DNA of 39,877 nt from a virus, in IMG/VR virus record IMGVR_UViG_3300028558_000055, positions 1 through 39,877 of that record, one strand, 5' to 3'. The notes under the pieces were generated by a model. That model was not told the origin of the DNA and made no database searches. It saw only the letters and a program-made list of their open reading frames with translations. The translations under genes and the position numbers were made by a program. Positions 1-39,877 of the stretch are shown here, in pieces; positions within the stretch are counted from its first letter, which is position 1, and each line of letters opens with the position of its first letter.

Positions 1-477
1 TTTCCGGATTCGAAGCAAGGGGCGGCCCTGGCCATCGTCGTAGCGAGTCGCTATGGCGCTGCTCGGCGCTGGTCAGCCAGGGGCGGGACGCACGGCCTAT
101 CCGACCAAGGCAGGACCGTGCGCCTCGCTTTCCCCTCGCCGAATATCGTGGCGAGGTGGCCGAAACGCGTTGCCGTCGGCGGGGGCCGGGGGTATAAGGG
201 TAGTGCCTCGGTGGGCTTCGTCATTCGCTCATCGCGTTCTGCTTCAGCGGCGGACTTGGCATTGCGGCCTCGGGGTGGTCTAGACCCCGAGGCCGCCTGC
301 ATTTCAGTGCACGACTTCGGCCTCGGTGGTGCTCTCCGGCGCCGGCTCGGTCGGCAACGCTACTGAGTCAGCCGAAATCGGGCATCGTGCGGATACCAAT
401 AGTGGCAACGCGGATGGACGGAGGACGGAGGCGCTATGTGATTAGCCGACAGGATGTTGAAGCGTGGCGCGCGGGCC
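1..477. other. Region without recognisable gene
   Basis: About 480 bases of GC-rich sequence. Open frames exist on both strands, but none has a convincing ribosome binding site, a recognisable motif or natural composition. The only clear structure is the perfect inverted repeat at 264-296. The region lies upstream of the plus-strand gene at 478 and may hold its promoter, but I see no clear -35/-10 pair. Confidence 0.5.
264..296. repeat. Perfect 13-bp inverted repeat (hairpin)
   Basis: The left arm 264-276 is the exact reverse complement of the right arm 284-296, with a 7-base loop. The stem is almost all G/C (GCGGCCTCGGGGT). Neither flank is T-rich, so it is not a classical intrinsic terminator in either direction. 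It could be a transcription roadblock, a bidirectional stop or a protein binding site. Confidence 0.75.
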
Positions 478-894
478 ATGCCTAAGCGTCTCGACCTCAC
501 CGGCCAACAATTTGCCGATCTTACTGCGCTGCGTTTGTTCGGCCGCCAGGGGCGCTACGTCGTTTGGTCCCGTCGCTGCGTGTGTGGACGCGTTGTCACC
601 GCGCGAGTCGAGGCGCTCCGCAGCGGCAACAAGAAATCCTGCGGATGCCGGCAAAAACGCGCCGTGCGGGCATTCAACGCCGGCAAAGCGAAATACCATG
701 AGTTACTCGGCGAGCAGCTAACGGCGAACCAAATTGCGATACTTGCGAACGTGCCCATTCAAGCAGTCTACTACCGACTCGCGCACGAGTTCCCGATCGC
801 CGATTTGTTCTCGTCGAGTGGTGCGACGTTCAGTAGCGCAGCGAAGGCGCGTTGGGAGCGTAGGCGCGAATCAGTGACGCGCGGCGAGCCGTAA
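478..894 (+). CDS. Small Cys-rich phage protein (AP2/HNH-associated type)
   Basis: A 138-residue plus-strand protein, one of only two plus-strand genes here. The N-terminal half has an L-T-G-Q-x-F opening and a C-V-C-G / K-S-C-G-C cysteine pattern. That is the signature of a common small phage family in which a W-x-C-x-C-G stretch is followed by L-x-S-G-x-x-K-S-C-G-C, often annotated as AP2- or HNH-associated. The four cysteines probably bind a metal. The C-terminal half (L-T-A-N-Q-I-A, then Y-Y-R-L) looks like a helix-turn-helix and suggests DNA binding. I chose the second ATG because family members begin a few residues before L-T-G-Q; the frame also has an ATG at 454. Neither start has a good ribosome binding site. 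The gene converges on the minus-strand lysis operon. Exact function unknown. Confidence 0.7.
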   Translation: MPKRLDLTGQQFADLTALRLFGRQGRYVVWSRRCVCGRVVTARVEALRSGNKKSCGCRQKRAVRAFNAGKAKYHELLGEQLTANQIAILANVPIQAVYYRLAHEFPIADLFSSSGATFSSAAKARWERRRESVTRGEP

Positions 895-904
895 CCCGCC
901 GCGC
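879..904. terminator. GC hairpin between convergent genes
   Basis: An 8-bp inverted repeat (GCGCGGCG / CGCCGCGC) with a 10-base loop overlaps the stop codon of the plus-strand gene and lies just before the end of the minus-strand operon at 914. Its place between convergent genes suits a bidirectional stop, but no T-run follows on either strand, so the call is tentative. Confidence 0.3.
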
Positions 905-913
905 CCGACCTCG

Positions 914-1363
914 CTACACCGTCTCTTCAACGCTCCGCAACACGTCAAGCATCGCCGTCTCGCCCAACGCCGTCTGACACGTCGTCAGGAACGCATCCGC
1001 TGCCTGCACGGCCACCGAATCCGCCGGCAACTGGTCGCCGTACTGCACCTTTAGCTGCTGCACGAGGATCGCAACCAGCAATGAGTATTTGGGCGGGAGC
1101 GGCGACGCATCGAACGCGGCCTTGAGCGTCGCGAGATCCGGCGCGGGCTGAGACAGCACCGCCAAGGCTGCCGCGTTGGCGACACGCGCCTCGCTGAGCT
1201 CTGCCGCGTTCAGCTCCTGCGCGAGCACGACACAGCCGGCGCCGAGGATTTGTGCGCCGGCGACAATCTGCTGATCGCGGTTGGGCGCGGGTTGCTGCTG
1301 CGCGGAGCAGCCGGCCAGAAGACTAACTGCGACGATACACATCCCTCTTTGCATCCACATCAT
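914..1363 (-). CDS. Small lipoprotein, last gene of lysis operon
   Basis: A 149-residue protein with a short basic N-terminus, a hydrophobic stretch and the lipobox L-L-A-G-C at about residues 16-20, so it should be cut by signal peptidase II and lipid-anchored. The rest is Ala/Gln-rich and probably helical, with no motif I recognise. A strong GGAGG lies just upstream of ATG ATG; the second ATG (1360) has the better spacing. The gene overlaps the end of the hydrophobic protein at 1323-1715 by about 40 bases. A lipoprotein at the end of a lysis module suggests an o-spanin (Rz1-like) role. It is long for Rz1 and lacks the usual Pro-rich composition, so function is open. Confidence 0.7.
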   Translation of the reverse strand: MMWMQRGMCIVAVSLLAGCSAQQQPAPNRDQQIVAGAQILGAGCVVLAQELNAAELSEARVANAAALAVLSQPAPDLATLKAAFDASPLPPKYSLLVAILVQQLKVQYGDQLPADSVAVQAADAFLTTCQTALGETAMLDVLRSVEETV

Positions 1364-1715
1364 CCACCTCCATTGTTGGTGTCGGTTGCCCGACGGTTGT
1401 CTGTAGGCCCAAGTCGAACCGGATTCGCTGCAGCGCTAAATCGTAGAGCTGCTGCACGTCTTGCTCGGTCCCCGGCGTCCCGCTGTTGCTGAGCTGCTGC
1501 GCGATCGCCGCCTTGCATCGTTCCTGATGCTCCGATCCCGTGTCGTACGGGTTGTTTGCCGCCTCTTGCTGAAGGATCTGCACCGCGACGCCGACGGCCC
1601 ACGGCGGACTGATGTTGCGGCGGATGAGTGCGGCGACCAGTGAGCCGAGCGTGGAGATGAGCTCGATGGTCGGCGGGAGACCGAGCTGGATGAGAGAGAG
1701 GACGAGGGGGGTCAT
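1323..1715 (-). CDS. Hydrophobic phage protein, holin or spanin candidate
   Basis: A 130-residue protein whose first 40 or so residues are hydrophobic (L-V-L-S-L-I-Q-L-G-L-P onward, then L-G-S-L-V-A-A-L-I), followed by a polar C-terminal half rich in Gln. Its ATG overlaps the stop of the metallophosphoesterase gene as ATGA, indicating translational coupling. Its end overlaps the lipoprotein gene by about 40 bases, an overlap style familiar from i-spanin/o-spanin pairs. The N-terminal segment could be one membrane helix or an amphipathic region. I recognise no family; a lysis accessory role is inferred from position. Confidence 0.6.
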   Translation of the reverse strand: MTPLVLSLIQLGLPPTIELISTLGSLVAALIRRNISPPWAVGVAVQILQQEAANNPYDTGSEHQERCKAAIAQQLSNSGTPGTEQDVQQLYDLALQRIRFDLGLQTTVGQPTPTMEVDDVDAKRDVYRRS

Positions 1716-2932
1716 GCGGCGCCCCGCCACTGATATTTCCACTGCTTGTCGGCATAGAACGCGCGGTCAAAGAACGGATCCCAGCGCGTCGTGAATCCGT
1801 GCAGCACGCCGTCGTCGGACTGCTCAAAGCTAATCTCGCAGCCGCCGAGCATGGATTGAATCTTGTTCTTGCGTAGAAACGGCGTCTGGTCCTGCGTCGC
1901 ACCGCACTGCACGGTGTAGACTTCGCGCGGGTGGCTGACGTCGAACTTGTGATAGTGGCCAACGCCGAGAAACTGGGGCTTCTGTCCGCCCTGGTAACTC
2001 TCCACGATCTTCTGGACGCTGTAGCTAGTCGCGTACGCACTGCCGCCGCCGGCGTGGATGATGCGTCCAGTCGCCTTGCCGTTCTTCGCCTGAAACACGA
2101 GGTCGTGTTCCATGTGGCCGAGGTAGACCAAGTCGGTACGCCCCGCGCGCCGCGCCTTGTCTTCCATGAGTTGGCCGATGTCGACGTGCTCGCGCTGCAC
2201 GTACCAGCCCTCGTGGTCGTCTCCGGTCACAAAGTAGGTCGTCATGCCTTTGCGCTGGGGCCAGTTCTCGACGAAGTAGTCGGTCTGCCCCTCGATCCCG
2301 AATGCGACGAGATCGCCTTTGTTGAACCGTGCCTCGCCGTCGATCATGTTCCCGCACTGGTAAACCGTATCAATGCCGCGCTCCGCCCAGAGGTCATAGA
2401 GCGCGTTCAGCACATCCATCCGTGCGTACTTGCTGCACAGATGATTGTCGGCGGTCAGCGCGAACCGATACGGCTTGCCGCGTAGCGAGGCGGTCGGAAT
2501 CACCAGCGGGTCGCGGACGGCGATGTCCGGCGACACCCAAAACCCGCCCGTTTCCTTCGAGCGCTGCAGGTTGATGTGTGCGGCGTCGAGCTGTTCGAGC
2601 GTTTGCTTAATGCGCGACACGCCGACATTGAACGCATCGGAGAGCTCGTCGACCGTCCACGGCTTGCGGTTGCGCGTGGTCAGGAGTCGCCGCATCTGCT
2701 CGACGAGTTGCACCTCGTTGATGGGCTGTATCGTCGGCGAGTTGCTGCGCGTCTGTGTGGCGCCGGCCTGCTTGCGCTTCTCTTGCCGATAGCGCCGCGA
2801 GTCGTCGGCGCTGCATTTGCGACAAAGCGACCGGACGCCACTGGCATTGGAATGATCGATGGAGAGGTTCTTGGTCGTTCCGCAGCGTCGACAACGCGAT
2901 GTCGTGGGATTCAGTTTTGGTTTGGTGGTCAT
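1712..2932 (-). CDS. Zn-motif, HTH and metallophosphoesterase fusion
   Basis: A 406-residue protein with three visible parts. Residues 14-40 hold two C-x2-C pairs around I-D-H, resembling the zinc/HNH core of endonuclease VII-like proteins, although the usual Asn after the last cysteine is Ser. Residues about 90-135 look like a winged helix. From about residue 155 there is a calcineurin-like phosphoesterase: D-N-H (162-164), G-N-M-I-D (194-198), G-D-D-H-E (237-241), H-A-G-G (293-296) and G-H-Y-H (325-328) supply the two-metal ligands. It probably hydrolyses phosphodiesters in nucleic acids or nucleotides. The start at 2932 has an ideal GGAGG; an upstream extension overlaps the preceding gene and looks non-coding. 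It follows the DUF5664 gene by 10 bases, suggesting shared nucleic-acid or nucleotide metabolism. Confidence 0.8.
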   Translation of the reverse strand: MTTKPKLNPTTSRCRRCGTTKNLSIDHSNASGVRSLCRKCSADDSRRYRQEKRKQAGATQTRSNSPTIQPINEVQLVEQMRRLLTTRNRKPWTVDELSDAFNVGVSRIKQTLEQLDAAHINLQRSKETGGFWVSPDIAVRDPLVIPTASLRGKPYRFALTADNHLCSKYARMDVLNALYDLWAERGIDTVYQCGNMIDGEARFNKGDLVAFGIEGQTDYFVENWPQRKGMTTYFVTGDDHEGWYVQREHVDIGQLMEDKARRAGRTDLVYLGHMEHDLVFQAKNGKATGRIIHAGGGSAYATSYSVQKIVESYQGGQKPQFLGVGHYHKFDVSHPREVYTVQCGATQDQTPFLRKNKIQSMLGGCEISFEQSDDGVLHGFTTRWDPFFDRAFYADKQWKYQWRGAA

Positions 2933-2942
2933 CACCGCCTCC

Positions 2943-3299
2943 TCAATCCGCCTTCGCATAGAACGCCGCGCGCGCCTCTTCGGTCGCCGCGCCGCGCTCG
3001 AAATAGGTGAACGCGGCGCCGGCCCACATGACCGCCGCCGCATCGCCGTCGTGCTTGGCCGGGTCAAACCGCTCGCCGCGGTCGAGCCGCTCTTTCAGCC
3101 TGAGCAAATGTTCGAGCGCATGGCTGAAGATCACCTCGTAGCTCATGCCCTGCATCCAGTTGCGCGGCCCATGGACGGCGGCGCCCTGCTGGTTGCGCTC
3201 GCCCCAGGCGCGCAGCGATTCGACGGGCAGCAAGTGCCAGTCGACGGCGAGCTTCGAGCGTGTTGCGCCGGTTGAATAGGAAACGAGATCTTCCCTCAC
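2943..3299 (-). CDS. DUF5664 dATP/dGTP diphosphohydrolase-like protein
   Basis: A 118-residue protein matching the phage DUF5664 pattern: an opening T-G-A-x-R-S-K, then H-G-x-R-N-W-x-x-G (around residues 45-53), then A-L-E-H-L-L (about 62-67), an acidic stretch, D-G-D-A-A-A-V-M-W and a closing aromatic helix. Databases describe relatives as dATP/dGTP diphosphohydrolase domain proteins of the all-alpha MazG-like type, which would make this a cytoplasmic nucleotide-pool enzyme. The GTG start overlaps the upstream stop as GTGA. The name rests on family recall; activity on dATP or dGTP is not shown by the sequence. Confidence 0.75.
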   Translation of the reverse strand: MREDLVSYSTGATRSKLAVDWHLLPVESLRAWGERNQQGAAVHGPRNWMQGMSYEVIFSHALEHLLRLKERLDRGERFDPAKHDGDAAAVMWAGAAFTYFERGAATEEARAAFYAKAD

Positions 3300-3670
3300 A
3301 ACCCCTCCACCATGGCCGCCGCAAACGCGTCGGCTTTGCGTTCGTCCTGCACCCACCAAAGGTAGTGGTAGGCTTCGTGCAACGCGGTCGTGACCCATGA
3401 ACGCTCATCCACCAGCGCGCCCGGCTTGCGCTGCCGACGCCACTGCACCGGCCGCATGAGCGCCACCGTGCCGCACGGCCGCGTGTCGCCGTAGCGGTCG
3501 CGTCGCTGGCGATCCTTCAGCCACGTGACGCGCGGCGCCGGCAGGTCGTAGTGCTTCGCGAGGAGTGCGAGCGCCGCCCGAATGTCGGTCAACCGCGGCT
3601 CGGCGTAGGCGTCGTGCAGCTGCTCGACGATGTCGTGGCGGAGCGGGCGCGGTGGGAGGTTTAGGCGCAC
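3296..3670 (-). CDS. HExxH metallopeptidase-like protein (ImmA/IrrE or SprT style)
   Basis: A 124-residue protein with H-E-A-Y-H at residues 98-102, an HExxH zinc-protease motif, followed by E-R-K-A-D-A-F-A-A at about 110-118, which fits the E-x2-A-x2-F-A third-ligand helix of ImmA/IrrE-type peptidases. The first 90 residues are basic and helical with no motif I know. The GTG start at 3670 overlaps the end of the endolysin gene by 10 bases; the ribosome binding site is weak (GGGGAG about 10 bases upstream). Its position right after the endolysin and before DUF5664 is unusual. It may be a regulatory protease or a structural zinc protein; without the repressor such peptidases usually cleave, the role is unclear. 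Confidence 0.65.
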   Translation of the reverse strand: MRLNLPPRPLRHDIVEQLHDAYAEPRLTDIRAALALLAKHYDLPAPRVTWLKDRQRRDRYGDTRPCGTVALMRPVQWRRQRKPGALVDERSWVTTALHEAYHYLWWVQDERKADAFAAAMVEGL

Positions 3671-4089
3671 TGCCACAGCTCCCCTTCGGCCCTGCGCCGC
3701 GCGACCAGCCCCGGCAGCTCCTTCCCCTTCGCCTTCGTCCACAGCATCAGCCGCGCCGGCACCTCATCGAAGCGCTTGGCGTTGACCGCATCGCGGATGG
3801 TCGACTTCGCAAACGCGCCAACGCCGCAGTTGAACGCGAAAGAGGCGATCGCCGAAAACTGATTGTCGGAGAGCGGCGGGTCGATCAGGGGACGGAGGCG
3901 ACACGCCACGTCCTCGACGTCACCGGCAAGCCACTGGTCCGCTTGTGCCTGCGTGATGCGCTGGCCGACCTTCAGTGAGGTGCGGTGGCCGAATCCCACC
4001 GTGCTCAGGCGGACCGGATCGTAGTAGACGACGAGCCTGCAGCCCTCGAAGCGACGAATAAGGTCGATGCCGGCGGCGGTGACGTTCAT
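3661..4089 (-). CDS. Endolysin, GH24 phage lysozyme
   Basis: A 142-residue T4-type lysozyme (glycoside hydrolase 24), which cuts the beta-1,4 bond between MurNAc and GlcNAc in peptidoglycan to release progeny. The catalytic signature E-x8-D-x5-T is exact: E15 in R-F-E-G, D24 in Y-Y-D-P and T30 in S-T-V-G-F-G-H. Downstream D-N-Q-F-S-A-I-A-S-F-A-F-N-C-G-V-G and R-R-x-x-E-G-E-L-W are typical of the family. There is no signal peptide or SAR segment, so export should depend on a holin. The ATG overlaps the preceding membrane protein gene (4086-4517) by four bases, as expected for a lysis cassette. Confidence 0.95.
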   Translation of the reverse strand: MNVTAAGIDLIRRFEGCRLVVYYDPVRLSTVGFGHRTSLKVGQRITQAQADQWLAGDVEDVACRLRPLIDPPLSDNQFSAIASFAFNCGVGAFAKSTIRDAVNAKRFDEVPARLMLWTKAKGKELPGLVARRRAEGELWQCA

Positions 4090-4517
4090 GGAAACAACCC
4101 GAGCGTGATCGGCGCGTCAACGAGCAGCCACGGCGGCCGCAGTGGGAAGCTCGCGCCCGACGTTCCGCGCTTGTTGTGCTGATACTGCATGTGATCGGCC
4201 ATCGCCTTGTCGATGCGCTGGTCGAGCCACGTCGTGGCCTTGTCGAGCTTCAGGTCGAGCTTGTCGTCGCGTTCTTTCGATTCCGTCTCCACGCGCACAA
4301 TCGCCGCGGCAGCCTGTGTGGTCGACTGCTTCATGTCGCGAAACTCGTCGCGATAGTCGTCGCGCACGTGGCACATGCCGAAGGTCGCCGAGCAGACGCC
4401 GCCCATGACGGTGAGCGATGCGCCCAGGAGCGCCTGCAGAATTGGGCGCTGCGCCGGGCGCTTGCTCAGCTTCGCCGCCACCAGCGCGGCGAGCTGTTCG
4501 CGGTCTGCGTCGGTCAT
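4086..4517 (-). CDS. Membrane-anchored coiled-coil lysis protein candidate
   Basis: A 143-residue protein with a polar N-terminus, one hydrophobic segment at about residues 27-50 containing two cysteines, and then a highly charged helical stretch (about 53-110, with repeats of E, D, K and L) that should form a coiled coil. The C-terminus is short and hydrophobic. It lies between a holin candidate and the endolysin and overlaps the endolysin start as ATGA. The architecture fits a lysis accessory protein such as a spanin-like or XhlA-like factor, but no specific family is recognisable. Confidence 0.65.
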   Translation of the reverse strand: MTDADREQLAALVAAKLSKRPAQRPILQALLGASLTVMGGVCSATFGMCHVRDDYRDEFRDMKQSTTQAAAAIVRVETESKERDDKLDLKLDKATTWLDQRIDKAMADHMQYQHNKRGTSGASFPLRPPWLLVDAPITLGLFP

Positions 4518-4536
4518 TCGGGTGCCCTGCTCTCGG

Positions 4537-4932
4537 TTAGGGCTTCGTCGAGGTTGCCGGCGGCGCGGCCGGATTCATCGGATCGCGGATGGCTTCCGCC
4601 TGCTTCTTCTCCGGCGAGACCGGCCAGAGATCGAGGTATTCAGGCACCTTGGAAATCAATGCCGCGCCGACCAACGCGAGTGCCGCTCCAACCGGGGCAC
4701 CGATGAACGTGTTGTAGTAGAGGACCGGGACCGAGATGCCCTCGGTCGCCAGGCCAACGATCAGCCCGTTGGCCGCGCCGACAATCGCGCCGCAAATGGC
4801 GACGACGGTGAGGACGCGCACCTGCGAGAGGCCCGCCACGCGCATCGCAAAGAGCGCGAGTACATTCAACGCCGTGAAGACGATCGCATTTGGCCCGTTG
4901 ATCGCCAGCTCGGCAAACTTCGCGTAATCCAT
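4537..4932 (-). CDS. Holin candidate with several membrane segments
   Basis: A 131-residue protein with three likely transmembrane helices (about residues 17-35, 40-62 and 75-95: A-L-N-V-L-A-L-F-A, then V-V-A-I-C-G-A-I-V-G, then A-P-V-G-A-A-L-A-L-V-G-A-A-L) and a short Pro-rich charged tail. Size, topology and position two genes before the GH24 endolysin fit a class I holin-type pore former. I chose the ATG at 4932, preceded by a G-rich GAGGGAG stretch; an upstream in-frame ATG at 4956 would overlap the preceding small gene. Holin families are too divergent to name. Confidence 0.65.
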   Translation of the reverse strand: MDYAKFAELAINGPNAIVFTALNVLALFAMRVAGLSQVRVLTVVAICGAIVGAANGLIVGLATEGISVPVLYYNTFIGAPVGAALALVGAALISKVPEYLDLWPVSPEKKQAEAIRDPMNPAAPPATSTKP

Positions 4933-4937
4933 CTCCC

Positions 4938-5066
4938 TCACCCCTCCCCATTCCATCGGTCCATGATGTTGGCCCAGAGCTCGACGCCGGCGCGCGGCGC
5001 GTAGAAGAGCGACAGCGCCAAGAGCGTCCAGAAGACGTCGGCGGCGAAGGCGACAGCGCGTCTCAT
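4938..5066 (-). CDS. 42-residue membrane peptide
   Basis: A very short protein: a basic start (M-R-R-A-V), one hydrophobic helix (F-W-T-L-L-A-L-S-L-F-Y) and a polar tail. Its ATG overlaps the upstream stop as ATGA, and it ends 5 bases before the holin candidate, so it is part of the operon. It could be a holin partner or antiholin. Being so short, it is supported mainly by position and by its membrane helix. Confidence 0.55.
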   Translation of the reverse strand: MRRAVAFAADVFWTLLALSLFYAPRAGVELWANIMDRWNGEG

Positions 5067-5230
5067 GGCTGCACTCCACGCAACACCCGCGCGGCGTCGT
5101 CGCGTGTCATGCCGCGCAGGTCGATTTCCTGCAGCATGCGCGCCCAGGCGTAGCGGCCGTGTGCATCGAGCCACGCGCGCACGTCGGCGTTGATCGTGGC
5201 GATGGTGTCGGGGCCCGGGGGGACGTACAT
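5063..5230 (-). CDS. 55-residue hypothetical protein
   Basis: A small gene that exactly fills the space between the fibre gene ending at 5230 and the membrane peptide starting at 5066. It is coupled to the fibre gene by TGATG and to the next gene by ATGA. The product starts M-Y-V-P-P-G-P-D-T-I and has helices with R-A-W-L-D-A-H-G-R-Y-A-W-A-R and a T-R-D-D-A-A-R-V-L motif. No family is recognised. A small protein between the tail fibre and lysis genes might be a fibre-assembly helper, but that is a guess. Confidence 0.65.
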   Translation of the reverse strand: MYVPPGPDTIATINADVRAWLDAHGRYAWARMLQEIDLRGMTRDDAARVLRGVQP

Positions 5231-7071
5231 CACGAACCCATCGGGAAGACTTCAATCGTCCCGCCCCAGCTGACGTTGTTTGCCGAAGCCCCGGTCACGC
5301 GGATGCGCACGTCGTTGCTGCTCGCATCGCACGTCACCGCCCAGGCGGTTTGGTCTTCGACCTGGAACATCACCACCGGGTTGGCGCAGCCGGTTGCCCC
5401 CCACGGACAGGTCGCCGTGCCGTCTACGACCGCGCCGGCGCCACCACGACGACCGCGGCACCACAGCTCGTAGGTGCCCGAGTCGTTCGACGATCCAGAG
5501 GCGCCGCCCGTGCGCCGGGCAGTGATGAACGCTTTGACGAGATAGGTCGTATTGGTCGCCAGCGTCGTATTGAACAGCGTCGTCGTCGTTGCGTCGGTGG
5601 TGGTGACGTCTTTCTGGTAGACGCTCATCCGCGGCTTGTCGGTGGTCGCGGAGGCGGCGGTGTCGATCCTGAATGCTTCGTTGCCACTGGTCGGTTCGCG
5701 CAGATGCAGCCGGGCGCTCGGCGTGGTGATACCGCCAATGCCAACCGAGTCGGCGCTGGCGTCGACGGTGACCAGTCCAGCGATCGTGTCGCCGTTGACG
5801 ATCGTGTCGTAGTTCGAGGAGTCGGCGTTGAAGGTGATCGCCGAGCCGGTCGCCGACATCGCCTGTTTCCAGGTGATCGCCGAGCCGGCGGTGGTGCCCG
5901 TGTTGTAGAAGAGGAAGTAGCTGCCGAAGATCGTGCCCAGCATCCAGTTGCTGGTTGAGTTGCTGCTTTTCCAGGTCGTGCCGGCGTCGTCGCTATAGGC
6001 GTCCCACAGGAGCAGGTTCTCGCCGTGCGTCAGCGGGTAGACGGAAAAGAGCGGGTTGTTATCGGAGGCGGTGGTGAATTGCAGGTGCGGGCCGGCAGTA
6101 GAGGCGTTGGTGCCGTCTACCGCGATCTTGGCCATGCCGACCGAACTCTTCGGCGCCGCACCGGTGCCGACGGCGATGGTGCCGGCGCTGGTGAGCGTCT
6201 TGTTGCTCGCGGTCTGGGTCGAATTCGTATCGACCATGGTCTTGAGGACCGATCCGGTACCAACCTCCAAGAGATCGTCGTCGCTGTCCCAGCAGGGGGC
6301 GCCATCGGTGGCGACCGTGCAGAGCGTCGAAGCGGTCAGGCTAGTCGCCCCCCCACTCGAGTCGCCGTATGCCGCGAAATGCTGCAGGTTGTCGCTCCCG
6401 CAGTAGCTGAGGAGTCCGCTTGCAACCCCCATCTTGCCGGCCGTGCTCGCGCCGCAGCTCGCCGTACTGCTCGCCACAAACCCGGCCTCAGTCGAGTCGG
6501 TCGCGAAGGTGCGGTCGGCCGAGAGATCGCCGCCGCCCGAGAGCCCCGCGCCGGCAGTGAGCGAGCGCGACTGCAGCGCGACGGCGGTGCCGCCCTGCTT
6601 CAGCGTCCCCGTGCTGACATCGAACGAACTCGAACTCAGCGTGACAACGGGATCGGTCCCCGACAAGTCGTAGGTGATCGTGCGCGAGCTATTGGCGCCG
6701 TTGAACACGGTCAGGTTGTTCACCTGTGTCGAGGGCGACCACGTGAGCGTATAGGTGCCGCCAGCGCCGCCGTCCGCGCCCGCAATGCCTGCGCCGGGTG
6801 TGAACACGCGCTCGTTGGTCAGCGTGCCGTCGGTGGCAAGCGTGAGGTATTGCGAGGAGGTCGGTGCGCCGCCACCGCCGCCGCCGAGCGCATTGCAGGC
6901 GCCGCCGATGCTGATTTCGTTGGCTGAGGTGACACATGCCAGGTCGTTCGCGGTCCATGCGGTTGGCTGCTGCACGAAGGTAGGCTTGCCGCCGGGCAGC
7001 CGCTCGACCAGCGTCGTTTGCGCAAGCGCCGATCCGCCCACGAGCCATAGGAGAATCACACACCAGCGCAT
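5230..7071 (-). CDS. Tail fibre-like protein with signal peptide
   Basis: A 613-residue protein. Its middle has repeats characteristic of tail fibres: A-G-A-G-L-S-G-G-G-D-L-S-A-D-R-T-F (about residue 170) and T-Q-T-A-S-N-K-T-L-T-S-A-G-T-I (about 285), as in phage host-recognition proteins. The C-terminal 130 residues form a beta-rich domain with several cysteines. Unusually, it begins with a clean Sec signal peptide (M-R-W-C-V-I-L-L-W-L-V-G-G-S-A-L-A-Q, cut likely after A17). It follows the hub gene directly, with GGAGG five bases before the ATG, and so occupies the classic receptor-binding-protein position. The secretion signal conflicts with cytoplasmic virion assembly and is shared with the genes at the right end of the window. 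Confidence 0.8.
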   Translation of the reverse strand: MRWCVILLWLVGGSALAQTTLVERLPGGKPTFVQQPTAWTANDLACVTSANEISIGGACNALGGGGGGAPTSSQYLTLATDGTLTNERVFTPGAGIAGADGGAGGTYTLTWSPSTQVNNLTVFNGANSSRTITYDLSGTDPVVTLSSSSFDVSTGTLKQGGTAVALQSRSLTAGAGLSGGGDLSADRTFATDSTEAGFVASSTASCGASTAGKMGVASGLLSYCGSDNLQHFAAYGDSSGGATSLTASTLCTVATDGAPCWDSDDDLLEVGTGSVLKTMVDTNSTQTASNKTLTSAGTIAVGTGAAPKSSVGMAKIAVDGTNASTAGPHLQFTTASDNNPLFSVYPLTHGENLLLWDAYSDDAGTTWKSSNSTSNWMLGTIFGSYFLFYNTGTTAGSAITWKQAMSATGSAITFNADSSNYDTIVNGDTIAGLVTVDASADSVGIGGITTPSARLHLREPTSGNEAFRIDTAASATTDKPRMSVYQKDVTTTDATTTTLFNTTLATNTTYLVKAFITARRTGGASGSSNDSGTYELWCRGRRGGAGAVVDGTATCPWGATGCANPVVMFQVEDQTAWAVTCDASSNDVRIRVTGASANNVSWGGTIEVFPMGS

Positions 7072-10000
7072 CTATGCCTCCGGCACCACGTGCTGAATAC
7101 TGTGCGCCGCCGCGTACACACTGCCGCCGGTAAACGCCGCCGTACCGATGGCCACAATCGGCGTCGCGGAGCCCATCGAGATCGGGAAACTCAGGACCGC
7201 GCCGGCCATCGTGTCGGTGGTGAACGTCCCGGTCGACGTACTGATCGCTGTGCCGATCGGGGTGATGGTTCCGCCGCCGTGATTGAGCGCGAGTTTCCAA
7301 TTCGTCACGCCGGCGACGGTCGCGGTTTTCCGGCCCGTGATCGCCGTAATCATTCCGACGGGCGCAGTGCCGATGGTCACCGTCGAGGACCCAGAGAGCG
7401 CGACGGGTACCGTGCCCGACACCGCGATCTTCGTGCCGAGCTCCAGTTTACCGCTTGCGCGCACCGTGAAGTCGCCTGGCGTGATCCGGTCGGGATGAAT
7501 GCCGTAGGCGGCGTTGCGCTTCCACGGCGACGGCCGCAGCGTAATGCGGGTGAGTTCCTCGAGTTGGACGGCATCGAATCGGAAGGTTTCCGCACTGGTG
7601 CTCCCGGTCATCTGCAGGGCGACGATGATCCGCGATGTGTTCGGCGGCGCGGTGATCACGGCATAATATCGTTGATAGCCAAGTCCGTTCACGTCACCTG
7701 GATTGACTTTGATTTGCGGATACTGCGTGACCTCCGAAGGCTCCCACCGGATCGCGAAACGCCAGGCGTCCGGCCGGCTCACATATACGGACAGAATATA
7801 GTTCGCGCCCGACCGCACGCTGATAGCATTCAGCGTATTGCTGCTATCCTCGGTTGAGATATATGGCGGGTGGTCCGGGGCATCGGTTGCCGTGATGAAC
7901 TCCAGGTATGCGCCGCCCTTGCACAGCTGCTCGGTAGCCGTGCGCAGTCCAGTAACGTGCGCGCCGAGAAAGAGCGTCCAGTCGGGCAGCACGTCCTCGT
8001 CGGTGTTATTCCATGTCGATTTCGTCAGGCCGGCAGTCCAATCGGCGTTGCGGATCAAATTCGCGTCATTCCCCGGCTGCGTGCCGCGCTCGTCGGGGTT
8101 GATGTCGCCGGCGGGCTGATTCACCGACGCGACGATGGTGGCGAGGTTGGTCTCGAAGATGTCGTCGTTGTAGCCGACGAGCGTGAGCGTGAAGCTCGTC
8201 AGCGTGCGCTGGCGGGCGGTGATGCGCATATCGGTGGTGATGCGGACCGTCGGCGAGATCTGGAAATCCACGGTGACGAGTTGCCCGAGCGCCAGGCGCC
8301 GCGCCTCGTTGCCCATCTCAATGACGACCTTGAAGTCTTCGCGCTGCAGCCGCTTACCGATGTAGTAGAGCATCCGCGCGGCCGCGCTGTGATCGTTGAT
8401 CCACGGCGTGGTGATGACCTTCTCGGCGCCGACGCCGAGCACGGTCATAGTCGCGGTGTAGTTGTAGTCGGTGGTCAAAAGCGGCTTGGTGCCACGGTCT
8501 ACCCAGCCCTTGCCGTAGCGGAGCTTCAGCACCGACACCGCGTCGGACAGCGGCGTGGTGGTGACCGATACGATGCGCCGCACATTGTTTGGCGAGGGGT
8601 TCGTGCCGCTGTCAGGGCCGTAGCTGAGGGTGACTGTCGACGCGGCGGGAATCGCGTCAGCGGTCGCGTGCCAGCTGTCGTCGTCGGCGTCTTTCCAGAT
8701 GCGGATGCCGCGCATTTGTGCAAGTTCGTTGATGACGTCGATCGCGCGCCGCTGCTGCTGATCGCCGCCGAGCACGCCGGAGACCGCCGAGCCCATGCCG
8801 GTGACCGAGACGGCAACGGCGGTGGTGAAGAACGAGGTAGCGTCAGCGCTGGCGTTCAGTCCGAGGTCGGGGTCGGTGAGGAGCCAGTAGATCGCGGTTA
8901 GCGGGTTGCCGTAGGTGGGCTCATTGACACGACAGACGATCGCGGAGTCTACCGACGCCGGCATGCGCATCGTCGTGAGGAACGTCGTGCCACCGGTGCC
9001 GACGTACTTGTAGCGATTGCGGTCCACCGTGTAGTCGCCGGCAAGATAGACGGTCCCAATCGGCGTCCCGAGAATAGGGTCGGTCAGGGTGACGGTTCCG
9101 CCGCCGGCGGTGCCGAAGTTGGTGCTCGCAATATCCGAAAAGACCGTTCCCCCGGCATAGATCCGCCGGACCGGCATCCCGATGTCGTAGAGAACACCGA
9201 GCCCGAAGCTGTTCACCGTAAACGAGTTGGTCGAACGGTAGGTCGGCGTACCGACACACGTGCCCCATAGCGTGAGCAACTCAAGGCCGGGGGAATTCGG
9301 ATCGGTGTTGCCCCACGCGCGTTCCAATGTACAGGCGGTGCCATGATTGACGATGAGATTTTGCGCCGTCACGACCGTCCCGCTCTGCCCGATGTACGGC
9401 GGCATCATGTGCCCGCCGACCCCGAACGCCTTCGGAATCGGCGCTCCGACATCGTGGCGGACGGTGGTGCCGTCGATGTCATCCAGTATGCCGCTACTGA
9501 TCGCGGCCGGCTCGATCACCTGTCGCGGTATGAGTGTATCCAGTACCGACTCGTCCATCGAGCTGCAGGTAAACACCGCCTCGTTGTTGGAGATGTTGAC
9601 GTCCGCGACGACGCCAGTGAATTCGGTAGTGAGTGCGTGGCTCACGCGGTCATAGTAGCGAATCTTGATCGGCACCTGGCGGTATTCGGTCAGTACCGAG
9701 AACGTGTCGTCGTCGTTGCGGAAGGTGATCACCGTATTGGACGGGATCATCACGCCGGCGCCGCCGTCGGGTAGCTCATCAAGCAGCGTGATATCGCCAC
9801 CGATGCGCTTTACGTAGGCGCCGCCCAGTATATCGGTATCCTTCTCCGTGTAGAGATCGGTCGTCGCTCCAGTGACCGCGCCGCCATTGATGTCGACCAC
9901 AAACGCCGGCTCAGCCTTGTCGGCGTAGCGCGGCGGAACGATGATCGGATGCGTGGCCGTGGTCGAGCTATTGACCGGCGTCAACACGTCCAGCGGCACA

Positions 10001-10581
10001 ACATAATTCATTTCCGGGTTGGAGTTGCCCCGGAGCGGCCAGTAGGCGAGAAGCCCCGCCGGGCACACCTGATCGGCCGCGACGCCGGCGGCGATGTCCT
10101 GCAGCTGATCGTCAGAGAGTGCGGTCTGCCAGATCGCCATCTCGGCGTAGGTGCCGTTGGTGTAGGCGCCAGACCAGTTGTGCGCGATGTCGAATTCCGC
10201 GCCGACATTCGGCAGCGCGAATGTGATCGACGAGTTGATCACGGTCTTGACGCCGCTCTTCCACTTCGACCACTCCAGCCCAGCACCCAGATAGCGCCAC
10301 GCGATCCACAAGCCCGATGCGGCCGAGTAGGTGACGCTCGACGAGGTGCCGGGGTTGGTGCCCGTGTAGCCGGCCGACTCGAAGACGACGACACCGGAGT
10401 CCATGCGGAGCTGCCAGTACGCGCCCACGCCCGTGCCTGCCGCGAGCACGCCACGGACGGTGTCGGTGAGATTGGCCGGCGCGAAGTAGAGCGAGATGGT
10501 GAACGGACCAGCGTTGTTCGCGAGATAGGATTTCGCGATCGTATGGCCCTGCGAGGAGGCGCTGGCGTAGGTGCGGGCCAT
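7072..10581 (-). CDS. Tail hub/central tip protein with LamG and CBM-like domains
   Basis: A 1169-residue protein at the tail-tip position. Residues about 20-205 resemble a LamG/concanavalin-like lectin (T-I-S-L-Y-F-A early, then E-M-A-I-W-Q-T-A-L-S-D-D-Q-L, then L-L-A-Y-W-P-L). The middle (about 205-830) looks like a hub/gpJ-like region of the kind that bridges tail tube and fibre, with R-A-I-D-V-I-N-E-L-A-Q-M-R-G at about 600. A later segment (starting N-L-I-R-N-A-D-W, ending R-F-D-A-V-Q-L-E-E) is typical of CBM4/9-type jelly-roll modules. The extreme C-terminus is a repetitive beta region. The start at 10581 follows the upstream stop by two bases, with GAGGAG in the right place; a longer frame overlaps the neighbour and is not natural. 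It probably attaches to cell-surface glycan. Confidence 0.75.
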   Translation of the reverse strand: MARTYASASSQGHTIAKSYLANNAGPFTISLYFAPANLTDTVRGVLAAGTGVGAYWQLRMDSGVVVFESAGYTGTNPGTSSSVTYSAASGLWIAWRYLGAGLEWSKWKSGVKTVINSSITFALPNVGAEFDIAHNWSGAYTNGTYAEMAIWQTALSDDQLQDIAAGVAADQVCPAGLLAYWPLRGNSNPEMNYVVPLDVLTPVNSSTTATHPIIVPPRYADKAEPAFVVDINGGAVTGATTDLYTEKDTDILGGAYVKRIGGDITLLDELPDGGAGVMIPSNTVITFRNDDDTFSVLTEYRQVPIKIRYYDRVSHALTTEFTGVVADVNISNNEAVFTCSSMDESVLDTLIPRQVIEPAAISSGILDDIDGTTVRHDVGAPIPKAFGVGGHMMPPYIGQSGTVVTAQNLIVNHGTACTLERAWGNTDPNSPGLELLTLWGTCVGTPTYRSTNSFTVNSFGLGVLYDIGMPVRRIYAGGTVFSDIASTNFGTAGGGTVTLTDPILGTPIGTVYLAGDYTVDRNRYKYVGTGGTTFLTTMRMPASVDSAIVCRVNEPTYGNPLTAIYWLLTDPDLGLNASADATSFFTTAVAVSVTGMGSAVSGVLGGDQQQRRAIDVINELAQMRGIRIWKDADDDSWHATADAIPAASTVTLSYGPDSGTNPSPNNVRRIVSVTTTPLSDAVSVLKLRYGKGWVDRGTKPLLTTDYNYTATMTVLGVGAEKVITTPWINDHSAAARMLYYIGKRLQREDFKVVIEMGNEARRLALGQLVTVDFQISPTVRITTDMRITARQRTLTSFTLTLVGYNDDIFETNLATIVASVNQPAGDINPDERGTQPGNDANLIRNADWTAGLTKSTWNNTDEDVLPDWTLFLGAHVTGLRTATEQLCKGGAYLEFITATDAPDHPPYISTEDSSNTLNAISVRSGANYILSVYVSRPDAWRFAIRWEPSEVTQYPQIKVNPGDVNGLGYQRYYAVITAPPNTSRIIVALQMTGSTSAETFRFDAVQLEELTRITLRPSPWKRNAAYGIHPDRITPGDFTVRASGKLELGTKIAVSGTVPVALSGSSTVTIGTAPVGMITAITGRKTATVAGVTNWKLALNHGGGTITPIGTAISTSTGTFTTDTMAGAVLSFPISMGSATPIVAIGTAAFTGGSVYAAAHSIQHVVPEA

Positions 10582-10583
10582 CG

Positions 10584-11366
10584 CTAGATGAACTCCTCGA
10601 GCACAAGGGCCGCGACCTGTAGATAGCCGGGACCGGCAAAATCGACCCGCACCGACCCGACGCGGTGACAGAGATAGGTCTCCGCGGTCGTCGTGCCGTT
10701 GTTGTAGTAGACGATCGGCGACCAGTCGCCGGCGCGCATCAGCTCGTCGATGGTCGCCTGCATCGTGCCGTCCATGGCATTGGTCGACAGCGTGATGCGG
10801 CAGCCGGGGTTGCCGAGCGCCGACGGTTCCACACCGCCGCCGATGCGCTGTCCCTCGTCGGACGCCTGCAGATACTCGCGCCCATACGGGAAGCCCATGT
10901 TCGTGCCCCAGACGCGGGCGGTACCCATCAACGCGACGGCACCCACTTCCCACACGGTGCCGCCGTATTGCGTCACCGTGCCGTTGGGACGGATACGCGC
11001 GTAGCGGTAGCCCACCGACTCGAACGTGCTGCCGATTAGGTTGTGAAAGAGCTTGCGCCGCCCGTCGAGTGTGTCCTGATTCACGGCCACCGTCGCGGCG
11101 TAGGACGGCGAGGTCCAGACGTTGGTCGCGTTGCCCTGGATGACAACGGTGGCGACGTTGCAGCGGTCGATCATCAGGGCCTGCAGCGCCTGCGTTGCGC
11201 CCATGTCGAGCACGATCGCCTCCGCCGTACCGGCAGCCGACGACGATTTATAGACGCGGTGCGGGCGCGTGAGGCTCGTGACGTTCGAGACAGGCCACGA
11301 CGACGAGGCTGAGGTCGCGGTCACCGTGGGAATCACAAACGAGGTGGCGGTGATGTACTGGCCCAT
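10584..11366 (-). CDS. Distal tail/minor tail protein
   Basis: A 260-residue beta-rich protein directly downstream of the tape measure, where siphophages encode the distal tail protein. It opens with a Ser/Thr-rich stretch, has A-I-V-L-D-M-G-A-T-Q-A-L-Q-A-L (about 50-64), like galactose-binding-type sandwich domains in minor tail proteins, and ends V-A-A-L-V-L-E-E-F-I. It probably forms the ring linking tail tube and hub. Its start overlaps the tape-measure stop by one base, and the hub gene follows two bases after its end. Assignment is by position and fold style rather than by a diagnostic motif. Confidence 0.65.
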   Translation of the reverse strand: MGQYITATSFVIPTVTATSASSSWPVSNVTSLTRPHRVYKSSSAAGTAEAIVLDMGATQALQALMIDRCNVATVVIQGNATNVWTSPSYAATVAVNQDTLDGRRKLFHNLIGSTFESVGYRYARIRPNGTVTQYGGTVWEVGAVALMGTARVWGTNMGFPYGREYLQASDEGQRIGGGVEPSALGNPGCRITLSTNAMDGTMQATIDELMRAGDWSPIVYYNNGTTTAETYLCHRVGSVRVDFAGPGYLQVAALVLEEFI

Positions 11367-14300
11367 CAGCGCGTCCTCGAGAAATCCTTGATCTTCTTCT
11401 GGCGCCGCGGGTCCTTGAGCCCCGCCGTCAGGAGGTGCTGCAGTGTGCCGAACTGATCCGAGGTTTCACTTTTCCCGACGTGCACGAGCGCAATCGGCGC
11501 CTTCGGCGTGCTCAGATGCGCATCGGTGTTGCGGTTCAGTGCATCGGTGTTGCGGTCGAGCGACGTCGTATTCGAGGCGAGCGCCGTCTCCTGTGAGATG
11601 CCGAACTTTTGGAAGTCGTCGGAGGTGCTATCGAGAATTGCGAGCCCGAACTGGATCAGCTGCTGCTGCTGCGCGGAGCCAGCCGCATAGTTCCCCGACT
11701 GGTCGATGAACTGCGAGCCGATCTGGCCGCGGCGCTGCAGAAGCGGTTCGAGAAGGATGGCCTCTTGTGGCGTGATGCCACCGGCTTCCAGCGCAGAGAT
11801 CTGCGTATCGATCCCACCGAGTTCGTTGCGCAGGCTCTGTTGCTGCTGTGCCGGCGTCAGCTGGCCGAAGCGCGTATCCTTGGCTTTCTGCTGCAGCGTA
11901 TCGGCATCACTAAACAGCGCCGTCGGTGTAACCGACGCGTTCTGCTGGATCTGATCAAACGCGGCCAGCGCCGCGTTCAGCACCGGCATGGCTGCGCCAA
12001 CGACGTTGCCGATCAGCTGCGGAATCTTGCTCACATCGCCGCCGGTGACCGCCGCCGCGACCTGGTTGGTGAGCGCCTTCCACGCGTCGGTGTCCTTCAC
12101 GGCATCGAACACCCCGGAGATAATCGCGGTGCTCATCCCGTCCGAGACCGCCTGCGAGAGCGAGTCACGCAGTGCACTGGTCGCATCGTTGTTCGCCTTG
12201 ATGATGTCGGAGACCGAGCCGCCGGTTGCGATGAGCGCATTGCGCTTGTCGATTGCGGCCGAGGCGTTAGTGAACCCGGTTTTCAGGCCCTGCTCTTCGG
12301 CGTCCTGGAGCTGGCCGAAGATGTCCTTCGCGCGATTCAGATCGTCAGTGAACTGCGCGAGGTCGATACCGCCCTTTTCGGTGAAGTCCTTCATCGCGAT
12401 TGCAGCGATGTCGATGCCGGCAGGCAGATTATCCGAGAACAGATCAGCGAGCCCCGCGACCGACGCAGTGAATTCCTTGATGTCTTCACGGTCCGACGTC
12501 GACGGATTGTCGCGAAACTTGCCCTTGAGATAGCGGCGCTGCAGTTCGTTAAGCCCGGAATCGAGCGTCACCTTGTTTTTGTCCGCGACGGCCAACAGCT
12601 CCGACCGCGCCTGATGCTCGCTCACCCCGCTCAGCAGGAGATCGTTGGTGAGCACGTTGGCGTACGACGGGGCTTGTGCCGGACCACGCGCCAGCACGGC
12701 GCCGAGGCCCAGCGCCGCACCGTAGCGCAGCTGGTCAACGCCAGGATTGGCCGCGGCGCCAGCTTGGATGCCCGGCAGCAGACGCTGCGCCGCAATGGGA
12801 ACGCGCGAGATGGTCTGTCCCGTGATGTCGAAGAACCCGAGGTCGCGGAAGTGGGCAAGATCTTCCGGGGTCGGCGCGGCTTCGATGAACTGCGTACGCA
12901 CACCGGTTTGGCCGCCGATATTGACATCACGCTGACGTGGAAACGACGACGGGAGCGACTTCGTGAGACCGATCTTCAGCTGTGTCCCCTTGGATGGCAC
13001 ATCGAAGATACCCGCGGCCTCGAGCAGCCCCGCGATGATGGCGTAGAACTGGCCGACGATCGGGACGGCAACGGCCAACCCGATCGCCGCCGGCGACCAG
13101 ATGCCGGACGACTCACGGAGGTTTTGCGAATTGACCTGGTTCTGCAGGCTGATGTGCTGCTTTGCCGCCAGTGTGCCGGTGACGCCAGTGATCAGATTCG
13201 TTGCGAGATACGCGGTAACGGCGCCGGCGCCGAGCCCGGCCAGACCGGCGGCCAACCCAGCTCCGGCACCAGCACCGGCGCCAACACCGGCGCTGGCTTC
13301 ACCACCAGCCCCCGCCGCACCCACCCCGATGCCGCTTGCCGAGCTTTCAAACCCCGCGACGTTGCCGAAACTGTCGAGCACCGGCTGTGAGCCTAGGGCG
13401 CCCTCAATCTGTGCGGCGCTGTCGACACCCCCGCTGCTGCCACCAAGCAGGTTGCCGACAATGTTACGCAGATAGCTCGTCGCATTCGACGACGAGGATT
13501 GCGCCGCCTGGCTGGTTTGCGAGAACGCACTGGTCAGGGTGCTAACGATCGATTGTCCCGCCCGATCCGATGACAGACCGAGCAGGCCCATCGCCTCGTC
13601 CCAGATCCCGACAAGCGCATCCGCGCCCTGCTGCATGAATCCCGGCAGCGTGACGGTGAAGTTGTCCGACACTTTGGCGTCGAACTGCCCCTTGGCGAGT
13701 TCGGCTTTCGCGAGACCGCCGATGAACGACGAGGCGAGCGCGGTGCCGGTGCCTTCGATCGCGTTGCCGATCGTCTTGGCGCCGCCGCCGGCGAGGAGCC
13801 CGTCGACCGCGCGCCCGATCGAGGAGTCGAGCGTGTCGCCTAGGTTGATCGCGACTTTGTTCGCCGCTTCCAGCTCGGCGCGCCCGCGAGCGTACTGATC
13901 GGCAACCTTCGCCGCCTCGCCGCCGGTGGTGTTGAGGATGTCTTTCTGCGCGCGCAGCGAGTCTTCCTGCGCGTTGATCAGGTCGAGCTGTCCCGTGAGG
14001 CCTTTGCTCGCCGCCTCGACGACGTCGTGGTCTTCCTTCTTCGCTTCGAGCACGGCGAGCTGCGCGTCGAGCTCGCGCGACTTGGCGGCGTCGATCGCTT
14101 GGGCAAGCGCAAGCTCCTGCTGCTCGTTCTCGTTCAGGATCGTCAGGCGCTGCTGCTGCGTGGTCGCAAGCGTGTTCTCGAGCGCGACGCGGCGCTGGAA
14201 GACGTCGAGCGCCTGCTGATCGACGGTGAGCTCGGTCTGCGCATTAGTGACGAGTGCCTGCTGGGCGCCGACGAGCGACTGGTCGGTCAGGGTCGCGAGA

Positions 14301-15415
14301 TGCCCGGCGCCGCCGTTGCCGCCACTGGGAGGCTTGTCCGGGTCGCCGAGCAGCTTGCGCAGCTGCTCGTTGTAGCGCGCGCGCTGCACGGCCGCGGTAA
14401 TGTCGTCGGAATTCTCGGTCGGCGGAAACGACGGCGTACCGGACGCGAAGGGGCCGGCGCCGGGGCCGTTGCCGTCGTTGACGCGGATCGCGAAGCCCAA
14501 GAGCCTGCCGCTGACGCCGACCAGGTTGCCGAAGCCCTGCCCGAGCGGCCCGAGAAGCGTCAGCAGCGTTTGCGCCTTGCCGCTGACATCCTCGACCCAG
14601 CCGGCCAGATCGCTCTTGACCAGGGCGGTGACACTGGTGGCCCAGCTGGTGGTGCCGTCGGCGGCCGCCGCGATGCTCGGCGCGACGCGAGCGGCAAGCG
14701 TCTCCCCAACCGCACCGAGCGCCAGGTCGGCACGATCAAGTGCGTCGGCCGCATTACCAATAGCGCCGGCGGTCTTCTCGTCGATCGTCGCGCCGAGCTG
14801 TTCGTTGAGCTTGATCTGATCGGCGAGCGCCCCGTTGATGACGTTCAGACTGGCGAGGCCGCCGCGGCTCAGGAGGTCGAAGGCGAGCTTCGTCTTGACC
14901 GGCCCGTCGGGCAGCTTGTCGAACTGCTGACCGAGCTGCACCAAGGCCGGCAAAAGACCTTGATGCACATCGATCCCGAGCGCAGAGAAGATCTGCCCCT
15001 GCTTGGATGTTTTGTCGGTCGCCTCGACCATTTGGCGGGCGAAGAACGCCGCGCTCCGTCCGAGCGTTTCGAGCGGCACGCCGCCCTGCTGTGCGGCCAG
15101 GCGCAGCGAGGACAGCTCGGTGGTCGTGAGGCCGATGGCCTTCGCCGTCTCGCCGATATGGTCGAGCTCGTGGATCTTATTGACGATGCCTGCGGCCGCA
15201 CCTTCTGCCGCGGCGAACGCACCGGTCACCACGCCGACCGCGGCGCCGAGCGCCAGCGCCTTGCCACCGAGCGAGCCGAACGCGGCGCCGGCTTGCGCCG
15301 AGGATGCGCTAGCCTTCGTGCCAATGTTCTCGACCGACTGCTCGACGGTGTTCAGCACCTTGATGGTGCCGTCGTCGGTGATGCGGTAGACGAGTTTGAT
15401 CTCGCGGTCAGGCAT
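11366..15415 (-). CDS. Tape measure protein
   Basis: A 1349-residue protein, among the largest here, located after the tail chaperones as expected. It sets tail length and is ejected with DNA. It starts P-D-R-E-I-K-L-V-Y-R-I-T, then has Ala/Gly-rich hydrophobic helices at about 50-80 and 700-745 with the typical L-A-L-G-A-A-V-G-V-V-T-G-A-F-A-A-A pattern, a long Gln/Glu/Leu/Ala coiled coil at about 390-500, and further helical and Asp/Gln-rich segments. At about 1.5 angstroms per residue the tail would be roughly 200 nm. I chose the ATG at 15415; a GTG four codons upstream (15427) is an alternative. The plus-strand moron begins 42 bases upstream. Confidence 0.92.
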   Translation of the reverse strand: MPDREIKLVYRITDDGTIKVLNTVEQSVENIGTKASASSAQAGAAFGSLGGKALALGAAVGVVTGAFAAAEGAAAGIVNKIHELDHIGETAKAIGLTTTELSSLRLAAQQGGVPLETLGRSAAFFARQMVEATDKTSKQGQIFSALGIDVHQGLLPALVQLGQQFDKLPDGPVKTKLAFDLLSRGGLASLNVINGALADQIKLNEQLGATIDEKTAGAIGNAADALDRADLALGAVGETLAARVAPSIAAAADGTTSWATSVTALVKSDLAGWVEDVSGKAQTLLTLLGPLGQGFGNLVGVSGRLLGFAIRVNDGNGPGAGPFASGTPSFPPTENSDDITAAVQRARYNEQLRKLLGDPDKPPSGGNGGAGHLATLTDQSLVGAQQALVTNAQTELTVDQQALDVFQRRVALENTLATTQQQRLTILNENEQQELALAQAIDAAKSRELDAQLAVLEAKKEDHDVVEAASKGLTGQLDLINAQEDSLRAQKDILNTTGGEAAKVADQYARGRAELEAANKVAINLGDTLDSSIGRAVDGLLAGGGAKTIGNAIEGTGTALASSFIGGLAKAELAKGQFDAKVSDNFTVTLPGFMQQGADALVGIWDEAMGLLGLSSDRAGQSIVSTLTSAFSQTSQAAQSSSSNATSYLRNIVGNLLGGSSGGVDSAAQIEGALGSQPVLDSFGNVAGFESSASGIGVGAAGAGGEASAGVGAGAGAGAGLAAGLAGLGAGAVTAYLATNLITGVTGTLAAKQHISLQNQVNSQNLRESSGIWSPAAIGLAVAVPIVGQFYAIIAGLLEAAGIFDVPSKGTQLKIGLTKSLPSSFPRQRDVNIGGQTGVRTQFIEAAPTPEDLAHFRDLGFFDITGQTISRVPIAAQRLLPGIQAGAAANPGVDQLRYGAALGLGAVLARGPAQAPSYANVLTNDLLLSGVSEHQARSELLAVADKNKVTLDSGLNELQRRYLKGKFRDNPSTSDREDIKEFTASVAGLADLFSDNLPAGIDIAAIAMKDFTEKGGIDLAQFTDDLNRAKDIFGQLQDAEEQGLKTGFTNASAAIDKRNALIATGGSVSDIIKANNDATSALRDSLSQAVSDGMSTAIISGVFDAVKDTDAWKALTNQVAAAVTGGDVSKIPQLIGNVVGAAMPVLNAALAAFDQIQQNASVTPTALFSDADTLQQKAKDTRFGQLTPAQQQQSLRNELGGIDTQISALEAGGITPQEAILLEPLLQRRGQIGSQFIDQSGNYAAGSAQQQQLIQFGLAILDSTSDDFQKFGISQETALASNTTSLDRNTDALNRNTDAHLSTPKAPIALVHVGKSETSDQFGTLQHLLTAGLKDPRRQKKIKDFSRTR

Positions 15416-15420
15416 CAGGT

Positions 15421-15449
15421 TTGACACTCCAGGCGCCGCGCGTTACGCG
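15421..15449 (+). promoter_or_regulatory. Possible moron promoter with perfect -35
   Basis: TTGACA at 15421-15426 matches the -35 consensus exactly. Sixteen to seventeen bases later lies TTACGC/TACGCG, a poor -10. Transcription would start almost at the ATG of the dockerin-like gene (15458), giving a nearly leaderless mRNA. That fits the badly placed GAGGAG touching the ATG. Because the -10 is weak, this is only a suggestion. Confidence 0.35.
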
Positions 15450-15452
15450 GCG
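15434..15452. repeat. 7-bp inverted repeat at divergent start region
   Basis: CGCCGCG (15434-15440) and CGCGGCG (15446-15452) form a perfect inverted repeat with a 5-base spacer. It sits between the divergent starts of the tape measure and the dockerin-like moron and overlaps the proposed -10. It could be an operator or a short hairpin. Confidence 0.5.
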
Positions 15453-15457
15453 AGGAG

Positions 15458-16012
15458 ATGGCCCTCCGAGTCCTGGTCGCCGCGCTGGTACTGCTCGCGG
15501 GTCAGCGCGGCGCGGCGCAGTGTTGCGGCGACTGCAATGGCGACGGCGAAGTCTCGATCAGTGAGCTGGTTACGGCAGTCAATAATGCGCTGAACGGATG
15601 CAGTGCACCGACACCAACGCCGGCCCCCGCAGTGCGTTGCCCGGACACATTTTTCGATGTCGCCGCAACGGGTCCGGTCTGCGAATGGCAAGGTCGCTTC
15701 AGCGAGCGCTGCGGCGATCCGATCACCGTCAAGCTGATCGCTGGCGGACCGCACGAGGCGCGATTGCGCGTGGACGCGGCGAAGCTCACCCTCGTCGTCT
15801 CGCTGCCTGATCGCTCCAATGGCACACAGAACGTCGTCCGCATCGATTACGACAGCGGCCTTCAAGTCGGAACGTTGGGGTACCTCGCGTTTATCCAAGA
15901 TTTCGACGGCAGCCTGCAGATCGCCACCGCATCGCCACCGGGGCTGTTCCTGGTCGGTGATTGTGTCTTCGACTCGTTCTCCGGCGCCTTCGTTGGCCTC
16001 GTGCCGCGCTAG
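15458..16012 (+). CDS. Secreted EF-hand/dockerin-like moron protein
   Basis: A 184-residue protein on the strand opposite to all neighbours. Residues 1-21 form a Sec signal peptide (L-V-A-A-L-V-L-L-A-G then A-A-Q). Right after it is a calcium-loop sequence D25-C-N27-G-D29-G-E-V-S-I-S-E36 followed by L-V-T-A-V-N-N-A-L-N-G-C, the half-repeat typical of dockerin type I. A short Thr-Pro linker follows, then a 120-residue beta-rich domain with four cysteines that I do not recognise. It is flanked by the tail chaperone (its stop overlaps that gene's stop in a CTAG) and the tape measure. Position, opposite orientation and host-like sequence mark it as a moron that could alter the host cell surface during lysogeny. 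Only one EF-hand is present, so true dockerin function is uncertain. Confidence 0.85.
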   Translation: MALRVLVAALVLLAGQRGAAQCCGDCNGDGEVSISELVTAVNNALNGCSAPTPTPAPAVRCPDTFFDVAATGPVCEWQGRFSERCGDPITVKLIAGGPHEARLRVDAAKLTLVVSLPDRSNGTQNVVRIDYDSGLQVGTLGYLAFIQDFDGSLQIATASPPGLFLVGDCVFDSFSGAFVGLVPR

Positions 16013-16016
16013 CGCG
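16005..16016. repeat. 12-bp palindrome shared by two stop codons
   Basis: CGCGCTAGCGCG is a perfect palindrome. Its CTAG core provides the TAG stop of the plus-strand moron (16010-16012) and, on the other strand, the TAG stop of the tail chaperone extension (16009-16011). Confidence 0.8.
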
Positions 16017-16811
16017 CCTCGAGCATCTGCCGCTGCGCGGCGTGGTTCGCGTTCAGCGCCGCGGCGATTTCCTTCAGGAGCGCCAACACTTCCCACGGCT
16101 CGACGAATGGTGACAGGTAGGCCGGATGCCCACCCGTCCGCGCCTCGCCGAGCAGTCCCGTATCCACCCAGAAGCGGATGCGCTTGTGCTTGGCCTCGTC
16201 GGTCCACTGCTCGCCGGCGGAGACGAGCGTCCACAGCCCGAGCATGCGGTGCTCGAACTCGTCGAACTGCTTCCAGAAGCAGACGGGGACGCATCGCGCT
16301 CGCTCGGCTGCCGGGAGCTTGACGCATTTCCGGCAGTCCTTCGGAATCAGGGGGTTGAATTGGGCGCCGACAAGGCGCCTGAGTCGTTTTTTGAGACGTC
16401 CTTCTCTTTCTCGATCGTGCCGAGGAGCGCGAACGCAAAGGCGGTGATGCGAGCCGAGAAGAGGTTGACGTTGGCGTAGTGCCAGAGCGTCGCCGCCGCC
16501 TCGGCATCGTAGGGGATGAACCCATCGGCCGCCGCCGACTCGTCACCAGCCGGCACATTCAGCTCGCGGGCGATCAGCGGCGTGAGGCCAGACCATCCCG
16601 CAATACAGTGACCGGCCCATTTCTTGGCCGCATCCGCCTCCGAGATGCCCGTCTCGGCCGCCGTTTCGCGCTGCAGGGCGACGAGCGTCGGGCGCGACAG
16701 GTAGCGCACTAGCACCACAAACGGCGGCCGCGGCTCGTCGGCTGTGCCGTGCCCCTTGTGGATTTCCAGATCGCGCTTGAGCGTTGAGAGATCGAGGAGC
16801 TTGATTGCCAC
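16009..16811 (-). CDS. Tail assembly chaperone long form (GT-type, -1 frameshift)
   Basis: The long product of the chaperone gene, about 267 residues: the first 142 codons of the short form, then a -1 shift at 16386-16392 into a frame that stays open to the stop at 16009. The extension reads R-L-R-R-L-V-G-A-Q-F-N-P-L-I-P, then has C-x2-C-x10-C-x3-C (fusion residues about 160-178) and a helical tail ending M-L-E-A-R. The cysteines suggest a zinc-binding module. In lambda the GT product recruits the tape measure while gpG coats it, and the ratio is set by frameshifting. The extension has no ribosome binding site of its own, and its natural-looking residues continue well upstream of the first internal ATG (16245), which supports the shift. 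Confidence 0.88.
16347..16811 (-). CDS. Tail assembly chaperone short form (G-type)
   Basis: A 154-residue protein made when no frameshift occurs. It lies between the tail tube gene and the tape measure, the canonical site for tail chaperones. The sequence is helical with no catalytic motif: V-V-L-V-R-Y-L-S-R-P-T-L-V-A-L-Q-R-E near residue 40, a W-x-G-L-T-P-L-I segment near 74 and a polar C-terminus (K-E-K-D-V-S-K-N-D-S-G). The final 12 residues after the slippery site are low in structure, as expected for the default reading. It should bind the tape measure during assembly and be absent from virions. Confidence 0.85.
   Translation of the reverse strand: MAIKLLDLSTLKRDLEIHKGHGTADEPRPPFVVLVRYLSRPTLVALQRETAAETGISEADAAKKWAGHCIAGWSGLTPLIARELNVPAGDESAAADGFIPYDAEAAATLWHYANVNLFSARITAFAFALLGTIEKEKDVSKNDSGALSAPNSTP
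16363..16392 (-). promoter_or_regulatory. Programmed -1 frameshift site with stimulatory hairpin
   Basis: On the coding (minus) strand the in-frame heptamer A AAA AAC (16392-16386) is a canonical -1 slippery sequence. After a 6-base spacer (GACTCA), GGCGCC at 16379-16374 can pair with GGCGCC at 16368-16363 across a 5-base loop, giving a 6-bp all-GC stem at the usual distance for a stimulator. The shift fuses the G-type and T-type chaperone frames. Confidence 0.9.
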
Positions 16812-16819
16812 GCATCACC

Positions 16820-17803
16820 TCAGAAGATCGCTATGGAGAAATCCGTATCGTCGGTGGTGTTCGTGATGTCGTAGGAAAGATTGATCAGGTGGTAACCGTC
16901 GCCTTCGGTGCGCGAGAGGTCGGAGATCTGCGACTGCGAGAGGGTGTACTTGCAGCGCGAGCCCACCGCTGTGCCCTGCGTGAACACGACGGAATGCACC
17001 ACCTTGCCCGTCCAGTCGGTGTGCAACTTGTTGTAGGTGAGGTTGGCCGAGTTGTCGGAGTCGGCGGCGATGACCAACGTGAGGGTCGGATTGCCATCGA
17101 CGATGAACGACTTCTTGATGCCCGTCGATGCGTTCGAGTCGGGCATCTCGGCGATACGAATGCCGCGGTCAAACGTGACGCGGGAGACGACCGGCGTATA
17201 ACCAGAGCCGCCCGACGGCGTGATCGTACCCAGGATACCTAGGAACGCCTCACTGCGGTCGGTGCCACCGGTAAAGCCGGAGATGCTCGCCTGTGTCGGT
17301 GCTTCGTAGTCGCCCTGGCCGGTCCAGGTGACCTTCAAGCCATCGGTCGGCACGCCCTCGAACACGGGATTGCCGACGGCGTTGTAGGTCTTGTGCAGCA
17401 GGCCGTCCTGCTCGTTCCAGATCGTCGCAGCGAACGCGGTGCCGAGCGAGCTGATCGGCATCGGCGTGTAGGTGATCGTGCCCGCCGTGGTAGCGCGCGC
17501 CATGCCGCCGGCCTGCAGAAGTGCATCGATGCCGGCAAAGCCGTTGACGCCCACCGTGCCGCCACCGCCGGACCCCTGCATGTAGAACTGCAGCGCGACC
17601 TGCCAGCGCCGTGCGGCCGGAATGCCCACGCGCTTGGTGAAGCTCGACGAGTGCTGGCGCAGCTTGATCATGTCGATCTTCGGCGTGAACTTCACCGAGT
17701 TGCCGGAGGTCAGGATGTCGTCGGTTCCACCCGTCGGCGTGACGGAACCGCCAATTTTCACCAGGGTGGGGCTGATTTGAGAGAGCACTTCATTGAACGC
17801 CAT
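16820..17803 (-). CDS. Major tail (tube) protein
   Basis: A 327-residue beta-rich protein just upstream of the tail chaperones. It starts A-F-N-E-V-L-S-Q-I-S-P-T-L-V-K-I-G-G, has P-A-A-R-R-W-Q-V-A-L-Q-F (about 62-73), a Gly-rich loop, V-T-W-T-G-Q-G-D-Y (about 160) and a C-terminal half with T-L-T-L-V-I-A. The W-x-G-x-G-D pattern and size fit phage tail tube proteins with two linked domains. It would form the hexameric rings of the tail tube. The start follows the preceding gene by 8 bases with a GAGGTGACC ribosome binding site. Confidence 0.8.
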   Translation of the reverse strand: MAFNEVLSQISPTLVKIGGSVTPTGGTDDILTSGNSVKFTPKIDMIKLRQHSSSFTKRVGIPAARRWQVALQFYMQGSGGGGTVGVNGFAGIDALLQAGGMARATTAGTITYTPMPISSLGTAFAATIWNEQDGLLHKTYNAVGNPVFEGVPTDGLKVTWTGQGDYEAPTQASISGFTGGTDRSEAFLGILGTITPSGGSGYTPVVSRVTFDRGIRIAEMPDSNASTGIKKSFIVDGNPTLTLVIAADSDNSANLTYNKLHTDWTGKVVHSVVFTQGTAVGSRCKYTLSQSQISDLSRTEGDGYHLINLSYDITNTTDDTDFSIAIF

Positions 17804-17811
17804 TGGTCACC

Positions 17812-18264
17812 TCACCGCTGGTAGGGATCGAACGCGTTGCGCCGATACCGAACCGTCCACCACGTCGTGAGCACGCCCGCCGAGAGCGTGTCGGAATCGA
17901 GCTTGCCCGGTTCGCTGCCGCCCTCGAGCGTCAGCATAGCCAGGCCGCCCCACTGCAGATTCGCCATCACCGTCTGCTGCATGAAGGCGAGCCAGGCGCG
18001 CGCCTGCCGGTGCAGCGACTGCTGCGGATCGCTCGAATTGAACTTGTAGATCAGCTGGCCGACGACGATGAGGTCGCACAGCGCCAGCCCGTGAAACTTG
18101 CCGAAGTTGACGGTTTCCTGCCCCTCCATGATATGGAGCGTGGGCATCGGCGCCTTGTCGTAATCGTAGGGCTCGGTGTCCTCGACGCGCCTGAGCTTGC
18201 CCGTCGCGCGAAACACCTCGACCCACTTCGACAGGATCTGCTGCCGAATCGATTCGTCGGCCAT
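17812..18264 (-). CDS. Tail terminator-like protein
   Basis: A 150-residue protein directly before the tail tube gene, where siphophages encode the tail terminator that caps the tube and joins it to the head. It begins I-R-Q-Q-I-L-S-K-W-V-E-V, has P-T-L-H-I-M-E-G-Q-E-T near residue 41, a beta stretch (A-L-C-D-L-I-V-V-G-Q-L-I-Y) and ends W-W-T-V-R-Y-R-R-N-A-F-D-P-Y. The strand of the type I/V-x-Y-R followed by D-P-Y is common in such minor tail proteins. It shares a single base with its upstream neighbour. Family assignment rests on order, size and fold style. Confidence 0.65.
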   Translation of the reverse strand: MADESIRQQILSKWVEVFRATGKLRRVEDTEPYDYDKAPMPTLHIMEGQETVNFGKFHGLALCDLIVVGQLIYKFNSSDPQQSLHRQARAWLAFMQQTVMANLQWGGLAMLTLEGGSEPGKLDSDTLSAGVLTTWWTVRYRRNAFDPYQR

Positions 18265-18800
18265 CAGAGCGCATCCGCCACCACCTGGCCGGCGCGGTCG
18301 GTCAACGCCTGCAGGATTGCGGGCGAGGTCGGCTCAAGCGCCGGGCGCGGCCGCAAGACCACGCGTTTCACGCGCACCCAGCCGATGATGCTCGATGCGG
18401 CCAGTCCGCCGCCGTCGCGAATTGGGAAGGTCAGGTAGTTGCCCTTCTTCGGCGTGATGACGAATTGCGCGACGCGATTGCCGGCGGCGTCGAACCCTTC
18501 CTGCACGCGCGCCTGAATCGGCACCTGTCCGTTGTCGGTCGGCTGGATCGCCCCGACGTTCAGGACGACGTCGCCGCCATCGCGATCGACGCGCTGGCTA
18601 TAGCTGTTGCGCAACTGTGCGCTACGCACCCAGGTCGAATCCGGGCCGCCGCGCGAGCGGTAGACATCCTTGATGTAGCGGACCGCGCGCGCGCCGATGG
18701 CGAAGGCTTCTTTGGCCAGCGCATCGCGAATCGTGGTCGGCGCTTCCCGCAGGTGACGAATCACCGGCTCCGCACCTTCCTGTCGGACTTCGATCTGCAT
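18264..18800 (-). CDS. Tail completion/minor tail protein
   Basis: A 178-residue protein with an amphipathic N-terminal helix region (V-I-R-H-L-R-E-A-P-T-T-I-R-D-A-L-A-K-E), a basic middle and V-N-I/L-G-A-type beta stretches. K-G-N-Y-L-T-F-P-I and I-G-W-V-R-V-K-R-V-V-L-R-P-R-P resemble HK97 gp10-like and lambda Z-like tail completion proteins, where a similar F-V-x-P-R-P/ARPFL stretch precedes a C-terminal helix. It would act in closing the tail before head joining. It is coupled to both neighbours by single-base overlaps. Confidence 0.65.
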   Translation of the reverse strand: MQIEVRQEGAEPVIRHLREAPTTIRDALAKEAFAIGARAVRYIKDVYRSRGGPDSTWVRSAQLRNSYSQRVDRDGGDVVLNVGAIQPTDNGQVPIQARVQEGFDAAGNRVAQFVITPKKGNYLTFPIRDGGGLAASSIIGWVRVKRVVLRPRPALEPTSPAILQALTDRAGQVVADAL

Positions 18801-19267
18801 CAGAGGTAGTCCTGCATGTCGACGGTGAACGCCGGCGCCACGCGGTCCGCGTCGGCGGTCTGCGTGTCCTTGTCGGCCTGCGAGATGCCGCCGGCGTACG
18901 GCGCCGGGAACAGCGCGGCGAGTGAGGAGCCGCTGGCAAGATCGTCGCGAAGCTGCTTGGCAAGCGCCGCATAGGCACGCGCTCGCTGCGAGAGCGACCG
19001 TGTGCGAGAAGCGCCCGAACCATCGTTGATGGTCAGGTCCACTTCGCGCGAGAAGTCCGCCGCGATGCGGTCACAGACCATCGCCGCGGCCAGCGTCTGG
19101 TTGCTCGACGCATCCGTGAGCGCCTGCGCAATCTCCTGATCGGACTGCAGCTGATCGTCGCGAAACACATCGCCCACGCGCCAGCGCACCCAGCTGAGAC
19201 TCGAGGCGCCAGGATCGCCATCGTAGGTCCAGCTGCCCGGACGATTCTTTTCGGCGAGTGTCGGCAT
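18800..19267 (-). CDS. Head-tail connector (gp6-like adaptor)
   Basis: A 155-residue, mostly helical acidic protein. It has W-V-R-W-R-V-G-D-V-F-R-D-D-Q-L (about 26-40), Q-E-I-A-Q-A-L-T-D-A (about 44-53), A-A-A-M-V-C-D-R-I-A and later S-L-S-Q-R-A-R-A-Y-A-A-L-A, which match the helical bundle pattern of HK97 gp6/SPP1 gp15 connector proteins (a D-x-x-L/I-x-x-A-L motif followed by an S-x-R/K-x-Y helix). It would dock under the portal ring. The order capsid, connector, tail completion, tail terminator, tube is standard. Confidence 0.7.
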   Translation of the reverse strand: MPTLAEKNRPGSWTYDGDPGASSLSWVRWRVGDVFRDDQLQSDQEIAQALTDASSNQTLAAAMVCDRIAADFSREVDLTINDGSGASRTRSLSQRARAYAALAKQLRDDLASGSSLAALFPAPYAGGISQADKDTQTADADRVAPAFTVDMQDYL

Positions 19268-19704
19268 CAGGCGCTCTTCACCGCCGCCGACAGAGTGACG
19301 GTGGTGTTGCCGGCGTACGTGCCCGTGGAGATCACCTTGACGCGGAAGCGGTCGCCGAGAATGCCGGCGACCTGCGTGTTGTCGGCGAGCGCACCGTCAG
19401 CCGGCGTCACCTGCGCGGTGCCCGAGCTCGACCCCATACCGATGGCGAACACGCGCGTCGCACTTGAGGTTGCGAAGGCAAACGACGCGATGTCGAGCCA
19501 GCTCGATGCGCCATCGAGCGAGGTCTGCAGATACGCCTTAGCCGACGTGCCGCTCGAGCCGTAGACAAACGCCGCCTGCACGGCGAGGCACTGCGCCCCG
19601 CCTAGCCCGGTAACGGTCCCACCAACGACGGTGCCCGCCGTGGTGACCGTGCCACTGTACAGGGTGACGACCCCGCCAGCGAGTCGCGTCGGGGAGCCCA
19701 CCAC
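19267..19704 (-). CDS. Small beta-rich structural protein
   Basis: A 145-residue protein, Gly/Thr/Ala/Val-rich, with A-Y-L-Q-T-S-L-D-G-A-S-S-W-L-D-I-A (about 57-73). This T-S-x-D-G-x-x-W-x-D-I pattern recurs in small phage head or tail accessory proteins with an immunoglobulin-like or jelly-roll fold. It ends R-F-R-V-K-V-I-S-T-G-T. It lies between the head accessory genes and the connector, so a capsid-surface or neck component is likely. No catalytic residues are seen. Real coding is supported by the one-base overlap with the next gene. Confidence 0.65.
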   Translation of the reverse strand: MVGSPTRLAGGVVTLYSGTVTTAGTVVGGTVTGLGGAQCLAVQAAFVYGSSGTSAKAYLQTSLDGASSWLDIASFAFATSSATRVFAIGMGSSSGTAQVTPADGALADNTQVAGILGDRFRVKVISTGTYAGNTTVTLSAAVKSA

Positions 19705-19712
19705 TCACCCCG

Positions 19713-20024
19713 TCAGATGGTCCGCAGTGCGAAGAAATTAACGGTTCCGGCGCCCCAACTTACGGTGCCGGCGGGATTGGAGATCCGGTACACTACGGTA
19801 CCAGCGCCAATCGCCGTCGCCTCCACAGTGGCCGTGCCGGGGTTGTAATTCGGTGCCACCTGCAGGATGTCGCCGATCTGTACATCAGCGACGCCCGACG
19901 TCACCGTGTAGACCGTCCCGCCTGCGCCGGCGATGGTGCCGGCGGCGTGGGTGAAGGAGCCCGACGCCACACCGGCCAGACCAACCTTGCCGATGTAGTT
20001 CCTACCGTCCGAGAGCTTGCGCAT
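19713..20024 (-). CDS. Small head accessory protein, hypothetical
   Basis: A 103-residue beta-rich protein starting M-R-K-L-S-D-G-R-N-Y-I-G-K-V and ending G-T-V-N-F-F-A-L-R-T-I. V-Q-I-G-D-I-L-Q-V-A-P near residue 48 resembles short barrels of phage structural proteins. The A-G-T-V-S-W-G-A-G-T-V-N-F stretch near the end is common in tail and head accessory proteins. It overlaps the end of the preceding 59-residue gene by 23 bases and has an AGAAGGGG ribosome binding site. Function unknown; structural by location. Confidence 0.65.
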   Translation of the reverse strand: MRKLSDGRNYIGKVGLAGVASGSFTHAAGTIAGAGGTVYTVTSGVADVQIGDILQVAPNYNPGTATVEATAIGAGTVVYRISNPAGTVSWGAGTVNFFALRTI

Positions 20025-20181
20025 CGGGCCGCCCCTTCTTCTCGCCGACCAGCGCCACCGGCAGGATACGGCGTTGCTTGGTCAGCATGTGCACGCGGTT
20101 CGGTGCCCAATCGCTGGCGTCCACGAGGTCGCCAGGACGGGCATTGAGTCCGCTGATCGACCGGAGCACCTGCACCATCAT
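20002..20181 (-). CDS. 59-residue hypothetical protein downstream of capsid
   Basis: A short gene starting ATG ATG two bases after the major capsid stop. The product opens M-M-V-Q-V-L-R-S-I-S-G, continues A-R-P-G-D-L-V-D-A-S-D-W, then N-R-V-H-M-L-T-K-Q-R-R-I-L and ends in a basic tail. The G-D-x-V-D-A-S-x-W plus basic L-x-x-x-R-x-I pattern is seen in tiny phage proteins next to capsid genes. It overlaps the next gene by 23 bases. Small size limits certainty, but composition, start and spacing support it. Confidence 0.6.
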   Translation of the reverse strand: MMVQVLRSISGLNARPGDLVDASDWAPNRVHMLTKQRRILPVALVGEKKGRPDAQALGR

Positions 20182-20183
20182 GG

Positions 20184-21152
20184 TTAGGCCACCACGGAGT
20201 TGAAGAAGTAGCCGAGGTCGGTGGACACGATCTTGTTGTCGAATGCGATCTGCCCCTCGACGCGGTCCGAGGCGAGAGCCTCCATGCGGAACTTCTTGAT
20301 GCCGACCGCCGTGCCGAGCCCCTGACTTACGCCCTGCCACTGGAAGGTGTAGCCAGCGGTTGGCGAGAGCAGCCCAGGCGTCGAGGTCGTGTAGCAAAGG
20401 AGTGCGTGCTTGCCGTGCGTGAAGCCGAATGAATCCGCCTCGCCCTCTTTGCCGGTGTTCTTGATCGCCATCGGGATGATGACTTCGTCCACGCCGAAGA
20501 TGCGAGCCAGGAGCGCGTCGCTTCCGAGCGCCGGATTCGCGGCCGTCGCGCCGCCGGAGATGCGGTCGACGATGTCCGGGTGGTGCTTCAACTTCGTGTA
20601 TACCTCGTATCCGAGCACCAGCTTGTTCGGCAGGAAACCGGTGTTTTTTAGGATCGTAGTTTTGCCAGTCTCGATGTCGGTGATCGGGTCTGAGCTGGTG
20701 TACGTCGACCACTGCGTCGGGGTGGTAAACGACGCATCCGTACCCCACTTGCCGGTCGCGAATGTGTCGGTGACCCACTGCACCTCTTGGCGCAGCATCA
20801 GGCGCTGAGACACGAAGGTGACCGCATCGAGATCCGGGCTGAGCGGCGCGTCCGCATTGGCGCGCACCTGGTCGCCTATGTCCTTCTTGTGCGCATATAC
20901 ATCGCACGAGTAGTTGTCGGTCGACTGCCCGTAGCCCGAGCCTGACGCCTCGGTGCCGTCGGCGCGGACTTCCGCCTCGTCGCGGAACCACGCCCCCTTC
21001 GGGTACGTGTAATACTTGTCGGATTGCTTCTGCACGGTGACGACCGGGAACACCTTGGTCGCCACGAACATGCTCGCGTTCTGAATATACGCGACCGACA
21101 TGTTCGTCAGGATTTGATCTACATGCACATCTGTTTGCGTCGGCTGAGCCAT
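20184..21152 (-). CDS. Major capsid protein
   Basis: A 322-residue protein in the capsid position (after protease, scaffold and decoration genes). Recognisable blocks are V-F-P-V-V-T-V-Q-K-Q-S-D-K-Y-Y-T-Y (about 35-51), K-G-A-W-F-R-D-E-A (about 52-60), Y-A-H-K-K-D-I-G-D-Q-V-R-A-N-A-D (about 86-101) and L-V-L-G-Y-E-V-Y-T-K-L (about 177). They match a widespread siphovirus capsid family with the HK97 fold. It assembles around the scaffold to form the icosahedral shell. There is no N-terminal delta domain comparable to HK97 gp5, in keeping with a separate scaffold gene. Confidence 0.88.
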   Translation of the reverse strand: MAQPTQTDVHVDQILTNMSVAYIQNASMFVATKVFPVVTVQKQSDKYYTYPKGAWFRDEAEVRADGTEASGSGYGQSTDNYSCDVYAHKKDIGDQVRANADAPLSPDLDAVTFVSQRLMLRQEVQWVTDTFATGKWGTDASFTTPTQWSTYTSSDPITDIETGKTTILKNTGFLPNKLVLGYEVYTKLKHHPDIVDRISGGATAANPALGSDALLARIFGVDEVIIPMAIKNTGKEGEADSFGFTHGKHALLCYTTSTPGLLSPTAGYTFQWQGVSQGLGTAVGIKKFRMEALASDRVEGQIAFDNKIVSTDLGYFFNSVVA

Positions 21153-21178
21153 CTACGCCTCCACCACCACCGCACTGC

Positions 21179-21574
21179 TCAGACGAGCAGGGGACGTCCG
21201 CCGTTGTAGACGAGCACCGAAGTAACGCCCGCCGAGCCACCGCTCGCGACCAGGACGCGCGCTGCGGCGTAGTTGTAGACCGTGCCGCCTGCCGCCACGG
21301 TAATCGCCGTGCCCATGCCGAGCGAATCGGCACCAACCTCGGCGCCGATCGTCAGCGCGGCGCCACCGATCAGTTTGGACTTACCCTCAATGCAGACACT
21401 GGCCGCGCCACCGCTGGGCGGATTGTTCTGCAGAATACCGACCGGCACGTCGGTCTTGGCGGTCGCCTTGATGACCGCGCCGTTCGTGTCGAGCTTGACG
21501 ATCTTGAACTGATCGCTCGACAGGCTCTCGCCCGCCGTAAACGTCATGCATTTTCCGAGATCTTCAGTCGCCAT
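21179..21574 (-). CDS. DUF2190-like capsid decoration protein
   Basis: A 131-residue Gly/Ala/Val-rich beta protein immediately before the major capsid gene. It has V-P-V-G-I-L-Q-N-N-P (about 42-51), a V-C-I-E-G-K-S-K-L segment and a G-A-E-V-G-A-D-S-L-G stretch. This is the pattern of DUF2190/head decoration proteins: a short beta barrel with V-x-G-I-L/A-Q followed by G-x-x-V-x-V-x-x-x-G. It probably trims or decorates the capsid surface to stabilise it. The gene lies 26 bases before the capsid gene. Confidence 0.7.
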   Translation of the reverse strand: MATEDLGKCMTFTAGESLSSDQFKIVKLDTNGAVIKATAKTDVPVGILQNNPPSGGAASVCIEGKSKLIGGAALTIGAEVGADSLGMGTAITVAAGGTVYNYAAARVLVASGGSAGVTSVLVYNGGRPLLV

Positions 21575-21599
21575 CCGCCACCTCCACCGCGCTCACCGC

Positions 21600-22175
21600 T
21601 CAGTGGCGGGCGCGCGACTCCCGGCTGTAGTTGTCGACCAGCGCGCGGTGCTCGGGATTGGCGCTGATCTTGGCGATTGCGTCGGAGTAGTCGGTCGCCT
21701 CTTTCTTGGTGACCATCTCCGCTGCCAGTGTGTTGAGCTTACTGGTCGCGCTATCGCCCGACTCGCTGCCGCTTGCGCCGATCTGCCCGTAGAGCTTCGA
21801 CTGCTTGGCGACTTCACTTGCGCCGGCGAGCACGGTTTCGATCACCTTGAAGTCCTCGGCCGGCAGCAGCTCGGCGCAGCGCTTCAGCACGGGGCCGAAC
21901 TCGTCGGCCTTGACCGACAAGCCCGCGAGCGCCTGCGCCTTGGCGACATAGACGGCCGTCAGACGCTGGTCGCGCTCGGCCTTGGCCACGTCCTCCGCGG
22001 ACTTGGCGCGCGTCTCGGCGTCGTTGGCGCGCTTCTCGAGATCCTCGAGGCGCTTCTGCAGCGCCACCGCCATCGCGGCATCATCGACCTTCTCGATCGG
22101 CTTCGCCTCGACCGCCGCGTCGCTCTTCTTCTCGTCGGCCTTCCCGACCTTCGACGAATCTTCCTTGTCGGCCAT
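21600..22175 (-). CDS. Nested scaffold, short form (internal start)
   Basis: The ATG at 22175 (residue 93 of the long form) is preceded by AAAGGAGG with a 5-base spacer (CCCGC), one of the best ribosome binding sites in the window. It would give a 191-residue in-frame product containing all of the coiled-coil scaffold region. In-frame nested scaffolds are known from lambda (C/Nu3), which makes this plausible. Expression is inferred from the sequence only. Confidence 0.6.
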   Translation of the reverse strand: MADKEDSSKVGKADEKKSDAAVEAKPIEKVDDAAMAVALQKRLEDLEKRANDAETRAKSAEDVAKAERDQRLTAVYVAKAQALAGLSVKADEFGPVLKRCAELLPAEDFKVIETVLAGASEVAKQSKLYGQIGASGSESGDSATSKLNTLAAEMVTKKEATDYSDAIAKISANPEHRALVDNYSRESRARH

Positions 22176-22451
22176 GCGGGCCTCCTTTGATTGCTCGGTA
22201 TTGGGGTCCGCGGCCGACGCCGGCTCGGGCGCATCAACCTCGGAAAACAGTGACGTCAACTTGTTGAGCGCGTCCTTGAAGGCGCTCAGGCGGCTACCGC
22301 TCATCTTGCGGCCAACCTTCGCGACGGCTTCTGCCGCAACGGCTTCCGGCGCTGCATCGTCGCGCTTGAAGAGCAACACACGCGCGCCCTTGTTCGCTGG
22401 TTCATCGACCAGCGAGCCGAAGCGCACAGTCAGCTGCTTCAGGTGATTCAC
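21600..22451 (-). CDS. Capsid scaffold protein, long form
   Basis: A 283-residue protein between the prohead protease and the decoration protein. Residues 1-40 start N-H-L-K-Q-L-T-V-R-F-G-S-L-V-D-E-P-A-N-K-G-A, a stretch usually following XkdF-type proteases. From about residue 90 it is strongly charged and helical (Lys/Glu/Ala coiled coil at 115-165), as expected for an internal scaffold removed during maturation. Its ATG overlaps the protease stop (ATGA). A strong internal ribosome binding site starts a shorter in-frame product at 22175, so the gene may express two forms. Confidence 0.75.
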   Translation of the reverse strand: MNHLKQLTVRFGSLVDEPANKGARVLLFKRDDAAPEAVAAEAVAKVGRKMSGSRLSAFKDALNKLTSLFSEVDAPEPASAADPNTEQSKEARMADKEDSSKVGKADEKKSDAAVEAKPIEKVDDAAMAVALQKRLEDLEKRANDAETRAKSAEDVAKAERDQRLTAVYVAKAQALAGLSVKADEFGPVLKRCAELLPAEDFKVIETVLAGASEVAKQSKLYGQIGASGSESGDSATSKLNTLAAEMVTKKEATDYSDAIAKISANPEHRALVDNYSRESRARH

Positions 22452-22846
22452 GCCGGCACCCGAATGGCGCTGCCACCGATGGAGAACGCGCGAAGCGCGC
22501 CACTCTTCACTTTCGCGAAGACCTCAGGCTCGACGCGGTAGCCGACCCACCATGAGACGGACCGGTCATCAGCCTTGCCGATGCCCATCGCCGCACGCTT
22601 CTCGGGGGTCGAGACGAACGACTCGACGAGCTTCCCGATGGGCTGCTCGTCATGCATCTGGTCCGCCTGGCGCGACCAGACCACGTGCTCGTAGGCCGCC
22701 TGCTCGAGTTCGGCGGTTGAGATCGCGTCGCCCTGCGAGTCGACGACTACACTGCCATCGGCCTTGACGACCTCGGACAGCACACCAAAGACCAGGCGCT
22801 GCGCCTCATCGACTTTGGCGATCTGAACTTCCCGCTCCCACTCCAC
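22448..22846 (-). CDS. Prohead protease, XkdF/S78_2 type
   Basis: A 132-residue protein with the XkdF-like (Peptidase_S78_2) layout: V-D-E-A-Q-R-L-V-F-G-V-L-S-E-V (about 12-26), D-S-Q-G-D-A-I (about 36-42), D-Q-M-H-D-E-Q-P-I-G-K-L-V-E-S-F (about 62-77, with the catalytic-type His), W-W-V-G-Y-R-V (about 99-105) and a closing A-F-S-I-G-G-S-A (about 119-126, Ser candidate). It would process the scaffold inside the prohead. The start is GTG without an obvious ribosome binding site, 31 bases after a terminator, so its mRNA supply is puzzling. Confidence 0.82.
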   Translation of the reverse strand: MEWEREVQIAKVDEAQRLVFGVLSEVVKADGSVVVDSQGDAISTAELEQAAYEHVVWSRQADQMHDEQPIGKLVESFVSTPEKRAAMGIGKADDRSVSWWVGYRVEPEVFAKVKSGALRAFSIGGSAIRVPA

Positions 22847-22876
22847 GGCAACTCGCGCGCCGGAGTCGGAGCCTGG

Positions 22877-22914
22877 AAAAGAAAAAGGCCGCCCCAGCGA
22901 TCTGGGAGCGGCCT
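22877..22914 (-). terminator. Rho-independent terminator, minus strand
   Basis: On the minus strand AGGCCGCTCCCA (22914-22903) pairs with TGGGGCGGCCT (22896-22886) with one bulged base and a 6-base loop, followed by TTTTCTTTT. It lies between the end of the sugar cassette (22983) and the prohead protease start (22846). It is the only classical terminator I see in the leftward operon. Confidence 0.85.
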
Positions 22915-22982
22915 CATTCGGCTAAGCTCGCTTATGTAACTCTGCTCGGACGCTTACTACAGATTTCGGGCCTCCGCAAGAA

Positions 22983-23174
22983 CTATTCTTCGCGCCGCAG
23001 CAAGTGAGAGCGGACCAACTTCGCCGTGACCTTTTGTCCCGCAAAATGAAACTCCAGCGAGCCAATGCGGATTGGCTCGATGTCGCGCTGCATGGAGGCA
23101 ATCCACTCGCAGAACACGACCGCGTTACCGGAGAGCGAGACTGTGCCGCCGGGGGTGATCAGCGTTGCGGTCAT
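22983..23174 (-). CDS. 63-residue hypothetical protein ending the sugar cassette
   Basis: A small protein starting T-A-T-L-I-T-P-G-G-T-V-S-L-S-G-N and continuing W-I-A-S-M-Q-R-D-I-E-P-I-R-I. It is beta-rich at first and basic at the end (L-V-R-S-H-L-L-R-R-E-E). Its ATG overlaps the glycosyltransferase stop as ATGA, so it is co-translated with the cassette. A terminator follows about 70 bases downstream. No family recognised. Confidence 0.6.
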   Translation of the reverse strand: MTATLITPGGTVSLSGNAVVFCEWIASMQRDIEPIRIGSLEFHFAGQKVTAKLVRSHLLRREE

Positions 23175-23812
23175 GCCGCCTGCCGCCTGAAGTCGCGAAT
23201 CCGCTGCCGCGCAACTTCCCGCTGCCGATCCGCGAACGTATAGCCGTCCGCCGTCTGGCTATTGGTGACGTTTCCCAGGTGCTGCACGCGCCAGCGCGAC
23301 TGCAGGAGTCGGCAGCCCGCAACCCGTGCCCGAAACGAGAGGTCGACATCTTCGGCGTAGGCCCGCGGGAAGGTTTCTGCGTCCCAGCCGCCAAGAATGT
23401 TCCACGTGGAACGTCGGGCGGCGACGCACCATCCCTCGACGTACGGCTCGAGCACGCCGTCGACATCAAAGCCCTGCACGGTCGGACCTACCAGTGCCAG
23501 GTCGGGCGTATCTTTCTCGACCCGACTAAGCCAGGCGTTGCCGCCGGTGACATCATTGTTGAGCATCACCACGACGTCGCCGGTTGCCACCGCAAGCCCG
23601 ATGTTGTTCGCCGCGGCAAAATAGACGTTCTCGGCGTTGTGGATGACGCGCGAGCCACTGCCGAGCCGCGCCACGAGCTCGTCGAGCGCGCGCGCCACGT
23701 CGGGCGTTGAGGCCTGGTCGACGATGACGACCTCGGCGCCGGCGACGGTCGCCTCGTAGGCGGGAATCAGCTCGGGATGCTCGAGCCAGGGAGTGACGAT
23801 CGAGAGCGTCAT
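23171..23812 (-). CDS. GT2 family glycosyltransferase (second)
   Basis: A 213-residue GT-A fold protein. It starts L-S-I-V-T-P-W-L-E-H-P-E-L-I, has the acceptor-chain stretch N-A-E-N-V-Y-F-A-A-A-N-N-I-G-L-A (about 59-74), V-V-M-L-N-N-D-V (about 81-88, the DxD-like N-N-D) and A-E-D-V-D-L-S-F-R-A-R (about 153-163), all typical of rhamnosyl- or galactofuranosyl-type GT2 enzymes that transfer sugars from nucleotide donors. It is shorter than usual (250-350) but has the catalytic core. The start at 23812 overlaps the radical-SAM stop as ATGA; the upstream extension of the frame is not natural sequence. Acceptor unknown. Confidence 0.85.
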   Translation of the reverse strand: MTLSIVTPWLEHPELIPAYEATVAGAEVVIVDQASTPDVARALDELVARLGSGSRVIHNAENVYFAAANNIGLAVATGDVVVMLNNDVTGGNAWLSRVEKDTPDLALVGPTVQGFDVDGVLEPYVEGWCVAARRSTWNILGGWDAETFPRAYAEDVDLSFRARVAGCRLLQSRWRVQHLGNVTNSQTADGYTFADRQREVARQRIRDFRRQAA

Positions 23813-24852
23813 ACGAGATCCAACCTCATGCTGTCCTCCTCGACGGCGTCGATGATTTCGTTGCGGCGATTCCACACGCAGCGCGGGCAGGCATCGAGCA
23901 CGCCGGGTGAGATGATCGAGTCGACCAGCGCGCGGTGCTCCTCGCCATGCCACACGTCCTCGAAGCTCGCGCCGTGCTTGTAGTCGTAGCCGAAGCGCAG
24001 GTCGGTGCGGTCCTGGCAGACCGCGAACTCGCCCGTCGCCGTCAAACACGTTCCAGTCCACACGGCGCGGCAGCGGTCATAGGTTCGAGGCGTCCAGAAC
24101 CCCTCGAATTTGTCCGTGATCGCGAACACCTTGACCGTGTGCCCGAAGGCCGCGCGTGCGGCATCGCTCAGCCCGAGCGCCACCGTCATCACCCGCCGCG
24201 TCTCCGCGTCGAGCGCCTTGTCGGCGTAATAGCCCGGGCGGATGTGCACGAAGTCCACGCCGAGCTCTGCGGCGACGCGGCAAAAGTCGTAAATCTCTTG
24301 GTAGTTGTCGGGCGTCACCACAAAGGCGAGGCCGAAGTCCTGGCGCTTGTGCGGGATGCTGGTGCGGATCGCGTCAAGAATCTCGGCCCAATCCGACCCC
24401 TGACGGAAGTGGTGGTTGACCTTGTCGTGCGTCGCTGCGGTCCCAGCGTTCAGTGAAACACGCACGTAGTCGACGGCGGCCGCCACCTCGGGAATCAGCA
24501 ACCGGCCATTGGTCGACAGCGCCACCTTGAGCCCGCGCCGGTTCGCCAGCAGCATCGCCTCGAGCGTGTGCTTGTTCATCAGCGGCTCGCCGCCGCCGCT
24601 GAAATGAACGAGGCGCACGCCAACCCGCGCTGCGTCCTCGACCGCACGCAGCAGCAGCTCGCGCGGCAGCTGTTCACGCTTGTCCTGCTCGCCGTTGTGG
24701 ATGAAGAGGCAGAACTCGCAGCTATGGTTGCAGAGATTACTCGGGTAGATATGCAGGTCGACCGGATAGGGGATCTCGCCGGCGGCGATCTGCTTCAGCT
24801 TGTCGGCATGCGCGAGAATCTTGAAGCCGTTGAAGCGATGATAGTCACTCAT
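23809..24852 (-). CDS. Radical SAM protein with SPASM-like C-terminus
   Basis: A 347-residue protein. The cluster motif C41-N-H-S-C45-E-F-C48 (C-x3-C-x2-C) binds the 4Fe-4S cluster that cleaves SAM; S-G-G-G-E-P (85-90) is the SAM-binding block; L-S-T-N-G (112-116) is also typical. The C-terminus has C261, C269, C279, C322 and C325 in a SPASM/twitch-like arrangement that would hold one or more extra clusters. Relatives act on peptides (maturases), sugars or nucleotides. It overlaps the methyltransferase gene by 8 bases and the glycosyltransferase gene by 4, so it belongs to the cassette. A radical-SAM enzyme with SPASM inside a phage head operon is unusual. Substrate unknown. Confidence 0.88.
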   Translation of the reverse strand: MSDYHRFNGFKILAHADKLKQIAAGEIPYPVDLHIYPSNLCNHSCEFCLFIHNGEQDKREQLPRELLLRAVEDAARVGVRLVHFSGGGEPLMNKHTLEAMLLANRRGLKVALSTNGRLLIPEVAAAVDYVRVSLNAGTAATHDKVNHHFRQGSDWAEILDAIRTSIPHKRQDFGLAFVVTPDNYQEIYDFCRVAAELGVDFVHIRPGYYADKALDAETRRVMTVALGLSDAARAAFGHTVKVFAITDKFEGFWTPRTYDRCRAVWTGTCLTATGEFAVCQDRTDLRFGYDYKHGASFEDVWHGEEHRALVDSIISPGVLDACPRCVWNRRNEIIDAVEEDSMRLDLV

Positions 24853-25456
24853 GCCGCACCGCTATCCACACCGCCGGCACCGCGCCGACCATGTAGTCGA
24901 GTTCCTGCACGATCTGGCCACCCGCATCGGTGATCGCGCGCCGCAACTCCGAGCGCTCCAGCCAGAGTGACGGCACCGGGTTGGCGGCGTCTATGTCGTC
25001 GGTGCCTTCCTGTCGGAATTCGCCACGATAACCGCCAGCGGCGTCTCGGTCGTGATCGCCACAGTGCGTCGACAGGAACACCCACCCGTGTGACCATCCG
25101 AGGAGCCGCCGGATCAAGGCTGCAGGGTCCGGCACGTGGTACACGATGCCGTACGCCATCACGACATCGTACGTGCCGGGCAGATGGATCAGCCGGCAAT
25201 CGCCGTAGACGAACTGCACGGGCCGTGTGCGCTCGATGCGACGCGAAGCGCCAGGTCGTAGCTCCAGCGCCGTTGCCTGCGATGCACCCATGGCCAGCGC
25301 TGCCTCACTGTGCCGCCCATCGCGGGCGCCAATCTCGAGCGTTGCGAGATCGGTGAAGTCGACATGCGCCCGCATCAGCGCGCATTGCTGGTCGAACAGT
25401 TCAGGGATGAACCTGGTGAAGCCGCGCGCGACCAGTTCAGTAGCGAGCGGCGTCAT
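24845..25456 (-). CDS. SAM-dependent methyltransferase
   Basis: A 203-residue class I methyltransferase. Motif I is L-E-I-G-A-R-D-G-R-H-S (40-50), followed by A-L-E-L-R (63-67) as the acidic post-I strand, V-Y-G-D-C (83-87), Y-D-V-V-M-A-Y-G-I-V-Y-H-V-P-D-P (96-111) and W-V-F-L-S-T-H-C (125-132). This pattern is common in O-methyltransferases acting on sugars or lipids (Ubi/FkbM-like Rossmann folds). The start at 25456 overlaps the preceding glycosyltransferase stop as ATGA; a longer frame upstream is a shadow. Context suggests methylation of a glycan or glycosylated virion part. Confidence 0.85.
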   Translation of the reverse strand: MTPLATELVARGFTRFIPELFDQQCALMRAHVDFTDLATLEIGARDGRHSEAALAMGASQATALELRPGASRRIERTRPVQFVYGDCRLIHLPGTYDVVMAYGIVYHVPDPAALIRRLLGWSHGWVFLSTHCGDHDRDAAGGYRGEFRQEGTDDIDAANPVPSLWLERSELRRAITDAGGQIVQELDYMVGAVPAVWIAVRHE

Positions 25457-26136
25457 TCCAGCCCCCGAAACGCCGTCGGAATCCGCCCATCTTTCACCGC
25501 GCCCGCCACGTCGTTGTCCGCGATCCACTGTCGCAGGCATTGCGCATTGACCGCCCGCTGTTGGTTGAAGTCCGCCAGCTTCGCCTTGGTCGCGCCAACG
25601 CCCATGCTGGCGTCGAGATCGTGCAGGACGACGCCCGGCACGTAGGCGACGCGGAAGCCCTTGAGCCAACACTCGTAGGTAAACGCGACGTCCTCGTGAT
25701 GCTGCCCCGGCCAGACCGGGAAGCGGATGCCGGCATCAATAACCTGCCGGCTGATCCACATACATGAGGCCGTGACGTGCGCGACATAGCTCGGGCGGAA
25801 GAGGTCAATCAGGTTGCCCTGCGGCCGCAAGTCGCCGTTGGGTAGCGCGTGAAAGCCGGCGCTGGTGATGTTGCCGCGGGTGAAGAGGGTAAAGCCGATG
25901 ACGTCGGCGTGCTGGTCGACCTCGGGGAATGTGTGAAAGGTCGACGGAGTCAGCGTGATGTCGTCGTCCAGAAACAGCGCGTCGTCGTTGGCTTGGTCGA
26001 GTAGCGCGTTCGCGGCGTTGGCCCAGCCGAAACGAGAGTCGGTGAGGTAGCCGTTGCGTTCATGCCAATCCAGAGATTCTGCATGTTCTAGCCCCCGCGG
26101 ACAGCGTTCGCCGGTGGTCGCGCAGAGGATTTTCAC
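25453..26136 (-). CDS. GT2-type glycosyltransferase (first)
   Basis: A 227-residue protein of GT-A style. F-L-D-D-D-I-T-L (55-62) is the metal-binding DxD motif, and H-H-E-D-V-A-F-T-Y-E-C-W-L-K-G (146-160) followed by V-A-Y-V-P-G-V-V-L-H-D (163-173) is the catalytic E-D block plus His. A-S-C-M-W-I-S-R (123-130) is the usual middle segment. The N-terminus (M-K-I-L-C-A-T-T-G-E-R-C) is short compared with most GT2 enzymes. It is coupled to both neighbours by ATGA overlaps. Donor and acceptor are unknown. Confidence 0.82.
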   Translation of the reverse strand: MKILCATTGERCPRGLEHAESLDWHERNGYLTDSRFGWANAANALLDQANDDALFLDDDITLTPSTFHTFPEVDQHADVIGFTLFTRGNITSAGFHALPNGDLRPQGNLIDLFRPSYVAHVTASCMWISRQVIDAGIRFPVWPGQHHEDVAFTYECWLKGFRVAYVPGVVLHDLDASMGVGATKAKLADFNQQRAVNAQCLRQWIADNDVAGAVKDGRIPTAFRGLE

Positions 26137-26378
26137 GCCGTCACCCCCGCCTCAATTTGATGCCAGCCGGTGTCGAGCCCCATACGTTCAGTGAGCCTAC
26201 ACCATCGGCATTGTCGTATATGCTCGGTAGCCTCCGTGGTGAAGCCATGTACGCTGATGCCATAGGTCCATTGATGCCAACCGCTGATATGCCCCACTCG
26301 TTCTGGACATCGGACGGTAGTGGCGGACTGTGGATCTTCCAATTGGTAGGCAGTGACACTTTCAAGCATCGTGGTCAT
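26133..26378 (-). CDS. 81-residue Cys/His-containing hypothetical protein
   Basis: A small protein with C24 (V-R-C-P-E-R-V-G-H-I-S-G-W-H-Q-W) and a later pair in R-Q-C-R-W-C-R-L. Together with several histidines this could bind zinc, but spacing is not that of a known finger. Its ATG overlaps the GT4 stop as ATGA and its end overlaps the GT2 start, so it is translated within the cassette. Function unknown. Confidence 0.6.
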   Translation of the reverse strand: MTTMLESVTAYQLEDPQSATTVRCPERVGHISGWHQWTYGISVHGFTTEATEHIRQCRWCRLTERMGLDTGWHQIEAGVTA

Positions 26379-27577
26379 GCCGCCCTCCTAAGCGCCGGCG
26401 CCACTTCCACCGGCGCGTTGATCCGCTCCTCGCACTCGGCCAACGCCGGCAGCCACTGCTCGGCCATCACCTTGTCTGCGTCGTAGGCGAGCGCGCCGGT
26501 CCGCGCCTGCTCTCGACGAGCGGCCATGTCGGTTGCGCGGTAGGCTTCGTCGAGTTTCGCCGCGATGGCTTCTGCCCGCGGCCGGAACCACCAGGAGTTG
26601 AGCGGATTCCATTCGCGCTGCGCGTCGCACTTGTCGACGAGGAACCCGCTGAAACACAGCTCGGGGCACGCAGTCCAGTTGCCAACGATGACCGGCACGC
26701 CGCACGCCTGCGCCTCGAGCGCCGGGATACCGAAGCCCTCGCCGCAACTGACGTTCATGAACACGTCCATCGCGTTGTAGACGCGGCGCATGTGCTCGGT
26801 ACTGAAGCCGAGGAGGTTCGCGTACTGATCGCAGGCGACCCAGTCGCGCCCATGCTCGAGCCCGAGCCCTGCCGCAATCGTCACCAGCGGCACCCCACCG
26901 TATTCGCCGTGCTCGCCAAGCGAGGTGTGCACGTAGAGGAGCGCGTCGGGGTGCTGCGACTTGAACGCCGCGAACGCCGCCATGTGCTCGGGCAGCGCCT
27001 TGCGCGACGGCCAGCCCTTGTTCGCGGCGACCATGCCGACGACATAGCGATCGAGCGGGAAGCCGAGCGATTGGCGTGCTTCGGCTTGCGGCATCGGCGA
27101 GAACTCCGCGCAGTCGACGCCGTGCGGCACGTAGAGCGCATCAAGACCGCCGGCGCGCATCACATCGAGTCCGAACTTGCTGTAGGCGATCGGCACCGCG
27201 GCCTGGTGCAGCTTGTCGACCACCTTCATGGTGCGCGGATCACCGTTGGGCTCCATGTCGATCGGTGCCCAGGCAATCCACGGCACGCCGTCGTAGTGCT
27301 CGGGCTTCATCACCCACGCATCGATCAGCGTCATGATCGCGTCGGCGTTGAAGTGCTTCGCGTGTGCGCCGACGACGTCTTGGCCGAACGGCTCGAGATG
27401 CTTCGGGTAGAGCTGGATGCCTTCCCAATTCAGCATCGAGCCTTCGACGCCGTAGAAGCCCAGCACGGCCGACGGATGCCCGGCACGCACGAAGCGCGGC
27501 GCGAAGAGTTTGGTTTGGTTGCCGTAGCCCGTGCTCGCAAGCGGGCTATTAGAGCACCACATCAACCGCAGCGACAC
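26375..27577 (-). CDS. GT4 family glycosyltransferase
   Basis: A 400-residue GT-B fold enzyme. The N-terminal half starts with S-N-S-P-L-A-S-T-G-Y-G-N-Q-T and contains V-P-H-G-V-D (about residues 151-156 counted from the GTG). The C-terminal domain has V-G-M-V-A-A-N-K-G-W-P-S-R-K, Y-V-H-T-S-L and C-G-E-G-F-G-I-P-A-L-E-A-Q-A-C-G-V-P-V-I-V, the E-x7-E nucleotide-sugar binding motif of GT4. I chose the GTG at 27577, with GAGGAGGAG just upstream and 13 bases after the minor-head stop; the frame extends to a TTG at 27601. It transfers sugar from an activated donor, acceptor unknown. Placing a full-length GT4 right after the minor head gene is unusual. Confidence 0.88.
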   Translation of the reverse strand: MSLRLMWCSNSPLASTGYGNQTKLFAPRFVRAGHPSAVLGFYGVEGSMLNWEGIQLYPKHLEPFGQDVVGAHAKHFNADAIMTLIDAWVMKPEHYDGVPWIAWAPIDMEPNGDPRTMKVVDKLHQAAVPIAYSKFGLDVMRAGGLDALYVPHGVDCAEFSPMPQAEARQSLGFPLDRYVVGMVAANKGWPSRKALPEHMAAFAAFKSQHPDALLYVHTSLGEHGEYGGVPLVTIAAGLGLEHGRDWVACDQYANLLGFSTEHMRRVYNAMDVFMNVSCGEGFGIPALEAQACGVPVIVGNWTACPELCFSGFLVDKCDAQREWNPLNSWWFRPRAEAIAAKLDEAYRATDMAARREQARTGALAYDADKVMAEQWLPALAECEERINAPVEVAPALRRAA

Positions 27578-27590
27578 ATTCCCCTCCTCC

Positions 27591-28469
27591 TCACAACACA
27601 AGGTCGACGCCGCACCGGCAATTTACGTGCGCGGGCGCGTCGTCGATCTGATCGCCGTCACCGGTGGTGAACAGCCCATCATACGGCACACGCTGGCCGT
27701 CCATCGGCTCGCAGGTTGGACACGTTGCCTCATCTTCCGCCGTCGACCAGACGCGTTCCGCCTCGGTCTTCGTAAACAGCCCTTGGTCGGCGGCCTGTTC
27801 CCACGACTCGCGGCGACCAGCCGCCAGCGCAGTCGCAAGTTCGGTGCGGGCAATCGTCAAGGCCCGTAGTCGCAACAGCTCGTCCGCCTTTCGCGCGGTC
27901 AGCACATCGATGCGCACCGGCGCCACGCCCTGGTCGGTCAGCGTCTCGCGAAGATTCTCGACGGCCGCGCTCTGTCCACTGGTCAGCCCAACCTGCTCCT
28001 GAATGCGATCGACCTGCTGTGTGACCGGAACGCCGCTTGCGTACATCGTCGAGAGGAGTTGGCGCATCGCATCGCGCGTCTCCTCGATAATGCCCGTGAT
28101 CTGTGTGGCGGCGCGCTGCTGCAGGAAGCGAAGGCCGCGGTCGTTGACGACGTTGAATTGAAATTCGTTGACCCGTGTCTCGAAGGTGATGTCCTTGCGG
28201 ACGAGCTTCGCCTTCAGCTTCCGCGCGGCCTCGTCGCCGGCGTCCTCGTAGGCGTTGCGCATCAGGCGTAGCAGCTCGGTCCTGAAGCGCTGGGTCAGGA
28301 TCTCAAGCGGCAGCACGGTGATGACGTTGCCGGCGAGTACCGCGCGGCCGAGTGCCGCCTGGTTGATCGCGGCACGGAGTGCAACGAACGCCACCAGCAC
28401 GCGGCGCTGTGCGATGGTCTCAAGCCGCTGCGCACGCGCGAACTTGGCGATGGTTCGCCGTGCGTTCAC
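27591..28469 (-). CDS. Minor head protein, SPP1 gp7/Mu F type
   Basis: A 292-residue head morphogenesis protein following the portal gene. The C-terminal domain is diagnostic: A-R-T-E-L-A-T-A-L-A-A-G-R-R-E-S-W (about 205-221), V-W-S-T-A-E-D-E-A-T-C-P-T-C-E-P-M-D-G-Q (about 239-258) and P-A-H-V-N-C-R-C (about 279-286), giving four cysteines and histidine for metal binding. The N-terminal part is helical. Proteins of this family enter the prohead with the portal and may be ejected with DNA. The start overlaps the portal stop as ATGA. Confidence 0.88.
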   Translation of the reverse strand: MNARRTIAKFARAQRLETIAQRRVLVAFVALRAAINQAALGRAVLAGNVITVLPLEILTQRFRTELLRLMRNAYEDAGDEAARKLKAKLVRKDITFETRVNEFQFNVVNDRGLRFLQQRAATQITGIIEETRDAMRQLLSTMYASGVPVTQQVDRIQEQVGLTSGQSAAVENLRETLTDQGVAPVRIDVLTARKADELLRLRALTIARTELATALAAGRRESWEQAADQGLFTKTEAERVWSTAEDEATCPTCEPMDGQRVPYDGLFTTGDGDQIDDAPAHVNCRCGVDLVL

Positions 28470-29737
28470 TGATTGACCGCCTCGCTGTCCTGCTCCTCGA
28501 CCGGCAGATCGGCCGCATCGCGCAGGTAGCGCTCGGTGGCGCCATCGGCGTCGGGGGTGAGCATTCCGGCCGCCGAGAGCTTCTGAACGTAGTCGGCGAG
28601 CCCGGCGAGGTCTGGTTTCTCGATCTCGGCATGCTGCAGCTGCGGATACGGCGGCGGCCAGCCGTTGAGCTTCATGAGCCGCGGGATAGCGAAGCGGTTG
28701 AACTGCTCCAGCACCGTGCTGAGCAGTGAGGCAATCGCCGTCACGTGCAGGTCGGTCTTGTCGGCCGAGAGGCTGAAGCTGCCGACCGTCTCGTGTCCGA
28801 GTAGGATGAAATCCGAGAGCAGCGCCTGCAGCATCCGCTGCTCATAGCGCTGGATGATTTGGGACGTATCGAATTGGCGCGACCCGCCAGAGGTCAGGAG
28901 TGTCAGGTCGTACTGCTTCTCGCCCTTCTGGTTATAGGCGAGCGGCATCAGAATGCCCTCTTGCTCGTCGCGACGAATGTTGGTGACGAGCTTCTTGAAG
29001 GCCTGCTGCGAGGTGAGCTGTTGGCCGCTTGTTGCTGCGACCACTTCGGGCGGCGCCCAGACCACCGGCAACCCCGCCAGGTCGCGCTCGATGCCGATCG
29101 CCTCCAGCGATTGAATGCGCTTGACGAACTTCCAGGCGATCACGCAGTTGCGCAGCAGTGAGCGCCCCTCCGGCGACGCCTTGTTGTCGAGCAATCGAAA
29201 CAGCAGGAACTTCTCCGCCGGAATGCGGATCAAGCTGTATTTCGGCGCCGGGCGCTGCCAGAACGCGATGAGCGCGCCCGTGTTGTCGTCGAACTCCCAG
29301 TGGTCGAGCGATTCCTGTGAGCGGATGACGAACTTCGACCAGCCAACGCGTCCGTCATCGCGACGTTTATAGACACTCTCCAGCAGCGACCAGCCGTGCT
29401 CTTGCATCGTGAGCGCCTGCGAGAGTGTGGCGCCCCACGGCTGCTCAAGCTGCTCGATATTCTCCTGCAGGAACGCCGCGCGGTCCTGGTCCTGCGGCGA
29501 ATCGCTGGCCGCCTTCGCCGTGATGGTCACCCGGCGCAGCAGCAGCTCGGTTGCGAGCAGTGCGCCGCCGATGACCGCCGAGTTGTCGCGGATCTCGCGA
29601 TAGAGCTTGTGGCGCTGCACCGGGCTGCGCAGTTCGGGCACGAAGTCATCATCGATGATGCCCGAGAACTGCTTGAGCCCCGTTGCGCCGAGTTCCGTGA
29701 AGGCGTCGGCCTTCTCCACTGCCTTGCGTCGTGCCAT
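28466..29737 (-). CDS. Portal protein (DUF935/Mu gp29-like)
   Basis: A 423-residue protein between large terminase and minor head protein. It forms the dodecameric ring through which DNA is packaged. Blocks visible: V-I-G-G-A-L-L-A-T-E-L-L-L-R-R-V (about 55-70), a central alpha/beta core with E-H-G-W-S-L-L-E-S-V-Y (about 112-122), R-S-L-L-R-N-C-V-I-A-W-K-F-V-K-R (about 190-205), and the C-terminal helices with F-N-R-F-A-I-P-R-L-M-K-L-N-G (about 350) and A-A-G-M-L-T-P-D. These fit the DUF935 portal family. The ATG at 29737 has GGAGG five bases upstream; a GTG one codon earlier is less likely. Confidence 0.87.
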   Translation of the reverse strand: MARRKAVEKADAFTELGATGLKQFSGIIDDDFVPELRSPVQRHKLYREIRDNSAVIGGALLATELLLRRVTITAKAASDSPQDQDRAAFLQENIEQLEQPWGATLSQALTMQEHGWSLLESVYKRRDDGRVGWSKFVIRSQESLDHWEFDDNTGALIAFWQRPAPKYSLIRIPAEKFLLFRLLDNKASPEGRSLLRNCVIAWKFVKRIQSLEAIGIERDLAGLPVVWAPPEVVAATSGQQLTSQQAFKKLVTNIRRDEQEGILMPLAYNQKGEKQYDLTLLTSGGSRQFDTSQIIQRYEQRMLQALLSDFILLGHETVGSFSLSADKTDLHVTAIASLLSTVLEQFNRFAIPRLMKLNGWPPPYPQLQHAEIEKPDLAGLADYVQKLSAAGMLTPDADGATERYLRDAADLPVEEQDSEAVNQ

Positions 29738-29747
29738 CACCGCCTCC

Positions 29748-31118
29748 TCAGAAACTCCACGGACTGGTTCGGGTCATGCTAATGTCGGGGGAAACGGTCG
29801 GCCCGATGGATTCGACCATCAACTCCGTGAAGCCCCACACGAGCGAATCGAGCCGATCCGGTGACCGCTCGCCGCCGTTCGGCTCCCAGGTGCAACACTG
29901 GTCCTCGAGCTGCGCGAACGTCCCGACGTGCGAGATACGTCCCTGTTCGTACAGCGCCGACACGGGCTCGGCGCGCGCGAATTTACCTTGCGAGGCCCAA
30001 ACGGTTTCGACGGGAACGAACGCGGTTGAGATGACGCCTTCGCGCGCGAGTTCGCGGGCGGTCATAGTGATGGTGTTCGTCACCATGTCCCCGCCGTTGT
30101 TTTTCTCGGCGATGATCACGTTGGCGCGGAGCTCGCCCCAGAGGCTGATCGCGGCTCGCGCCCACCCGTCAGGCGAATAGCGGCCGCTGCGGTCAGCGAG
30201 CAGATAGCCGCGGCCATCTTCCCCGACGCCCGTTGCCGTGATGCCCGTCTCGTCGCTCGCGGTCGTGTTGCTGGCCGCCGGGTCGATGTTCACTGTGATG
30301 CGCCGCAAGGGGGGCGCAACTGTCACGCGGTGCGCATCGAACCATTCACGTTTCCACAGCGCCCCCTCCGCCTGGTCGAGCACATCGGCATGAATCTCCT
30401 GCCGCCCAAGTCGCGTGCCTTCGTATCGGCTGACGATCTGCGTAAAGAACGCCGGCGCCAGGTTGCACCGGTTCTCATAGGTCGACCCGCGCGTGATCGC
30501 GACGTCGATGCCTTCACGCTTCACCAGATCGCGCACCAGCGCCACCGGCTTCGGCGTGGTGGTGACGACACACTGCGGGTTGTCGCCCAGACGCAACCCG
30601 AACATGAGCATGTCCCACGACTCGGGATAGCGCCACGACGCAAGCTCATCGGCCCACGCGTCGTCATGCTGCGGACCACGCAAGCGCTCAGGCTCATCGG
30701 CGCTATAGGTGGTGGCCGTCGCGCCATTGGGCCAGGTCAACCGGCGCTTCGATGGCTCATAGACCGGACGATTCCATGGCGGGCAGATCGCCATCAACCC
30801 AGACTCGCCCTCGACCATCACATCGCGGGCATCGGCGGCGGTCGGCGCGACAAGCGCCACGCGGCCCGACAAGCTGGCTTCGATCTTCGACCGAATCCGC
30901 TCGGCGCCGCAGCGCGTCTTACCGAACCCGCGACCGGCGAGCAGAAGCCAAATCCGCCAGTCGCCCGCCGGCGCGAGCTGCTTTGGCCGTGCCCACGCGT
31001 GCCAGTCGAATGCGATCGACCGGACTTCGGCGGGGGTCAGCTCGTCAATGATCGCGTGTCGAGTCGTCGCGTCCAGAGACGCGAGCGATTCGATCAACGA
31101 GTTTTTGTCGCGTTGCAT
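29748..31118 (-). CDS. Terminase large subunit, GTA-like
   Basis: A 456-residue packaging motor with nuclease. The ATPase has Walker A A-G-R-G-F-G-K-T (61-68), an adaptor-like R-V-A-L-V-A-P-T-A-A-D-A-R-D-V-M (86-101), R-G-P-Q-H-D-D-A-W-A-D-E (147-158) with Walker B D157/E158, and coupling motif V-V-T-T-T-P-K-P (184-191). The nuclease has V-N-I-D-P (276-280), A-E-K-N-N-G-G-D (337-344) and D-R-L-D-S-L-V-W (421-428), placing acidic residues at about D279, E338 and D424. The series matches the RcGTA-type terminase family (COG5323), suggesting headful packaging. I chose the ATG at 31118 behind GGAGG; a GTG at 31148 also lies in frame. It overlaps the small subunit by 74 bases. Confidence 0.93.
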   Translation of the reverse strand: MQRDKNSLIESLASLDATTRHAIIDELTPAEVRSIAFDWHAWARPKQLAPAGDWRIWLLLAGRGFGKTRCGAERIRSKIEASLSGRVALVAPTAADARDVMVEGESGLMAICPPWNRPVYEPSKRRLTWPNGATATTYSADEPERLRGPQHDDAWADELASWRYPESWDMLMFGLRLGDNPQCVVTTTPKPVALVRDLVKREGIDVAITRGSTYENRCNLAPAFFTQIVSRYEGTRLGRQEIHADVLDQAEGALWKREWFDAHRVTVAPPLRRITVNIDPAASNTTASDETGITATGVGEDGRGYLLADRSGRYSPDGWARAAISLWGELRANVIIAEKNNGGDMVTNTITMTARELAREGVISTAFVPVETVWASQGKFARAEPVSALYEQGRISHVGTFAQLEDQCCTWEPNGGERSPDRLDSLVWGFTELMVESIGPTVSPDISMTRTSPWSF

Positions 31119-31533
31119 CCGCCTCCGCCACCTCAAGCGGACCGCCACCCGGCCCGCTCAACTCGTGCACCGCCGGTGCATCGAGCCCGTTCATGCGCGC
31201 GCGGCGCGCACTGATCTTCACGGCAATTTCAATCGCATCATCCTCGCCGGCGACGACGCGCTCCCAGATGGCCTCGTGCATCCGGTCCAGTCGTTCATTC
31301 TCGATCGCCCGCAGGATCTCGCGCTTCTCCTGGTCCATTTCGCGCAACAGGTTGTCGACGGCCTTAAAGACAGCACCGGCGGTGCGGTTGAGCTCACGGC
31401 CAATGGCGCGCCACGTCTTCCCGGCAAGTTTCAGCTCCATCGCCTTATGCGCGTCGAGCTTTGCTTGGATGCATCGTGCGGAGAGGCGAGGCTCACCCCG
31501 AGCACGTCCGCGCTTGTATGATGGGGATTTCAT
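31045..31533 (-). CDS. Terminase small subunit candidate
   Basis: A 162-residue basic protein immediately before the large terminase. The first half has a helix-turn-helix pattern (M-E-L-K-L-A-G-K-T-W-R-A-I-G-R-E-L-N-R-T, then A-V-F-K-A-V-D) for DNA recognition. The middle is a long charged coiled-coil helix (E-I-L-R-A-I-E-N-E-R-L-D-R-M), and the tail is flexible. This HTH-plus-coiled-coil layout is typical of small terminases that recognise the packaging site. It overlaps the preceding gene as ATGA and the large subunit by 74 bases. Confidence 0.75.
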   Translation of the reverse strand: MKSPSYKRGRARGEPRLSARCIQAKLDAHKAMELKLAGKTWRAIGRELNRTAGAVFKAVDNLLREMDQEKREILRAIENERLDRMHEAIWERVVAGEDDAIEIAVKISARRARMNGLDAPAVHELSGPGGGPLEVAEADATRQKLVDRIARVSGRDDSTRDH

Positions 31534-31910
31534 CGCTCCACATCCACCACGGACGCGAGGAGTCGCGTCACCGTGCCGCCTTCACTGTAGTCGAGCGTGT
31601 ATGCGGCCCGCACAAACGGCAGCGCCGCAGACTGCGTCGGGGTGCGTGCGAACGCCATGTAGGCCGCGCCACCAGTCCCGGTGACCACCACCGTGCCGGC
31701 GACCGCGGCCATGGTGAACGTCGGCGTGCCGGCGCTGGTGTCGACCGGCTGCCCTTCCCGGTTCCAGCCGAGATAGAACGCCCAGCTCTGTCCGGCTTGG
31801 ATGACGAGCGGATAGTCGGCCGGTGCGATAGTGACGCCGGTTGTCGACACCACGACGCCGCTATCGGGAGTCGTGGTCACAGTGGCGCGTAGTGCATCGT
31901 TAACGCTCAT
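31530..31910 (-). CDS. Beta-rich small protein, BppU-like N-domain style
   Basis: A 126-residue protein. V-I-Q-A-G-Q-S-W-A-F-Y-L-G-W-N-R-E-G-Q-P-V-D (about 36-57) matches the motif of phage proteins in which V-x-Q-G-D-x-F-x-L-x-I-x-W is followed by G-x-P-x-D-L/T, the N-terminal domain of BppU-like baseplate and fibre-adaptor proteins. It then continues as beta strands. The ATG at 31910 overlaps the stop of the exported protein as ATGA; the longer frame upstream is a shadow. It lies just before the terminase genes, which is an unusual place for a baseplate-type protein. Confidence 0.65.
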   Translation of the reverse strand: MSVNDALRATVTTTPDSGVVVSTTGVTIAPADYPLVIQAGQSWAFYLGWNREGQPVDTSAGTPTFTMAAVAGTVVVTGTGGAAYMAFARTPTQSAALPFVRAAYTLDYSEGGTVTRLLASVVDVER

Positions 31911-32335
31911 GGCGTCGTTCCTCCTCCAACCACCGCCCCGCGCTGCACATGCAGACCAACCACGCACAGCGGGCGGTTGCCGTCGCTATCGAGCGGGCGG
32001 ATGCGAATCTCGTAACTCTTCCCGGTGCGGCAGCCGCTGACGGCGCAGCCCTGATCGGGGGAGAGCGTAAAGGCGGCGTCGGTGCCGCTTGTGCTCGAGG
32101 CGGTCAAGATCGCACTCGGCGCCCCGTCGTTTCGCGGCGTGCCGGTCTCAGTCACCGTGATCCAGTTCGCCGGCTGCGAGCCGGTGTCGACGAGCGAGCG
32201 CGCAACAAATCGGCAGCCGAAACTGTCAATCTCGACCGGGTCCATCACGATGCCGTTGGTCGGCTTTTGCGGTGGCGCCGGCTGTGCAACCGCAAGCGCT
32301 GGCACCAGCAGCGCGACCCAGAGTATACGCGTCAT
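31907..32335 (-). CDS. Small exported protein with signal peptide
   Basis: A 142-residue protein that starts [19 protein letters not shown], a Sec signal peptide with cleavage likely after A17. The mature part is beta-rich, with four cysteines (in [15 protein letters not shown] and L-C-V-V-G) and F-V-A-R-S-L-V-D and [10 protein letters not shown] segments. Cysteines plus signal peptide suggest a folded periplasmic or extracellular product. It is coupled to both neighbours by ATGA overlaps. Family not recognised. Confidence 0.75.
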
Positions 32336-32976
32336 TCAAACCACCTCCGTCGCGAGAACTCCCACCAGTGCCGTCGTTCCGCATAAAATTGCCGATCGGG
32401 TTGGGCGCGATCCCATACACGTCGCCGATCGACCTCGAAGCGCCGCGAGCGCTCCATGCCGAAGAGGAGCCGCGGCGTGATACCGGGCGTCCCCACGGTC
32501 GGCGTATTGCTGGCAAGCGGCGTCGGCGTCGGCGTGTTGGTCGGTAGCGGCGTGAACGTCGCCGTCGCGGTCCTGGTCGGCGTATCCGTGACCGTCGGTG
32601 TCTCGGTCCGCGTATAGGTCCACGTCGCCGTCGCCGTATTCGTATCGACCGGCGTGTTCGTATTGGTTGCCGTCGGCGTCGGCGTTTTGGTGAAGGTGCG
32701 CGTTGGGGTGTTGGTCACGGTGCCGGTATCGGTCGGCGTGTTGGTGACCGTCCCCGTGTTGGTCGCGGTCGAGCCCACCGGCGGCGTGTCGGTTGCCGTG
32801 GGGGTCAAGGTCGCGGTTGGGGTGTCCGTGACGGTATGGGTCGGCAATAGGTCGCCGCTGTCGCAGCCCTGACAATCGAACCCCTGCCCCGAAAAGCCAT
32901 GCGCGCGCATCGCAACGAAGAGCGACAGCAAGAAGAGTGTCGCGATCAGGAGTTTGATGTCGGAGAAGCGCCACAC
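32332..32976 (-). CDS. Thr-Pro-rich repeat protein with N-terminal anchor
   Basis: A 214-residue protein. Residues 7-27 are hydrophobic ([16 protein letters not shown]) and may be a membrane anchor or uncleaved signal, with D-C-Q-G-C just after. Residues 47-162 are a low-complexity tract of T-P-T, T-N-T and T-A-T units. The C-terminal 45 residues are basic and aromatic ([14 protein letters not shown]). Such tracts are usually flexible, extended linkers, often glycosylated, between a surface anchor and a domain. It sits 8 bases after the SGNH-like gene and overlaps the next start as ATGA. Confidence 0.7.
32491..32838 (-). repeat. Thr-Pro coding repeat tract
   Basis: DNA of this stretch encodes dozens of short Thr-Pro, Thr-Asn-Thr and Thr-Ala-Thr units and is correspondingly repetitive (recurring gtcggcgt/gtgttggt patterns on the plus strand). 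Such tracts slip easily during replication, so length may vary between related phages. Confidence 0.7.
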
Positions 32977-32984
32977 TCATGACC

Positions 32985-35900
32985 TCATGGCGTCGGCGTC
33001 GGCTGCTGACACACGCGACTCTTGGCGGTCGGTGACGTGCCGATGATGGGGGTGGCCGCAGCGCAGACAGGATCCGCATACCGGCCGCCGTCCCTGGTGC
33101 AGTCCGCATCGATCTCGCACGCCTGCCAGACGCCATCGGCGGCACACACGTCGCCGTGGTCGTAGCCGAGGCAGTCCGCCGTCGTGTTGCAGGGCGTCTT
33201 CTGCCGCGTGCAGAGCGGCGGCACCATCTCGCGCGAGCAGGTGCCCGATGCGCACAGCGAATCCTTGGCCGGCCGCTTGCGGGCGCGGGTGTTGTCGCCT
33301 GCGGGGCAGAGGCTCAGCTGCTCCCCGACGCAGCGCTTGTCGGTGCCGGCGCCGGGGTCGATGTCCTCGCAGGTGAAACCGGCCGCACAGTCGCTATCGA
33401 CCGAGCAGCCGCAGGCGTTCACACCCGGCGTGCGCGTCCCGCAGGCACCTGCTCGCGCGGTGTAGGTTGGCGCGGGCGTCGGCGACGGGCTGGCACCGAT
33501 GACCGTCGGCACTGGCGTCGGCTTGGTGCAATCCGCGTTCGTCGTGCACGCGACGTCACAGAAGCCGCAGACATCCGAGGTATCCCCCGAACAGACCGGA
33601 TAGAGGCGATTGAACGACGCGGCGGCAATGCGGCTCGTCTCGGTCGCGCCGCCGATGAAGTTGTGAATGCCGTCGAACACCAGCGAGCCGAAGGTCGCGC
33701 CCGCAATGCGGTCATCGGCGTACTTCGAGGCGAAGTGCGTATCGGCGACGATCGGCGCCGTGCGCAGGATGTCCTTGGCGAGCCGCACCGTATAGTTCGC
33801 CATCTCCTCATCGGCGCCCATCTGGAATGACTCGACGTAGGGCATCTGCATGCGGTGCGCGCCGGCGGCGAGCACGGTTGCGGTAATCGACTGCTGGCGC
33901 GCGACCTCCAGATCCGAGCGCAGCCCGCCGGGTGAACTTGCCAGCCGCTTGGCGTCGAGGAGCTGCGTCGCCGCGCTCGTGTCGATCGCGTAGTTGAAGC
34001 CGGTCCCGCAGGCGTAGCAGGTGCCCGTGCCCGTGTTGCAGAGACCGCCCATGGCGCCGGCAGGCGAGCAGTCCGCGTCGGTTGCGCAGGTGATCGAGGC
34101 GCAGGTCGGCGTGCAGTACTTCGTGCCGCCGCTGACGCAGTTATTGTGCTGGCAATTCCCGCACGTGCCGTAGGCATCGTCCCAGGTGCCGTCGGTCGAC
34201 TCGTACGAGACGCACGTGCCCGAGGGGCAATCGCCGTCCGCGTTGCACCGCTCGTAGTGCTGGCCCGACTGCACCACGTTGATGCCGCCGCTCACGCACG
34301 TGCCCTGGTGATAGCAGCTCTGCGTCGAGGGGCTTGTGCACTGGCCGCATTGGTCGTCGTACTGGCACGGCCACACTGGATCTTGATGCCCACTGCAATA
34401 GCCGGTGCATTTCGAGCCTGTGCCGTAGTGGCTATCGCCAGTGCAGTCCGCGTCGGCCGTGCACGTCTTGCGCGTCACCTGGTAGGTGGTCGGCGTGGTC
34501 GCCGCCAGGGGGCAGGCTTGGCGATACCAGCGGTCGTTCAAGACCGGCACCTGCAGACCGAAGATGTTCGATGACGCGGTGCATTCCGCGATGCCGTAAC
34601 CGATCGCCTCGTTCAGCCCGCAGATGTCGATGACGTAGTCGGCCGCGTACCGCGTGCACGTCTGTCCGGTCGGGCAATCGCCGTCGAGCTCACAGGACTG
34701 CGTGGTGGTCGCCGAGCAGTGCCCCCAGTCGCCACGGATCAGGCGGCAGGGCGGCGCATGGCTATGCGGGTCGGCGATGATTGCCGGCAGCACCGAGCCC
34801 CACCACTGCGCGGGCATGGTGTCGCGCCCGCAGTTGATCAGGTTGGTAACCTGTGGCGCCTTGACTGAGAATTGATTGACCCAGTTGAGCGCGGTCAGGC
34901 ACAGCGCCGTGGTGCCGCAGGTGCAATCGGCGGAAGTTTCGCACTGCATCGAGCAGGTGCCACTGACGCAGGCGCCGCCGTCGCAGTCCGCATCGGAGGT
35001 GCACGCGGCCGTACATGCACTCGTGCCGTCGATTGACAGACACGTCCCCGTCTTGGTGCCGCGCGTAATCGAGTCGCAGCCGGTGACCACGGTCACGACG
35101 CCGTCGCCGTTGAGATCCTGCACATTGCGGTCGGCCTGCGGGCTTGGCGTGGTGACATCGATGTACGCCATGGCGGCGGTGCAGCGCACGTTGCTTGCGC
35201 CCGCCGACCAGCGGTCATAGCCGAGCTGCAACGCGTCAATGGTCGACTCGGTCCACGCGACATCCCCGCTGCCGAAGTCGGTGGCGAGCGTCTGCGAGAG
35301 GATCGTGCCGGCGCTGCTACTCACCACGGTCCCGTTGGGCCCTACCGTGTCGGTGCCGTTCGAGCGCCACGAGAGCCGGATATTATCGCTCGAGGACGTG
35401 CCGCAGCAGTTGACCACGCCGCGCACCGAGGCGACCGACGCGGAGGTGGCCAGTGGCGTCAGGTCCGTCAGGCCGAACTGGTCGATGCCGGTGCTGGCAC
35501 TCTTCTGGCGCGTGTCGCCGGCAGTGCAGCTGGTAGCCGTTCCGCCGCCGGACCAGTCGTTCAGGCAGTCCCAGGCGGTGCTGCTCGGCGCGCAGGTGTT
35601 CGACCAGTTGCTGATCGTGTTGCCGTTGGCGTTTGGGAAGAGCGCTTCGAGATAGCCGACGCCGATCGGGTGCAGGTTGTCGACCACGAAATCGTCGACG
35701 TCGAGGGTGTAGGCGGGAAAGCTCGCGTAGTTGGCTACCGCGCCGGTTGCGGGCGAGCCAATGCCGGCGCCCGCAATATCGCAGGCGTTCCCGGCGCAGC
35801 TATCGGGCGCGTTCAGATCCAGGCTGAACGTCTCGGTCGGTGTGCCGTCGACATACAGGGAGCACGCGACCGTATCGGCCGTGAGAATCTGCCCCATCTC

Positions 35901-36965
35901 GACGGCATGGCCAGCGAGTGTGCTGGCGCAGTTGACCGTCGCTGAATTGGTGGCGGGGTAACTGGAGAAATCCAGATCGCCCGGCTCCTTGCCGTGATAC
36001 TGCGGGTGGTAGCTGAAGCACCCGGCGCTATCGACGGCGACCGTGAGATAGCAGCCAATCTCGCTGTCTTGCTTGATGGTGAGCGCGACCACCGACTGCC
36101 CGGCGGGGATGGTCGGCGTCGTCTTCCAGTACAGGCGCGCATAGGCGCGGTCAGACAGATCCGCATCGAGCGTTGCCGGCGTGCTCCATGATTCGGCGGT
36201 GTTGGCCGTGGTGCTGAGGTGCAGCCCCGCCGCGCCGTGCACGGCCGCCGCGCTGGTGTATTCCGGCGAGCCGACTTCTACCCCGTCCTCCGCGGTCTGC
36301 GTGTCCCAGCCAGTGACGAAGACGCGGCCGGCCGGCGGGCTGTAGGAAATCGAGACGCGGAGCGCATCGACCAGCGCGGCGCGTGTGGTGGTCGCGTTGG
36401 TGTTCAGCACACTGACGGCGATGCCGAAGTCCGTGTCGCGAATGTCGGCGGGCGTCCACGACACGCCCCAGAGATCGAACGAGCCGCCGCAGCTCTTGAA
36501 CGTGTCCGCGCCGGTCCATGCGCCGACACAGCCCGTGCCGGTCGCGCGACTGGTCGACGCGATCGTGCCGTCGGATTTGATCGCGCGAATGTCCTGCACG
36601 ATGATGGTCGGCCCGCCCTGCTGCACCTCCAGCTCGGCGGTGATGCCCTGGATGACCTTCGCATCGTCGAGCGGGGTGGTGGTGAAGCCGAAGCCCGTGC
36701 ACTTCAGCCACTGCGACTGCGCGGAGGCGGCGAGACTCGCGGAGGCACGCGCGTCGTCGGACGCCTGCGCGTTACTGGCGCTGGTCCAGGCTGTGCGACC
36801 GACGCAGGCGCCGCTGGTGCAGGTCGCCGACGAGGGGCAATCCGCAGAGGTCGTGCACGTGTTGTAGGTGACGCAGGTGGATGGATAGTTCGGCGGGTTG
36901 GTAGTGACGGCGTGCGCGGTGGTCGAGATGAGCAGCGCAGCGATGAGAACGACGGCGCGCATCAC
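32985..36965 (-). CDS. Cysteine-rich exported SGNH-hydrolase-like protein
   Basis: A 1326-residue protein with a Sec signal peptide (residues 1-19, ending A-H-A). Residues 30-55 hold a small Cys module; 60-600 are beta-rich structural modules. From about 620 there is a split SGNH/GDSL hydrolase pattern: G629-C-D-S632-I-T (block I), N711-C-G713 (block II), G783-L-N785-E (block III) and D1098-G-I-H1101 (block V, catalytic Asp and His). Between blocks lie many cysteine-rich modules of the T-x-D-A-D-C type (about 650-690 and 740-985), with more at 1120-1320. The SGNH span of about 500 residues is more than twice normal. Such enzymes de-esterify surface polysaccharide, so host glycan deacetylation is a reasonable guess. 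The ATG overlaps the fibre-like gene (ATGA). The hydrolase call depends on these motifs only. Confidence 0.72.
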   Translation of the reverse strand: MMRAVVLIAALLISTTAHAVTTNPPNYPSTCVTYNTCTTSADCPSSATCTSGACVGRTAWTSASNAQASDDARASASLAASAQSQWLKCTGFGFTTTPLDDAKVIQGITAELEVQQGGPTIIVQDIRAIKSDGTIASTSRATGTGCVGAWTGADTFKSCGGSFDLWGVSWTPADIRDTDFGIAVSVLNTNATTTRAALVDALRVSISYSPPAGRVFVTGWDTQTAEDGVEVGSPEYTSAAAVHGAAGLHLSTTANTAESWSTPATLDADLSDRAYARLYWKTTPTIPAGQSVVALTIKQDSEIGCYLTVAVDSAGCFSYHPQYHGKEPGDLDFSSYPATNSATVNCASTLAGHAVEMGQILTADTVACSLYVDGTPTETFSLDLNAPDSCAGNACDIAGAGIGSPATGAVANYASFPAYTLDVDDFVVDNLHPIGVGYLEALFPNANGNTISNWSNTCAPSSTAWDCLNDWSGGGTATSCTAGDTRQKSASTGIDQFGLTDLTPLATSASVASVRGVVNCCGTSSSDNIRLSWRSNGTDTVGPNGTVVSSSAGTILSQTLATDFGSGDVAWTESTIDALQLGYDRWSAGASNVRCTAAMAYIDVTTPSPQADRNVQDLNGDGVVTVVTGCDSITRGTKTGTCLSIDGTSACTAACTSDADCDGGACVSGTCSMQCETSADCTCGTTALCLTALNWVNQFSVKAPQVTNLINCGRDTMPAQWWGSVLPAIIADPHSHAPPCRLIRGDWGHCSATTTQSCELDGDCPTGQTCTRYAADYVIDICGLNEAIGYGIAECTASSNIFGLQVPVLNDRWYRQACPLAATTPTTYQVTRKTCTADADCTGDSHYGTGSKCTGYCSGHQDPVWPCQYDDQCGQCTSPSTQSCYHQGTCVSGGINVVQSGQHYERCNADGDCPSGTCVSYESTDGTWDDAYGTCGNCQHNNCVSGGTKYCTPTCASITCATDADCSPAGAMGGLCNTGTGTCYACGTGFNYAIDTSAATQLLDAKRLASSPGGLRSDLEVARQQSITATVLAAGAHRMQMPYVESFQMGADEEMANYTVRLAKDILRTAPIVADTHFASKYADDRIAGATFGSLVFDGIHNFIGGATETSRIAAASFNRLYPVCSGDTSDVCGFCDVACTTNADCTKPTPVPTVIGASPSPTPAPTYTARAGACGTRTPGVNACGCSVDSDCAAGFTCEDIDPGAGTDKRCVGEQLSLCPAGDNTRARKRPAKDSLCASGTCSREMVPPLCTRQKTPCNTTADCLGYDHGDVCAADGVWQACEIDADCTRDGGRYADPVCAAATPIIGTSPTAKSRVCQQPTPTP

Positions 36966-39877
36966 TGCAGAGCGACCGCTTGGTCAGCCAGGTTCTCGAC
37001 CCAAAACGTCAGCAGTGGATAGCCGGTCGATGGGGTCAGGGAGGAGTTCGCATTGACGCTCACGACCACCGGATTGGCGGTGCCGATCGTCCAGGCGCTG
37101 GTGAGCGTCCCCGTCGAGAGCGTCTGCGTGCTCGCGGCCGTCTCGGTGACTGTCGAGGTGACCGTGCCGGCCTTGTTGACGCCGGTGTAATGCACCTGCC
37201 CCGATTCGACCTGGTAATCGGTGCCGTTGGTGACGATCACCGAGTAGTGGATGATGCCCGCAACCGTTGACCCGCTTGCCGCCGTCGCGTTCAGCACTGC
37301 GGTCGCCGAGTTGTTGGTCAGGATGCGCTTGCCGCCCAGCACCAGCCGATCGACCATCGTCTGATCGCTCGTGCCGGATGCGGTCGCGCGGGTCGGCGTC
37401 TGCAGCGAGATGAGGCTCTTGCCCTGGCCGGTCGGGACACCCGGCTGCAGCGTCAGCGTGCCGCCGTTCTTGTCGGTGGCGCCCGTGGTCGCTGCGCTGG
37501 CACTGATCGTGAGACCGTTGCCAGCCGTGTTGCTCGTCGTCTGGCGTTCGAGCCCGATCGTGCGCGCCGCTTGGCCGCCGATCGACACATCGAACGACGG
37601 CAGCGCGCCCGAGGCGACCTGGAAACCGGCGCGGTTGTTGTTGTAGACGCCGAAGTCCGGCACGCCGAAAACCGAGTTCCCGCCGTTGTTGGTGTAGAGC
37701 AGGATGTCGCCGTTGAAGGCGCCAGTCGTGATGTCACCAGCGGTCAGGAGAAGGCTACCGCCAGTGATGCTAACCTCGTTGCCTAGGTGCTGGATGCAGC
37801 CACCGCGCGTGTCGCTGACGGCGCCCGCCGCGCAGGTGTTGAGGGCTTGGTTGTCGCTCCCGTCGCTGGTGTTGCCGCCGGCAAGGGTCTGGCCGCTACT
37901 GCGGCCGGCCAGGAGCGGATAGGGGCGCTGCACCGCGCCACCCGCGTACCACTTCAGCTCGTAGGGAGACGTGGAATCGATGGCGAAGACGCCGTTACTT
38001 GCCGGACTACTGGCCGTGATCGGCAGCTTGATCGCCGCGCTGTTCGTGTTCAGGTCAATGACCTGCGCGCCGGAGAACGTGAGCGTGTTCGCCATCTCGG
38101 TTGCGTCGATCTCCGAGCCGAAGGCGTTGTCGGTCGCAGCCCAGGTGTTCGTCGCAACGCACAGGTACTCGCGCGCACCGAGGCCGCCGGCCGGGAGGTT
38201 GTAGACATCACCAGCCGTGCAGGTGCCGGGCACGCTCGAACCATTCGGGGGGCGGAGCGTGGCGGCGGTGAAAACCTCGGTTCCACTGAAGGTCTTGTTG
38301 CCGCTGATCGACTGCGTGCCGGTCAGGGTGACGAAGTCGTCGTCGGTGGTCGCCGCGTTGATCTCCGCTGCGGTGTCCCACTTCGTGTCGATCGTGACGC
38401 CGCTTGCCACTTCGGTCGTGGATACGCAGCCCGTGCAGGTCACCTCGCTTGCGGTGATGGTGCCGGTACCCGTGGTGCCGAGGGAGGCGCCCGAGCCGAC
38501 CAGCATGGCGGCGGCGGTGTTGGTGCCGCTGGTGAGCGACGAGAACGGGCCGCCGGTCTGGTCCGCCGTGCAGCCCTCGACATTGCCAGACGCATCGACG
38601 CCGAGCGGATATTGCCCGGCGGAGCAGTTGGTGCCGTTGGCGGCAAGCGCGGTGGCGGTCGCGGCGAGCGTGACCGTGATGTTGTCGGGGATTTGCGCGT
38701 CAGTGGCTGAGCCAGAGAGGTTGCTGAACGCCACCTGCGCGCAGGTCAAATTGCCGCTTGCCGCAATCGTCGTGGCGAACTGGTTGGCTGAGCAATCCGT
38801 GGGATTTGCCGCCAAGGCCGTCGCCGTCGAGGCGTTGCCCGTCACGGCTCCCGTCAGGTTGCCGGTGATCGTGGCGTCAAACGTGTAGCCGCCAGTTGCG
38901 CCGGTGAATTCCAGATCGTTGCCGGTTGCGTCGTAGGTGATCGTGATGTCACCCGAGCCGCCTTCGATCTTCAGGCCCGCGCCGTTGGCCGGCTCGGTGC
39001 CAGTCGCGTCCGCGTCGATCGTCCACGTGGTGGTATTCGTGCCGCTCGGCATCTGCGCTGCGGTGGCCGCGCCCGACAGGTCGGAGAACGCGGGCTGTGC
39101 GCAGGTCAGGTTGCCGTTCGCGGCAATGGTGGTCGCGAATTGGCTCGCGCTACAGTCGGTCGGATTGGCCGCCAAGGCGGTTGCAGCGGTCGCCAGGTCG
39201 ACGGTGATGCTGTTCGGAATCTGCGCGTCGGTCGCGCTGCCCGAGAGATCGGAAAATGCCGGCTGCGCACACGTGAGATTGCCGGAGGCGGCGATCGCTG
39301 TGGCGTACTGCGTCGCCGAGCAGTCGGTCGGGTTCGCATTCAGCGCGAGTGCGGTCGTTGCGGGTCCGCCTTCGCTCGCCGAGCCGGCGTAGTTGAAGGC
39401 GACCATGGGCGCGGTGACCTTGTCGCTGCCGATTGCGGTGACGCCGGAATCGTTGATCGTGACATCGCCCGTGACCGCGACATACGCGCCCGTATTCGCG
39501 CCGGTGCCGACGAGCAGCTTCGCATCGCCGATGACCGACGTGCCGGTGTTCGGAATGTGAAAGAAGTCCGACGTCCCGACGCACAGCACCCACGTGTCGG
39601 TTGCCGACTCGTCGATGTCGATCAGGCAGGCTTGCCCGGTGTTGCACGAGGCGGCGCAGGTCGGGTTCGGCGTGACATCGGTTGCGTTGTGGTCGAGGCG
39701 GATGAAGTTGGGCAGTCCGTTGGCGTTTTGGTCGCGCGCCGCGATGGTGTCGGCCGCAAGCTGTCCCGTGGCGCCGCTGCTCGTGAAGCTCGCGCCGACG
39801 TCGGTCGGCGTGGACGCGAACGCGCGCCCCGCCACCAGCAGCGCGGCGACAAGCCACCAGACCTGCCGCCGCGCCAT
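36962..39877 (-). CDS. Repetitive fibre-like exported protein
   Basis: A 971-residue protein whose ATG is the last base triplet of the window. It has a signal peptide (M-A-R-R-Q-V-W-W-L-V-A-A-L-L-V-A-G-R-A-F-A). Residues 177-440 contain four copies of a 35- to 53-residue module with an N-P-T-D-C-S-A-x-Q-F/Y and a G-N-L-T-C-A-Q pair. The rest is Thr/Ser/Gly/Asn-rich beta sequence with V-T-G-D-V-T-I-N-D-S-G-V-T-A-I-G and D-D-F-V-T-L-T-G-T-Q-S-I-S-G-N-K-T-F-S-G (about 520), a hallmark of phage tail fibre shafts. It probably forms a surface fibre, but the export signal is unexpected. It is coupled to the SGNH-like gene by ATGA. Confidence 0.78.
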   Translation of the reverse strand: MARRQVWWLVAALLVAGRAFASTPTDVGASFTSSGATGQLAADTIAARDQNANGLPNFIRLDHNATDVTPNPTCAASCNTGQACLIDIDESATDTWVLCVGTSDFFHIPNTGTSVIGDAKLLVGTGANTGAYVAVTGDVTINDSGVTAIGSDKVTAPMVAFNYAGSASEGGPATTALALNANPTDCSATQYATAIAASGNLTCAQPAFSDLSGSATDAQIPNSITVDLATAATALAANPTDCSASQFATTIAANGNLTCAQPAFSDLSGAATAAQMPSGTNTTTWTIDADATGTEPANGAGLKIEGGSGDITITYDATGNDLEFTGATGGYTFDATITGNLTGAVTGNASTATALAANPTDCSANQFATTIAASGNLTCAQVAFSNLSGSATDAQIPDNITVTLAATATALAANGTNCSAGQYPLGVDASGNVEGCTADQTGGPFSSLTSGTNTAAAMLVGSGASLGTTGTGTITASEVTCTGCVSTTEVASGVTIDTKWDTAAEINAATTDDDFVTLTGTQSISGNKTFSGTEVFTAATLRPPNGSSVPGTCTAGDVYNLPAGGLGAREYLCVATNTWAATDNAFGSEIDATEMANTLTFSGAQVIDLNTNSAAIKLPITASSPASNGVFAIDSTSPYELKWYAGGAVQRPYPLLAGRSSGQTLAGGNTSDGSDNQALNTCAAGAVSDTRGGCIQHLGNEVSITGGSLLLTAGDITTGAFNGDILLYTNNGGNSVFGVPDFGVYNNNRAGFQVASGALPSFDVSIGGQAARTIGLERQTTSNTAGNGLTISASAATTGATDKNGGTLTLQPGVPTGQGKSLISLQTPTRATASGTSDQTMVDRLVLGGKRILTNNSATAVLNATAASGSTVAGIIHYSVIVTNGTDYQVESGQVHYTGVNKAGTVTSTVTETAASTQTLSTGTLTSAWTIGTANPVVVSVNANSSLTPSTGYPLLTFWVENLADQAVALQ
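38558..39349 (-). repeat. Four-copy fibre module repeat
   Basis: Copies at about 39349-39191, 39181-39047, 38821-38663 and 38656-38558 encode the N-P-T-D-C-S-A / G-N-L-T-C-A-Q module. The first three are closely related; the fourth is shorter and diverged. Between copies 2 and 3 is a unique 75-residue insert. Each copy contributes two cysteines, which may pair within the module. Confidence 0.8.

Follow-up and report, generated by a model that had tools for sequence, protein, structure and literature searches.

Three glycosyltransferase genes, a methyltransferase gene and a radical SAM gene lie inside the head operon of a phage, which raises the question of what these enzymes modify: the virion itself, the surface of the host, a peptide or the phage DNA. 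We examined this locus in the window, the whole 39,877-nt stretch of IMG/VR record IMGVR_UViG_3300028558_000055, together with its relatives in viral and cellular genomes. Our analysis favours the first answer, that the cassette is a late-expressed virion-glycosylation unit, to which we assign a probability of about 0.75.

The cassette is one compact unit between two head genes

Seven ORFs on the minus strand (22983-27577, Table 1) run in the order GT4, orphan, GT2, methyltransferase, Twitch-type radical SAM enzyme (rSAM), GT2 and orphan, between a Mu-F-like head gene and the prohead protease gene. The earlier note described seven tightly coupled genes closed by a terminator, and both parts of that description hold. 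Only 13 nt separate the MuF gene from GT4, successive cassette genes overlap by 4, 4, 4, 8, 4 and 4 nt, and 136 nt lie between the last of them and the protease gene; the terminator, a 27-nt hairpin followed by U5CU4, has a folding energy of -30.8 kcal/mol (z = -3.7) that none of 200 shuffles equalled. A sigma-70 promoter scan of the region, which is uninformative at 65% GC, returned no promoter. GC and GC3 of the cassette (0.653 and 0.829) match those of the structural genes (0.647 and 0.828), arguing against a fresh import from a compositionally different host, and identical copies on three further IMG/VR contigs make an assembly artefact improbable.

Table 1. Features of the cassette and of the surrounding virion genes in the window.
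Feature	Position	Strand	Evidence or remark
Mucin-like Thr/Pro-rich protein, hydrophobic N-terminus	32332..32976	-	63% T+P over 60 aa
Mu-type portal	28466..29740	-	PF06074 1.7e-28, phrog_113
Mu-F-like minor head protein, upstream flank	27591..28469	-	PF04233, phrog_3517
GT4 retaining glycosyltransferase, 400 aa, GTG start	26375..27577	-	phrog_2170, PF13692 2e-12
small1, 81-aa Cys/His-rich orphan	26133..26378	-	Pfam, PHROG, NCBIfam: no match
GT2a, GT-A-type glycosyltransferase	25453..26136	-	DDD motif, residues 57-59
Class I SAM-dependent methyltransferase	24845..25456	-	PF13489 1.9e-7
rSAM, C-terminal Twitch domain, one auxiliary cluster	23809..24852	-	PF04055 3e-17
GT2b glycosyltransferase	23171..23812	-	PF00535 2e-11; NND motif, residues 85-87
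small2, 63-aa orphan	22983..23174	-	Pfam, PHROG: no match
Intrinsic terminator, closes unit	22877..22913	-	Hairpin 22887-22913, T-run 22877-22886
Prohead protease (Peptidase_S78_2), downstream flank, start codon uncertain	22448..22846	-	PF14550 1.3e-16
Major capsid protein (MCP), candidate acceptor	20184..21152	-	phrog_1005 1.2e-90

The catalytic motifs of GT4 and rSAM are intact, and rSAM resembles sugar enzymes

GT4 (AF2 model pLDDT 94.9, with MshA and chlorovirus B736L as Foldseek matches) has intact NKG..RK and E280-x7-E288 motifs, which are kept across 44 relatives. In rSAM the CxxxCxxC motif (C41/C45/C48), GGGEP at residues 86-90 and the auxiliary-cluster cysteines C261, C279, C322 and C325 are invariant or nearly so among 34 sequences. 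The enzyme had been called SPASM-like; it is indeed a radical SAM protein with auxiliary cysteines, but a single-cluster Twitch enzyme rather than a full SPASM one, as it has four conserved C-terminal cysteines in place of the seven of SPASM and its PF13186 match is sub-threshold. GT2a matches Pfam weakly (PF13641 at 4e-4, under the cut-off). At two loci (L111 and L112) a relative of it immediately precedes the rSAM gene on the 5′ side; used by itself as a query against viral sequences, GT2a recovered copies of the window phage and nothing else.

The AF2 model of rSAM (pLDDT 87) has DesII and BlsE, both sugar-acting, as its top Foldseek matches, and BlsE is also its best sequence neighbour; this likeness supports a sugar substrate. 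Foldseek against viral models returned generic phage radical-SAM proteins only. The peptide-modifying enzymes PqqE, SkfB and SuiB are also near in fold, Twitch/SPASM enzymes often act on peptides, and one radical-SAM clade is associated with Ser/Thr tracts (see below), all of which would suit the peptide alternative of the earlier note. We considered it as a RiPP-like pathway in which rSAM matures small1 or small2 or else a virion peptide rich in Ser/Thr, with the product then decorated by the glycosyltransferases. However, no RRE/PqqD domain match, precursor family, peptidase or exporter was recognised in the cassette, and the nearest neighbours in both sequence and structure are the sugar enzymes. 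The two small proteins flagged earlier are real ORFs, but both are orphans: HMM searches recovered near-identical copies from the same phage only, they are not common to other rSAM cassettes, and we dropped them as conserved substrates. Peptide maturation thus gains little positive support and we regard it as unlikely.

The GT4 family apparently belongs to phages

GT4 has more than 590 relatives in IMG/VR, and we surveyed the neighbourhoods of 68 non-redundant loci chosen by sequence alone. A virion structural gene lies upstream of GT4 at 62 of the 68, and in 55 of these 62 it encodes the MCP or a decoration protein, typically ∼50-130 bp away. Adjacency to the MCP gene is in part due to descent within one morphogenetic lineage, so that not every locus counts as an independent case. 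The next structural gene downstream is visible at 40/68 loci, belonging to the neck in 34 of these, and 35/68 have structural genes on both sides. The exact position varies (after MuF, MCP, neck or tail completion genes, or beside the tail tube gene), but is always within the virion module. Pfam matches among 98 proteins of these islands comprise at least 26 GT2, nine radical SAM, about seven methyltransferase, five epimerase and four UDP-galactopyranose mutase proteins, plus other glycosyltransferases.

If the cassette were a host polysaccharide cluster picked up by the phage, a source that the earlier note had raised against its own proposal, GT4 relatives might be expected in host chromosomes. 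Across 84,980 bacterial and archaeal species genomes of GTDB we found 13 relatives, 13/13 within phage virion modules, and no cellular locus of the family. This argues against such an acquisition, which we rejected; the family is apparently confined to phages and anchored beside the major capsid gene.

The insertion site is optional and recurrently used

Comparable cassettes combining glycosyltransferases with a radical SAM enzyme occur at the same site in a relative (L033), in the portal-to-protease interval of three further loci (L210, L211 and L215), after the Mu portal in another (L217) and after the MCP in four (ctQWt234, L112, L043 and L006), so that rSAM recurs in glycosyltransferase cassettes of several capsid lineages. 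Among isolated phages, Microcystis phage Mae-JY09 and Pontimonas phage phiPsal1 are examples that carry a homologous cassette. In the homologous phage MT835491, however, the site is empty, with 15 bp between MuF and protease, which indicates an optional cargo site and a dispensable cassette. The earlier note had named homologous phages without the cassette at this locus as a finding against its proposal; MT835491 is such a phage, but L033, L210, L211, L215 and L217 do carry cassettes there.

MT835491 has a ParB-like gene, a glycosyltransferase-like gene and a radical SAM gene upstream of terS. This arrangement, and the known role of phage glycosyltransferases in glycosylating modified bases, would fit hypermodification of phage DNA. 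When the ORFs of the window and of its sister contig were inspected, however, none was recognised as encoding a base hydroxylase, a thymidylate-synthase-like protein or a TET/JBP enzyme, and a head-tail module position across phages does not fit such a function, making it highly improbable here.

Virion proteins are the favoured acceptors

No transmembrane segment is predicted in any cassette protein, and GtrA, GtrB, Gtr(type), flippase, Wzx and Wzy genes are absent from the cassette, so that a cytosolic acceptor is likely. The cassette could instead alter LPS or another envelope glycan of the host and so bring about serotype conversion or exclude superinfecting phages. In favour of this, a tyrosine-integrase-like gene on the sister contig makes it probable that the phage is temperate, and pelagimyophage glycosyltransferases in an rSAM-bearing tail-fibre region have been read as modifying the host O-chain (PMC7029224). 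Such a function would, however, have to be carried out by enzymes that look soluble and lack a membrane glycosyltransferase or Wzx/Wzy partner, from a late head operon rather than a lysogeny or early region, and in relatives from many lineages that adjoin the MCP gene or tail genes. We consider modification of the host surface improbable.

Dedicated assembly and modification of a glycan on virion proteins, as the earlier note proposed, is the best-supported reading, through the genomic context of GT4, the GTDB scan and the analogy with the Corndog cassette at the same site. What the sequences show is which genes are present, how the operon is built, that the GT4 and rSAM motifs are intact, and that the location in virion modules is recurrent and specific to phages; from this we infer a scheme in which the acceptor, the identity of the sugar, the order of steps, the rSAM reaction and the benefit to the phage are all conditional. 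The GT2 and GT4 enzymes would build a short glycan directly on Ser/Thr of a virion protein in the host-cell cytoplasm, drawing on host nucleotide sugars; the methyltransferase would cap a sugar hydroxyl; and rSAM may edit a sugar, either ahead of its transfer or once it is attached, by epimerisation, dehydration or oxidation. The resulting coat could shield the particle or alter its surface interactions. A capsid or decoration protein is favoured as acceptor because of gene position, and the mucin-like Thr/Pro protein is an alternative candidate for carrying the O-glycan, although its gene lies about 8 kb from that of rSAM.

Genes for mucin-like Ser/Thr tracts also accompany one radical-SAM clade, A6, at 7/10 loci against 4/90 controls; the clade was picked partly since three of its seeds had such tracts, and on leaving out all four seeds the counts become 4/6 and 4/90 (p = 3e-4). 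The rSAM of the window, however, falls outside A6. It is conceivable, although we would rate it at somewhat worse than even odds, that the virions of many tailed phages bear elaborate radical-SAM-edited O-glycans, some of them on dedicated mucin-like Ser/Thr-tract proteins. If so, both the radical-SAM reaction and a bacterial-virus 'mucin' would be new to phage particles, and the statistical tie of A6 to these genes supplies a directly testable candidate acceptor.

Virion glycosylation has so far been shown in a few mycobacteriophages. A GT4 family beside the major capsid gene suggests that it is common across uncultured phages and offers a sequence handle for finding it, while radical SAM enzymes in the cassettes would mean glycan chemistry beyond transfer and methylation. 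This bears on the biology of phage particles and on the search for new glyco-enzymes.

Comparison with known systems

BlsE and DesII, the closest counterparts of rSAM in sequence (BlsE) and fold (both), act on nucleotide or nucleoside sugar moieties, but share only ∼14-22% identity with it and serve antibiotic pathways rather than virion modification. For GT4 the best PDB profile match, and the second in Foldseek, is chlorovirus B736L (PDB 3OY2), which binds GDP-Man (PMC9614988). It shares the GT-B fold and comes from a virus with a glycosylated capsid, albeit a eukaryotic (algal) one. Che8 gp108-110 of a cluster F mycobacteriophage, three tandem glycosyltransferase genes that others have tied to capsid glycosylation, lie at the far genome end and lack a radical SAM enzyme and a GT4, unlike the window cassette; read from the sequences, the C-terminal half of gp108 appears methyltransferase-like and resembles Firecracker gp33.

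The closest parallel is found in the Corndog-cluster (cluster O) mycobacteriophages, where an O-methyltransferase and three glycosyltransferases lie between portal and capsid protease (PMC4351075). In PMC11600133 and PMC12619734, citing Freeman 2023, these glycosylation genes are reported to modify capsid and tail tube. The co-directional genes (Corndog gp35-38; Firecracker gp33-36) share with the window the clustering of glycosyltransferases in a virion operon, the portal-protease site and the accompanying methyltransferase, whereas the radical SAM gene and the two orphan ORFs are found in the window alone. The enzymes are for the most part not homologues of the proven Corndog and Che8 ones: in profile comparisons, made for the Corndog cluster on Firecracker, GT4 and the methyltransferase have no detectable homology to Corndog/Che8-type enzymes, GT2a matches them weakly, and GT2b matches Firecracker gp35 (HHalign 93.6%) at the level of the GT-A superfamily only. 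We therefore group the cassettes by kind and not by enzyme family. The 'undescribed system' suggested earlier is accordingly of a kind already described, but its radical-SAM version is absent from the open-access literature searched, which on radical SAM with phage glycosyltransferase or structural modules held nothing on virion modification. Judged from its genes, the window cassette is of the same kind as the Corndog cassette in its working, built from other enzyme families and with a radical SAM enzyme as its apparently new element.

Organization of the cassette and its insertion site

The window is a phage contig of IMG/VR whose minus strand carries, in order, terS, terL, a Mu-type portal, the Mu-F head protein (MuF), GT4, small1, GT2a, a methyltransferase (MT), a radical SAM enzyme (rSAM), GT2b, small2, a terminator, an S78_2 protease, scaffold-like and decoration-like genes, the major capsid protein (MCP), and neck and tail genes (GT, glycosyltransferase). 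The seven cassette genes overlap by 4-8 nt and end at a strong hairpin and U-run, bearing out the earlier note's description of a tightly coupled unit closed by a terminator. Their GC and GC3 are those of the structural genes, and their proteins are identical on three more IMG/VR contigs, one of which (44,676 b) is 99.5-99.98% identical across the compared parts. The phage is probably temperate, because this sister contig has a tyrosine-integrase-like gene (Table). Three big late-strand proteins of the window have signal-peptide-like N-terminal sequences, an unusual trait for virion proteins, which assemble in the cytoplasm.

Table. Coordinates of features in the window and compared phage loci
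Sequence	Position	Feature
Window	22983-27577 (-)	Seven-gene cassette
Window	5230-7071 (-)	Big late-strand protein
Window	32985-36965 (-)	Big late-strand protein
Window	36962-39877 (-)	Big late-strand protein
Window	32332-32976 (-)	Mucin-like protein
G001 (L204), sister contig	187-1269	Tyrosine-integrase-like gene
MT835491 (L010), gut phage	6374-8951	ParB-like gene, GT-like gene and rSAM, immediately 5' of terS
Kovu (L032), Arthrobacter phage	11036-15854	MuF-to-MCP interval
L211, phage locus	1532-5449	GT9/GT4-type fusion protein, split by an intein with LAGLIDADG endonuclease

The concern that homologous phages might lack the cassette here holds for MT835491, where the site is empty (MuF-protease gap 15 bp), and is countered by other relatives with GT/rSAM cassettes at this site, in phage loci L033, L210, L211, L215 and L217. 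The MuF-to-MCP interval is a general cargo site, because Kovu carries RNA ligase and nuclease genes there instead.

GT4 relatives reside in virion modules

An IMG/VR search with the GT4 alignment, choosing relatives on sequence alone, returned at least 594. Within the stored DNA a structural gene lies upstream of GT4 in 62 of 68 non-redundant loci, the nearest being MCP or the adjoining decoration gene in 55 of the 62 (gap usually 50-130 bp), counts that are not independent trials because the loci partly share descent. The interval from GT4 to the next structural gene (neck, 34 times) holds a variable gene set; Pfam families among 98 proteins of these islands include GT2, radical SAM, methyltransferase, epimerase and UDP-galactopyranose mutase. 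GT4 follows MuF in the window and L033, follows the neck in L192, and neighbours the tail-completion or tail-tube gene in L019-L022 and L198; its position differs, yet it is always in a virion module. GenBank phages Mae-JY09, phiPsal1, S-CBS4 and ctQWt234 share the pattern. This variety of positions and of capsid families (phrog_1005, 1328, 1357, 29 and 544/267) is a better argument for a virion link than the counts. Of the 13 relatives that the alignment picked out in 84,980 GTDB species genomes, every one lies inside a phage structural module. A polysaccharide cluster of host origin, as had been considered, is therefore strongly disfavoured.

Predicted activities of the enzymes

GT4 is predicted to be a retaining GT-B enzyme: its AF2 model (pLDDT 94.9) best matches the PDB folds of MshA and chlorovirus GT B736L, and its NKG..RK and E-x7-E motifs are intact in the window and conserved over 44 sequences. 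Longer GT4 genes (618-686 aa) with an extra uncharacterised C-terminal domain occur in L016, L037, L043, L049 and L085. GT2b is clearly a GT2 by sequence; GT2a matches GT2 weakly, and its relatives directly adjoin rSAM genes in L111 and L112.

A canonical CxxxCxxC motif is present in the rSAM. The first reading of the sequence had proposed SPASM-like cysteines; the four C-terminal cysteines, invariant in 34 sequences, instead indicate a Twitch domain, which has a single auxiliary cluster, and not a full SPASM. In fold its model (pLDDT 87) most resembles the sugar-acting enzymes DesII and BlsE; PqqE, SkfB and SuiB, which act on peptides, rank next. Fold and sequence neighbours lean towards a sugar substrate; a peptide is possible given the link to Ser/Thr tracts described below.

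rSAM relatives in phage head or tail modules form several separate clades. One (support 100/99) unites the window with L112, where rSAM is one gene past MCP, and L111, where it is ~4.8 kb past; ctQWt234, L043 and L006 represent further clades. The A6 clade (100/100) includes L210, L211, L215 (same contig as L135), L217 and others. L210, L211 and L215 have an MCP of the window's family and the order rSAM, ~110-aa gene, pre-MCP gene(s), decoration-like gene, MCP; in L211 the pre-MCP gene is a Mu-like protease (PF10123) and a GT-type gene lies upstream, and in L217 a Mu portal precedes GT2, MT and rSAM. Neighbours of the family in L171, L150 and L013 read, from their sequences, as two-part ThDP (transketolase-like) genes, aminotransferases and epimerases, consistent with sugar chemistry and suggesting a sugar-making pathway in these phages. 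In L236, L237 and L243 as many as six radical-SAM genes cluster at a single phage locus.

Candidate acceptors and proposed mechanism

Of the A6-clade loci measuring 10 kb or more, 7/10 encode an ORF with Ser/Thr-rich tracts (≥50% S+T over 60 aa, up to 97%) versus 4/50 other rSAM loci and 0/40 GT4-only loci (p = 2e-6); the clade was picked partly because three seeds had such tracts, and without seed loci the association is 4/6 versus 4/90 (p = 3e-4). In L164 a 1781-aa Ser/Thr-rich protein, after the tape-measure region, ends 12 bp ahead of rSAM, and GTs and methyltransferases come next. ORFs reaching 90-100% Ser/Thr over 60 aa lie close to radical-SAM/GT genes in L137, L164, L170, L211, L221, L148 and L161. 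The window itself encodes, about 8 kb upstream of rSAM, a 214-aa mucin-like protein with a hydrophobic N-terminus and a ~120-residue Thr/Pro repeat, which had no Pfam match. Ser/Thr tracts are candidate glycan acceptors. A wider, tentative proposal, to which we give a probability of about 0.4, is that many tailed phages cover their particles with rSAM-edited O-glycans, some of them on mucin-like proteins.

We favour a model in which the GTs would directly O-glycosylate a virion protein in the cytosol, the MT would O-methylate and the rSAM would edit a sugar. Modification of the host surface, the reading given to GTs in the tail-fibre region of pelagimyophages, which holds rSAM gene cassettes (PMC7029224), is less supported here because the cassette enzymes look soluble and come with no flippase or membrane partner, the operon position is late and the GT4 family is apparently phage-specific.

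Comparison with known systems

Virion glycosylation by phage-encoded GTs is already known, so the proposal of an undescribed system narrows to the rSAM, for which we found no description of a part in virion glycosylation in the searchable open-access literature. In cluster O mycobacteriophages the stretch from portal to capsid maturation protease holds three GTs together with an O-methyltransferase (PMC4351075), and the genome of Firecracker, a member, has MT and GT genes at this site; according to papers citing Freeman et al. 2023, these genes modify capsid and tail-tube proteins. The location of the window cassette is equivalent, but in profile comparison only GT2b matches a Corndog-type enzyme, at superfamily level, which suggests that the cassette works like the cluster O system by analogy and is not a member of it by homology of its parts.
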